53,993 bases of DNA from a virus. Both the position numbers and the translations under genes were made by a program. The notes beneath the pieces were generated by a model that saw only the letters and a program-made list of their open reading frames with translations, did not search any database and was not told where the DNA came from. The stretch covers positions 1-53,993 of the IMG/VR virus record IMGVR_UViG_3300027754_000120; one strand, 5' to 3'. This document shows, piece by piece, positions 1-53,993 of this stretch. Numbering within the stretch: position 1 is the first letter of the stretch; the number at the start of each line of letters is the position of its first letter.

Positions 1-2057
1 GGCACGATCTTCACCGCGACCGGCATGGGCACCGGGCGGCTGATATGGAATGGCGTTGGCAATCTTACCGCTGAGATGTTCGGTGCGGTTGTCAACGATG
101 GCGTTTCCGATGTGACCGCTATCACAGCAGGACTGGCCTATCTTACCACGCAGACTTCCGGGGTGCTGTATTTTGGTGTCGGTGAATACCTGATTGATTC
201 CACCATCCGACTGCCAATCCGCACGTCACTGGTGGGTATAAATGATAACAAATTTACAGATGTGACTTCCGTTGCTGCGGGGACGAATAAACTCTACGCC
301 GGTTCAACGGTTTGGCGTCTTGGCAACGGCGCAAACTGCAAGATGCTCATCGGCGATTATGCCACGAACGGATATGTCCGTCAGGCTAATGAAACATGGG
401 AAGATGGAAGCGGACCTTACAATTCCGTCTATCAGTCTTCTTCCATAGAAGGTATCGTATTCATGGGGAACGGGTCTAATCAGACATCCTATAACTGCGA
501 CATTCTCGATTTTGCGGCCAAGTGGAATCTGACCGTCCGCAACTGCACCTTTTTCGCAGCGAAAGGCTATTCCGCGCGGTTTATGGACCTGAATTATCTC
601 AAGTGGGAGGGCAATCAGGTGGTCGGCGACCAAACAGGTTTTGGAAAAGGGCTTTTTCTGTGGGGTAGTGCCGACAGCATCTTTTCGGATTCTATATTTG
701 GTGGCACCATGGGTCCGACACTGTGGATTGGTGGGGCGTCATCTGCTTACAACCTCTTCAACAACACGATGAACTACAACGCAGTGCGAACCAACAGTTC
801 GCATCTGGTAACTGGTCCCGCATCGGGAATCTTCACCACGGCCAATGCTCACGGGCTGGAGACTGGCGACCCGGTGCGATGGGTCACTGACGGCACCATG
901 CCGACTGGGCTTACGAAATCTGGCATAAGTTGGGTCACTAAACTGAGCAGCACCACCTTCGGGGTAAGCCCGACATGGATGAACGCCACCAACGGGGCCT
1001 ATGTTTCCAGCTACGCGTCTTCCGGGTCGGGAAATCTGTATCAAACAGTTGGCCCAGCAGTGGGCTTGTATATGTCAGACGGAGCTAACGCCAACGTGTT
1101 TTCCAGCACGCGCGCCGACCAGTCGAGCGATGGGGGAATCTATCTTGATGGGTCAGGCGTGACGCTCAACCAGTTTTCATCGGTGATCGCGTCACTGAAT
1201 TACGGCTCTTACAATTCGGAGACGAACAGCAACACCTACGCCGTCACGCTCGATGGAGCCACCGGCAACACGCTAAACAGCGTAGCAGTGCAAGGTGGTT
1301 TCGGCGGAGTCCTGTTCACGAACGCCGGATATTACAACTACGTGACAATGAATTCCTTCGGCAACTCCCCAACGAATGACGTGACTGATTCTACGGCAGG
1401 GCTATTAAACAGTTGGATGTCTCAGGGGGTTTTTGGTGGCAGTCATCCTGTATCTGGAGTCGCAACCTTCACGGGCACCGTGGCTTATTCTAATAGTGCG
1501 CCAACTCTGACCGTGACGGCAGGTAATGGCACCAGTGGCCTTCGTATAAACGTGCTCGGCGGCGCGTCGAACTTGGTCCGTTTCCAGACCAACGGAACCA
1601 CTACCCATACGTTCAACGGGGACGGCAGTGCAACCTTCACGGGCGGGCTTACTACTACGGCGGTCACGTCTTCCGGCCCGGTCAGTGGCACTACCATTAC
1701 GGGGTCGGGTGCAGTGTCCGGGACCGATCTTAATCTCACGGGAACCGCACCAGTTCTGACCGCGACGGCCAACAACGGCAGCAGTGGATTGCGATTGAAC
1801 GTGCTCGGAGGCACCACCGCACTGCTGCGAATCCAGACCAACAGCACGACGACTCACACTTTCAGTGGCGATGGAAGTGCGACGTTCACGGGCGGATTGA
1901 CAACCACTGCGGTTACTGCATCCGGCGCGGTCAACGCCGGAACGCTGGCCGTCGGTGCAACTGGTAGCGGAAACGTGGCGACCTTTACTGGTGGCTCAGG
2001 TGGTGTATCAATCATGCAGTTTGTTCGTAGTGGGTTCAACACGCTTGGCTTTAGAAA
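1..2057. repeat. Terminal direct repeat, left copy
   Basis: Bases 1-2057 are repeated at 51937-53993. Spot checks over the whole length agree, and the open reading frames inside both copies are identical. The repeat boundary falls inside the fibre gene (left copy starts mid-codon-series, right copy ends mid-gene). Either the contig is a circular or circularly permuted genome written past its own start, or the phage has a physical terminal repeat. A position inside a structural gene favours the first reading. Confidence 0.97.
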
Positions 2058-2478
2058 TACAGGCGGCTTTTACGCCTACGACGAGACGGCTGGTAAAGGT
2101 ATTTATCGAGCGGAATGGACCGGCTCAAACCCGAGGATGACGATTGGTAATACCGCCAACGCCTCGCCGGTGGACGCCTACCTGACCGGAGAAGTCGCCA
2201 GCGGCTCCAACATCGCGGGCAACGACCTCTGGATACATTCGGGTCAAGGCACTGGAAACGCATCAACTGCTAGCTCATGGATTCGCCTGGCGACTCCCAC
2301 GGCGGGCGCTAGCTCGTCCACGCTCCAGACCATGACGGAGCGGGTCCGCATTACGGATGATAAAGCGGCCTCAACCACCGCGCTCTGGCTCGATGTCAAC
2401 GGCACGTTCTACCAAGTCACAATTGGCGCGGCGGACAGTGCCGGGGCCGGATATAGACAACTGCGAATAGTAAACTAA
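1..2478 (+). CDS. Tail fibre/spike protein B, C-terminal part (5' cut by window start)
   Basis: The frame is open from base 1, and across the terminal repeat it continues the gene starting at 51454, giving a full protein of about 986 residues. The region after the N-terminal domain looks like a pectate-lyase-type beta-helix (FGAVVNDGVSD, then many short Gly/Ser/Thr/Asn strands). Near the C-terminal half two copies of a Gly/Thr-rich unit lie 83 residues apart (DNA copies starting near 1498 and 1747). Such beta-structured repeats are typical of trimeric receptor-binding fibres. The end is followed after 10 bases by a small gene with a good ribosome site. The likely job is host recognition; no catalytic residues could be assigned. 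Confidence 0.75.
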   Translation, partial: GTIFTATGMGTGRLIWNGVGNLTAEMFGAVVNDGVSDVTAITAGLAYLTTQTSGVLYFGVGEYLIDSTIRLPIRTSLVGINDNKFTDVTSVAAGTNKLYAGSTVWRLGNGANCKMLIGDYATNGYVRQANETWEDGSGPYNSVYQSSSIEGIVFMGNGSNQTSYNCDILDFAAKWNLTVRNCTFFAAKGYSARFMDLNYLKWEGNQVVGDQTGFGKGLFLWGSADSIFSDSIFGGTMGPTLWIGGASSAYNLFNNTMNYNAVRTNSSHLVTGPASGIFTTANAHGLETGDPVRWVTDGTMPTGLTKSGISWVTKLSSTTFGVSPTWMNATNGAYVSSYASSGSGNLYQTVGPAVGLYMSDGANANVFSSTRADQSSDGGIYLDGSGVTLNQFSSVIASLNYGSYNSETNSNTYAVTLDGATGNTLNSVAVQGGFGGVLFTNAGYYNYVTMNSFGNSPTNDVTDSTAGLLNSWMSQGVFGGSHPVSGVATFTGTVAYSNSAPTLTVTAGNGTSGLRINVLGGASNLVRFQTNGTTTHTFNGDGSATFTGGLTTTAVTSSGPVSGTTITGSGAVSGTDLNLTGTAPVLTATANNGSSGLRLNVLGGTTALLRIQTNSTTTHTFSGDGSATFTGGLTTTAVTASGAVNAGTLAVGATGSGNVATFTGGSGGVSIMQFVRSGFNTLGFRNTGGFYAYDETAGKGIYRAEWTGSNPRMTIGNTANASPVDAYLTGEVASGSNIAGNDLWIHSGQGTGNASTASSWIRLATPTAGASSSTLQTMTERVRITDDKAASTTALWLDVNGTFYQVTIGAADSAGAGYRQLRIVN
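1498..1930 (+). repeat. Internal tandem repeat of the fibre gene
   Basis: Two related units of about 185 bases start at 1498 and 1747 (offset 249 bases, 83 codons). Both encode the pattern TxTAxNGxSGLRxNVLGG, then QTNxTTTHTFxGDGSATF and TGGLTTTAVT. This is probably a duplicated beta-structural shaft segment. It is repeated again in the right terminal copy. Confidence 0.8.
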
Positions 2479-2488
2479 GGAGACAACT

Positions 2489-2827
2489 ATGAAGAAACCA
2501 ATGTTAATAATTGCCGCTCTGGCGGCTTGTGCGGTCATCGCGGACGGCATCCTCGTCAGTTCAACGAGCGAGACCGTTACCACCACAGTCACAAAATCGC
2601 TTGGCGGTCTGCATATCGTGCAGGACGAAAAGACCGGAGAGTATTCTGCCGTCGCGGAGTATTTTGAATACACGCGAAAAGTCGGGCCGAGCGGAACGAC
2701 GGTGGTAATCAAACCGCTCCGTGAAGTCCGGGCGACGTGGGCCGAGGTCATCGCCATCGCACCCGCCATGGTGCAGGCGCGCGAACAATTGCAGGCCGCC
2801 CTGCCGACACTGTTGGCCAATCCCTAA
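2489..2827 (+). CDS. Small exported protein, paralogue of 51100-51441
   Basis: 112 residues. It begins with a clear Sec-type signal peptide (MKK, then a hydrophobic run LIIAALAACAVIA, predicted cut near ADG). The C-terminus ends in ALPTLLANP, as does its paralogue at 51100, which also begins with a signal peptide and has the SSTSxTVT motif after it. Each paralogue sits directly downstream of a fibre gene, so fibre plus small exported protein is a duplicated module. A good ribosome site (AAGGAG, 2477-2482) lies 6 bases before the ATG. Function is unknown; a fibre chaperone, a fibre-tip partner or a surface protein altering superinfection are all possible. Confidence 0.75.
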   Translation: MKKPMLIIAALAACAVIADGILVSSTSETVTTTVTKSLGGLHIVQDEKTGEYSAVAEYFEYTRKVGPSGTTVVIKPLREVRATWAEVIAIAPAMVQAREQLQAALPTLLANP

Positions 2828-2840
2828 CCCAAGAAAGACA

Positions 2841-3083
2841 TTGAACACTGTGGCAAATCATGACGAAGACTACGAGCGCGGCCAGCAAATCGGTAAGTTG
2901 ATTAGTGCAGTCGAATCACTGCAGCTGCAGGTAAATGCGTTGGCCGCGGAGATGAAAATCCTAACCGAATCCAAGATCAAAACTGGCGCGCTGCTCACCT
3001 CAATCATAACCGCGATCTCGCTGTTCGGCGGCGCGATGGGCGGAAAGGTAGCACACTGGTTTGGATTCTTTAACGACAAATAA
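2841..3083 (+). CDS. Small membrane protein, holin-like (coiled coil plus one membrane segment)
   Basis: About 80 residues. The N-terminal half is acidic and heptad-like (LISAVESLQLQVNALAAEMK), followed by one hydrophobic segment (ALLTSIITAISLFGGAMGG) and a short tail. This resembles the XhlA-type haemolysin/holin accessory layout. No ATG fits: the start is TTG at 2841 or GTG at 2850. The leader AAGAAAGACA is the same one that precedes the ATG of the fibre gene at 51454, which favours TTG. It is followed after 2 bases by another membrane protein, so this looks like the lysis block. Confidence 0.6.
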   Translation: MNTVANHDEDYERGQQIGKLISAVESLQLQVNALAAEMKILTESKIKTGALLTSIITAISLFGGAMGGKVAHWFGFFNDK

Positions 3084-3085
3084 CT

Positions 3086-3346
3086 ATGAACAACGATGGT
3101 AGCAGAGTTTGGGGCGTGAGTATCCGGGCATGGATTGCATGCCTTCTTGTTGGCACGGTATGTTTGATTTACATACTCGATGCCTGTGCAACAGTGTGGA
3201 TGAATTTCAAGGGCGCGAACTTGGAACTTAAAATCTCCGAGCCGCTTTACACTCTCGCTATCATGGCAGTGAGCTTTTACCTTGGAAACAAAACTGGTCA
3301 ACCTCCGTCTACCGACAGTAACAACACAACTATTATCACGAAATGA
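3086..3346 (+). CDS. Holin-like membrane protein
   Basis: 86 residues with two hydrophobic segments: ACLLVGTVCLIYIL near residues 18-32 and PLYTLAIMAVSFYLG near 53-67, with a polar Thr/Asn-rich tail. The motif ending in SFYLGNKTG resembles the end of small phage holins. It starts 2 bases after the previous membrane gene and overlaps the next lipoprotein gene by ATGA, which is the usual order in a lysis cassette. The holin role is inferred from topology and neighbours, not from a clear family match. Confidence 0.6.
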   Translation: MNNDGSRVWGVSIRAWIACLLVGTVCLIYILDACATVWMNFKGANLELKISEPLYTLAIMAVSFYLGNKTGQPPSTDSNNTTIITK

Positions 3347-3639
3347 AAAAGCTATATCTCGTTTCGCTGTTCCTCATCGCCTGCGCTTGTAGCGGGTGCC
3401 TGACGCGCTCGGTCACGCGCTATAACGCAGCGGGCAAGCCTTTGTCCACCGACACCATCACGGCGTTTATGGTTCGAGGGGAGGTGTCGAAACTCAACGA
3501 AACCGTTGAGGAAACCGCGAAGGGCGATTACAAGAGGCACGTGATCATCGGCGCCCTAAAGGGTGAGACTGAAACCGACAAGGTCGCGGCGATCGCAGAG
3601 GGCATCGCGCGGGGCGTGGCTACCGGCGTCAAACCCTAA
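3343..3639 (+). CDS. Small lipoprotein, Rz1/spanin-like
   Basis: 98 residues. The N-terminus is a lipoprotein signal (MKKLYLVSLFLIACACSGC, lipobox ending in C19). The mature part is polar. It overlaps the holin-like gene by 4 bases (ATGA), so translation is probably coupled. An outer-membrane lipoprotein beside holin-like genes suggests an o-spanin (Rz1-like) or other lysis lipoprotein, but no i-spanin partner is obvious. The gene ends just before the sigma-54 promoter at 3643. Confidence 0.6.
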   Translation: MKKLYLVSLFLIACACSGCLTRSVTRYNAAGKPLSTDTITAFMVRGEVSKLNETVEETAKGDYKRHVIIGALKGETETDKVAAIAEGIARGVATGVKP

Positions 3640-3642
3640 CAC

Positions 3643-3659
3643 TTGGCACGCTTCTTGCT
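3643..3659 (+). promoter_or_regulatory. Sigma-54 promoter (-24/-12), tail operon
   Basis: TTGGCACGCTTCTTGCT matches the sigma-54 consensus TGGCACGNNNNTTGCW at every fixed position. GG (3645-3646) and GC (3657-3658) are exactly 10 bases apart. Expected start of transcription is near 3670. It lies in the only gap between the lysis genes and the tail genes, immediately before a hairpin and the gene at 3742. Confidence 0.9.
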
Positions 3660-3701
3660 ATAAGGCATTTGCTTGGTAGTGGTATTCGGGGTCTAGTGCA
3701 T

Positions 3702-3741
3702 CCGCCCTATGCTTTAATGTGTAGGGCGGTTTTCTTATTTT
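3702..3741 (+). terminator. Hairpin plus T-rich tract directly before a start codon
   Basis: An 8-bp stem, CCGCCCTA (3702-3709) with TAGGGCGG (3722-3729), and a 12-base loop are followed by TTTTCTTATTTT and then the ATG at 3742. It has the form of an intrinsic terminator but lies between a sigma-54 promoter and the first gene of its operon. It may be an attenuator, a partial terminator of upstream transcripts, or a 5'-stabilising hairpin. Confidence 0.7.
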
Positions 3742-4230
3742 ATGCGCCGATTTGTTCCGCTAGTAGCTGAGGCCGCCCGACGTTTTGTGCCCGCCGTGGC
3801 ACACGATCAGGCGTTTGATACTTTGGTGCTGGCGTCGGCGTCGGTTGTCTGGACAGTCTCGAACCGCATCGTGGTCGAGTATATGACCAATGGCGCCCTC
3901 GGCCAGTTTTGCTTGATCGCTTGGCCGTCAACACTTTTACCATTTTATGTCCGCTCTGCCGGCACACGGTATGCCCTTAACGATGACTTCGCGGGCGCCC
4001 CAGTCTGCTGGTCGGTTCCTTATGCCGGCCAAATTCTCGATGACACCTCCGTCTTTGAGTTTTGGGGCGATGGTGCAACTGGCTCGGCCGCGCTGCCCGA
4101 GATATCGCTCACAATTTCCCAACGGTCCCAGCTGTGCTGTGACGAGACCGATGGTTATGTAAACACAAGCACGCAATATCTCCCATATTGCAAACCGTAT
4201 CCTGTATACTTCCCGATATGCATATCATAG
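3742..4230 (+). CDS. Hypothetical protein, first gene of the tail operon
   Basis: 162 residues, no family recognised. It has an alternating hydrophobic/polar pattern suggesting beta structure and several Cys near the C-terminus (LCC, YC, IC). There is no Shine-Dalgarno sequence; the ATG directly follows the T-rich tract of a hairpin. Its end overlaps the glycosyltransferase start (4218) by 13 bases. Position suggests a virion or fibre-related protein, but this is only context. Confidence 0.55.
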   Translation: MRRFVPLVAEAARRFVPAVAHDQAFDTLVLASASVVWTVSNRIVVEYMTNGALGQFCLIAWPSTLLPFYVRSAGTRYALNDDFAGAPVCWSVPYAGQILDDTSVFEFWGDGATGSAALPEISLTISQRSQLCCDETDGYVNTSTQYLPYCKPYPVYFPICIS

Positions 4231-5204
4231 GTTCATTCTACGAGGCGAATGGCTACGGCCAATTCACGGCCGCGATCATGCGTCACTTGGTGCGCATGAA
4301 ACAGCCGTTCACAATCACGTCGCTGTTCAGCCACCCGGTGCCGCCCGACCTGTTGCCCTATGTGTGCCCGGCGAACCAGCGCCCGAAGACCTTCGACGTG
4401 ATGTTTAGCTCGGTGTCAAACTGCCCGACCGACATTAAGGCCAAAGTCCTTTTCACGATGGCCGAAACGACCACGCTGCCGTGGGAGCACGGCGCCGGCC
4501 TCAAGCGGTTCAAGACAATCATCGTGCCGACCGCCTATTCCGCCGACACCGTGCGCCCATGGAACAAGAATATCCGCTTCTGCCCGCTTGGCTCACAGAT
4601 GGCTTGGGCGCCCATCCCGTTTGACCCTTTCACGTTTGTCGCTGTGGCCACCGATCACATGTGCCCCAAGCGCAAGCGCATTCAAGAGCTCGCCGACGTG
4701 TTTTCGGCCACATTTAAGACGCAACCTGACGTGCGCCTTGTGCTCAAGCGCTCCCCAAATTGCACGCCGACGGTCACATTCGATAAGCGTATCGAAGTCA
4801 TCAACGATAACATAGACCGCAAAGCCTATAATGCCTTGATGCAGCGGGCGACTGTCGGCGTGCAAGTTTCGGCGATGGAGGGTTGGTGCTTGCCGGTCAA
4901 CGAGTTTATGGCGATGGGCCGCCCAGTCATTACGCCGCTGGCCGGGGCCGTTGGCGACTATATTAAGCCCGCCGCGTGCTTCCCGGTCGAGCACAAAATG
5001 GTGCAGGCGCCCAGCGAGGTTTATCTCAGCGCCGGCAAAATTCCGTGGGCCGATATTAAGCAGGTCGGCCAGCAAATGCTTTTCGCCTATAACAATCGCC
5101 TCGAAGTCTATCGGCGCGGGCTGGCCGCGTACGAGGCCTCACAACAACTGACGCCCTTCCAGATGGGCGAACGCTTTATTGCTTTATGTCAAACCCTGTT
5201 CTAG
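4218..5204 (+). CDS. Glycosyltransferase, GT4-like
   Basis: About 328 residues from the ATG at 4218 (an upstream in-frame ATG at 4188 would overlap the previous gene more). The N-terminus, MHIIGSFYEANGYGQFT, is typical of GT-B enzymes. The C-terminal half has the GT4 signature with acidic residue and helix (SAMEGWCLPVNEFMAMGRPVI), preceded by ATDHMCPKRKRI and VRLVLKRS, a nucleotide-sugar-binding Rossmann half. It probably transfers a sugar from a nucleotide donor. It lies in the tail operon, and its end overlaps the next structural gene by 19 bases. The target could be a virion protein, DNA or host surface glycan. Confidence 0.8.
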   Translation: MHIIGSFYEANGYGQFTAAIMRHLVRMKQPFTITSLFSHPVPPDLLPYVCPANQRPKTFDVMFSSVSNCPTDIKAKVLFTMAETTTLPWEHGAGLKRFKTIIVPTAYSADTVRPWNKNIRFCPLGSQMAWAPIPFDPFTFVAVATDHMCPKRKRIQELADVFSATFKTQPDVRLVLKRSPNCTPTVTFDKRIEVINDNIDRKAYNALMQRATVGVQVSAMEGWCLPVNEFMAMGRPVITPLAGAVGDYIKPAACFPVEHKMVQAPSEVYLSAGKIPWADIKQVGQQMLFAYNNRLEVYRRGLAAYEASQQLTPFQMGERFIALCQTLF

Positions 5205-6286
5205 TCACGCCCGGCCCAATTCCGGGCGCCTGCATTAACTCGGCCGGCGAGCTTGACGCCATGGTCACTGGCCTGCTGCCCGTCAGCCCGAACGCTTGGG
5301 TGTGGACAAGTGCCACGGCGCCCGACGTTGTCACCTACCCAATCCTCAAGCGCTGGATTTGGGTCGACCTCACAAACCCGGCCCTGCCCGTTAAGCGGTG
5401 CTGGAACTCAACCATGTCGTCGTGGGACCTTGAATTGCCAGTCGCCGGCTCGATCACGGGCGCCATGATTGCCGACCACACGATCGGCCTCGTCAAGCTG
5501 GACGTCTCGGCGGGCAGCCCACTTTACGTCCTGCGCATCAATGGCGCCGGAACCACTGTCGAATACACGGACCCGCAGAATCTGTTCGACGCCACGCACC
5601 GGCTGCCGGTCGACCACCTTTCGCTGTCGGCCGTGGGCGCCTACGTTCTTACGTCGGACGGCGTGACCAACACGTGGGTCACCAAGGCCGCATTCTTTAC
5701 GTCGGGCGTTGTGCCCTTGACCGCAATTTCTACGTCGGGCGCCGCTAACCCGAGCGTGCTGTCTTACGATGGGGCCACGTTGGCCTACCGCACAGTTGTG
5801 GCCGCCACGGCCAACGACACAATTCCGGTCACCAAATTGTTGCACGACGCGGCCCTGAACATGCCGCGCACGAACGCGGCGGGCACGGCGCTCGAATGGG
5901 CGACGCCGGCGCAGATTGTTGCTACGTTGCTGCCCTATGTAACAAACGGTTATCAGACACCCCTAGCTAATTATCAGGCAGTTCCGGTCGCGGGTGCTGT
6001 TGCAACATTTCCACATGGCTTAGGTTCTACACCATATCGTGCTGGCGCGAGGCTGATTTGCCAAACAGCTGAAGCGGGATTTACTATTGGTCAAGTCCTT
6101 GATTGGGCCGGTATGATGAATTCAGGTAGTGATGATGGTGCACTAGTCTACGGTGTGTATTGGGATAGCACGAATGTATATGTAGCCCATCCGACTGACC
6201 TAAATCTTAATTTTTACTTCTCCCCGACCAATGATTTCCTAACAGCCGCAAACTGGAAGGTCGCTGCATGGGCCGACTCAAACTAA
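5186..6286 (+). CDS. Putative tail fibre/virion structural protein
   Basis: 366 residues. Rich in Gly, Ala, Thr and Asp with repeated short beta-like motifs (LSLSAVGAYVLTSDGV, ISTSGAANPSVLSYDGATL, GTALEWATP), the style of phage fibre shafts. The C-terminal part (about 260-366) becomes less GC-rich, suggesting a separately acquired receptor-binding tip: DNA from about 5940 onward is visibly more AT-rich than the preceding part. It lies between the glycosyltransferase and the tail adaptor gene (3-base gap). Confidence 0.6.
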   Translation: MSNPVLVTPGPIPGACINSAGELDAMVTGLLPVSPNAWVWTSATAPDVVTYPILKRWIWVDLTNPALPVKRCWNSTMSSWDLELPVAGSITGAMIADHTIGLVKLDVSAGSPLYVLRINGAGTTVEYTDPQNLFDATHRLPVDHLSLSAVGAYVLTSDGVTNTWVTKAAFFTSGVVPLTAISTSGAANPSVLSYDGATLAYRTVVAATANDTIPVTKLLHDAALNMPRTNAAGTALEWATPAQIVATLLPYVTNGYQTPLANYQAVPVAGAVATFPHGLGSTPYRAGARLICQTAEAGFTIGQVLDWAGMMNSGSDDGALVYGVYWDSTNVYVAHPTDLNLNFYFSPTNDFLTAANWKVAAWADSN

Positions 6287-6289
6287 CCT

Positions 6290-7315
6290 ATGACTCTCAT
6301 CGAACTTCGCAAGCGCCTCGCGCGCGAGACTGGGCTGAATGCCGACAACGAGTTGCAGGCGGGCGTGCTCGACGACCTCGTCAACGATGCGGCCCAGCAA
6401 ATCTACACGCAGACCGACCTGCCGCGCGCCCTGCGCGAAGAGGCGTTCTCGGTCGACACGACCGACACTGTGCCGCGCATCACGCTGCCCGAGCGCGTCG
6501 GCGAGATTCGGGGCGTCCGCGATTGGGCCGACCGCATCAAGCTGCACGATATCCGGCCCAAATACAACAGCCTGCCGTGGCCCAACGACGTTCTTTACAC
6601 CTTCCGGATTCTCTACGAAACGCCGATCGCGCGCTCCATCGACAATGCGCTGGGGCTTTATATGGTTCCCTTGGCGGGGGACCCGACCAGTGTGGAGGTT
6701 TCGATTGTAGGATCGACCGCCGACGCCCAAGAACTCCACGCTACGTTCGCGGGTGACGGAACTGGTTCGGCGGTCGGCGTTTTGTGGACCTCGATCGCCT
6801 CGATCACTAAGGACGCCATCACGCCCGTGGACGTTCTGCTGCTCGAAGGTGATGCCGACGGCGCCGAAATGGCGCGCCTGACCTCTTATGGCGACCGCTC
6901 CAAGTATATCGAGATCGAGCTTTACGAATACGGCGGCAAGGCCTGCTGCTGCAGCGAGCCCACTTGGTCGGCCGACCGGTGCCTTGAGGTTCTTTACAAG
7001 CCGCCCTTTCGGCCCCTGCTCGATGACAATTCGACGTTTCAGCTTGACGGCTACGACTACGAGATCATTTATACGGCCGTCAAGATTTACCGCATTCGCG
7101 GACTAGGCGCCGAGGCGACCGACTCACAGATCGCGGCCGCCAAGGTCCACGCGGTCAGGGCCGACGAGCTTCTGGCCCAGCGCATCAACGACAAAATTCA
7201 GGGCGAGGAACTTGTGATCGCCTACGGCCCGGCGCGCTGGGACTCTCGCAAGCTGCGCGGCCTGCGTCAGGCGCGCTATGGTCGCAACGTCTGGCTCGGA
7301 GGCCCGTTCCAATGA
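6290..7315 (+). CDS. Tail adaptor, tail-tubular-protein-A-like
   Basis: 341 residues. The start MTLIELRKRLARETGL and the helical N-terminus with VLDDLVNDAAQQIYTQ resemble head-tail adaptors of T7-type podoviruses, and the C-terminal part (YEIIYTAVKIYRIRGLGAEATDSQ) resembles the helical ends of gp11-like proteins. Its position directly before a tail-nozzle candidate (overlap ATGA at 7312) supports this. A CCC cluster (KACCCSEP) in the middle is unusual. Assignment rests on order plus general features. Confidence 0.55.
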   Translation: MTLIELRKRLARETGLNADNELQAGVLDDLVNDAAQQIYTQTDLPRALREEAFSVDTTDTVPRITLPERVGEIRGVRDWADRIKLHDIRPKYNSLPWPNDVLYTFRILYETPIARSIDNALGLYMVPLAGDPTSVEVSIVGSTADAQELHATFAGDGTGSAVGVLWTSIASITKDAITPVDVLLLEGDADGAEMARLTSYGDRSKYIEIELYEYGGKACCCSEPTWSADRCLEVLYKPPFRPLLDDNSTFQLDGYDYEIIYTAVKIYRIRGLGAEATDSQIAAAKVHAVRADELLAQRINDKIQGEELVIAYGPARWDSRKLRGLRQARYGRNVWLGGPFQ

Positions 7316-9768
7316 CCTACAATCAAGAATCATTTCTCGGCGGGCTGTCGTCGCGCTTCGATCGGTTGCGCCCCGACGCCAATTCCTACCCGCTTTTAAT
7401 CAACGGCCGTGTGCGTGATAACCGTGTCGAGGCGATCAAAAAACTCGTGCAGGATACATCGTTGCCTACGGGCACTTATCAAAACATCACGGCCGTTGGT
7501 TCGATTTTGGTGGTCTTCATTTCGGGCGCCGCGTTTTATCGCGACACGGCGACCACGAATGGCTGGCGCTCGGTTTTGGGCCTAACGCTCGACACGGCGG
7601 CCGACGTGGACACTGTGCCAATCCCGGCCAGCACGATCAACTATAAGCGCTCCGGTCCGCTGGACGCCGTCAGCTTTAACAACTCGGCCGCCGCCCGGTC
7701 GCCCGAGGCCATTCTGGCCACCGACGGAACCACGCAGCCCTGCATCCTTTATCCTGTGGCCGGCGGCACCATCGCGGCGCGCCCCACGCAGACCTACGCG
7801 CAATGGACCGAGACGCCCGACGGCACCCTGCGCGAGTATGTGCCCGTGGGCCGCTTTCCCGTTTATGCAGGCCGCAAGCTTTACATGGCGATCAAGAGCT
7901 CGTCGGGCTACCTGAACCGCATCGCGCAGTCGGTGTCGGGGCGCCCGATCGACTTCGTTGTGGCCATCACGAACGCGACGGGCGACAAAGACGGCGATGC
8001 CCTGACCACTGCGACCTCGGCGGGCTTCGACGAGTTGACGGGCCTATACGCGACCAGCTTCAATGACGGCTCGTTCTTGGCGTGCACGGCGCGCAACACG
8101 ACGGGCCTGACGCCCGACTTCTCGAACGGCAGCTTCTTTGGCGAACCATATTTTATCAACACGCCGCTGTTCAAGGTGGGCGCCCTGAACAATCACTCGG
8201 CCGCCGACCTCAATGGCGACAGCGCGTTCATCACGCAGACGGGCATCCTGTCCTACAACGCCACACAGCAGAACAAGATCGAGTCGAACAGTGACCCAAT
8301 TTCGTCGCAGGTCTACAAGTTGCTGGCGCCCACGCAGACTTTTGGGGCGGCCGTCAACTTCAACGACTACGCAATGTTCTCGGTCAACACGGTGTTCGGG
8401 CCGGCGGTCGTTGTTTACGACACGTCGATCGTTAACTCGGCCGGGCCGGGCCGCTTTGTGGCGATCGACATGTATTCGGGCGTCGGTCAAATCAAGCAGT
8501 TCGCCAAGACCACGGCGGCCACGGGCGAGCGCCTTTGGTTCATCACGGCCGACAATCGGCTCTTCGAATTTGGGGCGGCGAGCAGTCGGGAGACCTGTCG
8601 ATTCTATATCGGAGACTGGAACACCGCGTCGGGTAAGGTGGTCCAGAACTTTCGCCGCGCCCAGTTCGTGTTTAGTGAGGTCACCGCGGACACAGTTGTG
8701 CAGGTCACGAACTATACGGACCAGCAACTTATCGAGCGCGTGGGTTACCCGCTGGTGCCCGCCAGCCAAAACGACGCGCCCGTGATTTCGGTGCCCTTCG
8801 CCATGACGACCGGGCCCGCGACCGCGATCGTGCAATATGAGCCGTCTTCGGCGTCATACGGGTTTGGTATCGGCGCCATGGTCGAGTGGGACTCGTCGGC
8901 CAAGCTGGTGTTTTGCACACTTGAGGCGGCCGCAAACGGTATGACGCCGTCGCAGCTGTCTCAGAACTACACTCAGGGCACCGTGACGGCCGCCGCGCCG
9001 CAGAAGTTTGTGTTCGTGGGCGACTTTGACCCCGGCACCGTGCCCGATCTGCTTGTCAAGCTGCCCTTGAACGTGACCGTCATTGGGCTTGGCGACTATT
9101 TCTACGGCGCCGACCACACAACCGACTATGCCGCTTATGCAAATACCCTTCAAGTTCTCAAGTCACAGGGCCGCTTTATCGCAGTTGCGGGCAACCACGA
9201 TCTGGATGTGGACGGCGGCCTTGTTTATAATAACTTTTTTGGTAATGGCAAACGGCACTACAGTATTGTGGTGGGCAACGTAGAATTCTTTATCTACAAC
9301 ACGGGCTGGAACACGGCGAACGTGGGCACCACGAATCACCCTTATGAGCCGGACGGCTTTGTCGCGGGCAGCGTGCAGGCCAACGAACTGCGCGCCGCGC
9401 TGGCGGCCAGCACCGCCAAGTTCAAGTTCGTTGTGCTCCATGAGCCGCCTTACTCGTCGGTTGCCAACTACACGCCGGGCTACAGTTTGTTACGTTTACC
9501 GTTTAAGGCGTGGGGCGCCACGGCCGTGTTCTCCGGCCACGCGCACCTTTATGAGCGCGTTATCGTTGACGGCCTCAACTATTACACCGTGGGCACTGGC
9601 GGCCATAGCCCGTCGGCCTTCGCGGCCAGCTACGTGGCGGGCCACCAAAACGGCCTCGCCTCAACTCCCGGCTACCTAATGCTAACCACCGACGAATATG
9701 ACGCCACCAGTAAATTCATCCGCGCCGACACCGGAGCCGCCGTCGATCTATTTGCTTTCGGCCGCTGA
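7312..9768 (+). CDS. Tail-nozzle-like protein fused to a C-terminal metallophosphoesterase
   Basis: 818 residues. Residues 1 to about 560 fit a tail tubular protein B-like nozzle (start NQESFLGGLSSRFDRLRPDANSYP typifies proteins that list virion beta-propeller blades). Residues about 565-815 form a calcineurin-like metallophosphoesterase with the full motif set: GDFD (570-573), GLGD with D595, GNHD (627-630), LHEPPYS with H710, and GHAH (742-745). These bind two metal ions and hydrolyse phosphoesters; the GNHD/GHAH spacing recalls purple-acid-phosphatase-like enzymes. As part of the tail it would carry a phosphatase on the virion, perhaps acting on surface phospho-groups. The substrate is unknown. 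Confidence 0.8.
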   Translation: MTYNQESFLGGLSSRFDRLRPDANSYPLLINGRVRDNRVEAIKKLVQDTSLPTGTYQNITAVGSILVVFISGAAFYRDTATTNGWRSVLGLTLDTAADVDTVPIPASTINYKRSGPLDAVSFNNSAAARSPEAILATDGTTQPCILYPVAGGTIAARPTQTYAQWTETPDGTLREYVPVGRFPVYAGRKLYMAIKSSSGYLNRIAQSVSGRPIDFVVAITNATGDKDGDALTTATSAGFDELTGLYATSFNDGSFLACTARNTTGLTPDFSNGSFFGEPYFINTPLFKVGALNNHSAADLNGDSAFITQTGILSYNATQQNKIESNSDPISSQVYKLLAPTQTFGAAVNFNDYAMFSVNTVFGPAVVVYDTSIVNSAGPGRFVAIDMYSGVGQIKQFAKTTAATGERLWFITADNRLFEFGAASSRETCRFYIGDWNTASGKVVQNFRRAQFVFSEVTADTVVQVTNYTDQQLIERVGYPLVPASQNDAPVISVPFAMTTGPATAIVQYEPSSASYGFGIGAMVEWDSSAKLVFCTLEAAANGMTPSQLSQNYTQGTVTAAAPQKFVFVGDFDPGTVPDLLVKLPLNVTVIGLGDYFYGADHTTDYAAYANTLQVLKSQGRFIAVAGNHDLDVDGGLVYNNFFGNGKRHYSIVVGNVEFFIYNTGWNTANVGTTNHPYEPDGFVAGSVQANELRAALAASTAKFKFVVLHEPPYSSVANYTPGYSLLRLPFKAWGATAVFSGHAHLYERVIVDGLNYYTVGTGGHSPSAFAASYVAGHQNGLASTPGYLMLTTDEYDATSKFIRADTGAAVDLFAFGR

Positions 9769-10090
9769 CCTGCGCGACATCGTGTTGCTCTGGATACCGC
9801 ACAACCATTTTAACTATGTCGACTTTGATGTTAATAAGTTTGTTGATTATGTCCTTTACTGCGCGTGCAACGGCCTCATGCGCGTCGGGCGCGATTCCGC
9901 TGGCCGTGTTGATTATATTTGCATTTGGAATTGTGACGAGCCCGACACCATTCATTTTGAATTTGTGGCTGGGCGCGGCGCTCAGTGGGTTGCGGACCGC
10001 GCTGAGGTCCTTCACGGCTTTAAGTATTTCACAATGGAAAAGCGCGGCGTCCGGCGGCGACACAAAATTCTTAAACAACATTTAACTTAA
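9698..10090 (+). CDS. Small phage protein, possibly T7 gp13-like
   Basis: Up to 130 residues. The ATG at 9698 overlaps the nozzle gene by 71 bases; a TTG at 9752 would give a shorter overlap and a more natural N-terminus (LSAADLRDIVLLW). The C-terminal half (ADRAEVLHGFKYFTMEKRGVRRRHKI) recalls small GNAT-fold proteins found beside internal virion genes of T7-like phages. Weak similarity by eye only. The next gene starts 5 bases after its stop. Confidence 0.5.
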   Translation: MTPPVNSSAPTPEPPSIYLLSAADLRDIVLLWIPHNHFNYVDFDVNKFVDYVLYCACNGLMRVGRDSAGRVDYICIWNCDEPDTIHFEFVAGRGAQWVADRAEVLHGFKYFTMEKRGVRRRHKILKQHLT

Positions 10091-10095
10091 ACCTT

Positions 10096-10950
10096 ATGTC
10101 AATTCTATCTAAAGCTTTCGGTGACGAGTTCAAGCCTCAGTCGCTTGACTCGCGGGCCGCCGATCAGCGCGCGGTATTCGAGAAGAACTATCTGCCCTAT
10201 CTCGATAAACTGAGTGAGGGGCAGCGGGCCGAGGCGCTATCGGGCCTCGACACGGCGCGCGCTATCACGCCGGGCTACAATGACTTGGCGCTTAGTGAAC
10301 TTAACCGCACCGCCGACACCGCAGGCGCTGTCGACCAAAAGATGGCCGGCGCCCAAGCGCGCGGCGATATTGCTAACCTCAACCAGTATGGCGTCGATGC
10401 GGGCAAGGCGCTAATGGCCTCGGACCAAAGTGTCAACCCCGAGTTCTACGCGAACAGGGCGCTGACCGGCCAAAAGATGATGGACGCCCTGAACGCCCAG
10501 TCGCCCGACTTGTCGGCCGGGCAGCGCGCCGAGGTAGAGCGCGGGGCTGGGCGTCTAAACCCATACGGCTCCGACAACTCGGCGGTCGACACCGCAAATA
10601 AGGCGTCCCAGTTCGGGTCGGCCCATCAGGCGCAGGTCAACAACTTCACGAACGCGATCAATGGCATTTCGCAAAACCTTGGCAACCTGAAATCGGGGCT
10701 GTCGCCTGTGAGTTTGGCGCTCGGGCGCGACTACAAAGGCGGGGCCGCCAATGGCGCCATCGCGCCTGTCACGCGCGGCGATAACACGGCGTTCCAAGTT
10801 GGGCAGGGCTTCATGAACAACATAAATGGGCAGGCCGGCCAAATCGATCAACTCAAGGCGAACGCGTTCCGCTCGTATGGTGACGCGCTCAATCAAGATT
10901 CCTCCTCGTTCTCAAACATCGCGGGCGGCGCTGCGAAATTGGGCGCTTAA
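10096..10950 (+). CDS. Putative internal virion protein
   Basis: 284 residues, Ala/Gly/Asn/Gln-rich, mostly helical with a spaced DTAGAVDQKMAGAQARG pattern and a C-terminus rich in small residues (FSNIAGGAAKLGA). No enzyme motif. It lies between the tail genes and two further large internal-protein candidates, as gp14-type ejection proteins do in T7-like genomes. No Shine-Dalgarno: the leader is AACTTAAACCTT. Confidence 0.55.
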   Translation: MSILSKAFGDEFKPQSLDSRAADQRAVFEKNYLPYLDKLSEGQRAEALSGLDTARAITPGYNDLALSELNRTADTAGAVDQKMAGAQARGDIANLNQYGVDAGKALMASDQSVNPEFYANRALTGQKMMDALNAQSPDLSAGQRAEVERGAGRLNPYGSDNSAVDTANKASQFGSAHQAQVNNFTNAINGISQNLGNLKSGLSPVSLALGRDYKGGAANGAIAPVTRGDNTAFQVGQGFMNNINGQAGQIDQLKANAFRSYGDALNQDSSSFSNIAGGAAKLGA

Positions 10951-10962
10951 CTTTCTTATCTT

Positions 10963-12165
10963 ATGCCAGACAATTATATCGACGAACAATATATCGAGAA
11001 CCCCTATCAAGGTGACTTCTATGGGTCGCCTAACATGGCGCCCAACGCGCTTGAGAACTATAAGCGCCGGCCGTCTTACAGCGGCGGCGAGCGCCTTGGG
11101 CCCTATGCCGACCCCGCAATGTATACGGAGGATGGCCACCTTAAGGCGGGCAGCTACGTCGGCAAGCCAATCGACTGGAGCCCGTCAAATGTGGCCAAGC
11201 GGATTTTGACACTGGGCGCCGTGGGCAACGAAAACGGCGAGGCCAGCAAGTATAACAAGAACCTCGATCAGCAGCGCGCCGCCACTGAAACGATCGTGAC
11301 GCGCGAGCGGGCGCAGCACAACAATGAGATTAATCAGGCCATCGACTTCTTGGTTGCGTCGGGCACGCCCGAAGATCGGGCGCGCCAGATCGCCAATAAC
11401 CATTACGCGGCCAACTGGAAGGCGGGCATCGCGGGCGACGAGGCGGCGGGCGCCGGAAGCATAAACGCCAAGATTCAGGCCGAGGCGGTGCGGATGGGCC
11501 TTGCGGAAAAAGCGCAGGCCGCCCAAGAAGCTCAAAGGCAGGCATCGTTGGCGGCAGCTGAGGGCTCAGCTAATGAGGTGCGACGCCAGCAATCGAGGGC
11601 CCGCTTTGGGACTCCTGAAAAGTTAGGCGCTAATGAAGATGCAACACTTACGAATGCCGGCGATGAGTTAAAGCTTGGGGCCACTGACCTTCAAACGCGC
11701 AAAACGCTTAAAGCAATCGCGGACGCGAATGCAATTGCTACTGCAACGGCAGATAATGAATACTTCGACGCGAAGGGTAATGCGTTCCAAAAGGATATGC
11801 TTGACACTGTTAACAAGGACAAGGCGTTTAGTGATGCGCAGATTGGGCTGGCCGCCTCGGAACGGGAGCTTATGCACCCCTCACCTAAACCGGTAGCCAT
11901 TCCGGCCTTCAGCGAGGTTGGCGATTTACTCTCGGGTAAGAAACTGTTCCAGAGCGGTGTGCGGACGCGCGGCATACCGGTGCCCGACGGTATGGGCGGC
12001 TTTAAGATCGTTACTGTCAAAGATGATGGGACGACCGGCGACCCGCGCAGTGAGTATGTCACACCTAATTCACCAGTCATGGGAATGCCCGGCGCCACGT
12101 CGCTCGGGCCTAACGTCAACGGAAAAGCTATTAAATTCGCCGCGCCCGTCATCCCTAATCCCTAA
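10963..12165 (+). CDS. Putative internal virion protein, coiled-coil rich
   Basis: 400 residues. Tyr/Asn-rich N-terminus (DNYIDEQYIENPYQGDFYGS), then a long helical charged stretch around residues 85-210 (RAQHNNEINQAI, EKAQAAQEAQRQASLAAAE), then a Gly/Pro-rich end. The pyrimidine-rich leader CTTTCTTATCTT replaces a Shine-Dalgarno site. The middle (about 11540-11880) is less GC-rich than the flanks. Probably an ejection protein by position; no family recognised. Confidence 0.5.
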   Translation: MPDNYIDEQYIENPYQGDFYGSPNMAPNALENYKRRPSYSGGERLGPYADPAMYTEDGHLKAGSYVGKPIDWSPSNVAKRILTLGAVGNENGEASKYNKNLDQQRAATETIVTRERAQHNNEINQAIDFLVASGTPEDRARQIANNHYAANWKAGIAGDEAAGAGSINAKIQAEAVRMGLAEKAQAAQEAQRQASLAAAEGSANEVRRQQSRARFGTPEKLGANEDATLTNAGDELKLGATDLQTRKTLKAIADANAIATATADNEYFDAKGNAFQKDMLDTVNKDKAFSDAQIGLAASERELMHPSPKPVAIPAFSEVGDLLSGKKLFQSGVRTRGIPVPDGMGGFKIVTVKDDGTTGDPRSEYVTPNSPVMGMPGATSLGPNVNGKAIKFAAPVIPNP

Positions 12166-12170
12166 TCATT

Positions 12171-15100
12171 ATGCCTATCTCACCGCAAGATGCCGCCGAC
12201 ACATATAAGGCGATCGGTAAACAGCCTTGGGAGGTCTCGCTCAGCGAGGACCCCGATGGTAGTATCGTAGTCACGCCGCGCACCACGGAAGATCGGGGCG
12301 CCATAGAGACGGGAGTTCGGCACGCTGCTGCTTCGGCTCCGCGCGCGATTGGTTCCTCACTAGCCATGACGGCCGCAGGGCCGCTAATTAAGGGCGCCGC
12401 AGCATTTGGTATGGGCGCCGGCCCAATTGGTGGTGTTGTGGCTGGCGCGGTGCCGGCTGTGATTGCGGGTGCTGCTGGTGGCGCGGCCGGTGATTACCTT
12501 GCCGACAAGCTAGGCTACAAGGAACTATTGCTGGGCGACCAGTATCAACAGGCACGCGATCAGGCGCAGCACCCAACTGCGTCGAAGGTTGGCGACATGG
12601 TATCAAACGTCGCAGGCTTTCGCGCGCCGGGCGCCGATCTCGTCAAGGGATTATTTAAGGGCGCTGCGTCGCCCGTTATGAAGACCGTGTTGAGCGAGGC
12701 CGAGAAGGAAGCACTCAAGGCGGCCGCCGTTAATGCGGGTGTAGGTGGAACTATGTCAGCGGGCCAGCAACTCTACCAAAATGGGTCGATTGACCCGAAG
12801 GAAGTTTTGCAAGCCGCAGCTGAGTCGGCGCCGTTTGGCAATCCGCGCGACTTTGTTGGTGGCGTCAAGCGCGCCTTCGGGCCGGCGCCCGAGCTTAAGC
12901 CGGCGGCCACGCCCGAGACAGCGGCGGCCGAGGGAACTCCGGCGCCCTTGCCGCAGAACGTGGTTGATTACATGGGCGACATGCGCGAGAAGTTGAGAGC
13001 CCGGCGCGGTGTGCCAACGGCTGATGAGTTGCGTCTTGAGCAGGAGCGGCTGGACGCCAAAGCGCAGATGGCCAAAACCGCCGTCGAGCGCGAGGCGGAA
13101 ATTGGGCGGACGGCCAATTTGTCTGGCGACTCGGCTAATGCGCACGAGGCCGATCAGGCCTACGCGGCCGATCAGGCGCGCCTTGGTTATGTGCGCCCGG
13201 CGGAGAGCGCGCCGACGCAGTCGTATCGTGATGTCGCGGCCGGTGAGTATGCGCCGCCGGAAGTTCGGCAGACGCGGTTGCTCATGGCGCCCAGCGACAT
13301 ACAGCGCGGCGGGTTTGGTGGCACGGGTGGTAATCCTGTCAGCCGGCCCTATGTTAAACCGCCGACAGGGCGCGCTGGCGACTTTGGGTTGCGTGAGCCC
13401 GTGACTGGTCGGCCCGCAAAGCCCGCGCCCGAAGCAGCACCGGCGCCCACGACGGCGCCCGACGAGGGTTATGTGGCGCCCGTCCGCCGCAATCGCGGCC
13501 CGAGCCCGCAGTCGTTGCGCGGCCCGCTTAATCCCGGCCAGCCTGAGAGCACGCTGCTACAAGACCAACTGCTCAAAGCGGGGTCGCCCTTGATTCAAGA
13601 GGGCCCGATCGCCGAGCGCAAGGCGCCCACGCCCGAAGTTGAGGCTGCCGAGCCCGTTGTTGAGGAAAAGGCTGAGGTTGTCGAGCCGGCCGCCGAGCCT
13701 GTGCCCAATGCGCCCTTGGCCGATGAGCAGATTGTCGGGCCGACCGAAGAGCCGACAGCCCTATACACGCCGGGCGCCAAGATCACGCCGCGCAAACGCA
13801 CCATCAAGGCGGCCCTGCAAGACGCCCCAACGCCCGAGCCCGCGCCCGTGACGGCCGAGGCCGTTAAGTTGGCGGCCGACCCGGCCAGCGGCAAGAAGGC
13901 CGCATTCATCCCGGCGGGCAGCCCCGAGCCGCCCCTGCCCGAGAACGTCGTGACGTTCCAGCGCAAGCGGGGCGCCAAAGGTAAGGTGGTCGTAAACCCT
14001 ACAAAGGTGACCCAACCAGAGGTCACCGAACTCCAGAACGCAGAACAGGTGCCCGGCAAGCTTTTGGGCCTGAGCCAAGACACCAAGCCCGCCGAGGCGT
14101 CTGACAACTTTGTCGTGACGGACTCGGGTGGCCAGCCCGCCGTGATGACCGAGGTCGTGAAGCCCGGCGCCGATGCGATCGAGCAGGCCAAGGCGGCCCA
14201 GCAGGCGGCGGCGCCCGGCAGCACGCAACGGGTAGTGCCCGGCGAGCAAGTGCTGGCGGGGCGGGAGGCTGGGTTGGCCGGCAAGTCTGCTTCACGTGAA
14301 AAACTTATTCAAGCATTGCAAGACCTGACTCCTGCACAAGCAAAAGAGTCTGTTGCATCCATGGACGGGCCGTACAACCCACATGTTTTGCGGCTGACTA
14401 AACAGTTCGATTTGCGGGAGTCAGATGGCAAAGTGCGTTCAGTTGCCGATGAGATTGCTTATCAAACGCAGAAATCTAATTTAGAATCTACTAAACCGGC
14501 GCCAGCGACCAAGCCGCTAACGGCTGAGCGGGCACAAGAATACCGAGACGCATTTAGCGGATTTAAGCAAGCCGGTAGTGGTATGGATAGGCTTTATCAA
14601 ATCCTTAAAATGGCGCTTAAAGAAGGTTATGTTACGACCAAAGATGTAGCGGACGTGCAACGTATGGAACAGAGTCGTAAATTCACGACGGCTGAAATCG
14701 CGCGCTCGATTCCCATTCAGGGCGAGTCGGCGCCCAAACCTGAACTTCTAGCGGACGCCGGCCCAGCCACCGACCATGTGGCACCGCTGCAAGATGCGAC
14801 CAAGGAGTATGGAGCAATGAAGAAGGACATCGAGCGAGCCCAGAAAAAGCGTGATAAAGCGCAGGAGGCTGTCGATAATGACGATGGTGAGAGTGAATCG
14901 CGGACGGAAAAGCGCGAAGAGAAGTTGCAGGACGCCACTGACGAACTGCAACAGGTAACCAGCGAACTTGAGTCTCATGTGGAGGAAGTGCTAAACTCCG
15001 ACTGGATGGCACAGGTCCGCAAAAGTAAGCAGTTCGAGGATCTTGTTCGCACAATTGACGATCATGACGGGTCGAGTCAGGAAGATGGTCATGATAGTGT

Positions 15101-17771
15101 GAAGCAGTTAGAAGCACTGTTGCAAATTCAGGCCAAGCAAGGCGCGCCCAAGGGCAAAATCGACAAGGCCATCGACTTCTTGGAGAAGGGCCGCATCGGA
15201 AAGCCGGGCGACGTGTATGACGCCACGGCGGGCATCCCGATTGCCGGGTGGAACCTTGCCATCGACCTAGGCCAGATGGCTTTGCGCGCCGGTAAATCTA
15301 TCGCGGAGGCGGTCGAGGCGGTTATTGCGCACCTGCGCCAGACGCACCAAGGCAAGTTCGACGAGGCCGACGCGCGTGAGCGCCTGACGGGCGTGTTTAC
15401 GGCGCACCAAAACCGGACGCCCGAGCAAATCGAGGCGGACTTTAACAAGGACCAGCGGGGCCAGCCGGCCACGGCGCCGGAGTCGCTGGTCACGCAAGAG
15501 AAGGCGGGCGCGGGCTTAGAGCCGGGCGCGGGCGACAAGGTCAATTCGCTCATCCGCGCGGCGTTTGATAAGTCCAAGACGCTTGGGCGCCGGCTGGCCG
15601 ACTTCGCCACCGAGCAGCGGGTGCTGTCGGGCGAGGCAACAAGCCGCCTGAGCGCAATTCCCCGCGACGCGGGCGCCATCGCCAACTCGGTGCGCCTGAA
15701 AATGCAGAACGCCAACCTGTCGGGCACCGAGCCACAGTTCACGCCCGAAGAGGCGCCGGTCGCCAAGGCGATTAAGGACTTCTTCGCCCATACGCGCGAG
15801 GTCGCCAACGAGGCCGGGCACGGCATCAACGAGCAGCCCAACTACTTCTCGGAGATTGTCAATCAGGACATCGCGATCAAGATGCAGCGGGCCAGCGAGG
15901 CCACGATTGCGGAAACGACCAAGCGGTTTGTGGATTATCAGGCCGAGATCGCGAGGGCGCGCGGCCAAGAGTTTACGGACGCCCAGCGCCTTGAGGCGCG
16001 CGACGACTGGCACGGTTACCTCAACACGCTCGGCTCGGACCACATGAACCTCGAAGGCGACTTTGGCGCCCTGAGCAAGCGCGCCCGTCAATGGCACTTG
16101 CCGCCCGAGTTTCAGGACCCGGACGCCATCCGCTCACTCAACCGCTACGCTACGCGCTATGCGCGCCAGCTTGCGCGCGAGAAGTGGATTGATACCAGCC
16201 CCGAGGCGGTGGCCGCACTGAAAAACAACGACCAGCTTGAGGCGCGCCATTACGTGGCGGGCACGCTGAGCGCCAAGGGCGGGTCGCCTTTGACCGCGGC
16301 GGGTCAGCGCCTTGCCAACTCGGCCGTCATACAAACGTCGTCGGCGATCTGGCAGTCGATTCAGAAGCTCAACAACTACGCGACCGTGACTCACGACTTG
16401 CCGCTGTTGTGGAACGCCACGATGAAGACCATCCAGAACTTCGAGGCGCAGCGGGCGGGCGCCAAGCGGCAGGGCGTCGTTAAGGACAATCACGACTACA
16501 CGCAGGGCGCCGACCTCGATTTGCCGGGGCGCCTTGGACAGAACCTCGATCAGGCGTCGTCGTTCCTGCGCAAGAACACACTGTCGGGCGCGCTCGAAAA
16601 CGCCAACCGCATTCAGGACTACACGGTCGGCCAGCACTTGGCGACCGAGGCGCTCAACGGCAACAACCCTGAGTTCATGCAGAAGTTCGGCGAGGGCACG
16701 CACAAGGGCCTGACGCCCGAGCAGAACCGGGACCGCATGGCCGGGAACTTTGTGGAGTTTGTGCAGGGCAGCTATGGCGCCAAGGGCTTACCGGCGTGGA
16801 TGCTCAAGGGCACACCGCAGGCGACCCTGTTCCGCATACAGCGCTACGGCTGGGAGAACATGCTCCGCACCTATCAATACACCATCGAGCCCGCCAAGAA
16901 GGGCGACTTTGGGCCGCTGCTCACTTACATGCTGGCGGGCGCGGTCACGGCGCCGGTGGTCAACAAGCTACGCGAGGTGCTGGGCGGGCTGCCCGAAAAC
17001 GCAAAGGCCGCCCTCAACGGCAAACAGGTGACGGGCGCCGACATTTGGCGGGGCCGCAAGAGCGGGCTGCCCACGGCGCACGAAATTGACGTGGCCACGG
17101 CGGACCCGTCGACCGGCAAAAGTCAGGCGATCGAATACGCGCTCAACGCGATGAGCCTTGCGGACTTGGCGGGCTCGTATGGGTTTCTCGGTAAGGCGGC
17201 CGGCGCCGCAAGCGGTGCGATGCGCGGCCACAGTTCGGCGGTCGTAGGCGACCCGAGCTTGAGCATCAGCCTCAACCTGCTCAAGACCCTCGGCGCGGCG
17301 GGCGAGGCGATCAGGAATGGCGAGCCGGCCATCCCGACAATTCAGGAGGCCGTGATGCGCGGCATCCTCGACAACATGCAAATGACGCGCGGGCTTGGGT
17401 CCAAGGACGACTTGGCGACCATGAACGACCAGCGCGACAAAGGCGTGTTTAACTACTTGTCGGGGCGCCACGACCCGACAATCAACAAGGCACTCATGGG
17501 TATGCTGGTCGGCAACACGTTCAGCGATCAGGCGCGCGAGATTTCGCCCACAAAAGAAGCGGCCGCCCGTGGTGATCGGACGGCCTTACTTCAACTCACG
17601 CCGCAGCAGCGGTCGGCCCTCGATAATTACAAGGGCGGCTATGAGTCGCCTAAACTGGAGGTTCCGCACCAGCAGTTTCTGCGGATGACCCAAGGGCCAG
17701 AAGCCCTTGACCAGTATCGGGCTCGGCGACAAAACTTCGTGCGTGGTGTTCACGGAGCGCCGACTCAATAA
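12171..17771 (+). CDS. Giant internal virion/ejection protein (1,866 residues)
   Basis: Largest gene in the window. Layout: a Gly/Ala-rich membrane-active stretch near residues 62-110 (AAFGMGAGPIGGVVAGAVPAV), a long Pro/Ala/Glu linker (about 235-560), a charged coiled-coil region (about 870-960), then a helical region from about 1120 to 1620 resembling the large polyvalent protein-associated domains found in huge phage proteins, then a second membrane-like segment (LLTYMLAGAVTAPVV). No lysozyme or transglycosylase active site was found. By position and membrane segments it is probably a gp16-like protein ejected into the host. Its last 122 bases overlap the oppositely transcribed dNMP kinase gene. 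Confidence 0.65.
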   Translation: MPISPQDAADTYKAIGKQPWEVSLSEDPDGSIVVTPRTTEDRGAIETGVRHAAASAPRAIGSSLAMTAAGPLIKGAAAFGMGAGPIGGVVAGAVPAVIAGAAGGAAGDYLADKLGYKELLLGDQYQQARDQAQHPTASKVGDMVSNVAGFRAPGADLVKGLFKGAASPVMKTVLSEAEKEALKAAAVNAGVGGTMSAGQQLYQNGSIDPKEVLQAAAESAPFGNPRDFVGGVKRAFGPAPELKPAATPETAAAEGTPAPLPQNVVDYMGDMREKLRARRGVPTADELRLEQERLDAKAQMAKTAVEREAEIGRTANLSGDSANAHEADQAYAADQARLGYVRPAESAPTQSYRDVAAGEYAPPEVRQTRLLMAPSDIQRGGFGGTGGNPVSRPYVKPPTGRAGDFGLREPVTGRPAKPAPEAAPAPTTAPDEGYVAPVRRNRGPSPQSLRGPLNPGQPESTLLQDQLLKAGSPLIQEGPIAERKAPTPEVEAAEPVVEEKAEVVEPAAEPVPNAPLADEQIVGPTEEPTALYTPGAKITPRKRTIKAALQDAPTPEPAPVTAEAVKLAADPASGKKAAFIPAGSPEPPLPENVVTFQRKRGAKGKVVVNPTKVTQPEVTELQNAEQVPGKLLGLSQDTKPAEASDNFVVTDSGGQPAVMTEVVKPGADAIEQAKAAQQAAAPGSTQRVVPGEQVLAGREAGLAGKSASREKLIQALQDLTPAQAKESVASMDGPYNPHVLRLTKQFDLRESDGKVRSVADEIAYQTQKSNLESTKPAPATKPLTAERAQEYRDAFSGFKQAGSGMDRLYQILKMALKEGYVTTKDVADVQRMEQSRKFTTAEIARSIPIQGESAPKPELLADAGPATDHVAPLQDATKEYGAMKKDIERAQKKRDKAQEAVDNDDGESESRTEKREEKLQDATDELQQVTSELESHVEEVLNSDWMAQVRKSKQFEDLVRTIDDHDGSSQEDGHDSVKQLEALLQIQAKQGAPKGKIDKAIDFLEKGRIGKPGDVYDATAGIPIAGWNLAIDLGQMALRAGKSIAEAVEAVIAHLRQTHQGKFDEADARERLTGVFTAHQNRTPEQIEADFNKDQRGQPATAPESLVTQEKAGAGLEPGAGDKVNSLIRAAFDKSKTLGRRLADFATEQRVLSGEATSRLSAIPRDAGAIANSVRLKMQNANLSGTEPQFTPEEAPVAKAIKDFFAHTREVANEAGHGINEQPNYFSEIVNQDIAIKMQRASEATIAETTKRFVDYQAEIARARGQEFTDAQRLEARDDWHGYLNTLGSDHMNLEGDFGALSKRARQWHLPPEFQDPDAIRSLNRYATRYARQLAREKWIDTSPEAVAALKNNDQLEARHYVAGTLSAKGGSPLTAAGQRLANSAVIQTSSAIWQSIQKLNNYATVTHDLPLLWNATMKTIQNFEAQRAGAKRQGVVKDNHDYTQGADLDLPGRLGQNLDQASSFLRKNTLSGALENANRIQDYTVGQHLATEALNGNNPEFMQKFGEGTHKGLTPEQNRDRMAGNFVEFVQGSYGAKGLPAWMLKGTPQATLFRIQRYGWENMLRTYQYTIEPAKKGDFGPLLTYMLAGAVTAPVVNKLREVLGGLPENAKAALNGKQVTGADIWRGRKSGLPTAHEIDVATADPSTGKSQAIEYALNAMSLADLAGSYGFLGKAAGAASGAMRGHSSAVVGDPSLSISLNLLKTLGAAGEAIRNGEPAIPTIQEAVMRGILDNMQMTRGLGSKDDLATMNDQRDKGVFNYLSGRHDPTINKALMGMLVGNTFSDQAREISPTKEAAARGDRTALLQLTPQQRSALDNYKGGYESPKLEVPHQQFLRMTQGPEALDQYRARRQNFVRGVHGAPTQ

Positions 17772-18258
17772 AGGCGTCGACCTGCACATACAGATTGGTT
17801 AGGCCGCTTGAGTTGTTGAGGATCATGTCCCAACCAATCAGGCGGCCTTCTTGTTCGCTGATGTGCAGGTCGGTCGGCAGGCCGGGGCGGTCGACGCGCC
17901 AAAGCTGGCCGCCCAGTTTGCGGATTGCGTCTTCCTCATTTAGAAAGCGGCAGTCCGTGATGACGGCGCGCTCGGCGCTCATGATTTTGGGCAGGGCCGC
18001 CTTGACAAATATGTTCGGGTCGATCTCGCGCAGGATTGTGAGGCGCTGCATGAAGTGGCCGCCCGTCATGTCGAACACGCAGGCGCGCTCCTTGAAGCCG
18101 AGGTCGTAGGCGTCCTCACCCGTGAGCAAACTCGCTATGTCGCGAATGGCGTCGGCGAATGCGATGCGCGTAAAGCCGTGGTGGTGCACAAGATACTCGC
18201 CCACGGTGTCTTTACCGGAGCGCGCCCGGTAGCCGAGGCCGATGATTAGTTGGGGCAT
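17650..18258 (-). CDS. Deoxynucleoside monophosphate kinase
   Basis: 202 residues. The P-loop LGYRARSGKDTVGEYL (residues 8-23) has the SGKDT form of T4 gp1-like dNMP kinases; RIAFADAIRD follows, and VITDCRFLNEEDAI is the usual second motif. It phosphorylates dNMPs to dNDPs for phage DNA synthesis. The last 40 or so residues lie antisense to the end of the 12171-17771 gene and read like an unconserved tail. It is the last gene of the leftward arm, 3 bases after the ATPase gene. Confidence 0.85.
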   Translation of the reverse strand: MPQLIIGLGYRARSGKDTVGEYLVHHHGFTRIAFADAIRDIASLLTGEDAYDLGFKERACVFDMTGGHFMQRLTILREIDPNIFVKAALPKIMSAERAVITDCRFLNEEDAIRKLGGQLWRVDRPGLPTDLHISEQEGRLIGWDMILNNSSGLTNLYVQVDAFIESALREHHARSFVAEPDTGQGLLALGSSAETAGAEPPV

Positions 18259-18261
18259 AAT

Positions 18262-19608
18262 TTATTTCTTAATTCCGCGATAGGTTTGGTTTGTATGGTC
18301 TTTAACGATCAGGCCCTGCGCCTGTAAAAGATTGATGATCTCGTTGAGTTCGTCCATGTTGGCGTCGTCCATGAACTGAATCATGAGCTCTTGGAGGCCG
18401 ACGCCGGGGTGCTTGGTGATGTAGGTGCACATGGTCTTGGCGACTGGGCTAAGCGGGTTGCGGCCGCCGCCCTGCAGCGCGACGTGCATGTTTTCCTCGG
18501 TGCGCTTGAGTAGGTCGATGGCCCGCTTGATTGTCTCGACGGGCACAAGCTCGTTGAAGCCGGGGTCCGAATAGTGCATGGCCATGATGACCTTGTGCGT
18601 GTGGTCAATTTTGCGCACATAATACTCGTCGAGCTTGTGGTGCTTGTTGACGCGGACCCGGTCGACGTCGCGCCACCACTCGCGCAGATAGGCTTCGGCC
18701 TCGGGCGAGTAGCGCACCACGCCGTAGACGTTCGACAACACGCGTAGCCAGTTAAGAATCTCGTCGCGCGCGGCCTGCTGGGCGGGGTCGGGCTCGGGGA
18801 TTTTGATGTCGCGGTCCTTGGTGCATTCCGCATAGACAATCATGAGGCGCGCCGAGAAGCCGGTGCCGATGATCTCGTTGCGCTGGATTTTCATGAGCTC
18901 GGTCGGCGTGGTGCCGGCGATCAGGTTCATGCACTGGTTGCGAATCGGGTCGACGCCCTTGTTTTTGGTGCGGCGCAGGTAGTCCTTGCAGTTCCACGCG
19001 CTTAGCAAAAAGGTCACTGTGTCCTCGGAGTGTTTCTTGAAGATCGACGTGAACTCGTCGAGCAAGAAAATCAGGCTGGCGTGCGGGTAGCTCTCGCCCT
19101 CTTTGCCGCCGGGGATTTTGAATACGTGCGTGGCCGCCACCATTTCCTGCGTGAGCGACTCGAAGGTCGTCGAGTCGGCGGCGAACGGGAAAACCTTCTC
19201 GACCATGCTGTCGTCGGACTTGCCCATCGCCTTCATGACCGCCTTTTCGTGGGCGCTATACCGGCTGGGCCGCTCGTGGTGGCGCAAGAAGGCGGCGATC
19301 TGGTCAAGCTGGAGGCCCTTGCCACAGCCCGGCGGCCCCACAAACAGCACGAACTGGTTGGCAAATTGCGGGTAGCTGTTGTTGTCATACCAGACTCGGC
19401 GCTGGAGCGCCGACGAAATCATGGTCAGCCACGACCACTCAATGAAGATGTCGGGCGAGAAGCTGTCGCGGTTCCAGAGTTTCCAGCGGGAAAAGTTAGT
19501 CATGGGTGGTTTCGGTTTGGACAATTTATTGATATCATAAATCATTTTTTGCTTGGGCTGGCGTTGTGCTTTTATTACTGCGATTTGCGTCTTGTGCTTT
19601 GTTATCAT
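18262..19608 (-). CDS. AAA+ ATPase, DUF3987-like replication helicase candidate
   Basis: 448 residues from the ATG at 19608, which has the AACACTACC leader seen at other starts here; ATGs at 19545 and 19503 are alternatives. Walker A GPPGCGKG is at residues 91-98, Walker B SLIFLLDEF is near 180, and a sensor-like LIAGTTPTEL lies further on. FSARLMIVYAE and the C-terminal winged-helix-like end (HPGVGLQELMIQFMDDANMDE) resemble DUF3987-type helicase/ATPases used in phage replication. It lies among polymerase, ligase and dNMP kinase genes, so a replicative helicase role is likely. Confidence 0.7.
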   Translation of the reverse strand: MITKHKTQIAVIKAQRQPKQKMIYDINKLSKPKPPMTNFSRWKLWNRDSFSPDIFIEWSWLTMISSALQRRVWYDNNSYPQFANQFVLFVGPPGCGKGLQLDQIAAFLRHHERPSRYSAHEKAVMKAMGKSDDSMVEKVFPFAADSTTFESLTQEMVAATHVFKIPGGKEGESYPHASLIFLLDEFTSIFKKHSEDTVTFLLSAWNCKDYLRRTKNKGVDPIRNQCMNLIAGTTPTELMKIQRNEIIGTGFSARLMIVYAECTKDRDIKIPEPDPAQQAARDEILNWLRVLSNVYGVVRYSPEAEAYLREWWRDVDRVRVNKHHKLDEYYVRKIDHTHKVIMAMHYSDPGFNELVPVETIKRAIDLLKRTEENMHVALQGGGRNPLSPVAKTMCTYITKHPGVGLQELMIQFMDDANMDELNEIINLLQAQGLIVKDHTNQTYRGIKK

Positions 19609-19619
19609 GGTAGTGTTAG

Positions 19620-19802
19620 TTAATCATACTGAATATGTCCGACCTGTAAATCAGTGGGCGCCAAGTCGTCGTCGACGCGCCGGAGGCCCTTGTGCCAGCG
19701 CGGTAAAATCTCGTCGGCGTTGGGCCCGACGATGAGAGCGTTGGGCGCCTGGCCATGGGCCGCCCAGTAAGCGGCGATCAGGTGCTGGATACGTTGCTCC
19801 AT
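19620..19802 (-). CDS. Small hypothetical protein
   Basis: 60 residues, no family recognised; a helix-rich start (EQRIQHLIAAYWAAHG) and a charged end. It overlaps the neighbouring small gene by 25 bases and lies just before the ATPase gene. It is plausible because it fills the gap in the same operon and direction. Confidence 0.45.
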   Translation of the reverse strand: MEQRIQHLIAAYWAAHGQAPNALIVGPNADEILPRWHKGLRRVDDDLAPTDLQVGHIQYD

Positions 19803-19972
19803 TTGAATGTGGGGTCTTGGACGTTGGCGGCCAGCCAGCCCGCGAGTTGCGACTCAAGTAGGACGGGCCAGCCGCGAAACACGTGGGCGCCGTTGGCCGC
19901 CAGCAGCAGGATGTTCATCGAGCCGCCGAGCTTGCGCGCCGAGATAACGCGGACGAAGGGTTTAGTTGTCAT
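19778..19972 (-). CDS. Small hypothetical protein
   Basis: 64 residues from the ATG at 19972. The upstream extension of the frame would run into the next gene, so this start is preferred. Hydrophobic middle (MNILLLAANGAHVF). The start overlaps the stop of the zinc-ribbon-like gene by 11 bases, consistent with coupled translation. Function unknown. Confidence 0.45.
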   Translation of the reverse strand: MTTKPFVRVISARKLGGSMNILLLAANGAHVFRGWPVLLESQLAGWLAANVQDPTFKWSNVSST

Positions 19973-20210
19973 CGGCCCAGTTCCTTGCGTCCTCGGCCGC
20001 GTCGTCATAGTCGGGTTCGGGTAGTTCTGATTCGACCGCGCCCATGTCAATAAACCGGTCGCAGTTTGAGCAATAGCGCGGGTCGATGCTGGCGTCCTCG
20101 GGCGGGTAGCACTTTTCGGGCGGGCCGTCGAGCTTGCCGGGCATGGCGCCCGTATATTCGACGACGGTCTCAGCTTCGCATTCAGGGCAGATGTATGTAA
20201 CGGTGGTCAT
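19962..20210 (-). CDS. Small zinc-ribbon-like protein
   Basis: 82 residues. Two Cys pairs (CPEC at 9-12 and CSNC near 48) could bind one zinc, and the C-terminus is very acidic (ELPEPDYDDAAEDARNWADD). The start overlaps the polymerase C-half stop by ATGA (20207-20210), so it is co-translated with the replication genes. Role unknown. Confidence 0.55.
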   Translation of the reverse strand: MTTVTYICPECEAETVVEYTGAMPGKLDGPPEKCYPPEDASIDPRYCSNCDRFIDMGAVESELPEPDYDDAAEDARNWADDN

Positions 20211-21184
20211 AGCTTATATTCTCTCAGGCCGCCGGGGTTTTCCCCGGTCTTCTTGTTAAATTTTCCCATGTTCTGGCCGACCTGAACCTCAGAGGCCATC
20301 GTGAACTCGGCGCCGTCGCGCCCGACGAGCGGCATGTTGATGAAGCTGGTCATGGCGGCGGCCGCCTGAGGCACTTCGTCGTCGGGCACCAGCGCCGCGT
20401 AGCTATCGTGCTTGTTGTTGAAGGGCCGCCACGTCAGGCCTTCGCGCCGGATATAGTCAGTGAGCAATTTGTATGCCGCGTGGGTTATGCAGCCGACGGT
20501 CGACTGGGGCACCCACGAAATGGCCTCGCGGATATAGGCGTCCGTGATGATCTGGTGGAACGGGCGCGGGAACCCGAGCAGGTTGCGTAGCTGGCGCGCA
20601 GTCTTGACCTGCTCTTCGATCTCGTCCTGCCACTCGACGATCTCGGGGAAGATAATCTTATAGGTGTTCAGGAAGTGGGCGGCCTGCTCCATCGACAGGT
20701 TCAGGGTGCCGTTTGACTCCTTGAGCGCCTGCTCGCGAAAGGTGTTTTCGCGCATCCGGTAATTGCTGGCGTGGCCCGTCTTCTTGCCGAGGTCATACTC
20801 AAAGGGCGACGACGAGATTGTCTTAGACAGGGCGGCCCACTCGGGATAGGTCTTAAGGACGCCGGGCTTGGTCAGCCAATAACGCGTCGGCGAGTTGGCG
20901 CCCCGGAACTTGTCGAGGAAAATGTGCAGGGCGACATAGATATGCGGCTTGACGCCCTCGGTGAACAGCTCGCGGTAGTTGCCGGGCCGGCAAAGGTAGG
21001 CGACAATCAGGGCCTCGGCGCCTGCTTGGTCGACCGACACAATCTTCCAGCCGGCCGGCGCCTCGAAGATGTCGAGCAGCGATTTGTCGCTGTTCTGGGC
21101 GTTGATGCCGTAACCAAATAACTGCGAGGCACTAAGCCGGAAAGACTTAGTGCCCGCAATTTTCAATTGTGTCAGTGCTTTCAA
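20207..21184 (-). CDS. Family A DNA polymerase, C-terminal half (palm and fingers)
   Basis: 325 residues. Motif A VSVDQAGAEAL (D52), motif B KKTGHASNYRM (134-144) and motif C NKHDSY (H259, D260) define the family A catalytic core. Just before motif A lies KSFRLSASQLFGYGINAQN, the usual GRxSS/NxQN region. There is no exonuclease or thumb; these are encoded by the separate gene at 22288-23682. Start is TTG at 21184, overlapping the GroES-like stop (TTGA), with an in-frame stop 2 codons upstream, so this is a genuine separate gene. In motif B the usual YG is YR, a deviation worth noting. Confidence 0.85.
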   Translation of the reverse strand: MKALTQLKIAGTKSFRLSASQLFGYGINAQNSDKSLLDIFEAPAGWKIVSVDQAGAEALIVAYLCRPGNYRELFTEGVKPHIYVALHIFLDKFRGANSPTRYWLTKPGVLKTYPEWAALSKTISSSPFEYDLGKKTGHASNYRMRENTFREQALKESNGTLNLSMEQAAHFLNTYKIIFPEIVEWQDEIEEQVKTARQLRNLLGFPRPFHQIITDAYIREAISWVPQSTVGCITHAAYKLLTDYIRREGLTWRPFNNKHDSYAALVPDDEVPQAAAAMTSFINMPLVGRDGAEFTMASEVQVGQNMGKFNKKTGENPGGLREYKL

Positions 21185-21486
21185 TGGTCAACAATGGTGA
21201 GCTCGGGCGCCAAGTCAAACCACGCGATGAGGCTGTTCGTGTGGACCAACATCAGGTCGCGCTTGCCGACGAGGTTAGGGATGCCCTTGCCCTCGGTCAC
21301 AAGTATGCGGGTGCCGGGCGCCAGCACGTCGGCGCACTGGCGGTTGTCCTCCAAGCACACAATGTATGCGAAGTCGGGGTTGTCGCGCGCCGACTCGGGC
21401 AGCACGATGGTGCTTTCGGTTTTGCGGTTGAGCTTCTCGGCGAGGATGTAGCCGGGCGCCGGGTGGATTTTGGTATCGTTTTTCAT
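21181..21486 (-). CDS. GroES-like co-chaperonin
   Basis: 101 residues from the ATG at 21486 (overlaps the ligase stop as ATGA). It fits Cpn10: IHPAPGYILAEKLNRKT at the start, a mobile-loop region TESTIVLPES, LAPGTRILVTEGKGI, and the end LMLVHTNSLIAWF. GroES-type phage proteins (T4 gp31 type) cap the host GroEL for capsid folding. Here the gene lies between the two halves of the DNA polymerase, not beside the capsid gene. Whether it serves capsid or polymerase folding cannot be told. Confidence 0.7.
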   Translation of the reverse strand: MKNDTKIHPAPGYILAEKLNRKTESTIVLPESARDNPDFAYIVCLEDNRQCADVLAPGTRILVTEGKGIPNLVGKRDLMLVHTNSLIAWFDLAPELTIVDH

Positions 21487-22286
21487 ATCAGTTCTGTGCA
21501 CCTTACCATGTAAGGGATTTGTTTGTCTGTCAGCCCGAGGTATCTAATCTTGGCGCGCGTGGGCTTCGGGTCGCGCACCCAAATCTGGAGTCGTTCGTCG
21601 TCGTCAAACTCGAAGCTGCCGACGTGGAACTCTAGGCCCTCAGGCGACCTGCAAATTATGCCGCCGATCGAGTTGTCATATTTGCCTTGGCCGCGCACCA
21701 GCGCGACCACGTCATACTCGCCATCCTTCCAGCCCTTGCGCCGGAGAATCATGGACGAGCGGCCGGGCACATACTCGCCGGGGTGCTTGTAGCAGGCACC
21801 CTCGTAGCCGTCGGCGAGCCACGCAAGATAGGCCGTGCGCGCCTCCTTGTCGCACTTGACTTCGAGGTGCGGCACGAAGGTAATGCCGGCCAGCCCTTGG
21901 AGTTGGCGCTGGCGCTCAAGGCAGTCGGCCTTAATCTGCGGACTGTCAAAGACGTGTAACGCAATGGCCGCGTGGTCGGCGTGTGGCTTGACACGGTTGA
22001 CGCCGGCGCGCGAGTTGATTTGCTGGAGGCTCATGCCGTGCGCATAGAGTTCGCCGTCGAGCCAGAGCGGTGTAGAGGCCAAGGCCGCCTCGATGTGCGG
22101 CAGGACGCCCGACTCGTAGGGCACGCCGTCCTTGGAGAACAGGCCGACGCCCGGCACCCACATGGCGCGCACGCCGTTGAGTTTGGGCATGGCCCAGCGC
22201 GGCCAGTCGGGCGAGTTCTTGGGGTCGAGGTCTTGCGGGCGCGCGAACATGTCGGCGATCGCGGCGGAGCGGGGTAGTGATGCCAT
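21483..22286 (-). CDS. ATP-dependent DNA ligase
   Basis: 267 residues from the ATG at 22286 (a longer frame to 22325 would overlap the polymerase N-half; the ATG one base after that gene's stop is preferred). The nucleotidyl-transfer motif is KLNGVRA (KxNG variant of KxDG), then LDGELYAHG (motif III), YEGACYK (motif IV) and LRRKGWKDGEYDVV (motif V). It seals nicks in replicating DNA. It lies directly downstream of the polymerase exonuclease half. Confidence 0.85.
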   Translation of the reverse strand: MASLPRSAAIADMFARPQDLDPKNSPDWPRWAMPKLNGVRAMWVPGVGLFSKDGVPYESGVLPHIEAALASTPLWLDGELYAHGMSLQQINSRAGVNRVKPHADHAAIALHVFDSPQIKADCLERQRQLQGLAGITFVPHLEVKCDKEARTAYLAWLADGYEGACYKHPGEYVPGRSSMILRRKGWKDGEYDVVALVRGQGKYDNSIGGIICRSPEGLEFHVGSFEFDDDERLQIWVRDPKPTRAKIRYLGLTDKQIPYMVRCTELI

Positions 22287-22287
22287 G

Positions 22288-23682
22288 TTATCTTTTCTTG
22301 AGGCCGTGCCACATTGTGAAGCCAAGCTCGCCGACCACTTTGCGGGCGTGCTTGAATTTCAGGAGCGCCACGACTATTGGGTTTTTGTATTTAAGAAGGA
22401 ATCCGTATAGGGTCCCCTCATCGACGCAAGGTTCGCCTGTTGCTGTGCGCTTGCGCACTGGATAGCTAAGTCCCTTAATGAAGTATCCGGCGACCTGCTT
22501 TGGGCTACCGGGATTGAGTTGAAAGCCGGCCAGAATCGAGACGATGCGCCCGTATTGGGCGGCTGCGAATTCATGGACGCGCCTGTGTTCGAGGAGCTTG
22601 AGGCCGTTGACGGGTAGGCCGTGGAGGCTGGTGTAGAGATATGGGAAGATGGAGTCGTTGACTTGGCGGACGCTGGCGCACAGGCCCTCGTCGCCGCTTG
22701 CCTCCGCATAGGCCCACTGTGCTCGATGTATTGCGCGGAGCGTGGCAACATCTTTAGAATTATAGCGCAGCAGGGTGTCTTGCTGGGCCCATGAGCGCGG
22801 ATGCCAAGTGCCGCCTTCACTTTTGTGATAAGGTTCATTTATCCAGAGGGTTATGTTGTGGGCGAGGGACTTTTCGATTTCGGGATTTATGCGGTGGCCC
22901 ATCAGCATGGTGTCTTCGATGTCGGGGCCGAAGGGAATTCCGTGGTAGAGGGCGAGGAAGGGCAGGTCGAAGCCGGCGTTGTGGATTACGATTTTAGAGT
23001 CGCCAAGTCGGCGCGCCAGCGCTGCCAAGAATCCCAAAGCTCCGTTGCTTCTATCTCCGCGATAGTCGTAGATGACAACTGTGAAGACCGGCCCGTTGTC
23101 GTGCGCGAACGAGAGGCACTGGAGCGTGTTCGTGTCGGGGTGCGTTTCGATGTCGAGGTAGATTGTGCCTCCGCCGCCAACGCGCGCCAGAATCGCAGCA
23201 GCCGCATCGTTTGAGATGTGGTTAAACTCAGCTTGGGCGCCATAGTATTCGCGCGCAAAAAGCTTTTTACAGTCCGCGAGAAACCAGAAACGGAAATTAC
23301 GGCGCTGTGTTGGGGCGCTGTCTTTGCCGGTCGAGGCGGCCGAGGCGTCGTCGTCTTCGTCGTTGTCGCTTTCATAGTCTTTGAGGTCAACTGCATCTTG
23401 GGGCCAAATGGTGGCGACCAGCTTTTGCGGGCCGAGGTGCCAAACGTAGCCGCGCGCCGACAAGATTTCCTTACCGTGGATAAACGCGTCGAGCGATTCT
23501 TGGCCGGTCAGGATTATGTATTCGTAGGCGGGCTGCTTGGCACGGAACTCGGGCGCGTAGCACACATCGTAGTCGAGGCCGAGCGCCTCGTTGACAAGCT
23601 GCCGCGCCGGCCCGATCAGCACGCCCTTGTTGGCGATGTCAAAGCGGCTCGGGCGCGGCAGCACTACGAGGGTCTTAGCCAT
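22288..23682 (-). CDS. Family A DNA polymerase, N-terminal half (UDG-like domain, 3'-5' exonuclease, thumb)
   Basis: 464 residues. Residues 1 to about 100 resemble the uracil-DNA-glycosylase fold (IGPARQLVNEALG, IILTGQESLDAF, ARGYVW), but the usual catalytic HPS-like motif reads WPQ, so it may be inactive. An acidic linker follows (105-125). The exonuclease motifs are YLDIETH (D177, E179), HNAGFDLPF (H234 to D239) and YNSKD (Y307, D311). The thumb follows with LNPGSPKQVAGYF, and the protein ends shortly after KFKHARKVVGEL, just where motif-A palm sequence would begin. The palm half is the gene at 20207. Confidence 0.85.
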   Translation of the reverse strand: MAKTLVVLPRPSRFDIANKGVLIGPARQLVNEALGLDYDVCYAPEFRAKQPAYEYIILTGQESLDAFIHGKEILSARGYVWHLGPQKLVATIWPQDAVDLKDYESDNDEDDDASAASTGKDSAPTQRRNFRFWFLADCKKLFAREYYGAQAEFNHISNDAAAAILARVGGGGTIYLDIETHPDTNTLQCLSFAHDNGPVFTVVIYDYRGDRSNGALGFLAALARRLGDSKIVIHNAGFDLPFLALYHGIPFGPDIEDTMLMGHRINPEIEKSLAHNITLWINEPYHKSEGGTWHPRSWAQQDTLLRYNSKDVATLRAIHRAQWAYAEASGDEGLCASVRQVNDSIFPYLYTSLHGLPVNGLKLLEHRRVHEFAAAQYGRIVSILAGFQLNPGSPKQVAGYFIKGLSYPVRKRTATGEPCVDEGTLYGFLLKYKNPIVVALLKFKHARKVVGELGFTMWHGLKKR

Positions 23683-24316
23683 TGGTCAGGGCGGCCGAGA
23701 TTTTCTTGAGGTCGCGGGTCGAGGCGACGGGCCCGATGGGCTTGAGTATCGGGTCGAAGGCCGCCTTAGTCTCGGCCGCCTCGTTGCGGTTCAGGGCGTC
23801 GTGCGCCGAGAACTTGTCGCCGTAGCGCTGGCGCAGCTTGGTGATGTTGAGTTGCAGGATGCCGTCGGTCGGCATGTGGCCGTCACCGATGGCCACCGTG
23901 CGCTCGAAGATTTCGGCGGGCAGCGTTTTCCAGTAGTCGGGAAACGGGTCGGACTTCTTGACCGGCGTGCCATAGACGAGGGCCGCCTTGACGCGCGAGG
24001 CAAACAGTTCGCACAACTCATACACGGACTGGACGCCCTGCGGCGGATAGGGCGTGCGGCCGTTGGGCTTGAAGCCCAGTTCCTCGGCGGCCAGCGCGCT
24101 GAACCAGCACAGGTCGGACATCTCAAGGAGCGACTCTTGGTGCGCCTTGTTGCGGGCCAGCGACGATTGCAGTTCGAGCGCCTCGGTGGTCAGGCCGAGC
24201 GCCATGTGGAGCAGGCGCGCCGTGTTGTGGGGCGCCAGTGATTTGATGGTCAGGTCGGGATAGGTTCCCTCGGTGACTTTGGCTAGGGGCAGGTATGTTT
24301 CGTAGGTCAGTTTCAT
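23675..24316 (-). CDS. MazG-like nucleotide pyrophosphohydrolase
   Basis: 213 residues from the ATG at 24316, which follows a hairpin and T-rich tract. The helical core ALGLTTEALELQSSL with LLEMSDLCWFSALAAEELG has the ExxE...ExxD metal-binding pattern of all-alpha NTP pyrophosphatases. Such enzymes hydrolyse NTPs/dNTPs and may lower ppGpp-related signals during infection. The C-terminal half is variable. It overlaps the start of the polymerase N-half by 8 bases. Confidence 0.65.
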   Translation of the reverse strand: MKLTYETYLPLAKVTEGTYPDLTIKSLAPHNTARLLHMALGLTTEALELQSSLARNKAHQESLLEMSDLCWFSALAAEELGFKPNGRTPYPPQGVQSVYELCELFASRVKAALVYGTPVKKSDPFPDYWKTLPAEIFERTVAIGDGHMPTDGILQLNITKLRQRYGDKFSAHDALNRNEAAETKAAFDPILKPIGPVASTRDLKKISAALTNG

Positions 24317-24327
24317 AATGATTAACA

Positions 24328-24350
24328 GAAAGGGCAGCCCATTGCTGGGC
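24328..24350 (-). terminator. Weak hairpin with T-rich tail upstream of the MazG-like gene
   Basis: On the minus strand GCCCA-GCAA-TGGGC (24350-24337) is followed within a few bases by CTTTCTGTTAATCATT and the ATG. The short stem makes this doubtful as a terminator, but the hairpin-tract-ATG layout matches other starts in this genome. Confidence 0.4.
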
Positions 24351-24362
24351 GGCCGTGTTCTA

Positions 24363-24881
24363 TTAAGCAGCGAGTTCGCTAAGTTTCTTGGGCAGGCCGA
24401 CAATCCCGAAGGACGAGAAGTCGGCGCGCTCGAAGCCGCCGATGACCCGGCCCGCCGAGTCCTTGAGCGGGACGCCGTCTGGCCCGAGCATGGGTTCGGC
24501 CTTGGAAGACACGACCATTTCAAAGGTCATGCCCGGCAAGTAGCCGTCGGCGGCCGCCTGCATGTTTTCGATGTCCTCGGACTGCGAGCTTGCCACGTCG
24601 GGCAGCGGGACGCCCATCATTTCGAGGGCGCTGATTGTGTTGGCGAGCGCCTTGTCGCCGAAGGTCAAATACATGGTGCCTTCGATACCGGCGGTGTGGG
24701 ACATGGCGCCGTTGCCGTTCGTGACTTGTTCGGGCGAGAGAATCTGGACGTCGATCGCCAACATGGGCGCGCCGGTTTTCTTGCTGGGCGCGTTGACGAC
24801 TTTGGTGCAGAGGACTCGGTAGACAAGGCGCGGGACAAGGGGCGCTTTGGTGTCGGATGCTTTGGGTCTAGTGTAACTCAT
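24363..24881 (-). CDS. Possible single-stranded DNA-binding protein
   Basis: 172 residues. The beta-rich N-terminal half (LVYRVLCTKVVNAPSKKTGAP, LAIDVQILSP) and the partner genes (RecA-like ATPase, nuclease) fit an OB-fold single-stranded DNA-binding protein in the DUF669-like group, but there is no diagnostic motif. A weak sigma-54-like promoter lies upstream (24938). The leader GCACTACT before the ATG matches other starts on this strand. Confidence 0.4.
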   Translation of the reverse strand: MSYTRPKASDTKAPLVPRLVYRVLCTKVVNAPSKKTGAPMLAIDVQILSPEQVTNGNGAMSHTAGIEGTMYLTFGDKALANTISALEMMGVPLPDVASSQSEDIENMQAAADGYLPGMTFEMVVSSKAEPMLGPDGVPLKDSAGRVIGGFERADFSSFGIVGLPKKLSELAA

Positions 24882-24937
24882 AGTAGTGCATTACGGTTTT
24901 GGTTTATTACTCGCCCGTTGTGGGCCGAGAGTGTTGA

Positions 24938-24954
24938 AGCAGGTTGCGGGCCAA
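24938..24954 (-). promoter_or_regulatory. Weak sigma-54-like promoter upstream of the SSB-like gene
   Basis: On the minus strand TTGGCCCGCAACCTGCT. GG and GC are correctly spaced (24952-24951, 24940-24939), with two mismatches to the consensus (C for A in the -24 element, C for the first T of TTGC). It lies in the 81-base gap before the gene at 24881. Confidence 0.4.
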
Positions 24955-24962
24955 GTCGGGCG

Positions 24963-25697
24963 TCAGAGATACTTCTCCAGTTCCTTGTAGTCCTGCGGAA
25001 TAAAGTCGACGGCGGCCGGCTTCGGGATGCGCGCCGGCTCGAAGTTGCCGGGCCGCACGCGCCACTCGTAGTTGATCTTGCCGGGCACCTTGGCGTCCTT
25101 GTTGCGGCACGCCTGCATGACGATTGGGAAATAGCCGGGCATCTTCTCGCCGATCTGGCCCATGAGCGCCGGCTTGATTTGGCCCATGATGTCGCCCTTG
25201 TCGTTGCGCTCCTGCTGCTGGTGCGCAATGAAAACCACGTTGGCCGCGCAGCCGACCAGCATGGTGAACAGGGTGTCGAAGTAGTTGAGGCGGGTGCGGA
25301 ACATGGCGAAGCCGTCGAGCCCGCCGTCCTTGCCGCGCGGCTGAGGCTCGAACTTCTCTTGCGCATTATACCACGTCTCTATGCGGGTCAGGCTGTCGAG
25401 GATAATTGTGGTGTTGGCGGGCAGCGTCTGTGCTAGGTCGGCCAAGATGACGAGCAGCACGTCGCGGCGGTTGGCAACCTCCTTGACCATGCGCGGCTTG
25501 ATCTTGTCGACGAAGGTGTCGTCCCACATGGGGATGACGTTGGGCGTGCCGACGGGCAGGTTGTTGTCGAAGTCGACAATGTAGGGCGCCGGGAATGTGC
25601 GGGCGCCGGTGGTCTTGCCGGTGATCGGCGGGCCGTAGATCAGCACCATGGACTTGCGCGCCGTGGTGGTTGTGGTGTATTTGGTTATGTCAATCAT
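24963..25697 (-). CDS. RecA-like ATPase, Sak4-type recombination protein
   Basis: 244 residues. Walker A GPPITGKTT (22-30), Walker B TTIILDSLT near 100, and a sensor-like VFIAHQQQ. The compact size (a single RecA core, no C-terminal domain) fits phage Sak4-like single-strand annealing/recombination ATPases. It is adjacent to a Cas4-like nuclease and an SSB-like gene, the usual partners of such recombinases. The start overlaps nothing (3 bases after the nuclease stop). Confidence 0.7.
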   Translation of the reverse strand: MIDITKYTTTTTARKSMVLIYGPPITGKTTGARTFPAPYIVDFDNNLPVGTPNVIPMWDDTFVDKIKPRMVKEVANRRDVLLVILADLAQTLPANTTIILDSLTRIETWYNAQEKFEPQPRGKDGGLDGFAMFRTRLNYFDTLFTMLVGCAANVVFIAHQQQERNDKGDIMGQIKPALMGQIGEKMPGYFPIVMQACRNKDAKVPGKINYEWRVRPGNFEPARIPKPAAVDFIPQDYKELEKYL

Positions 25698-25700
25698 AGG

Positions 25701-26585
25701 TCAGAAGGTCGCTGGGTCATAGGGCACTACCTTAAATTGCTGGCGCGCCTGCTCGTGCGCGGTGTCGTTTTCGGCGAAGCACAAGTTGACAAAGTCGCAC
25801 TTGTTGCAGGTGTCGTTGAGCATGCCGGTCGGCTGCGGATTGTGCCACGCGGGCAAGATCACTTGCGCGATGTGCTCGGAGAGTAGGCCCTCGAAGGCTT
25901 GGAGTTCGGTGGCCGCCATCATGATGGGCGTGCCCATCACCCACACGGGCGGCGTGGCGCTGAGCAGCACGGCGCCGATGCGCAAGAACACGTTGGCGCG
26001 CTGCGTTTGGTTGGCGACCGTGATGTCGAAGATGTCGTAGGCGAAGCGCCAAGCGGCCCACAGATAGAAGCGCATCTGCACCGAGACGCGGTAGTCCGCA
26101 AAGATCTCTTGGCGCTTCCACTTGCGCGACGTTTTCCAGTCGGTGATTTCGACGGCGCCATCGGCATACATGGACACCACGTCCATTGTGCCGCACACGT
26201 AGATGTCATACTGGGTGCCCTCGTAAACGACGGAGCGCCAGTAGACTTTGAACTTGTGCTCGACGTAGGCCTTGGCCTCGTGACGGTAGGGCGTCACGAT
26301 GTGGGCGGGCATGGCCATGCACGCCTTGGCGAGGCGCGCCGTGTCGTTGCCGGTGTAGCTGGCGCACGCCACTTGCAGGCCGGCGCCGGGGTCGCCGCCA
26401 TTGAGCATGTGCTCGGCGAAGCGGTGGACCGCCTTGCCAAACAGGAGTGCCTCATGCGACTCGGTCGACTGGAGCCCTTCGCACACCTTGAAGTTGTAGT
26501 TGCGCTGGCAGTGGGAGAACTTGAGCGACGAGGCGTTGAGCAGAATCGTGCGCGTGGGCAGGTCGGTTTTGGGAGGGATGGTCAT
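25701..26585 (-). CDS. PD-(D/E)XK nuclease, Cas4/RecB-like
   Basis: 294 residues. LLFGKAVHRFAEHML carries the histidine of motif I, GTMDVV the aspartate of motif II, and EITDWKTSRKW the ExK of motif III, followed by the QMRFYLW motif. Cys in SHCQRNY near the start and CNKCDFVNLC near the end could bind an iron-sulfur cluster as in Cas4. Expected to act as an exonuclease that makes single-stranded ends for the neighbouring recombinase. The start overlaps the next small gene by ATGA. Confidence 0.8.
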   Translation of the reverse strand: MTIPPKTDLPTRTILLNASSLKFSHCQRNYNFKVCEGLQSTESHEALLFGKAVHRFAEHMLNGGDPGAGLQVACASYTGNDTARLAKACMAMPAHIVTPYRHEAKAYVEHKFKVYWRSVVYEGTQYDIYVCGTMDVVSMYADGAVEITDWKTSRKWKRQEIFADYRVSVQMRFYLWAAWRFAYDIFDITVANQTQRANVFLRIGAVLLSATPPVWVMGTPIMMAATELQAFEGLLSEHIAQVILPAWHNPQPTGMLNDTCNKCDFVNLCFAENDTAHEQARQQFKVVPYDPATF

Positions 26586-26803
26586 AGTAGTGCTTTCAAA
26601 CTTACCTTCTTGTTCTTGGCGCGCAGGGCTTCAAGCTGCGCCTTGATTTCGTCGCAGGCGCCCGACGTGTCCGTCTCGATTAGGCCCGCTATGTTGCCGG
26701 GCCGCGTGAGCGGGAAGTATTTGCTGAGGTGCGCTTCGAGTTCGGCGTCCGTCAGTTGGGCGATGCTGGCGGTCGGCATGTCGAGCAGTTCTTCGATGGT
26801 CAT
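26582..26803 (-). CDS. Small acidic helical protein
   Basis: 73 residues from the ATG at 26803. Leu/Glu/Ala-rich (TIEELLDMPTASIAQLTDAELEAHL, cut here to motif length TDAELEAHL) with a basic C-terminus (AKNKKVSLKALL). It overlaps the nuclease start by ATGA and the upstream gene's stop by 4 bases, so it is embedded in the operon. No family recognised. Confidence 0.5.
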   Translation of the reverse strand: MTIEELLDMPTASIAQLTDAELEAHLSKYFPLTRPGNIAGLIETDTSGACDEIKAQLEALRAKNKKVSLKALL

Positions 26804-27396
26804 GGCTGGTCTTTCGTGTCGCCGAGCAGTAGGTTCTTGGGGTAGTGGACCACCATGACATGGTGCCGCTTGGCCACACCGCAATAGCCGCGCTCTTCGA
26901 GTTCGCGGATTTTGGTTTGGAACCATTCGAGGTTCTCGTCGCTGAGGCGCAGGCCGTCGCGCTCCCACTTTTGGCGCAGCGGCTTGATCGCCTCGACCCA
27001 GCCGAGCAGGTCGGCGCGCATCTCTAGGCCGTCGGTGTCTTCGGCGCTCTTGATCGTGGCGATCGGGTCGTGAATCAGCTCGATGTCGAGGCTGTTGTGC
27101 CTCGTGCAGATACGCACCTTGGGCGCGATGTCCGCGAAGTAGGCGCGCACCTCGGCGGGCTCGGCATTCTCGGCCAGCCATTGCAGGCCGTAGCGCAGCT
27201 TCGAGGCGAGCGTGCCCGACGAGACGCCGGTGCCGTGCGCCGACATGGTGAGCGGCAAGAAGTTGTTGGTCTTGCTCCAGCTTTCGACGACGCGCGCGGC
27301 AAACTTGCCCGCGTCCGGCGAGTAGTAGTTGTGCTTGCGCGACGGTGTTTTTTGTAGTAACTCAGAGAACTTTGCTAAACTAATTGGGTCAGGCAT
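26800..27396 (-). CDS. Hypothetical protein
   Basis: 198 residues, soluble, no recognised motif. A helical charged region (EAIKPLRQKWERDGLRLSDE) and a basic N-terminus (SRKHNYYSPDAGKF). It follows the sigma-54 activator gene by 36 bases; that gap holds a weak sigma-54-like promoter whose predicted start would fall at or next to this ATG. Confidence 0.5.
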   Translation of the reverse strand: MPDPISLAKFSELLQKTPSRKHNYYSPDAGKFAARVVESWSKTNNFLPLTMSAHGTGVSSGTLASKLRYGLQWLAENAEPAEVRAYFADIAPKVRICTRHNSLDIELIHDPIATIKSAEDTDGLEMRADLLGWVEAIKPLRQKWERDGLRLSDENLEWFQTKIRELEERGYCGVAKRHHVMVVHYPKNLLLGDTKDQP

Positions 27397-27406
27397 AAGT
27401 AAGGTA

Positions 27407-27423
27407 AGCAGGTATTGTGCCGA
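27407..27423 (-). promoter_or_regulatory. Weak sigma-54-like promoter behind the activator gene
   Basis: On the minus strand TCGGCACAATACCTGCT: GGCAC and GC are correctly spaced, with mismatches at the first T of the -24 element, at the G after CAC, and at the first T of TTGC. The predicted start, about 12 bases on, coincides with the ATG at 27396, so any transcript would be leaderless. Treat as tentative. Confidence 0.35.
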
Positions 27424-27432
27424 AGTTGCGGA

Positions 27433-28257
27433 TTAACAGTTGTCGCCGATCGCCGGGTTGATGCCGTCGGCGCCCACGCCAAAGACGCGGCGCTGGAGAA
27501 TCCAGTTTTCAAGGGCGCGCACGTTGCCGCCCGAGTTGATGATCGCGTCGGGCACGTGGGTCACGGTCTCGTCGTCGTCCGTCGTGATGTGGTCGGCGAT
27601 CAGGATGGCGTCGTCGGGCCGGGCGCTTAGCGGGTAGGTGCTCAGCGTGATGGCGCTGATGCGGTAATATAAGTCCTCGCGGAAGCGGTGGTCGGCGACC
27701 TCGACTTGCAGATTGCGGTTGGTCGCAAACACGAAGCGGCACATGATAGGGACTTCGTGGTCGTGGCCGACAGGCAAGACGCGCTTCTCCTGAATGACGC
27801 GGAGCAGCTTGGCCTGCTGGTTGAGAGGCAGTTCGCCTATCTCGTCGAAGAACACAACGCCGTCGCGCGCCGTGACGAGGATGCCCGGCTTGTCGGACGC
27901 GGCGCCCGTGAAGCTGCCGCGCTTGTGCCCGAACAGGAGCGACTCAAACAGCGTGTCGACCAGCCCGGCGCAGTTGACCGGGAAGAACGCGGCGTCGGAC
28001 CTGTTGCCCAGCATCATGCGCGCAATCATTTCCTTGCCTGTGCCGGACGGGCCGGTGATCAAGACGGGCTCGGCGCGGAAGGCGATCAGCTTGGCGCACG
28101 CGATCAGCTGCTGCGAGGGCGGGTGGTTTGTGATGTAGCAGTCTGCGCGCCGGGCGAGCGCGGACTTGAGGATGTTCGCCGCGAACGCGGCCGGCATGGC
28201 GGCCAGCGCCTGTGACTGGAGGTCGACTTCGTGTGGTAGTAGGTGGGCTAGTTTCAT
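27433..28257 (-). CDS. Sigma-54 transcription activator (AAA+ domain only)
   Basis: 274 residues. Walker A GPSGTGKE (69-76), the sigma-54-contacting loop GSFTGA (114-119; GAFTGA in most relatives), Walker B FFDEIGELP (136-144), sensor I FVFATNRNL, arginine-finger region FREDLYYR (192-199) and sensor II GNVRALEN (244-251) are all present. These define bacterial enhancer-binding proteins, which remodel RNA polymerase-sigma-54 by ATP hydrolysis. It has no N-terminal receiver or GAF domain and no C-terminal Fis-type helix-turn-helix; the chain ends about 20 residues after sensor II. It would therefore act constitutively and from solution. Perfect sigma-54 promoters elsewhere in the genome are its likely targets. 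Confidence 0.92.
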   Translation of the reverse strand: MKLAHLLPHEVDLQSQALAAMPAAFAANILKSALARRADCYITNHPPSQQLIACAKLIAFRAEPVLITGPSGTGKEMIARMMLGNRSDAAFFPVNCAGLVDTLFESLLFGHKRGSFTGAASDKPGILVTARDGVVFFDEIGELPLNQQAKLLRVIQEKRVLPVGHDHEVPIMCRFVFATNRNLQVEVADHRFREDLYYRISAITLSTYPLSARPDDAILIADHITTDDDETVTHVPDAIINSGGNVRALENWILQRRVFGVGADGINPAIGDNC

Positions 28258-28263
28258 AGGCGG

Positions 28264-30414
28264 TCAGTCTTCCTCGCCGACGAGTTCTTCAATGAGCGCG
28301 TCGGCGTCAAAGTTGTCGGGCGTGTCCTCTGTGTTCTCGCCGGTCGACAAGTCAGCCTGCGTGATGGCGGGCGCGGCCGCGGTCGAGTCGACGAGCAGGT
28401 CGATGCAGTCCTCGACGAACTCGTCGGCGCCCTGCGTTGCGGCGCGGACCGACTTGATCTTCTTGTCGAGGCGCGGCGCCACGTGGTTGGCCACGATGGT
28501 GTCCTTGAAGAACACGATGTGCTGGCGCACGTCGCTCAGGGTCGCCACGCGCATTAGGCGGAAGAGCGCCTGCATAAATTCCTCGGCCCAATAGCAGATG
28601 GTGAAGAAGCCTTCGCGCGCCCGGACGCCCTCGACTTGCTGGTCGAGGTCCACGCCCACGCCGCCGGCGCTCAGCGTGAAGATGCAATACTCGGTGTCGC
28701 CGTTCTGGAAGCGGTCGATCTCGTTCTGGCGCTGCTCAAGCGACTGCTTGTCGAGGCGCAAGGTGATGAGCTCGCTGTGCCGCACGTTCTGTTGGTCCTC
28801 GCTCTCGTCGAAGCGCGCCTGCTCTTTGGCCCAGCGCAGGTATTTGCGCACGGCGGTCTTCTCGTCGGCCGTCATCTTGTCGGGCTCCTGATAGAAGCGC
28901 ATGAGGTAGTTACCTATGTCGTCCATGATAGCCGGCCCGACCTTGCGCGTGATGGACTCGCGGTTGATGATCTGGTCGCCGCCCCAGATCACCGAGATTT
29001 TGTTGCGCGGCACGCCGTGCTCGAAGACCAGCAGGCGCGTGATCTCCTTGATGGCGTCCTGCGTGGTCACGCCGCACACGGGCGCGAAGCCCTTGGCGTG
29101 GCTGGCGACCATGAGGTCCGCGAACACCGGGCACTTGATGCGCTCTTCGGCATGGCGCTTCTTGAGGAAGACGGTCATCTTGTTGATGTCGCCGTCCTTG
29201 CCTTGGCGCCGGCGCTCCTCGTCGTAGCGCGCCATGGTCGCGTCGTAGTAGGCGCGCTGCTCGGGCGACTTGAAGTCGACGAGGATGACATCGTTGTAGG
29301 CGCGCACCGTGCGCGGGTCGCGCGGCGGGATGACGTAGCAGTCATTGAACTCCTTACGGAATTCTTTCATGGCCGCCTCGGAGTTGGCGCTCGGGGCCAC
29401 GCCCGCCCGGGCCGCGATGGCGCGGGCCATTGACGGGAACGTCTCACGCGTGATAGGCTCGCCGGCCCACTGGCGCCCGGTCGCGATGCAGAAAATCCAT
29501 GTGTCGTTCACGGTGACCCACGGCGTGGCGCTCATGAAGATGAACACGCTGCCGCACTCGACGCCCTTGCGCACTAGCGCCTCAAGGTATTTGGACTTCT
29601 GGCTGCCGGGCTTTTTGTAGTCTTGGCACTCGTCGATGATGATGATCGCGGGCGGGATGAGTATGTAGTTGAGGCGCTTGACCGGCTGGCCGTAGGACAT
29701 CACGGTCTCTTCGCGGAAGAAGTGCTTATACTCCTTGGCGCCCCACTGTGTGTGCGACACGACGGCGATCGAGCGGTCGATGTTGGCCACGCCGCACGCC
29801 CGGCCGCGCCGCGTCATGTTGATCACGACGGTCGCCTTGGTGTCGAAGAACGCTTGGTTGATGGGCACCTTAGCGATCGGGTGCCCGAAGAATTCGTTCT
29901 TCTGCCAGTGGTCAATGAGATACCAGCCGATGACCGACTTACCCTCGCCGCCCTCAAGCGGCACGACCACGGCCTGCGTGTCGCCCGAGCGCAGCCGCTC
30001 GACACAGGCGTCGATGGCCTTGGCTTGGCGCGGCCGGAGTTTGAAGCGGCCGAACTGGCGCACGGCGGACTTGGTCTCGGCGGCCACGAACTTGGTGGAC
30101 ACCTCGGCCACTTCCTTGCGGCGCTCCATCTCTTCGGCCTTGAAGCGCGCGGCCGCCGTGCTGACCCACACAGTCAAGAAGGACTTGAGCGCGAGGAACG
30201 AGAGCGGCTGGGCCGTGATCATGGGCGGCGGCGAGCAGACCGCCAGTGCGCTCCACTCTTTGAGCGCGCCCGTTTTATACTCTAGCTCGAACCGCTTGGC
30301 GCGGTCGGCGCACTGTGTCTGGTAGGCTTTGGCGGCCGAGTCGAGGGCGCGCGACTGGTGTTCACCGTCGAGCGACTTGAGCAGGCCGCGCAAGTTAACT
30401 GGCTTTTGGTCCAT
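28264..30414 (-). CDS. SF2-type helicase
   Basis: About 716 residues from the ATG at 30414 (an in-frame ATG at 30528 would overlap the upstream gene heavily). RPRQAKAIDACVERL (Q motif-like), motif I PLEGGEGKSVI, motif II IIIDECQD, motif III MSATPW, and C-terminal motifs ISVIWGGDQ, TLSAGGVGVDL and QALFRLMRV (QxxxRxxR-like). A strongly acidic tail (EELVGEED). Probably an ATP-dependent DNA helicase in replication or recombination. It overlaps the 100-residue gene by 20 bases. Confidence 0.75.
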   Translation of the reverse strand: MDQKPVNLRGLLKSLDGEHQSRALDSAAKAYQTQCADRAKRFELEYKTGALKEWSALAVCSPPPMITAQPLSFLALKSFLTVWVSTAAARFKAEEMERRKEVAEVSTKFVAAETKSAVRQFGRFKLRPRQAKAIDACVERLRSGDTQAVVVPLEGGEGKSVIGWYLIDHWQKNEFFGHPIAKVPINQAFFDTKATVVINMTRRGRACGVANIDRSIAVVSHTQWGAKEYKHFFREETVMSYGQPVKRLNYILIPPAIIIIDECQDYKKPGSQKSKYLEALVRKGVECGSVFIFMSATPWVTVNDTWIFCIATGRQWAGEPITRETFPSMARAIAARAGVAPSANSEAAMKEFRKEFNDCYVIPPRDPRTVRAYNDVILVDFKSPEQRAYYDATMARYDEERRRQGKDGDINKMTVFLKKRHAEERIKCPVFADLMVASHAKGFAPVCGVTTQDAIKEITRLLVFEHGVPRNKISVIWGGDQIINRESITRKVGPAIMDDIGNYLMRFYQEPDKMTADEKTAVRKYLRWAKEQARFDESEDQQNVRHSELITLRLDKQSLEQRQNEIDRFQNGDTEYCIFTLSAGGVGVDLDQQVEGVRAREGFFTICYWAEEFMQALFRLMRVATLSDVRQHIVFFKDTIVANHVAPRLDKKIKSVRAATQGADEFVEDCIDLLVDSTAAAPAITQADLSTGENTEDTPDNFDADALIEELVGEED

Positions 30415-30697
30415 TGGATTTCGGGGTATTGAGTTGCTTGATAATCTCGCCGGGGTTTTGGCCGGCGGCGGCGGCAGCAGTGAAGAGTGCCATGACACAG
30501 GCGTCGGCGCACTTCTTCTGGTGTGCATCTTCCTCGGCCATGTGGCCGTGGTGTTTTTCGAGGGCGCGCTGGGCCGCCTCGGACTTGGCCTGCAGGACTA
30601 GCTCAGCCTTGTTCAGCTTCGCCCTGATCGTCTGCGCCGCTGTCCGCTGGCGCTTGTAGTTCTTGATTGCTTGTTTCAGTTCCGGTGGGTGCTTCAT
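30395..30697 (-). CDS. Small helical protein
   Basis: 100 residues, Lys/Ala/Gln/Glu-rich coiled-coil (KQAIKNYKRQRTAAQ, AAQRALEKHHGHMAEE) and a short hydrophobic stretch (CVMALFTAAAAAG). It overlaps both neighbours (95 bases with the upstream gene, 20 with the helicase), so it is tightly coupled. Unknown function. Confidence 0.5.
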   Translation of the reverse strand: MKHPPELKQAIKNYKRQRTAAQTIRAKLNKAELVLQAKSEAAQRALEKHHGHMAEEDAHQKKCADACVMALFTAAAAAGQNPGEIIKQLNTPKSNGPKAS

Positions 30698-31226
30698 ATA
30701 TTGGGGTATTGTTTAGTGCTTTCTCGAAGACTCCGATGAAGGAGCAAAGGGCCGCCTCCGATTTGTTATACTCGGCGACGATGATGTCGTGGATGTTGTG
30801 CTTGGTCGCCGGCATGTGGCGAATGATGATCTTGGCCATCTTGAATAGGCGGTCCTCGTTCGAGGAGTTGGCCATGATGGCGGCGAACTCGCGCTGCCAC
30901 GCCTCGGACTTGGACAGCTTGTGCTCGGCGGAACTGAGCCAGTCGCCCGCCGAGCGCACGACCGCATACTCGGGCGTCGGTGTCCACTGGTCGACGAGCG
31001 CGGCGGGCACCGACTTGATCTGCACGAAGAACACGTGGCCTTCGGGGTCGGCGTCCGCAATCAGGCGGCCTATGTCCGCGGGCACAATGCGCTTGGGGTG
31101 AACCCAATCGTGGGCGGCATACAACTGGCGCGACTCGTGGTGGCGGGCCGCGTTGAGCGCGGCGGTTGTATCGTAGTTGGTCAGAATGTCACGGAATGCA
31201 AGGAGCGGTAGTGTGATCGTGGTCAT
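30603..31226 (-). CDS. Hypothetical protein
   Basis: 207 residues with no recognised domain; the N-terminal half has a mixed alpha/beta look (GHVFFVQIKSVPAALV), the C-terminal tail is acidic and disordered (ADSGADDQGEAEQG). The start follows the T-tract of a strong terminator (31235-31264), so this gene would need readthrough or a promoter I could not find. Confidence 0.5.
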   Translation of the reverse strand: MTTITLPLLAFRDILTNYDTTAALNAARHHESRQLYAAHDWVHPKRIVPADIGRLIADADPEGHVFFVQIKSVPAALVDQWTPTPEYAVVRSAGDWLSSAEHKLSKSEAWQREFAAIMANSSNEDRLFKMAKIIIRHMPATKHNIHDIIVAEYNKSEAALCSFIGVFEKALNNTPIYEAPTGTETSNQELQAPADSGADDQGEAEQG

Positions 31227-31234
31227 AATGGGCA

Positions 31235-31264
31235 GAAAAAAGCGCCCGACAAATGCCGGGCGCT
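31235..31264 (-). terminator. Strong intrinsic terminator
   Basis: On the minus strand AGCGCCCG (31264-31257), loop GCATTTGT, CGGGCGCT (31248-31241) and then a run of T (31241-31235). The 8-bp GC-rich stem plus six T is a textbook terminator. It lies 17 bases after the stop of the gene at 31282, closing a one-gene unit that starts at the sigma-54 promoter at 32040. Confidence 0.85.
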
Positions 31265-31281
31265 CGTGTTCTGGCCACTAG

Positions 31282-31962
31282 TTAGGCGGCCGGTGCGGCG
31301 GGCGCGGCCTCTTTGGCCTTGGCGGCAGCGGCGTTGGCCGCGGCTTCCTTCTCCTTGCGCTTGGCCTGCTTCTTCTCGTTGTCGATGGCCTTGGCTTCCT
31401 TCAAGTTGTGAAGCGCCGTGGTCTTGACGTAGAGTTCGTTGAGGCGCAGCACGAACGCCTGCTGGGTGGCGAACACCTGCTTGCCGTCCACGACAATCTC
31501 CTTCCAGCCGGTCGGCGACGAGGCCTTCGGGCCGAGCACGGTGAGTTCGATGGCCAACTCGCCCAGCTCTTCGAGGATGTTCTGAAGTGACTGGCCGGCA
31601 GAGCGCGGGCGCTCGGGGCTGATCACCATGTTGGTGTATTTGTCGACACTGAAGTCATCGGTGTCGCTGTTGTAGGCGTGGTCAAACGCCTCTTCGAGGT
31701 GGGGCAACAGGAGGTTGCGGCCCAGCTTGACGCCGTTCTCCGGCTCGACCGCGACGGCGGCCTGCAGCATGGACGCGAACAGGGCGGTCAGCGCGGCGAC
31801 GCTGTCGGTCGCGGGCGCGAAGAAGTTCTTCGGCTTCTCGACCGTCTTCTTCTTGCCGAGCTTGTCGGGGTCATCAACGCGGGAGCGCTTGGTGACTGTG
31901 GTAACAACGAGCGGGAAGCTGTTGTTGTTGAGGGTGATGGGAGCTAACGTATCTTCGGGCAT
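31282..31962 (-). CDS. Abundant-looking hypothetical protein, own sigma-54 transcription unit
   Basis: 226 residues. Basic N-terminus (TTVTKRSRVDDPDKLGKKKTVEK), a helical middle (SLQNILEELGELAIELTVLG), and a Lys/Ala-rich C-terminal tail (EKKQAKRKEKEAAANAAAA). No family recognised. It is the only gene between a good sigma-54 promoter and a strong terminator, which suggests high late expression of one product. A DNA-binding or histone-like role fits the charge pattern but is only a guess. Confidence 0.6.
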   Translation of the reverse strand: MPEDTLAPITLNNNSFPLVVTTVTKRSRVDDPDKLGKKKTVEKPKNFFAPATDSVAALTALFASMLQAAVAVEPENGVKLGRNLLLPHLEEAFDHAYNSDTDDFSVDKYTNMVISPERPRSAGQSLQNILEELGELAIELTVLGPKASSPTGWKEIVVDGKQVFATQQAFVLRLNELYVKTTALHNLKEAKAIDNEKKQAKRKEKEAAANAAAAKAKEAAPAAPAA

Positions 31963-32039
31963 AGTATTAACAGGATGGCATACAGGTTATGTTGTTTCGT
32001 CGGCCGGTATGCGAGCGGCCGTTGAAAGTGGAAAGTGAA

Positions 32040-32056
32040 TGCTAGAAGCGTGCCAA
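32040..32056 (-). promoter_or_regulatory. Sigma-54 promoter, leftward
   Basis: On the minus strand TTGGCACGCTTCTAGCA: the -24 element TTGGCACG is perfect, GG and GC are 10 bases apart, and only one fixed base differs (TAGC for TTGC). Predicted start near 32030 gives a 68-base leader to the gene at 31962, which ends in a strong terminator. Confidence 0.75.
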
Positions 32057-32072
32057 CTTGGTGCGTGGCGGG

Positions 32073-32588
32073 TCACACCGTTAGCCGTTCCTGATCGTAG
32101 AATTTCTTGGCGCGCAGCCAGTCGCGACCGGGCGGCTTGATCGGGTGCGGTTCGTGGTCGACGCGCAGGCCGGGCGAGCGCCTGATCTTGAGGCCGGCGC
32201 GCTTACAAAGCACGCACGCCCAGTGCACGTCGGCCCAGTGGTTTGTAAAGTGGACATCGTCCCACTTGGGCACGGCGCCCAGCAGCGCGCGCGGGATAGC
32301 GAACACGCTGCCGTATTTCCAAGGCGCCCGGGCGTGCGGGTAGTGCAGGATTTGGCCATGAATAATCTGGTCGCCCGCCAAGTCGGCGCGCACGAGAGTC
32401 CAGTCGGCGTCCATCCATATGAGCCAGTCGGGCTGGCGCTCGATGGCGTAGGCGAGGCCCGCGTTGCGCGCCGTGGCGTGGTTGAATGGGTCGACCAGCA
32501 CAATGTGGCTGGCGTGTGGCGAGTCCCATGTGCGCTTGAACGCCTGCTCTTCGTGGCTGGCGCTGGCCGCGTAAGAGAGGAGTATCAT
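32073..32588 (-). CDS. Glycosyltransferase, GT2-like
   Basis: 171 residues. NHATARNAGLAYAI and PDWLIWMDADWTLVRADL carry the DxD metal/donor motif of GT-A glycosyltransferases, then FTNHWADVHW. It is short for a GT2 enzyme and lacks the typical first N-terminal strand. This is the third glycosyltransferase in the window, here in the leftward arm. It may modify DNA, an early protein or host glycan. It ends before the sigma-54 promoter of the next unit. Confidence 0.6.
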   Translation of the reverse strand: MILLSYAASASHEEQAFKRTWDSPHASHIVLVDPFNHATARNAGLAYAIERQPDWLIWMDADWTLVRADLAGDQIIHGQILHYPHARAPWKYGSVFAIPRALLGAVPKWDDVHFTNHWADVHWACVLCKRAGLKIRRSPGLRVDHEPHPIKPPGRDWLRAKKFYDQERLTV

Positions 32589-33019
32589 TGAGGGCGCCCG
32601 AGTTTGATACCAAGGCGCCGGTCAGTCGTGAGGTAGACGTGGAGCTTGATGTCGCGAGTAAGTTCTTGACCGATTATTGAGTAAGCGTAGTTCTCAAGCT
32701 TACCGATTTGCACTCCATCATAGGTAGTAATCTTGTTGGCCATAGCGTCATACCGCAGCGTCGTGCCCGGCGTGAGGATCAAAGTCGACGGGTCGACCTC
32801 GATGGACCAGCGGATTGGCTGCGGCGGCTGCTCAACCCACTTGAGCGTCGGGCGCTTTGGCTCGGGCGCCTTCGCCTTAGCTAGTTCATCAAATCGGTTT
32901 TCAGTTTGTATGGATAGCGCGGTGAGTCGCAGAGCTACCATGTTAACCGCCTCGACAAGACTGTCGAGCGTGAGTTGATTGTTAGACTGGGCTGGTTTAG
33001 TTTTCTTTGATGGTTTCAT
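32585..33019 (-). CDS. Hypothetical protein
   Basis: 144 residues. Basic start (KPSKKTKPAQ), a helical segment (SLVEAVNMVALRLTALSIQ), then a beta-rich part (WSIEVDPSTLILTPGTTLRYDAM). No family recognised. It overlaps the glycosyltransferase start by ATGA. Confidence 0.5.
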   Translation of the reverse strand: MKPSKKTKPAQSNNQLTLDSLVEAVNMVALRLTALSIQTENRFDELAKAKAPEPKRPTLKWVEQPPQPIRWSIEVDPSTLILTPGTTLRYDAMANKITTYDGVQIGKLENYAYSIIGQELTRDIKLHVYLTTDRRLGIKLGRPQ

Positions 33020-33083
33020 ATTGGTTGTGGGATAATTCGACAGTGTAGTGAGTTCTTGTTATAGTTTTCATGGGAAATTGAAA

Positions 33084-33164
33084 GCCGCCGCGCATTTGTG
33101 AAGTGTTGTCTTTGTCGTGCAGTTGAAGTCTGCTTCCTGCCGTGGATGCAGGCTGCGCGGCGGC
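33084..33164. repeat. 10-bp inverted repeat downstream of the DfrB-like gene
   Basis: GCCGCCGCGC (33084-33093) and its complement GCGCGGCGGC (33155-33164), with a smaller hairpin CCTGC/GCAGG inside. It lies in the 155-base gap after the DfrB-like gene and could fold in the leftward RNA. No T-tract, so not an obvious terminator. Confidence 0.6.
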
Positions 33165-33174
33165 GGGTGGGAAA

Positions 33175-33384
33175 TTAGCGGGCGAGCCATTCGTTGACCA
33201 TTTCCAACGCCTTCGCCGGATAGATTTGAACGCTGCCTTTGTGTGTGGACGACTCCACACAGACACCACATGGCGTCAGTTCTGTTGAGTAATAGCCACA
33301 CACAAAGCCTTCCCATTCGGAGCCGGACTTCTTCTTGACGTGTGTGCCGATGTCGAAGAATGATGTTGGTTGTTCTTGGCTCAT
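33175..33384 (-). CDS. dfrB: DfrB-like (R67-type) dihydrofolate reductase
   Basis: 69 residues from the ATG at 33384. The core matches plasmid R67 DHFR closely: VKKKSGSEWEG, GYYSTELTP, VESSTHKG, then VQIYP (VQIY at 52-55) and AxxLExVN. R67 enzymes are homotetramers whose single central pore uses the Lys of RKKSG and the Q-I-Y of VQIY; K18 and Q53-I54-Y55 are their counterparts here. The enzyme reduces dihydrofolate with NADPH and is naturally insensitive to trimethoprim. In a phage it would support thymidylate synthesis. The gene is downstream of a leftward sigma-54 promoter and a long structured leader. Similarity was judged by eye from memory of R67. Confidence 0.85.
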   Translation of the reverse strand: MSQEQPTSFFDIGTHVKKKSGSEWEGFVCGYYSTELTPCGVCVESSTHKGSVQIYPAKALEMVNEWLAR

Positions 33385-33522
33385 GTTAGTTAGTTGTTCA
33401 TATCGTAAAAGGTCGCCCACAGCAGCCGGTAATGGCGCAGCCGGAAAGGAACGGCTCATACCTATCGCGGGTGGTTAAGCTCCCGCGCCGGTTCTGTGTG
33501 GGCAAATTAAAGAGCACGCGCT

Positions 33523-33596
33523 CAGTAGTAGGCACCGTAATCACAGCGACGTTGATCCTCGCTTGGCCTTTGCCTTGTTACGTGTGCCTACTACTG
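33523..33596 (-). ncRNA. Long hairpin in the leader upstream of the DfrB-like gene
   Basis: CAGTAGTAGGCACCGTAA (33523-33540) pairs with 33578-33596, giving an 18-bp stem with one bulged base and a 37-base loop. Other smaller hairpins lie at 33415-33503 and 33600-33620. Together with the promoter at 33676 they give a structured leader of about 280 bases before the ATG at 33384. It could be a small RNA or a leader that controls translation. No known riboswitch class was recognised. Confidence 0.5.
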
Positions 33597-33675
33597 AACG
33601 GCCGCCATTAACCCGGCGGCGAGGGTTTGTTAAAGTCGAATACTAGGTTACAGGCCGAATGTGTGGTCATTAAAA

Positions 33676-33692
33676 AGCAGTCTTCGTGCCAA
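33676..33692 (-). promoter_or_regulatory. Sigma-54 promoter, leftward, upstream of the DfrB-like gene
   Basis: On the minus strand TTGGCACGAAGACTGCT: perfect -24 element, correct 10-base spacing of GG and GC, one difference in the -12 element (CTGC for TTGC). It is in the gap after the stop at 33706; predicted start near 33665. Confidence 0.7.
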
Positions 33693-33705
33693 GGCTGCCG
33701 GTGGG

Positions 33706-33942
33706 TTATGGGCCATTCGCTCGACGAAGCTTGGCGCGCCACGTTTGAGTCTCGGGGTGCGCCTTGTCATATGCGTCCAGCTCCGCACGGGCTGCCACCC
33801 GTTGCTTCATGGTCATCGGGCGCGGCAAGTCGAGGCGGTGTTTGTAGACTTTGACTGCGTCACAGATTTGCTTTGTGGCGCCCGGCGCGAGTGGCGCGGG
33901 CTCATCACCGGCGCGTTGGTTTGTGTGTCCGTTGTGTTTCAT
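33706..33942 (-). CDS. Small hypothetical protein
   Basis: 78 residues from the ATG at 33942. Polar and Pro-rich, with a helical C-terminal half (MKQRVAARAELDAYDKAHPE). The start overlaps the neighbour by 4 bases. Unknown function. Confidence 0.5.
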   Translation of the reverse strand: MKHNGHTNQRAGDEPAPLAPGATKQICDAVKVYKHRLDLPRPMTMKQRVAARAELDAYDKAHPETQTWRAKLRRANGP

Positions 33943-34169
33943 GTTATTTGTTTCGATCCAAGTAGTTGTCTGATTACTTCCTGTCGGAGCCATTGCATCT
34001 GACCGAATTCTTCAATCGGCGGCCCTTCGACCGTTGTTGTCATGGCCTCCGTGCAATCTGCGAGCAGCCTTAGAAGCTCTGGCAAGCATTGCTCAGGCGT
34101 TTTGCCTGTGGCCTTGAGTTTAAGAAGCTCTTCGCGGGGAGTGAATGTGGAGCCGTCTTTTCTGGTCAT
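33939..34169 (-). CDS. Small helical protein
   Basis: 76 residues, charged and helical (PREELLKLKATGKTPEQCL, EEFGQMQWLRQEVIRQLL). Coupled by ATGA overlaps on both sides. Unknown function. Confidence 0.5.
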   Translation of the reverse strand: MTRKDGSTFTPREELLKLKATGKTPEQCLPELLRLLADCTEAMTTTVEGPPIEEFGQMQWLRQEVIRQLLGSKQIT

Positions 34170-34318
34170 GGGATTTCAACTTTCGTTTTGCACAGCTTAC
34201 ACGCTGTGTATGTTGAACTTAACTTCACGCGGTTCAGCGTGGTGGCATTACGGCGCGGACAGTAAACCGCAACGATCTTAGAAACCGTTGCGGCACGTTG
34301 ACTGGTTATGGTGTGCAT
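34166..34318 (-). CDS. Small possible zinc-binding protein
   Basis: 50 residues from the ATG at 34318, basic, with C-P-R-R near the middle and a CKLCK pair near the end that could bind zinc. Overlaps neighbours on both sides (13 bases upstream, ATGA downstream). Unknown function. Confidence 0.4.
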   Translation of the reverse strand: MHTITSQRAATVSKIVAVYCPRRNATTLNRVKLSSTYTACKLCKTKVEIP

Positions 34319-34542
34319 GGAAGACCAAGGTATTTCGCGACGAGGTTGAGTTCTTTTTCCGCAACGACAATGACCTCTTTCGCGTCGGTGTTCTGCTTGG
34401 CAATAATGCAAAGCGCGAGCGCGCCACCATACGCGACGGCGAGTTGGGTTTTATCTGCTTCGACGTAGCCATAGTATATTTCGCACATTGTGTCCATTGC
34501 GGCGTCAAACGCGTAGCACAATGCGATTTGGGTTTTGTTCAT
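34306..34542 (-). CDS. Small hypothetical protein
   Basis: 78 residues with a hydrophobic helical middle (LAVAYGGALALCIIAKQ) and a helical C-terminus (VIVVAEKELNLVAKYLG). It overlaps the next gene upstream by ATGA. Unknown function. Confidence 0.45.
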   Translation of the reverse strand: MNKTQIALCYAFDAAMDTMCEIYYGYVEADKTQLAVAYGGALALCIIAKQNTDAKEVIVVAEKELNLVAKYLGLPCTP

Positions 34543-34841
34543 GGAAGTGGAAGTGGTTTTGATGGCTTGAAGTTAGCTTTGTATTTAGCCACCTGTTCTT
34601 TTACTGACGCCCAATACCAAGTTCGCAGGTATGGCGTTATGGCGCGAACCACATCTTTAATGTCTGGCGGAGTGTGTATAATACCGCACTGCCGCAGAGC
34701 GTATGTTAAATTATGATGTGCTTTGCGAATACTGGCCGCGTTGTTGAAGAATCCAAAATATTCGTAGCAGCGGTGTTGAACTTTGCGTTCAATGTCAAGA
34801 CGCTGGTGGTAATTCTTGCGCGTGCCTTCGATGAAGTTCAT
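34539..34841 (-). CDS. Small hypothetical protein
   Basis: 100 residues from the ATG at 34841 (ACTATACTACC leader, like other starts on this strand). Basic, aromatic-rich (CYEYFGFFNNAASIRKAHHN, TPYLRTWYWASV). Possible nucleic-acid binder. Overlaps the 3D-domain gene stop by 4 bases. Confidence 0.45.
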   Translation of the reverse strand: MNFIEGTRKNYHQRLDIERKVQHRCYEYFGFFNNAASIRKAHHNLTYALRQCGIIHTPPDIKDVVRAITPYLRTWYWASVKEQVAKYKANFKPSKPLPLP

Positions 34842-35128
34842 GGTAGTATAGTTACAGTGAGTTCTTGCTTGCCCCACTTGAGGGCAGACTTATGTGACGC
34901 GCGGTAGACGTCCCACCGACCGTCAAACCGTTTTGCGGTTCGGTCGTCGATGACATAAACGTGATGGTTGATCTCAACCCGTGTGCCGAGCTTGTAAGCT
35001 CGCGGGCCTGCGATTGAAACGCCTTCAACGGGTTTGTGACCGGCGGCGTTGAGGCCGGTTGCGTGCGGGCCGCAGCACTTGGTGCAGATACAATACGCGG
35101 TAATTACCGCGTGGATGGTGTTGGTCAT
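34838..35128 (-). CDS. 3D-domain protein, possible peptidoglycan lytic enzyme
   Basis: 96 residues from the ATG at 35128, which has a Shine-Dalgarno-like GAGGAAAGAG. It matches the Asp-rich 3D domain of MltA-like and Gram-positive lytic transglycosylases: ITAYCIC and CCG near the start, TGLNAAGHKPVEGVSIAGP, YKLGTRVEI, then VIDDRTAK, GRWDVY (D61, D62, D73) and H-x5-WGKQ. These enzymes cleave the glycan strand of peptidoglycan. No signal peptide is visible. As the only cell-wall enzyme candidate in the window, it may be the endolysin, although it lies in the leftward arm rather than with the holin genes. Confidence 0.65.
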   Translation of the reverse strand: MTNTIHAVITAYCICTKCCGPHATGLNAAGHKPVEGVSIAGPRAYKLGTRVEINHHVYVIDDRTAKRFDGRWDVYRASHKSALKWGKQELTVTILP

Positions 35129-35146
35129 AAGCTCTTTCCTCAACCG

Positions 35147-35163
35147 AGCATCAAAGATGCCAA
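35147..35163 (-). promoter_or_regulatory. Weak sigma-54-like promoter upstream of the 3D-domain gene
   Basis: On the minus strand TTGGCATCTTTGATGCT: GG and GC correctly spaced; differences at CG of the -24 element and A for T in TTGC. It begins a few bases after a terminator (35171-35191). The predicted start would leave a leader of only about 8 bases, which cuts off the Shine-Dalgarno-like sequence, so it is doubtful. Confidence 0.35.
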
Positions 35164-35170
35164 GTTGAGC

Positions 35171-35191
35171 AAAAAGCCCGCCGAAGCGGGT
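35171..35191 (-). terminator. Intrinsic terminator before the 3D-domain gene
   Basis: On the minus strand ACCCGC-TTCG-GCGGGC (35191-35176) followed by TTTTT (35175-35171). Stable tetraloop hairpin; it would end transcripts from the genes at 35197-36075. Confidence 0.75.
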
Positions 35192-35196
35192 GTGGT

Positions 35197-35358
35197 TTAC
35201 TTGAGAAGCTCCGGCGGGATTATACTCCTCGCGAAGAAGTAGTCGTATCCGAGACATTCAAAATACTCGCAGATGTCACCGACGGTCCAGCCGTCGGCGA
35301 GTTGGACGAGAACAAGCTCTTTGGCTTTCTCGGGGTGGTTTGTATAATAGAGTTCCAT
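35197..35358 (-). CDS. Small hypothetical protein
   Basis: 53 residues from the ATG at 35358, acidic, aromatic-rich (WTVGDICEYFECLGYDYFFA). The stop is 6 bases before the terminator stem. One base separates it from the upstream gene's stop. Unknown function. Confidence 0.45.
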   Translation of the reverse strand: MELYYTNHPEKAKELVLVQLADGWTVGDICEYFECLGYDYFFARSIIPPELLK

Positions 35359-35359
35359 G

Positions 35360-35557
35360 TTAATGGACCTGAATTGCGGGAACAATCACGTCATAAAACG
35401 GACGTGATTCAATTCCGTTGACTTTGCAATAGTTATCATAAATAACCAAAGCAATATGCATTTGACCGCGCCCTATCATAACAGACAAAGCGCATTCAAT
35501 CCCGTCGCGCTTTCCGCACGATTCGAGATGTTTCTTTACGTCATTAAACGTTTTCAT
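35360..35557 (-). CDS. Small hypothetical protein
   Basis: 65 residues, mixed alpha/beta (VKKHLESCGKRDGIECALSV, IALVIYDNYC). Unknown function; in series with the neighbouring small genes (1 base to each side). Confidence 0.45.
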   Translation of the reverse strand: MKTFNDVKKHLESCGKRDGIECALSVMIGRGQMHIALVIYDNYCKVNGIESRPFYDVIVPAIQVH

Positions 35558-35558
35558 A

Positions 35559-35810
35559 TTAGCTTATTCCCATCGCTTGAAGGCCACTTGGCCAAATTAT
35601 CGTTTGCGCCTTCGGATGCTCGCGCGCCCAGCGCACAGTCACCCTCCCGTGCTTCGCAGCACGGCGCGTAGTTATGTCCGCCGCATACGGACTCGGACGT
35701 CCCCAAAGGGACGCGAATCGAGCGTTTTCACGCTCGAAATGCGATGCGATTTGTTGTTCACGTTCGCGCGCCAATCGCAAGGCGCGCAAGCGGGTTTCGT
35801 TTTTAGACAT
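35559..35810 (-). CDS. Small basic protein
   Basis: 83 residues from the ATG at 35810. Arg-rich helical start (LRALRLAREREQQIASHFER) and a basic middle with RRAAKHGRVTVRW. Possibly nucleic-acid binding. Overlaps the upstream gene by 8 bases. Confidence 0.45.
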   Translation of the reverse strand: MSKNETRLRALRLAREREQQIASHFERENARFASLWGRPSPYAADITTRRAAKHGRVTVRWAREHPKAQTIIWPSGLQAMGIS

Positions 35811-36075
35811 AACGAGATTTGTATAATGAGCCGCGAACGATGTTATTAAATAGTTCCTTGCACTTAACTTCGTGCGCCGTGGGCGAGAAGCCGTTGTTCG
35901 CTTCGCGCTCGGCACGAATCTTGGTGTGGAAATGGAGTTCCTTGGCCTTGCGGCGCAAGTCACCCTGCCCGACGTGGTCGTTGGCGTTGATACGCGACGA
36001 CACGTCGGCGAGATAGGACTGGAGAAACGCAATGCGCTTCCCCGTCTGTGCTGGGTTGAGTGGAGTTAATTGCAT
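35803..36075 (-). CDS. Small hypothetical protein
   Basis: About 90 residues from the ATG at 36075, which follows the T-rich tract of a long hairpin. Helical and basic (KRIAFLQSYLADVSSRINA, RRKAKELHFHTKIRAER). Unknown function. Confidence 0.45.
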   Translation of the reverse strand: MQLTPLNPAQTGKRIAFLQSYLADVSSRINANDHVGQGDLRRKAKELHFHTKIRAEREANNGFSPTAHEVKCKELFNNIVRGSLYKSRYV

Positions 36076-36080
36076 AACAG

Positions 36081-36130
36081 AAAACAGAAAGCCCACGCCA
36101 GCAAGTAGAGGATACTTGCCAGCGTGGGCT
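36081..36130 (-). terminator. Long hairpin plus T-rich tract before a start codon
   Basis: On the minus strand AGCCCACGCTGGCAAGTA (36130-36113), loop TCCTC, and a matching arm (36107-36090) with 16 of 18 positions paired, followed by TTCTGTTTTCTGTT and the ATG at 36075. A strong terminator-type hairpin whose T-rich tail doubles as the leader of the next gene. Confidence 0.75.
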
Positions 36131-36621
36131 GGTTGGGGATGTGCGCGGGCGTGATTTGCCAGCGCGGGAGAACCGTGAAACCAATCCGCGCCGCGCGAAC
36201 TGGTGCCGACACTTCTAATGCATTAGATTTGTGAAGGTGGCAGGGTGTTCTTGCGGCGTTGGCGCGTTTACTTCCAACAGTAAACTAGTATTCTCGCGAG
36301 CTTGTTACCACTTTGGGGCGGCGATTTGCCTATTCTCGCGAGTCTGTTGTTCTACTCCGCGCTTGCGGATTGGTTTCACGTTTCGGCCCATTTCAGGGCA
36401 CTCTTCAGGCGGGTGTTCCCGCTACGTCTTCAGGGCGCAAAATGTTCGTCGGGCGCGCAACGTTGTTCAAGTCGTGGGACGTGGGTGTATGGTAATACAC
36501 GTCTACACGCTCGCTTGGTTCCGTCGCGCCTTAGCTAGTTTTCATTCCGGGCCACTAGTCGGCCTCTTTTGCGCTTGTGGGCTCTCCTCAGAGTCTCGAA
36601 AATGACGACATCACGGCATGG
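36131..36621. other. Gene-less region with short repeats
   Basis: About 490 bases without a convincing gene. It holds the 12-bp palindrome CTAATGCATTAG (36215-36226) and two copies of TATTCTCGCGAG (36289-36300, 36331-36342) 42 bases apart. A 124-codon rightward frame at 36231 starts with GTG and has no plausible protein features. It could hold promoters for the small leftward genes or a non-coding RNA. Confidence 0.5.
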
Positions 36622-36658
36622 AAAAACGTCCCTAAGGCTTATATCCTTAGGGATTTTT
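36622..36658. terminator. Bidirectional intrinsic terminator
   Basis: AAAAA (36622-36626), CCCTAAGG (36630-36637), loop, CCTTAGGG (36645-36652) and TTTTT (36654-36658). The A-run and T-run make it work on both strands. A second hairpin (36707-36726, CCCTAGG/CCTAGGG) with T at 36735-36739 lies beside it. Both follow the leftward gene at 36738. Confidence 0.75.
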
Positions 36659-36688
36659 CGCACCCGCTACTTCATCTTTTTCGCTTCG

Positions 36689-36705
36689 CGAACCTTGTTA
36701 GCTAT
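36689..36705. repeat. 17-bp inverted repeat, left arm
   Basis: CGAACCTTGTTAGCTAT is the exact reverse complement of 37296-37312. The two arms flank the gene at 36738-37223. Confidence 0.85.
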
Positions 36706-36737
36706 CCCCTAGGTTAAACCCTAGGGAATGCTCGTTT

Positions 36738-37223
36738 TTAGGCGTTGACTTCTTCACCTTCCGTCTCAACCAAAGCGTCAAGCTCCTGCTGCGCAACGTC
36801 TTGAGCTTTCTTTCCGTCTGCCGTTTTCAAGTCAAGCGACAAGAAAAACTCAAGTGCCTCCGCTTGGCTTTCTTTCGCCCAAGTCCGAATGCTAAGGGGC
36901 AAAAGGCCTTCCGTCTTCAACATAACTCCGAATTCTTTCAACGCCGCTTTCTCGTTTGCTTGGATAACTTGCCCAAGCCGGAAAGCCGTGTAGGCGTAGT
37001 CCGCAAGTTCCGCTTTGACTTGCGTTCCCTTGAAGGAAGCTTTTGACGTGCCTTCCTTTGAGATTTTGCCAGCCGTCACCGAGTAACTAACATCAGCTTC
37101 ACGAGCCTCAAGTGAGGCACGCAATTCCTTGTTCAACCATGCTTGGCAACGCACGCTCACTGCACCGAAGAAACCACGGTCAAGCAACATTGCAACTTCA
37201 TTTCCGATAATAACTTTAGCCAT
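36738..37223 (-). CDS. Hypothetical protein, first gene of the leftward arm
   Basis: 161 residues, helical, Lys/Glu/Ala-rich (ALKEFGVMLKTEGLLPLSIRTWAKESQAEAL) with an acidic C-terminus (LVETEGEEVNA). No family recognised. The leader GATACTATG resembles other starts on this strand. It is bounded by a 17-bp inverted repeat and followed by a bidirectional terminator, so it seems a separate one-gene unit. Its codon use is less GC-rich than that of the structural genes. Confidence 0.55.
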   Translation of the reverse strand: MAKVIIGNEVAMLLDRGFFGAVSVRCQAWLNKELRASLEAREADVSYSVTAGKISKEGTSKASFKGTQVKAELADYAYTAFRLGQVIQANEKAALKEFGVMLKTEGLLPLSIRTWAKESQAEALEFFLSLDLKTADGKKAQDVAQQELDALVETEGEEVNA

Positions 37224-37295
37224 AGTATCAATCTTTCACCGCTTGTTTTGCTTGGCTTCCATTGCCTCCGCCGTAGGGCAAGGCAACGTCAACCG

Positions 37296-37312
37296 ATAGC
37301 TAACAAGGTTCG
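37296..37312. repeat. 17-bp inverted repeat, right arm
   Basis: ATAGCTAACAAGGTTCG, exact reverse complement of 36689-36705. The arms are 590 bases apart, with one gene between. Confidence 0.85.
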
Positions 37313-37585
37313 CACTTTCGCAAGCGTCGCGCGTCCGTCACGTCAAGGTGACTTTCGCTAAACTCGTTTGTGGGTTTCTTGGGTTAGCCTTGCTTTCGTG
37401 CTGCGTCTGGTATTGTCTGGATTGCCTTAATCCCTTGGAAAGTCGCTTGCTACTTCCTATCGGTTTCCGTGCCGATTTCGCGACTACCTATTACCATTTG
37501 CACTCTGCAAGTTTGCGTCACCTTTGACGGGACAAACTACTTACTCTCCGAAAAGAACATTGGCGACTTGCGCCGCGATCACACA

Positions 37586-37602
37586 AGCGCGCTCCGTGCC
37601 AA
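37586..37602 (-). promoter_or_regulatory. Weak sigma-54-like site
   Basis: On the minus strand TTGGCACGGAGCGCGCT: perfect -24 element and correct GG-N10-GC spacing, but GCGC instead of TTGC. It would give a leader of about 350 bases to the gene at 37223. Confidence 0.3.
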
Positions 37603-37782
37603 GTCCAAATTGCCAATGTTTAACGCTAACGTTACGCTAACTTTGCGCCAAAAACTGCCAATTTGGCTCACTTGCGCCATGTCACACCCGCTTTTTGGCA
37701 CACGTCAAATTGCGCCGTGCCAACCGCCGCGCCCATATTTAGCTAGGCAAGCGGCCTAGGCAAGCGGCCGCGCGCCGTATTA

Positions 37783-38083
37783 TTCACACTTGTGAACGAT
37801 AATCTGGCCCTAACAGGAATATAGTGTTTTAATGGCTTATGGCTTGAATCTTGGGTTTTTTTAGGTCCACCGGCTTTTGGTGAAGGGATTATTATAGAGA
37901 TATATATCAAATAACTGCTTCTCCTCTAATATTCAGAAAGAAATAATACTATCGAATCAGTTGATTATCAACGAGTTAGAGATACCACATAACCGTATCA
38001 TTTACAACCGTAATTGTATTAGTTACAGGCGTAAACGATGGCGATTTGGGCCTTTAATACGGCATATTATTTACACTTGTAAA
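37783..38083. promoter_or_regulatory. Cluster of four operator-like palindromes
   Basis: TTCACACTTGTGAA (37783-37796), TTTACAACCGTAAT (38001-38014), GTTACAGGCGTAAA (38022-38035) and TTTACACTTGTAAA (38070-38083) fit TTTACA-NN-YGTAAA. Each is preceded by a TATTATT-like stretch and three of four are followed by CG. Spacing is 21 bases between sites 2 and 3 and 48 between 3 and 4. Likely repressor or replication-initiator binding sites. Confidence 0.65.
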
Positions 38084-38212
38084 CGTGACTTATATCGGAG
38101 CGCGCCTCTAATATAAGTGAGGCGCATAGGATACTTAGGATTAGGAACCAGCCCGAAATGAAACCCGAAATTGACTACGGAACGTCTCACATTTTTTCCA
38201 GATTTTTCAGGC

Positions 38213-38229
38213 TTGGCACGCCTCTTGCT
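38213..38229 (+). promoter_or_regulatory. Sigma-54 promoter (-24/-12), packaging operon
   Basis: TTGGCACGCCTCTTGCT, perfect at every fixed consensus position (GG 38215-38216, GC 38227-38228). Predicted start near 38240, 17 bases before the ATG at 38257. It heads a tightly overlapping run of genes to the scaffold gene. Confidence 0.9.
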
Positions 38230-38256
38230 AGACAAAAGCGTATCTCCCGCCCGCCT

Positions 38257-38886
38257 ATGAATTATTTAATATACGACACAGAGACGAGCGGCCTGCCGCA
38301 AAAGGGCGGCGGGCTGGCGGCCCAGCCGTGGCTTTTGCAGTTGGGCGCCATATTGCTCGACGAGAACTTTGAGGCGATCGGCGAACTCAACGCGCTCGTG
38401 AATTACGGGCACGACGTGCCGATTCACCCGAAGGCCGCCGAGGCGCACGGCTTCACGAATGAGCGGTGCCGCGCCGAAGGGCGGCCGCCCGCCGAGGTTT
38501 TTGAGGCTTTTGAGGCTATGCGGCGCAACGCCGAAGTGCTGGTCGCCCACAACAAGGAATTTGACGACCAGATTTGGAGCTTCTTCGTGCAGCGCCTCGG
38601 CGAGCAAACCTGCAAGCCGGCCGGCTATTGCACCATGTTGGCGATGGTGCCGATCATGCGCATCCCTTTCAAGACTAAGCGGCCCGGCTGGAAGTGGCCA
38701 AACCTAATGGAGGCCTACGGCTACGTGACCAACGGCCAAAAGTTCGATGGCGCCCACGACGCTATGGCCGACGTGCGCGCCGTTGTTGAGATCTATCGGT
38801 GGCTAAAGAGGCCCCGGCCCGCCGCCCAAAGCCCGGCCCCGGCCCGGCCCGCGCCCTTCAACCTTATGGCCCACGACGTTGTATGA
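38257..38886 (+). CDS. DnaQ-like 3'-5' exonuclease
   Basis: 209 residues from the ATG at 38257; an upstream in-frame ATG at 38158 would place the sigma-54 promoter inside the gene. The DEDDh residues are visible: YDTETSG near the start, VAHNKEFDDQ in the middle and GAHDAMADV near the end. Such exonucleases trim 3' ends of DNA or RNA. First gene of the packaging operon, overlapping the glycosyltransferase start by ATGA. Pro/Ala-rich C-terminal tail. Confidence 0.8.
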   Translation: MNYLIYDTETSGLPQKGGGLAAQPWLLQLGAILLDENFEAIGELNALVNYGHDVPIHPKAAEAHGFTNERCRAEGRPPAEVFEAFEAMRRNAEVLVAHNKEFDDQIWSFFVQRLGEQTCKPAGYCTMLAMVPIMRIPFKTKRPGWKWPNLMEAYGYVTNGQKFDGAHDAMADVRAVVEIYRWLKRPRPAAQSPAPARPAPFNLMAHDVV

Positions 38887-39572
38887 TTAACAACATCGTG
38901 CTCGGCATGATTCTGAAGGACGACGCCGACATCTTGCGGCTTACCGTCCCCACGTATGATTGGGCGTTCGAGCACAAGATCGTGGTCGACACCGGCTCAA
39001 GCGATGGCGGCGACAAGGTTCTAGTCGATCGCGGCTGGCTGCCGCGCCCCGCGTCGGGCACCCTCAACTACGGCACGTATCGCAACATCCTTATGAACAG
39101 GGCGCGCGACCTTGGGCACCAGTGGCTTCTGATGCTGGACGCGGACGAGGCTATGTGGCCCGTGGACCTTGAAGAATTGGCCGAAGCGATCAAAACTGAG
39201 CCCGCGCCGATCGTTCGTTTCCCGCGCTACAACTTGGCGGGCCCGGACTTTCGGTGGTTTAAGCACGGCTATCCTGATTTGCAAGGGCGCCTGATCAATC
39301 TGACCGCCGGCGTAACGTTCTCGGGCGCCGTCCATGAGCAGGCCGTGATCGGAAACTCCTTTGCGCCCGGCGCCGAAGCCGCCCAGCATATCTATCACTA
39401 TGGCTATTGCCGCGACCCTCGGCGCATCTGGCTGCGCCACCAAAACTATAAGCGCCTCGAGCTCGGGCTGCCTGAGCTTTTGGCCGCCGACGCCAAATAT
39501 CCGGACGACATCGACACCTATATTGCGCGCCACAGCACGGAGCCCTTCAACCGCCCGCACCCGCTCGAATGA
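38883..39572 (+). CDS. Glycosyltransferase, GT2-like
   Basis: 229 residues from the ATG at 38883. ILKDDADILRLTVP, VVDTGSSDGG and LLMLDADEAMWP (DxD) are classic GT-A family 2 motifs, then FPRYNLAGPDFRW and GAVHEQ as in glycosyltransferases of the SPBc2/YfdH-like group that act on proteins or glycans. Overlaps the exonuclease and radical-SAM genes (ATGA at both ends), so the four genes 38257-40947 are translated as a coupled series. Confidence 0.8.
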   Translation: MINNIVLGMILKDDADILRLTVPTYDWAFEHKIVVDTGSSDGGDKVLVDRGWLPRPASGTLNYGTYRNILMNRARDLGHQWLLMLDADEAMWPVDLEELAEAIKTEPAPIVRFPRYNLAGPDFRWFKHGYPDLQGRLINLTAGVTFSGAVHEQAVIGNSFAPGAEAAQHIYHYGYCRDPRRIWLRHQNYKRLELGLPELLAADAKYPDDIDTYIARHSTEPFNRPHPLE

Positions 39573-40378
39573 ACTACCCCGACACGGTCCAAATTGAGAC
39601 GACGACCGCCTGCAATGCGCACTGCGGCTTTTGCCCGCACAGCGATCTGGTCGAGGCGGGCCGCAAGGGCCGCATGAGCGAGGAGCTTCTAGACAAAATC
39701 TTCGCCGAAATTACATCGTGGCCCGTCAAGCCGCGCTCGATTTGCCCGTTCCTCACAAACGAGCCGTTTGCCGACCCGCGCATCTTCGAAATAATTGGCC
39801 GCTGCAAGCAAGCGGCGCCCGACTGCGAGATCACGATCTTTACGAACGCCAGCCTACTCACGCCGGCGCGCCTCAATCAACTCTCACTCATCTATGGCCC
39901 AATCAATATTTTCTGTTCTCTTCATCATCGTGATGCTGCTAGCTACCGCGCTGAGCTTGGCCTTGATTTTGACACTACGGTGCGCAACATTAAGAACTTG
40001 GTGCGCGGATTTGGTCAAAAAGTTACGGTCCTAAGAGTCTCCGACGGCACGCCCAACGATGGCGCCTTCGATGAGTGGGCGCGCAACGAGTTTCCGGGCG
40101 CCAACATTATGGTCGCGGCGCGCTGGAACTGGAAGGGCGACCGGGCCACATACGAGACCAACTTGCACTCCGACATCAAATGCCCGCGCGGCGGCTCGAT
40201 CACGATCTTGCACGACGGGCGCGTGAGCTTGTGCTGCCTCGACCAAGCGGGCCAATACGCGCTGGGCGACGTGACCAAGCAGACGGTCCTCGAAGTTTTT
40301 AATGGCGCGGCCCACGAGCGCTTTTACGGGCGCGCCAAGTCCGAATCAACTCCATGCAAAACCTGCAACATGCGATGA
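39569..40378 (+). CDS. Radical SAM/SPASM protein
   Basis: 269 residues. CNAHCGFC (C15, C19, C22) is the CxxxCxxC site for the 4Fe-4S cluster that cleaves S-adenosylmethionine. FLTNEPFADPRI, a GNEP-like/GGEP-type motif, and FTNASLL follow as in the radical SAM barrel. The C-terminal part CPRGGSITILHDGRVSLCC and TPCKTCN carries Cys of a SPASM domain. SPASM enzymes often modify peptides or act in sugar and cofactor pathways. Here it is coupled to a glycosyltransferase and a methyltransferase. Confidence 0.85.
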   Translation: MNYPDTVQIETTTACNAHCGFCPHSDLVEAGRKGRMSEELLDKIFAEITSWPVKPRSICPFLTNEPFADPRIFEIIGRCKQAAPDCEITIFTNASLLTPARLNQLSLIYGPINIFCSLHHRDAASYRAELGLDFDTTVRNIKNLVRGFGQKVTVLRVSDGTPNDGAFDEWARNEFPGANIMVAARWNWKGDRATYETNLHSDIKCPRGGSITILHDGRVSLCCLDQAGQYALGDVTKQTVLEVFNGAAHERFYGRAKSESTPCKTCNMR

Positions 40379-40947
40379 CTACCACATACACATTCGACTG
40401 GTTCAGTAACAACATCGGGTTCCTGCAAAAGAACTTGGGCGCCATGGCCGGGCGCGCCGACCTGCGCATGCTGGAGATCGGCTGCTTCGAGGGCCTCTCG
40501 ACCAACTGGTTTCTGGCCAACATCGTGACCGGGCCGCGCGCCTTCATCACGTGCGTCGACACGTTTGGCGGGAGCGCCGAGCACGCGGGCATCGACCTCG
40601 ACGACCTCTATTTGCGCTTCCTCGGAAACACCGAGCACGCGGCCGGGCGCATGAGCGTTTTTCGCGGGCGCTCCGACGAATACTGCGCGTCGCACGCGCG
40701 CGACTATTATGACGTCATCTATGTCGACGGCAGCCACACGGTCGAGGACATCCTGCTCGACGCATTGTTGGCATGGCGCCTGCTAAAGCCGGGCGGGATT
40801 ATGATCTTCGACGACTATGGCTGGGGCGGCCACCTCGCCGAAGGGCTGCGGCCCAAGGCGGCCATTGACGCGTTCGTGGCGGCCTACGCGCCCCGGCTCA
40901 CAGTGCTCGATCACGACTATCAATATGCGGTAACCAAGTTGTCATGA
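40375..40947 (+). CDS. SAM-dependent methyltransferase, class I
   Basis: 190 residues from the ATG at 40375. MLEIGCFEGLST is the SAM-binding motif I, CVDTFGGS motif II, and YYDVIYVDGSHTVEDILLDALLAWRLLKPGGIMIFDDY is the Methyltransf_24-type core (shown by YVDGSHTVEDIL). Related enzymes often modify sugars or polysaccharide. Last of the modification cassette; its stop overlaps the small terminase start. Confidence 0.8.
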   Translation: MTTTYTFDWFSNNIGFLQKNLGAMAGRADLRMLEIGCFEGLSTNWFLANIVTGPRAFITCVDTFGGSAEHAGIDLDDLYLRFLGNTEHAAGRMSVFRGRSDEYCASHARDYYDVIYVDGSHTVEDILLDALLAWRLLKPGGIMIFDDYGWGGHLAEGLRPKAAIDAFVAAYAPRLTVLDHDYQYAVTKLS

Positions 40948-41351
40948 CCGACGACATCGACCAAATCACAAAATGCTACGAGTCGGGCGCCGACGAGGCC
41001 ACGATCGCGCAGGGCTTTGGCGTGCCGGTCGCCCAAGTCAAGGCGCTCCTGTTTTCCAAGTCGGCCAAGTATCGCAAACTGCAGGCGCGCGCGGACAAGT
41101 CGCCGATGCCGATCGACGAGGAAATGCTCGACATCGTGGCGACCTTGGCGCGCGAGTCGGACAACGAGCTGATCAAGTTGTCGGCCGCCAAGTTTGTGCG
41201 CGACGACGTAAAGGGCCGGCGCGACGCGGTGCCAATCGACCAAACAAAGCAGAACGCCGTGATCGACTTCTTGACGGCGCGCCTTGTGGCCGCCGAAGAG
41301 TCGCGCCGCAAGTTCTACGCGATGAAGGAGGCCAATGTCGTTGCCCACTGA
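40944..41351 (+). CDS. terS: Terminase small subunit
   Basis: 135 residues. Helix-turn-helix-like N-terminus (ADEATIAQGFGVPVAQVKALL) for DNA recognition, central helical oligomerisation region (EEMLDIVATLARESDNELIKLSAAKF), and it overlaps the large terminase start. This is the standard small terminase layout and position. Confidence 0.7.
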   Translation: MTDDIDQITKCYESGADEATIAQGFGVPVAQVKALLFSKSAKYRKLQARADKSPMPIDEEMLDIVATLARESDNELIKLSAAKFVRDDVKGRRDAVPIDQTKQNAVIDFLTARLVAAEESRRKFYAMKEANVVAH

Positions 41352-42993
41352 CGCGGACATCGCGCTAATCCGCGAGGCGTCGGGCCTGCCGCCCGCGATC
41401 GAGGCGCCCGTGGTGCCGCAGCCCGTGTTCACGGACGCCCTGACGTGCCTGCCGATCGACAACGCATACGACTTTCACCAAATGTTCTTCCCCGAGGAGG
41501 AACTTTATCGCTGGCAGATCGAGGCGCTGCTCCAGTTGTCGGGCTATGGCGACCCATACAATCCGGCCACGCGCGCCGAGCCCGCAAAAGAGGCGCCCCT
41601 GCTCATGACACTGTGCGCCGCGAACGGCTCGGGCAAGGACATGATCGTGCTGTCGGTCTGGGCGCTCTGGGAAATCTGCTGCCACAAACAGTCGCACTGG
41701 ATTGGCACCTCGTCGTCGTTCACGCAGCTCGACCAGCAAACTTGGCGCCACATCAGGGCGCGCGCCGAGGTTCTGCAAAAGCTGCTGGGCGCCCGCGAAC
41801 TTGAGATCACCAAGTTCAAGATCATCTACAAAAAGTCCAAATCCGAAATCACCCTGTTCCGCACGGACGAGGGCGCCAAGACGGAGGGCTGGCACCCAAT
41901 CGTGACGGGCGGGCGCATGATCATTGTGCTCAACGAGTGCAAATCACTTGACCCGGAACTCGTGATTTCGTTCCGCAAGTGCCACGGCTACACGCACTGG
42001 CTCAATATTTCGAGCTCGGGCGACTCGTTTGGCTACTTCTACGAAAAGTGCACGACGCCCGACCACGTTTGGCCGGCGCCGCTCGTTCTGGGCAAGACGT
42101 ATTTCCGCAAGATCACGGTCAACGACTGCCCGCACCTGCGCGCCGAGTTTGAGCGCGACCTAGTTGACTTCGCGATCGACTCGCCGTTCATCCAGTCGAG
42201 CTACTTGTCCAACTTTATTCAGTCGGGCGCCTTCTTTGTGGTGCCGCCCGACCGGGTTTTGTATGCTTACCCGCCCAAGTCGACGCTCGGGATGCCCAAG
42301 CGCGTCGGAATCGACTTCGGCCTCGGCGGCGACGCGACTTGTATCTCGCCGTGGGTCGGAAATTACCCGCTGCCCGAAATCGAGTTCAACGAGTCGCACG
42401 AACCCACGCTGACCCGCATGGTCGTGGCGGCCTTGCGCGATTTGGACGTGGAGCCGAGCCAAGTTTATGCGGATTTGGGAAATTTTGGGCAGGCGATCGT
42501 GCCGCGCATACGCGAAGAGGGCATGAACATCAACGGCGTCCACAATCAGTCGAGCGCCCGCAACAAAAAGGCCTACGCGAACCGGGGCGCCGAGATCGCC
42601 ATGAACTTTGGGCGCCTTGTCACGGACAAGCTGCTCAATCTCAAGGACGCGTCGCCCAAGCTCAAGCGCCAGATGACCCAGCGCAAGTATTTTTACAAGG
42701 AAGCCAAGCTGCAGCTGGAAGACAAGAAAGAATTTAGGGCGCGCATAGGTTATTCGCCCAACAATTTCGACGCGGCCATCTTGGCGCACGTCGGCTGCAA
42801 TGTCCACGTTTTACAGGCCGCCTCGGCCGAAATCAACCGGGTCGTTGTTGACCCAAATCAAAATTGGAGACGAGAATATGAACTTATCTATGGCAAAATC
42901 GACAACGGGCGCGCCCGGGCCGGCGACTACCGAACCAGCGGAGTCTATGGACGAAGGGAAATTGGTAGTCCGCTGCGGCGCCTTAATAAATAA
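41335..42993 (+). CDS. terL: Terminase large subunit
   Basis: 552 residues. Walker A AANGSGKD (95-102); Walker B MIIVLNE (195-201), where the usual Asp is Asn200 before the catalytic Glu201; the coupling motif is NISSSG. The C-terminal nuclease domain begins at RVGIDFGLGGDATC (D327). It packages DNA through the portal. A strong Shine-Dalgarno site (AAGGAGG) precedes the ATG. Its end overlaps the portal gene by 116 bases. Confidence 0.85.
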   Translation: MSLPTDADIALIREASGLPPAIEAPVVPQPVFTDALTCLPIDNAYDFHQMFFPEEELYRWQIEALLQLSGYGDPYNPATRAEPAKEAPLLMTLCAANGSGKDMIVLSVWALWEICCHKQSHWIGTSSSFTQLDQQTWRHIRARAEVLQKLLGARELEITKFKIIYKKSKSEITLFRTDEGAKTEGWHPIVTGGRMIIVLNECKSLDPELVISFRKCHGYTHWLNISSSGDSFGYFYEKCTTPDHVWPAPLVLGKTYFRKITVNDCPHLRAEFERDLVDFAIDSPFIQSSYLSNFIQSGAFFVVPPDRVLYAYPPKSTLGMPKRVGIDFGLGGDATCISPWVGNYPLPEIEFNESHEPTLTRMVVAALRDLDVEPSQVYADLGNFGQAIVPRIREEGMNINGVHNQSSARNKKAYANRGAEIAMNFGRLVTDKLLNLKDASPKLKRQMTQRKYFYKEAKLQLEDKKEFRARIGYSPNNFDAAILAHVGCNVHVLQAASAEINRVVVDPNQNWRREYELIYGKIDNGRARAGDYRTSGVYGRREIGSPLRRLNK

Positions 42994-44632
42994 CTGGACC
43001 AACCGCGAGTCGCGCATTCTCAACGAGAACCGCGACGCCTGCGAGTTGGACATCACGTGCGTCGAGGCGCGCGAGCGAGGAATCGTGGCCGGCAACGAGA
43101 CTTACATCGGGCGCCGCGTCATTAAGGGCAACATCCAGCGCGAGTTGCCTATCTTCATTCAATACTTGTCCGGCTCGTATCGGCACGTGTCCGCCGTGTC
43201 GGTCAACGGGACGGTGCCGGCGCCGGTGCTGGCGGCCCTCGAGGCCGAGTTCACCACGTCGTTCCGCATTGGCAACTGGCTCGAACAGCACCTGCAAGTG
43301 GTGTCGTCGACCTGCCTTCATGGGCGCGGGGTGTTTTTGTCGCTCGCGCGCCCGATGAGTCCGCTGGGCACCGTGCCCGTTTACGTGCCGCCCGAGGACT
43401 TTATTTTCCCGCTGGGCGCCCGCGACATGCAGAAATGCCCGATGGTCGCCATCCGCTACACGATCACGGTTGACCAGTTCGAAGAGTGGCGCGTGACCTA
43501 TAAATGGGAGCATGACATCGCCGAGGCCATCCTGAACACGGTGCCCGAAGCCGAGCGCGTCAACCAGATGTATGAGGTCTTCATGGTTTTCCAGAAGGTC
43601 GCCGGCGCCGTGCAGGTTTTGTGGTTTAGCTCGGTCCAAAACAAGCTGCTCAAGAAGCCCGTCCAGTTTGACGGCGGCCTGCGCGACGAGCTCGGCAACC
43701 CGCTGCCGCTCGACGTGTATCCGGTGTTTCCGCTCTACTACGACATCACCGAGAACCCAAACCTCATCGAGCGCAAGGGCCGGGCGCACGCCGACATGCA
43801 CGATCAGGAGGCCCTGACCATGATCTGGAGCGCCAGCGTCAACGGGTGCTTGCGGGCCAGCGAGGTTTACGTGTCGCTCAAGGCGGCCGGCATCACCGAG
43901 AACCAAGAGATCACCCAAACGACGTTCGTCATGGACCCGGGCAAGGTGCTCAAGCAGCCCATCGACTTCAACCACGCGCCGTGGCCCGACTCGTCGATGC
44001 TCCAGTTCGCCAACGCGCTCAAGACCGAGAATGCTAGCGCGGCGGGCCAGATCGACTTTGCGGCGCAGGCGCGCAAGGACTCGCGCAAGACCGCCAAAGA
44101 ACTCACGCTGGCCCAAGAGCAGACGAGCGCCAACAACTCGGTGCCGCTGACAATGTTCGCGGCCGGCTATAAGGCGCTCACGCAATTCATGTGGCGCGTT
44201 TTGCAGACCAACATGGCGAGCGGCTTCAACACGACGTTCATGGCGGCCAACCCCGAGGCGCGCGAGGTTCTCAAGACCGCCAAAATCACGCTGGCGCCCG
44301 CCGGCGACATTGACTACATCGAGCGCGAAGAGAAGCTCAAGCTCTACACGCAGTATTACCAGATGTTCCAAGGCACGGCGGTCGGCGAGTTTTTCCAGAA
44401 GCAGATTCTCGAACTCGCTTTCCCGACCGACTTCCCGAAAATGGCGGGCCTGCTGCAGGACAACTCGAAGCAGATGGGCGCCGCGCTGTTGCAACTTGTG
44501 CAGTCGGTGCCCATGACCAATGTGCCGCCCGAGGCCCAGTCAAAGTTTCAAGAAATAATCGCCGAGGCCCAAAAGACCTTCGGCCAACCACAAACACCAA
44601 ATGCTCCCCAACAAGCCAGTCCCGCCGCCTGA
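42878..44632 (+). CDS. Portal (head-tail connector) protein
   Basis: 584 residues from the ATG at 42878, which follows GGAGACGAGAAT (ribosome site); an earlier start at 42800 is possible but lies deeper inside the terminase gene. Context (after large terminase, before scaffold) and content (VPPEDFIFPLGARDM, a long central region, C-terminal helices with FQKQILELAF) fit a podovirus portal of T7 type. A Gln/Ala/Pro-rich tail ends the protein. Its stop overlaps the next small gene by 32 bases. Confidence 0.75.
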   Translation: MNLSMAKSTTGAPGPATTEPAESMDEGKLVVRCGALINNWTNRESRILNENRDACELDITCVEARERGIVAGNETYIGRRVIKGNIQRELPIFIQYLSGSYRHVSAVSVNGTVPAPVLAALEAEFTTSFRIGNWLEQHLQVVSSTCLHGRGVFLSLARPMSPLGTVPVYVPPEDFIFPLGARDMQKCPMVAIRYTITVDQFEEWRVTYKWEHDIAEAILNTVPEAERVNQMYEVFMVFQKVAGAVQVLWFSSVQNKLLKKPVQFDGGLRDELGNPLPLDVYPVFPLYYDITENPNLIERKGRAHADMHDQEALTMIWSASVNGCLRASEVYVSLKAAGITENQEITQTTFVMDPGKVLKQPIDFNHAPWPDSSMLQFANALKTENASAAGQIDFAAQARKDSRKTAKELTLAQEQTSANNSVPLTMFAAGYKALTQFMWRVLQTNMASGFNTTFMAANPEAREVLKTAKITLAPAGDIDYIEREEKLKLYTQYYQMFQGTAVGEFFQKQILELAFPTDFPKMAGLLQDNSKQMGAALLQLVQSVPMTNVPPEAQSKFQEIIAEAQKTFGQPQTPNAPQQASPAA

Positions 44633-44855
44633 GGTCAGTCAGGAATGGGCCCAGATCTACCAGATTTGGGCCCAGCAGCCCTACACGCAGCTACTCATCA
44701 AACAGCTGCGCGCCGAGGCCGCCCAAAACATCGACGTGGTCGTCGAGAATTTCGAGGCTCACACCGAGCTTCAACTTAAAGTAGCACTGCAACGCATCAA
44801 AACACAAAGAAACATACTCCTATGTCTGACACAGCCTCTCCCGCCCCAGAAGTAA
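44601..44855 (+). CDS. Small hypothetical protein between portal and scaffold
   Basis: 84 residues, helical (SQEWAQIYQIWAQQPYTQLL) with a Pro-rich start. It overlaps the portal by 32 bases and the scaffold by 34. Such small genes between portal and scaffold are usual; function unknown. Confidence 0.55.
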   Translation: MLPNKPVPPPEVSQEWAQIYQIWAQQPYTQLLIKQLRAEAAQNIDVVVENFEAHTELQLKVALQRIKTQRNILLCLTQPLPPQK

Positions 44856-45910
44856 GCGCGCCCAGCGCGGCGCCCGTAGTCTCAACGCCAGCGGCACCCG
44901 CGCCCGATAGCGGCCCGTCAATCTCGTCGGCGCTCGACAGTTTTAAGGAGGCCGGATTCAATCCGACCGCCGGCCTAACTGACAAGTCGGCCAAGCCCGC
45001 CGAGGCCGCCAAGCCCGCCAAGGTTGAGGCGTCGGCGCCCGAGGCCCCGCGCCCCGTCGGCCGCCCGTCGGCCCGCGACACCAAGCTGTCTCTGATCACC
45101 GACCCGCGCAAGCGCGAGTTGCTGAGCAAGATGGCCAACGACAGCTTCGACGAGTTTCACGACTTGGCGCTCAAGCTACAAAATGGCGAATTTGTGCCCA
45201 AGGCGGACCTCGCCAGCGCACTGGCCGCCAAAGAAGCCGAACTCAAGAGCGCCCGCTACTTCGACCACGAGAAGGGCTACACGCTGACGCCCGAGTATCA
45301 GGCGCTCGACCGCGATGTCACGCTCGCCAGCGCCGAGCGCGACTTCTGGCAAGATCAGCTGGCGCGCGCCAATGCGGGCCAGCCGGTCCAGTGGCTCAAC
45401 CCGCCCGACAAGGACGGCAACGTGACCGTGGGCGCCGAGACCTACGACCCGAAGGCCAACCCGTCGATCGCCGGGCAGCTTATGTCCAACATCGTGCGCG
45501 CCGAGACAAAGCTCGGGCGCGCCGGCGAGGCGATCGCCAAGCTGCCCGGCACGCACAAGGCCGAATACACAAAGTTCAATGGCACCATCGTTGAGCTCGA
45601 CAAGAACCTGTTCGGGGCCGTGACCAACCCGGCCTTCAAGGAAAGAGCGACCGGCCACCTAAATCACTTCCCGGCCGCCTTGCGCTCCCGGCCCGAAATG
45701 GGCCTGCTCGCAAACGCGCTGGCCGCCGGCGAAATGTTCTTTGCCCAGCTGCAAACGGCCCAAGCCCAGTTGGCCAAGCTGCAAACGAGCGCGGCGGCCG
45801 GCAGTTCTGGCGCTCCGGCGCCCATCGACACCGGCGCGGCAGCCTCGGACGGCTCAGACACCAAGGCGGCCGTCAGCATTCTGCACAAGCTGGCCGCTGG
45901 CGGGCGCTAG
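44822..45910 (+). CDS. Scaffolding protein
   Basis: 362 residues. Pro/Ala-rich disordered N-terminus, acidic/helical centre (AALAAKEAELKSARY), and an Ala/Gln-rich helical end (FFAQLQTAQAQLAKLQ, AVSILHKLAAGGR). Composition and position directly before the capsid gene are those of scaffolding proteins that guide procapsid assembly and are then expelled. Followed by 450 bases of structured non-coding DNA. Confidence 0.7.
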   Translation: MSDTASPAPEVSAPSAAPVVSTPAAPAPDSGPSISSALDSFKEAGFNPTAGLTDKSAKPAEAAKPAKVEASAPEAPRPVGRPSARDTKLSLITDPRKRELLSKMANDSFDEFHDLALKLQNGEFVPKADLASALAAKEAELKSARYFDHEKGYTLTPEYQALDRDVTLASAERDFWQDQLARANAGQPVQWLNPPDKDGNVTVGAETYDPKANPSIAGQLMSNIVRAETKLGRAGEAIAKLPGTHKAEYTKFNGTIVELDKNLFGAVTNPAFKERATGHLNHFPAALRSRPEMGLLANALAAGEMFFAQLQTAQAQLAKLQTSAAAGSSGAPAPIDTGAAASDGSDTKAAVSILHKLAAGGR

Positions 45911-45918
45911 CGTTGAGT

Positions 45919-46072
45919 CTCAGGCGCCGGGCGCGTCAGCGCAGGCGCCTGAGTAGGCTTAGGCGCCCGTCCCTAGACCACAAAGCGCCAGACTCAAGGG
46001 CCAAGGCGGCGGAAGCACCTTTGGCGCTGTCGGCCAGCGGCCGACAACCAGCGCCAATTGGTGCGCCGCCTT
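45919..46072 (+). ncRNA. Structured intergenic RNA element between scaffold and capsid
   Basis: Two stacked hairpins. The first is CTCAGGCGCC (45919-45928) with GGCGCCTGAG (45944-45953), with GCGC/GCGC nested inside. The second is a 70-base hairpin: AAGGCGGC/GCCGCCTT, GCACC/GGTGC, TTGGCGCT/AGCGCCAA and GTCGGCC/GGCCGAC, separated by small bulges (46003-46072). Neither is followed by a T-run, so they are not simple terminators. They lie directly after the scaffold stop, in the non-coding gap before the capsid promoters. Confidence 0.65.
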
Positions 46073-46082
46073 GCGCCCGTCC

Positions 46083-46193
46083 GGCCTGTGCCCAATCCTG
46101 TTGATTGAGTTTTCACAGGAGGACTTTGGCACGAAACTTGCTTAATCATATTGTCCACACTGCGAATCTCAAATCAACAGTTGGGCACAGGCC
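46083..46193. repeat. Large inverted repeat enclosing a sigma-54 promoter
   Basis: Arms at 46083-46109 and 46168-46193, pairing over about 24 bases with small bulges (GGCCTGTGCCCAA with TTGGGCACAGGCC, then TGTTGATT with AATCAACA, then GAG with CTC). The sigma-54 promoter 46126-46142 lies in the 58-base loop between them. Confidence 0.8.
46126..46142 (+). promoter_or_regulatory. Sigma-54 promoter (-24/-12), upstream of the terminator
   Basis: TTGGCACGAAACTTGCT, perfect at every fixed position (GG 46128-46129, GC 46140-46141). Predicted start near 46153. It would drive a short transcript to the terminator at 46195-46235. Confidence 0.9.
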
Positions 46194-46235
46194 GACTCCG
46201 CAGAGAACTAAGAATCCTCTGCGGAGTTTTCATTT
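46153..46235 (+). ncRNA. Possible sigma-54-dependent small RNA
   Basis: From the predicted start (about 46153) to the T-tract of the terminator hairpin this is about 80 bases with no open frame. Its 5' half contains the right arm of the inverted repeat (46168-46193), so it could pair with the left arm present in readthrough RNA from the packaging operon. Entirely inferred from the promoter-terminator spacing. Confidence 0.4.
46195..46235 (+). terminator. Intrinsic terminator between two sigma-54 promoters
   Basis: ACTCCGCAGAG (46195-46205), 11-base loop, CTCTGCGGAGT (46217-46227) then TTTCATTT. An 11-bp GC-rich stem; it would end the packaging-operon transcript and any RNA from the promoter at 46126. 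Confidence 0.8.
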
Positions 46236-46247
46236 CGGGCCGCCGGG

Positions 46248-46264
46248 TTGGCACACTTCTTGCT
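46248..46264 (+). promoter_or_regulatory. Sigma-54 promoter (-24/-12), capsid operon
   Basis: TTGGCACACTTCTTGCT, matching the consensus except A for G after CAC, a common variant (GG 46250-46251, GC 46262-46263). Predicted start near 46275, giving an 87-base structured leader to the capsid ATG. Confidence 0.9.
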
Positions 46265-46285
46265 ACAAGCCAATCGCTTCTGCCG

Positions 46286-46358
46286 TGAAGGGCATCACAA
46301 ATAAGGCTTCTACCGCACGCGGGCCGGTGCATAACCACAATGTTCGTGATTCCCTTCA
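46286..46358 (+). promoter_or_regulatory. Hairpin in the capsid mRNA leader
   Basis: TGAAGGGCATCAC (46286-46298) pairs with GTGATTCCCTTCA (46346-46358) over 12 of 13 positions, closing a 47-base loop. The lower stem ends 3 bases before the capsid ATG, where a Shine-Dalgarno site would normally be; none is visible. It may control or stabilise capsid mRNA. Confidence 0.6.
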
Positions 46359-46361
46359 TCT

Positions 46362-47666
46362 ATGGCTGCTGTATCTTCGCTGCCGGCAATCAACGTGAGC
46401 GCATGCTCAGGTTGGACGCCCCAACAGCTCAATCTGTATAATGCCCTTCCTGTATTCTTTCAGGAACGGGAAGTTGCATACCGTAAAAAGTATGGCAACT
46501 GGAAAATGATGTTCGGTAAACAACCTTGGGAACCCAACAAGGGTCCTCTAGGCCGTGGCATCGTTAGTGAACCGCCTCCGACGCTTCGCCAGTTCGCGTT
46601 CCCCAACGCCCTCGCGACCGCGTGCGCCAAGAAAGACATTATCCAAACGCGCGAACGCACGTTTGACTTTGTCCTCAAACATCACAAGTTCGAGTCGCCC
46701 ACCTTCCAGTGGTATGCGAGCTTCAACGACTTCATCGAAAAGAAGATCGTTAAGAACCTCGACTTCGTGCTCCAGTGGCAGGAAGAGTTTTCCAGCCAGT
46801 TCTATCGCGGCTTCATGTTCCATCAGGCGCCCGCGATGATGTTTGCCGACAGTTCGACTGGCGTCATCGACTTCGCCGCGCCGATCGGCGATGGCAACGA
46901 TGCCGGCACCAGCGGCAAATCCAATGCCTATTTGCAGGCTAAGATCGCAACGATGGGCTCGCCGGGCAACTTGTCCCTGCGCACCTTGTTCTATGCGCTC
47001 GACACCCTCGAAGAGGACCTCAAGGCCGTTCCTTATCAGTCCGGCACCCTCAAGGACGACTCGTTCCTGAATGATAAGTTCATGTTGATGACTTCTTCGG
47101 AAGCCTACAACAACTTCATCAACGACCCGTTCTTGAAAGAGAATCGGCGCCTTGACTTGGACATCGTGCAGGAAGGCTTCAAGGGCAACTTGCTCGGTCG
47201 TATCACGACCTGCTTGCACTCGAACCCGCTGCGCATCTTGGTTGCAGGCGATGGCTCGATTTCCTTCCCGGCGCCCGAGGCCATTGAGGAAAATCCGTCT
47301 GCCGCCAATTACGGCCAAACCGTTGTGAACTGCGACTATCGCAATACACAATACGAGGTCGCATTCTTGTGCGGCGCCAAGGGCTACAACATCATCGACG
47401 TGGGCCCGCCGCCCGCCGAGTTCAGTTCCGGCTCCGGCGCCGACCGCATGAGCCACCTTCAATGGAACGGCAAACCGCGCCTCACCGACCGTATCAACGT
47501 GCCCTGCACGGATGACTTGGGCGGCACGCAATGGGAGCAAAACGCCTACGACGAATTCCTCAAGATCATCAGCTACATGGTCATGGGCGTCGCGGCCGAA
47601 ACGTCCCGTAACGTTCTGCCGATCGTGTTCAAGCGCGCTCGCGGCATCACGACCTCCATCGTATAA
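46362..47666 (+). CDS. Major capsid protein (candidate)
   Basis: 434 residues. Single large gene directly after scaffold and a strong promoter, with a soluble mixed alpha/beta pattern, as expected for an HK97-fold capsid protein. The C-terminal RNVLPIVFKRARGITTSIV and the internal FLKENRRLDLDIVQEGFKGN have no enzyme motif. I could not align it to a known capsid by eye; the call rests on position, size and its strong promoter. Possibly folded with the GroES-like co-chaperonin. Confidence 0.7.
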   Translation: MAAVSSLPAINVSACSGWTPQQLNLYNALPVFFQEREVAYRKKYGNWKMMFGKQPWEPNKGPLGRGIVSEPPPTLRQFAFPNALATACAKKDIIQTRERTFDFVLKHHKFESPTFQWYASFNDFIEKKIVKNLDFVLQWQEEFSSQFYRGFMFHQAPAMMFADSSTGVIDFAAPIGDGNDAGTSGKSNAYLQAKIATMGSPGNLSLRTLFYALDTLEEDLKAVPYQSGTLKDDSFLNDKFMLMTSSEAYNNFINDPFLKENRRLDLDIVQEGFKGNLLGRITTCLHSNPLRILVAGDGSISFPAPEAIEENPSAANYGQTVVNCDYRNTQYEVAFLCGAKGYNIIDVGPPPAEFSSGSGADRMSHLQWNGKPRLTDRINVPCTDDLGGTQWEQNAYDEFLKIISYMVMGVAAETSRNVLPIVFKRARGITTSIV

Positions 47667-47700
47667 TCTTAAACCAACGAAATTCTAACTCACTAAGATT

Positions 47701-48135
47701 ATGACTGTCAAAACTTTTACTCTCGTCGCCAATACGCCGCAGGTCGCACTGACCGGGCGCTATATCATCCGCAACGTCACGTTTGAGGCTAACGCCGCCG
47801 GCACCCTGTCGCTCTACGACGGTTCCGTTGGGTCGATTACTCAATCCAATCCGGCCTATGTGGACGGGTCTGTCAATTGTTCCTATACTCGCACAGTCAC
47901 CGGCGTCCGCGATCTCGCGTGCGGCACTGACTCGTATGACTATGCGGGCATTAGCACGACCTATCCGACCACGGCCGCTAACGCCTCGTTCGCGCTCCCC
48001 GCGATTATGGCGCTCGGCATTGGCTCGTCCGGCACTGTCGGCCCGCTCGACGCTCAGGCCGTTGTGGCCCGGGGCCTTGTGCTCAACTCGACCGCAGCTG
48101 GTTTCGCTGTGGTGCAGTATGACGTGGCGGTTTAA
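47701..48135 (+). CDS. Putative head decoration or stabilisation protein
   Basis: 144 residues, beta-rich, Ser/Thr/Ala-rich (TFTLVANTPQVALTGRYII, CGTDSYDYAGISTTYP, TAAGFAVVQYDVAV). Follows the capsid gene by 34 bases and is followed by a terminator-like hairpin, so these two genes form a block. Decoration proteins often occupy this position. Confidence 0.5.
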   Translation: MTVKTFTLVANTPQVALTGRYIIRNVTFEANAAGTLSLYDGSVGSITQSNPAYVDGSVNCSYTRTVTGVRDLACGTDSYDYAGISTTYPTTAANASFALPAIMALGIGSSGTVGPLDAQAVVARGLVLNSTAAGFAVVQYDVAV

Positions 48136-48147
48136 TAAACCCAAAAC

Positions 48148-48185
48148 GGGCCGGCTCGAAAGGGCCGGCCCTTCTTACTTTCTTT
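48148..48185 (+). terminator. Hairpin plus T-rich tract directly before a start codon
   Basis: GGGCCGGC (48148-48155) with GCCGGCCC (48164-48171), then TTCTTACTTTCTTT and the ATG at 48186. Same layout as 3702-3741: a GC-rich 8-bp hairpin whose T-rich tail ends at the next start codon. Confidence 0.75.
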
Positions 48186-48533
48186 ATGGCTGGAAACGTT
48201 GATTATATTGCACTGAGAGTCGCCAGAAACGCCGGCGGCCGTGTCTCGCCGGCCTCTGCTTCGCAGGCGGACATTAATGCTTTGACGGCGCGCGTTACCG
48301 CGCTTGAGGTTGCAACAGCTGACGCCGTGATCTATATTGGGTCATTCTCCAATATGCAGGACTTTACACCTGTGCCCGCCTACGCAGACTATTTGTGCTT
48401 TAATGAGACTGTTGGTAATGCCGGCCAACTATGGCGTTGGATGCGTGGTTCAACTGCTGCTGTAAATGGCGTAACAGTTGTTGCAGACCCGAATCCGTCC
48501 ACTGGACGCTTTATCTTAACCTCGACATTCTAA
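48186..48533 (+). CDS. Small structural protein, fibre-base-like
   Basis: 115 residues. A short helix (ASQADINALTARVTALEVA), then a beta part (YIGSFSNMQDFTPVPAYADYLCFN). Coiled-coil plus beta is typical of fibre bases or tail-fibre attachment proteins. No Shine-Dalgarno; the stop is directly followed by the fibre gene ATG (TAAATG). Confidence 0.5.
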   Translation: MAGNVDYIALRVARNAGGRVSPASASQADINALTARVTALEVATADAVIYIGSFSNMQDFTPVPAYADYLCFNETVGNAGQLWRWMRGSTAAVNGVTVVADPNPSTGRFILTSTF

Positions 48534-51095
48534 ATGAAACACTTCTTAGTTTCTTTACTTTTTCTGTCTACGTTGTCGGCTGCGACTGAAATTAATACCA
48601 CTCGTTCTACGAGCACGCTAGCCACTTTAGCTGCGATGGACCCGCGTAGCTACACTGCAGCTAATGCAGCAGGTTCCTACACCCTCACGGTCTTCGTCCA
48701 ATCCGTGAACGCCAACTACTCGATCACGAACACTTGGACCGGCACGAATACTACAACACTGATTGCCAGCCCGGCGACGAACTTTGCGTGGAAACAAGTA
48801 ACAACGCCTGCTGCAAATATCACCCGCCAAGTCGCTACCGTCGCTGCGATGCAGGCATTGACCGGCCTGATCAACGGAGACCTTGTGCAACCGCAGGGCA
48901 GAACCGCATCCGGCGATACCAAGATGCCCCTGTTTCTTTATTCTTCGTCATCGACGGCCACGGCTAACCTTGGGGAAATCTTCGTTGCCACAGCAATGGG
49001 CAGCGGTCGATTCCTTGCGAAATACAACGGTCCGGCCTACATCGAATGGTATGGGGCTGTCGGCGACGGAGCGACGGACAACGCCACGGCATTTACCAAC
49101 GCGCTGGCCTATCACGGCGCATCCACGGCAGGCGTGACTGCCATGCTCGCGGCTGGGCCGGGAAACTTTTATACATCTCTGACACCGACCAACCGCGCTG
49201 GGCTTTGGTTCAAGGGTGCGGGAGGCAAGTATCAAGACCCCGGAATCACCACGGTCACAATCACGACCGCCAACACTCCGAACTGGGTTTTCGCTGCCAA
49301 CACGATCAAATCAAAACTGGAAGACGTTTACCTTACTGTTTTAACTTCGCCCGCCTCAACAGACACCAATTGTTTCGGGGTTTATTTTGAGTCCCTCAGC
49401 TCTGAAAACGAAGTAAATGGAGTCGGATTTAACGCCCATAATTACAGCGTTGGTTGCCTTTCTACGGACAGCACATGGCAGCACACCTTCAACAATCTAT
49501 ACGTCAACAATGCAAAACGCGCGTGGATTAAGTGGCCCGGAGCTGGAACCACGCTGCAATTCAACCACCCATACTTTCAAGGCGGTGCAAGCATTTCATC
49601 CAACAGCGTCACGGTAACAAACATTGTCAAGTCGGCGGGCACGAATCTGACAGTATATTTTACGGGCACGATTCCTCCAGTGTTCAACACTAATCTGCTG
49701 GTCACATTGACTACCAGTCAGAGCGCGATAAACAACCGTTACTTCATCAGCACCATCAGCGGCAATCAGATCGGCCTGTCGATGAACTCCGACCCCGGAA
49801 CTATCACCGGAACAACCGGGACAATCGCCTTTGTGGATGGAATCCTTGCCGAAGCGCCCATACAACTTGGAGTCAACACCACCGTTTCGTTTATTGGTGC
49901 GGACTTCGAGCATGTCAATTTCCCGGCGGGTCCATTCATCGACTCGTCAGCCAATGTGCTTTCGTTTGACCAGCTTCATCTTGAGTGTATTACATCCACG
50001 GGCAGTTATCAGATTTTCAAGCAATCGGCGGCGGGAGGGATGAGTGTCGGGGCGATGCAGCTTATCAGTTCTGGAGTCGGTCCGGGCTACACGGCGACCC
50101 TGTGCAACCCCAACTATGCCGGGTCGTCCATGAGCATCGGCCCGGTGAAGATAAGCGACTACGCCAAAGTGGGTGGAACGCTTAATCTTTCACTCGTCTC
50201 GGCGGGAAATTATCCGGTCGTCGTCGGAACCGTCCTTGGCACCTATTCTAGACCGTATTCATCGCAGGCATTCGACAGCACTTCCAACGCGGTCATTCTG
50301 AATACGGCAACCTTCCCCAGCACGATCACCGTGGCTGGTGCCGCCACGGTTGGCGGCACGCTCGCGGTCACGGGAGCGACCACGTTGACTGGAAACCTGA
50401 CCGCCAACGGCACTACTGCCACCCTTGCGGGAAATGTTGTAATGGGCGCATCTGGAAACATTGCCTCCGCAACGCATACAATCTGGGGCGTTCCTTCGTT
50501 TTACGCCCAAGGGCAAAATCCGGTTGCGGCCTTCTATAACTACGGGGCCACGGCTCCGATTATATCACTGAACCACGCCATCGGAACTTATGCCTCGCCG
50601 ACAGTTGTTACAGGCGACCTAGGTTCAATTCAGTTTAATGGTTACAACGGCTCATACTTTGCGCGCGGATCACGCATCTATTCCACCGTGGAGCAGTCAT
50701 GGTTGGTTGGTGGAACCAACGGCGCATCGCTTACAGCGCAGGTCAACCTGAACAACACGTCATCGGTCTCGACTGGTTGGTATGTAAGCCCGTATTCGTC
50801 CGGCAACCCTGACCTGAATTTCTACGGAAACTTGAATGGCTCTACCGCAGGCAAGACGCTGACCATTACCAGCGGAGCCAACGCGCTGTCTGGCACGGTG
50901 ACGCTGGTCAACGGAACGAACACAATCACAAGCTCGGCGATCACCACTAGCACGGTGATTGACCTGACAGTTCAAACTTCCAGCGGTGTTCGCACGGGCG
51001 CGCTGGATGTCATCGTTTCGGCTGGAAGTGCAACTATCACCACTGTCGCCACGGACGCCGGAACCTACGTTTGGACCGCAATCAAGAAGAACTAA
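48534..51095 (+). CDS. Tail fibre/spike protein A
   Basis: 853 residues. It begins with a Sec-type signal peptide (MKHFLVSLLFLSTLSAA), then an N-terminal domain shared with fibre B (TRSTSTLATLAAMDPRSY, TVFVQSVNANYSITN, TLIASPA). From about residue 170 a pectate-lyase-type beta-helix follows (EWYGAVGDGATDNATAFTNAL). The C-terminal part holds short repeats (TVAGAATVGGTLAVTGATTL). Presumably a receptor-binding spike, possibly with glycan-degrading activity. A signal peptide on a virion protein is unexpected. Confidence 0.75.
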   Translation: MKHFLVSLLFLSTLSAATEINTTRSTSTLATLAAMDPRSYTAANAAGSYTLTVFVQSVNANYSITNTWTGTNTTTLIASPATNFAWKQVTTPAANITRQVATVAAMQALTGLINGDLVQPQGRTASGDTKMPLFLYSSSSTATANLGEIFVATAMGSGRFLAKYNGPAYIEWYGAVGDGATDNATAFTNALAYHGASTAGVTAMLAAGPGNFYTSLTPTNRAGLWFKGAGGKYQDPGITTVTITTANTPNWVFAANTIKSKLEDVYLTVLTSPASTDTNCFGVYFESLSSENEVNGVGFNAHNYSVGCLSTDSTWQHTFNNLYVNNAKRAWIKWPGAGTTLQFNHPYFQGGASISSNSVTVTNIVKSAGTNLTVYFTGTIPPVFNTNLLVTLTTSQSAINNRYFISTISGNQIGLSMNSDPGTITGTTGTIAFVDGILAEAPIQLGVNTTVSFIGADFEHVNFPAGPFIDSSANVLSFDQLHLECITSTGSYQIFKQSAAGGMSVGAMQLISSGVGPGYTATLCNPNYAGSSMSIGPVKISDYAKVGGTLNLSLVSAGNYPVVVGTVLGTYSRPYSSQAFDSTSNAVILNTATFPSTITVAGAATVGGTLAVTGATTLTGNLTANGTTATLAGNVVMGASGNIASATHTIWGVPSFYAQGQNPVAAFYNYGATAPIISLNHAIGTYASPTVVTGDLGSIQFNGYNGSYFARGSRIYSTVEQSWLVGGTNGASLTAQVNLNNTSSVSTGWYVSPYSSGNPDLNFYGNLNGSTAGKTLTITSGANALSGTVTLVNGTNTITSSAITTSTVIDLTVQTSSGVRTGALDVIVSAGSATITTVATDAGTYVWTAIKKN

Positions 51096-51099
51096 GTCT

Positions 51100-51441
51100 A
51101 TGAAGAATAAACTCATCCTCTGCGCGGCCTTGGCCGCCACTGCAATGCTGGCCGACGGTTTGCTCGTTAGCAGCACATCGAAGACTGTGACCGAAACCAT
51201 CACCGACGAACTGCGTCAAGCCACGATTGATGTGAACCGAGTGAGTGGCGCGATCACGGTGACCGTGAACTACGAACGCGTGGTCCGTTCAGTGGACGGC
51301 GACACTATCAACGTGTTGTCCGCTACTGCGCTCAAGCAATCCACAGTGCCATGGGACACGGCGACAAACTTGATTCCAGCGCTCGGTGCGATGCGGACAC
51401 AGATGCAAACAGCGTTACCGACGTTGCTGGCCAATCCCTAA
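51100..51441 (+). CDS. Small exported protein, paralogue of 2489-2827
   Basis: 113 residues. Signal peptide (MKNKLILCAALAATAMLA, cut near ADG), then LVSSTSKTVTETITDEL and a C-terminus ending in ALPTLLANP, shared with the 2489 gene. It lies 4 bases after fibre A. After its stop begins a 28-base stretch that is identical to the one after the paralogue (51428-51455 and 2814-2841), showing that the whole module was duplicated. Confidence 0.75.
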   Translation: MKNKLILCAALAATAMLADGLLVSSTSKTVTETITDELRQATIDVNRVSGAITVTVNYERVVRSVDGDTINVLSATALKQSTVPWDTATNLIPALGAMRTQMQTALPTLLANP

Positions 51442-51453
51442 CCCAAGAAAGAC

Positions 51454-53993
51454 ATGAATGTTGTGAGTTCAAAAATCACCCGTTGCAAATTGATTAAGGC
51501 GATCCTTTTCTTTTTAAGCAGCCTCGCCGCCTTTGCCACTTCCGAGATCAACACTTCCCGCTCCACCACCTCCCTAGCTACGTTGGCCGCGATGGACCCG
51601 CGTTCGTATGGAGCGTTAAGCACGAACGGTTCTTACACGCTTACCGTGTTCGTCCAATCAGTGAATGCGAACTATTCGATCACGAATATGGGCGCAAGTT
51701 GGACTGGCACCAACACGACCACGCTGATCGCTAGCCCCGCGAGCTGGTTTGCTTGGGCGCAGGTTACGATTCCATCTGTAAACGTGCCGATCTACGTCGC
51801 TAATGTCGCTGCAATGCAGGCATTGAAAGGCTTACGTGATGGTCAAGCTGTGTTGACGGTTGATCGGGCTACCGCTGGAACTGGTGGCGGAGCTACCTTT
51901 TACTACTCAGCCTCATCAGTTCTTACTACCAACCTAGGCACGATCTTCACCGCGACCGGCATGGGCACCGGGCGGCTGATATGGAATGGCGTTGGCAATC
52001 TTACCGCTGAGATGTTCGGTGCGGTTGTCAACGATGGCGTTTCCGATGTGACCGCTATCACAGCAGGACTGGCCTATCTTACCACGCAGACTTCCGGGGT
52101 GCTGTATTTTGGTGTCGGTGAATACCTGATTGATTCCACCATCCGACTGCCAATCCGCACGTCACTGGTGGGTATAAATGATAACAAATTTACAGATGTG
52201 ACTTCCGTTGCTGCGGGGACGAATAAACTCTACGCCGGTTCAACGGTTTGGCGTCTTGGCAACGGCGCAAACTGCAAGATGCTCATCGGCGATTATGCCA
52301 CGAACGGATATGTCCGTCAGGCTAATGAAACATGGGAAGATGGAAGCGGACCTTACAATTCCGTCTATCAGTCTTCTTCCATAGAAGGTATCGTATTCAT
52401 GGGGAACGGGTCTAATCAGACATCCTATAACTGCGACATTCTCGATTTTGCGGCCAAGTGGAATCTGACCGTCCGCAACTGCACCTTTTTCGCAGCGAAA
52501 GGCTATTCCGCGCGGTTTATGGACCTGAATTATCTCAAGTGGGAGGGCAATCAGGTGGTCGGCGACCAAACAGGTTTTGGAAAAGGGCTTTTTCTGTGGG
52601 GTAGTGCCGACAGCATCTTTTCGGATTCTATATTTGGTGGCACCATGGGTCCGACACTGTGGATTGGTGGGGCGTCATCTGCTTACAACCTCTTCAACAA
52701 CACGATGAACTACAACGCAGTGCGAACCAACAGTTCGCATCTGGTAACTGGTCCCGCATCGGGAATCTTCACCACGGCCAATGCTCACGGGCTGGAGACT
52801 GGCGACCCGGTGCGATGGGTCACTGACGGCACCATGCCGACTGGGCTTACGAAATCTGGCATAAGTTGGGTCACTAAACTGAGCAGCACCACCTTCGGGG
52901 TAAGCCCGACATGGATGAACGCCACCAACGGGGCCTATGTTTCCAGCTACGCGTCTTCCGGGTCGGGAAATCTGTATCAAACAGTTGGCCCAGCAGTGGG
53001 CTTGTATATGTCAGACGGAGCTAACGCCAACGTGTTTTCCAGCACGCGCGCCGACCAGTCGAGCGATGGGGGAATCTATCTTGATGGGTCAGGCGTGACG
53101 CTCAACCAGTTTTCATCGGTGATCGCGTCACTGAATTACGGCTCTTACAATTCGGAGACGAACAGCAACACCTACGCCGTCACGCTCGATGGAGCCACCG
53201 GCAACACGCTAAACAGCGTAGCAGTGCAAGGTGGTTTCGGCGGAGTCCTGTTCACGAACGCCGGATATTACAACTACGTGACAATGAATTCCTTCGGCAA
53301 CTCCCCAACGAATGACGTGACTGATTCTACGGCAGGGCTATTAAACAGTTGGATGTCTCAGGGGGTTTTTGGTGGCAGTCATCCTGTATCTGGAGTCGCA
53401 ACCTTCACGGGCACCGTGGCTTATTCTAATAGTGCGCCAACTCTGACCGTGACGGCAGGTAATGGCACCAGTGGCCTTCGTATAAACGTGCTCGGCGGCG
53501 CGTCGAACTTGGTCCGTTTCCAGACCAACGGAACCACTACCCATACGTTCAACGGGGACGGCAGTGCAACCTTCACGGGCGGGCTTACTACTACGGCGGT
53601 CACGTCTTCCGGCCCGGTCAGTGGCACTACCATTACGGGGTCGGGTGCAGTGTCCGGGACCGATCTTAATCTCACGGGAACCGCACCAGTTCTGACCGCG
53701 ACGGCCAACAACGGCAGCAGTGGATTGCGATTGAACGTGCTCGGAGGCACCACCGCACTGCTGCGAATCCAGACCAACAGCACGACGACTCACACTTTCA
53801 GTGGCGATGGAAGTGCGACGTTCACGGGCGGATTGACAACCACTGCGGTTACTGCATCCGGCGCGGTCAACGCCGGAACGCTGGCCGTCGGTGCAACTGG
53901 TAGCGGAAACGTGGCGACCTTTACTGGTGGCTCAGGTGGTGTATCAATCATGCAGTTTGTTCGTAGTGGGTTCAACACGCTTGGCTTTAGAAA
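51454..53993 (+). CDS. Tail fibre/spike protein B, N-terminal part (3' cut by window end)
   Basis: Starts at the ATG 51454 after AAGAAAGAC. The N-terminus is signal-peptide-like (basic MNVVSSKITRCKLIK, then AILFFLSSLAAFA), followed by the domain shared with fibre A (TRSTSTLATLAAMDPRS-like; TVFVQSVNANYSITN; TLIASPAS). It continues through the terminal repeat; combined with 1-2478 the protein has about 986 residues. The two fibres diverge after about residue 120, suggesting alternative receptor-binding domains on a common base. Confidence 0.8.
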   Translation, partial: MNVVSSKITRCKLIKAILFFLSSLAAFATSEINTSRSTTSLATLAAMDPRSYGALSTNGSYTLTVFVQSVNANYSITNMGASWTGTNTTTLIASPASWFAWAQVTIPSVNVPIYVANVAAMQALKGLRDGQAVLTVDRATAGTGGGATFYYSASSVLTTNLGTIFTATGMGTGRLIWNGVGNLTAEMFGAVVNDGVSDVTAITAGLAYLTTQTSGVLYFGVGEYLIDSTIRLPIRTSLVGINDNKFTDVTSVAAGTNKLYAGSTVWRLGNGANCKMLIGDYATNGYVRQANETWEDGSGPYNSVYQSSSIEGIVFMGNGSNQTSYNCDILDFAAKWNLTVRNCTFFAAKGYSARFMDLNYLKWEGNQVVGDQTGFGKGLFLWGSADSIFSDSIFGGTMGPTLWIGGASSAYNLFNNTMNYNAVRTNSSHLVTGPASGIFTTANAHGLETGDPVRWVTDGTMPTGLTKSGISWVTKLSSTTFGVSPTWMNATNGAYVSSYASSGSGNLYQTVGPAVGLYMSDGANANVFSSTRADQSSDGGIYLDGSGVTLNQFSSVIASLNYGSYNSETNSNTYAVTLDGATGNTLNSVAVQGGFGGVLFTNAGYYNYVTMNSFGNSPTNDVTDSTAGLLNSWMSQGVFGGSHPVSGVATFTGTVAYSNSAPTLTVTAGNGTSGLRINVLGGASNLVRFQTNGTTTHTFNGDGSATFTGGLTTTAVTSSGPVSGTTITGSGAVSGTDLNLTGTAPVLTATANNGSSGLRLNVLGGTTALLRIQTNSTTTHTFSGDGSATFTGGLTTTAVTASGAVNAGTLAVGATGSGNVATFTGGSGGVSIMQFVRSGFNTLGFR
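51937..53993. repeat. Terminal direct repeat, right copy
   Basis: Exact second copy of bases 1-2057, offset by 51,936 bp. It continues the fibre gene that starts at 51454, which shows that the two window ends join in frame. Confidence 0.97.

Follow-up and report, generated by a model that had tools for sequence, protein, structure and literature searches.

A family A DNA polymerase gene divided at the thumb/palm border around ligase and Cpn10-like genes in a viral genome, and breaks in related phage polymerases

The polymerase locus and its setting

The window, by which we mean the whole stretch of DNA analysed here (53,993 nucleotides; IMG/VR record IMGVR_UViG_3300027754_000120), carries on its minus strand a family A DNA polymerase in two separate genes. 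The minus-strand order is the exonuclease and thumb half, a ligase, a Cpn10-like gene, and the palm and fingers half, and the four open reading frames lie at the positions and in the order that a first-pass annotation of this DNA had given. The locus and its two neighbours comprise the following genes.

23675..24523, minus strand: MazG-like pyrophosphatase, upstream neighbour, start codon uncertain (PHROG_229, E=6.6e-18)
22288..23682, minus strand: N half of the family A DNA polymerase, with a diverged UDG-like region, the 3'-5' exonuclease and the thumb; 464 aa (Pfam/PHROG)
21483..22286, minus strand: ATP-dependent DNA ligase, between the halves; 267 aa (PF14743, PHROG_114, PDB 8u6x)
21181..21486, minus strand: Cpn10/GroES-like co-chaperonin, between the halves; 101 aa (PF00166)
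20207..21184, minus strand: C half of the family A DNA polymerase, with palm and fingers; 325 aa (DNA_pol_A, PHROG_17)
18262..19608, minus strand: DUF3987 primase/helicase-like gene, downstream neighbour (PF13148, PHROG_14296)

These genes had been described as nearly touching or overlapping, and the junctions are indeed that tight. The exonuclease half and the ligase are separated by a single nucleotide (TAA-c-ATG), the ligase and the Cpn10-like gene share an ATGA overlap at 21486-21483, in which the Cpn10 ATG at 21486 overlaps the ligase stop, and the Cpn10-like gene and the palm half share a TTGA overlap at 21184-21181, in which a TTG start lies on the Cpn10 stop. TTG 21184 is the only possible start of the palm half: two codons upstream of it stands an in-frame TGA, and no ATG occurs before motif B. 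No Shine-Dalgarno match was found for this TTG start, and the RNA structure near it is unremarkable (z=0.80). A frameshift fusion of the Cpn10-like gene to the palm half is not favoured, since the TTGA overlap shows no slippery heptamer. In all four genes of the locus, the codon-position GC pattern is that of the neighbouring genes.

The contig bears an exact 2,057-bp direct terminal repeat (1-2057 and 51937-53993) and for this reason looks complete; it probably represents the entire genome, about 51.9 kb in size. The repeat would suit either a genome complete as it stands or a circular molecule whose assembly overlaps at the ends. Searches with the palm or exonuclease half in viral contigs, and with the palm half in genome contigs, brought up no close relative of the window, and no other polymerase was found among the open reading frames scanned in this genome. 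Apart from the split polymerase, a DnaQ-like exonuclease gene lies on the plus strand at 38158-38886 (PHROG_192, 6e-23).

Two halves of one polymerase and the genes between them

The exonuclease half matches Pfam DNA_pol_A_exo1 (5.4e-6) and covers positions 564-944 of PHROG_17 (9.4e-24), and the palm half matches Pfam DNA_pol_A (7.7e-9) and covers positions 964-1232 of the same PHROG (3.5e-25). When the halves were joined end to end and fitted to a reference profile of 794 positions built from intact relatives, the N half ran up to position 512 and the C half began at 513, although the residues right beside the cut are placed on the profile with little certainty. The split thus falls at the thumb/palm border, as the first-pass annotation had proposed, and from this abutment it follows that the locus encodes a full polymerase cut in two rather than two unrelated fragments. 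As judged from the alignment, no residues are lost at the break. The earlier statement that no intein is visible also holds: no intein family was matched, and polymerase-like sequence reaches within a few residues of both ends.

The exonuclease half keeps D177, E179, D239, Y307 and D311 (Exo I, II and III), the palm half keeps D52, K134, H138, Y142, H259 and D260 (motifs A, B and C), and neither half contains an internal stop. The motif B arginine is replaced by tyrosine in the window, as it is in 8 of 25 relatives. Divergence is strong in both halves: of the highly conserved columns, 27 of 55 differ in one and 45 of 77 in the other. The AF2 model of the palm half (pLDDT 79.0) matches Taq and Klenow structures at E~1e-11, and that of the exonuclease half, which is of lower confidence (pLDDT 66.8), finds its best PDB matches in phiVC8 DpoZ (top) and Pol I. 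The UDG-like N-terminal region (23150-23682, minus strand) is strongly diverged in the window and well conserved in relatives; in the window it is probably not a working glycosylase.

As for the genes in the break, the ligase matches PF14743 (7.7e-8), PHROG_114 (6.2e-35) and PDB 8u6x (E=2.3e-17). It has a KLNGVR motif, and the 8u6x alignment spans the KLxGVR motif; by PHROG_114, PF14743 and 8u6x, it possesses both a nucleotidyltransferase domain with the catalytic lysine and an OB domain. The Cpn10-like gene matches PF00166 weakly (E=2.3e-4; 21.6 bits vs. the curated cut-off of 21.1), a marginal score for a near full-length domain (positions 4-91 of 93), and no match to it was found in the PDB or in phages. 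Relatives of the ligase were found in viral contigs at two loci (L009 and L010), both distant. A related ligase, only 31% identical, is encoded by the Desulfofustis phage outside its intact polymerase gene, a position that would fit the transfer of such a gene into the break.

Breaks in related polymerases

The distant relatives found through the polymerase and those found through DUF3987 are largely one small set of phages. Three of them, Microcystis phage Mel-JY34, Manatee Spring phage MW202489 and Desulfofustis phage LS06-2018-MD01, share the window's domain order and its downstream DUF3987 gene, but their polymerase is one uninterrupted gene. Split polymerases occur in the cultured Vibrio phage VS-ABTNL-3 and Caulobacter phage Kuura, and also in the Manatee Spring genome MW202554. 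The paper describing Kuura names a DNA polymerase and makes no mention of a split.

After scans of viral contigs, 134 loci were available (labelled L with a number below), 90 of them intact and 32 split (about 29 distinct), counts that do not give prevalence, because split sequences guided the last scan. The split count includes MEP401, which was taken in from the literature, and leaves out L033 on account of its single in-frame stop. This stop (6496-6498 of L033) falls within the UDG domain, the polymerase being intact in all other respects, and is either a sequencing error or a fresh break. Identical forms of the same split recur in contigs from different samples (L025/L029 and L030/L031). 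On a quick tree, at least 18 changes between intact and split states are needed (18 to 21, a rough count because the tree has many weak forks); the window lies on a very long branch, and its placement is unsure.

The breaks cluster at a few profile positions, which are uncertain by a few residues near profile gaps:
about 217, between UDG and exonuclease: L034/L028 and L106
about 346, in the exonuclease before Exo III: Kuura, L037, L052, L060, L086 and L088
371-382, exonuclease/thumb border: L055, L117, L126 and L127
512: the window only
547-551, after the NLQNIP motif: 17 distinct loci, the commonest site
567: MEP401
At all sites almost no residues are missing. One locus, L106 (IMGVR_UViG_3300020045_019859, 1800-5195), is cut at both 217 and 549, so that its polymerase is encoded by three genes.

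Loops of variable length occur at about 217, 346 and 549 (p=0.013 for five sites together). The general proposal that all break sites are such loops fails at 371-382 and at the window's 512. In intact relatives, the coding sequence at 544-545, just before the 549 site, is among the strongest 3% of the gene in its resemblance to a Shine-Dalgarno sequence; that at about 343/349 ranks within about 7% of the gene, and no special signal was found at the other break sites. A Shine-Dalgarno-like sequence at 544-546 may favour fission at that place.

The contents of the breaks are varied. Seven are empty or nearly so (L062, L132, L133, L060, L086, L126 and L122), and four hold HNH endonuclease genes (L034, L052, L088 and L127). 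Others hold a dUTPase (L128), ThyX (L113), methyltransferase-like genes (L107 and L036), RNase H (L037), an NrdR-type zinc ribbon (L055) or, in the second break of L106, a MazG-like gene. Among the split loci examined, no second case of the window's 512 break or of its ligase and Cpn10 cargo was found. The idea that the window's gene order would recur in other phages thus holds for polymerase splitting in general, but not for a ligase and Cpn10-like gene at this site.

Locus L034 is nested among intact close relatives, with about 86-89% DNA identity to L013, and carries about 290 nt of net insertion vs. its intact near relatives; the net insert in L052 is about 440 nt vs. intact L047. The HNH genes of L052 and L088, which occupy the same site, are 55% identical and the polymerases around them 43%, so that the HNH genes are the more alike, which is the pattern expected for mobile DNA. 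The break shared by Kuura and L037 holds different cargo in each. The dN/dS values for their halves are 0.19 and 0.25, with dS near-saturated, and these values point to purifying selection on both halves in this, the one split pair tested. Together, the HNH insertions and the cargo difference between Kuura and L037 suggest that an endonuclease insertion was followed by tolerated fission and then by cargo exchange.

Split polymerases in phages are already known. Methylophilales phages MEP401 and MEP402 have a split family A polymerase, for which the authors suspected an intron, and the MEP401-type split was found in most related viral genomes (PMC10580990). These phages resemble the window in having two ORFs, one for the exonuclease and N-terminal part and one for the C-terminal palm part, separated by a small gene, but the break is about 55 profile positions further on (567), the cargo is one 77-aa gene of unknown function, and the phage group is different. 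In the T4-like Aeromonas phages 25 and 44RR, a replicative polymerase is likewise in two pieces, gp43A and gp43B, and those of phage 25 co-purify with polymerase activity (PMC2988022). Unlike the window's enzyme, this polymerase belongs to the unrelated family B, and its two pieces are separated by a seg endonuclease or by an untranslated spacer rather than by replication genes. A third parallel is Aeh1 NrdA, an essential phage enzyme split by mobE, whose pieces reassemble into a fully active enzyme (PMC2988022); it differs from the window in being a ribonucleotide reductase with its homing endonuclease still in place.

Origin, alternative readings and meaning

Overall, we consider it likely, with good confidence, that the locus encodes a two-subunit family A polymerase made by gene fission, with the ligase and Cpn10-like genes in the break. 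The two-subunit assembly proposed in the first-pass annotation is the reading best supported by the sequences, on the strength of the lack of residue loss, the intact motifs, the distant splits and the apparent selection on Kuura and L037. In this scenario, an ancestral single gene for UDG, exonuclease and polymerase would have been interrupted at the thumb/palm border without residue loss. Fission in this clade probably often started with insertion of an HNH homing endonuclease, which would then have been lost or replaced by useful replication or nucleotide genes; the ligase and Cpn10-like gene would be what now fills the window's break. As had been noted, that break contains no endonuclease gene, only the ligase and Cpn10-like genes, and a homing-endonuclease origin of the window's split is conjectured from the other loci. 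The four genes are probably carried on one mRNA with coupled translation, and the exonuclease-thumb and palm-fingers polypeptides probably join non-covalently into a working polymerase.

The strong divergence of both halves, together with a TTG start that has no Shine-Dalgarno match, might suggest that the split polymerase is instead a decaying remnant in a phage that uses the host polymerase. However, all of the catalytic residues checked are present, nothing is lost at the break, the halves have a normal codon-position GC pattern and no internal stops, the ORFs scanned include no other polymerase, and both halves of Kuura and L037 appear to be under purifying selection. We regard decay as unlikely. 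Separate action of the halves, the one as a lone nuclease and the other as an exonuclease-free polymerase, is a little less likely again: phages do encode stand-alone exonuclease proteins, and a further DnaQ-like exonuclease gene lies elsewhere in this genome (38158-38886), but the thumb has stayed with the exonuclease half. A family A palm without its thumb is expected to grip the primer-template poorly (Pol I), so that, with the thumb on the exonuclease half, the palm half most likely depends on that partner.

A group I or II intron carrying the ligase and Cpn10-like genes, with RNA splicing restoring one polymerase, would equally be expected to leave all residues in place, and phage polymerase genes commonly contain introns (cited in PMC10580990). 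Nevertheless, only 1 nt between the exonuclease stop and the palm start is non-coding, which leaves little room for a ribozyme core. No Rfam match was obtained in gathering mode for the window, MEP401 (in which no intron signature was thus found) and the other split loci tested, or in permissive mode for the window, L034, L052, L036 and L025, and the insert-free splits of L062, L132 and L133, whose genes overlap or nearly touch, cannot be introns. We consider an intron very improbable. Least credible is an assembly artefact that misplaced the two genes into an intact polA, since, even though the locus is known from one metagenomic contig for which no sibling was found, the junctions are clean start/stop overlaps, the contig is closed by the exact repeat, and splits of this kind are present in cultured phages and recur unchanged in contigs from different samples.

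Beyond a two-subunit polymerase at this locus, a broader proposal can be offered tentatively, at rather less than even probability: that in this clade the polymerase gene has served repeatedly as a platform for insertions, in which a few fixed, tolerated positions are opened by endonucleases and filled with genes that profit from co-expression (ligase, dUTPase, ThyX, RNase H, MazG-like), such that two- and three-subunit polymerases have evolved many times.

As far as the literature was searched, the thumb/palm cut enclosing a ligase and Cpn10 is new, as are the clade-wide recurrent breaks, the exchangeable genes within them and the three-piece polymerase; recurrent breakage of PolA with cargo exchange was not found reported there. 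A processive polymerase is expected to need its thumb and palm in precise contact. If family A polymerases have been cut many times with function kept, the cuts map the points at which separation is tolerated and provide natural designs for split polymerases. The clade shows several stages of fission, from the intact gene through fresh endonuclease insertion and insert-free overlap to metabolic-gene cargo, so that the way in which multi-subunit enzymes arise by fission can be tested directly.

Some features elsewhere in the genome should also be mentioned. Nine of the large plus-strand ORFs scanned in 1-12165 and 41335-51095 had no PHROG match at 1e-3; the structural genes of this phage appear to be very distant from known ones. 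A strong match to a sigma-54 activator AAA domain (27433-28257, minus strand; PF00158, 2.6e-53) is unexpected in a phage replication region. On the plus strand, at 39569-40947, a radical SAM-like gene stands beside a DNA methyltransferase-like gene, a pair with a possible role in DNA modification.
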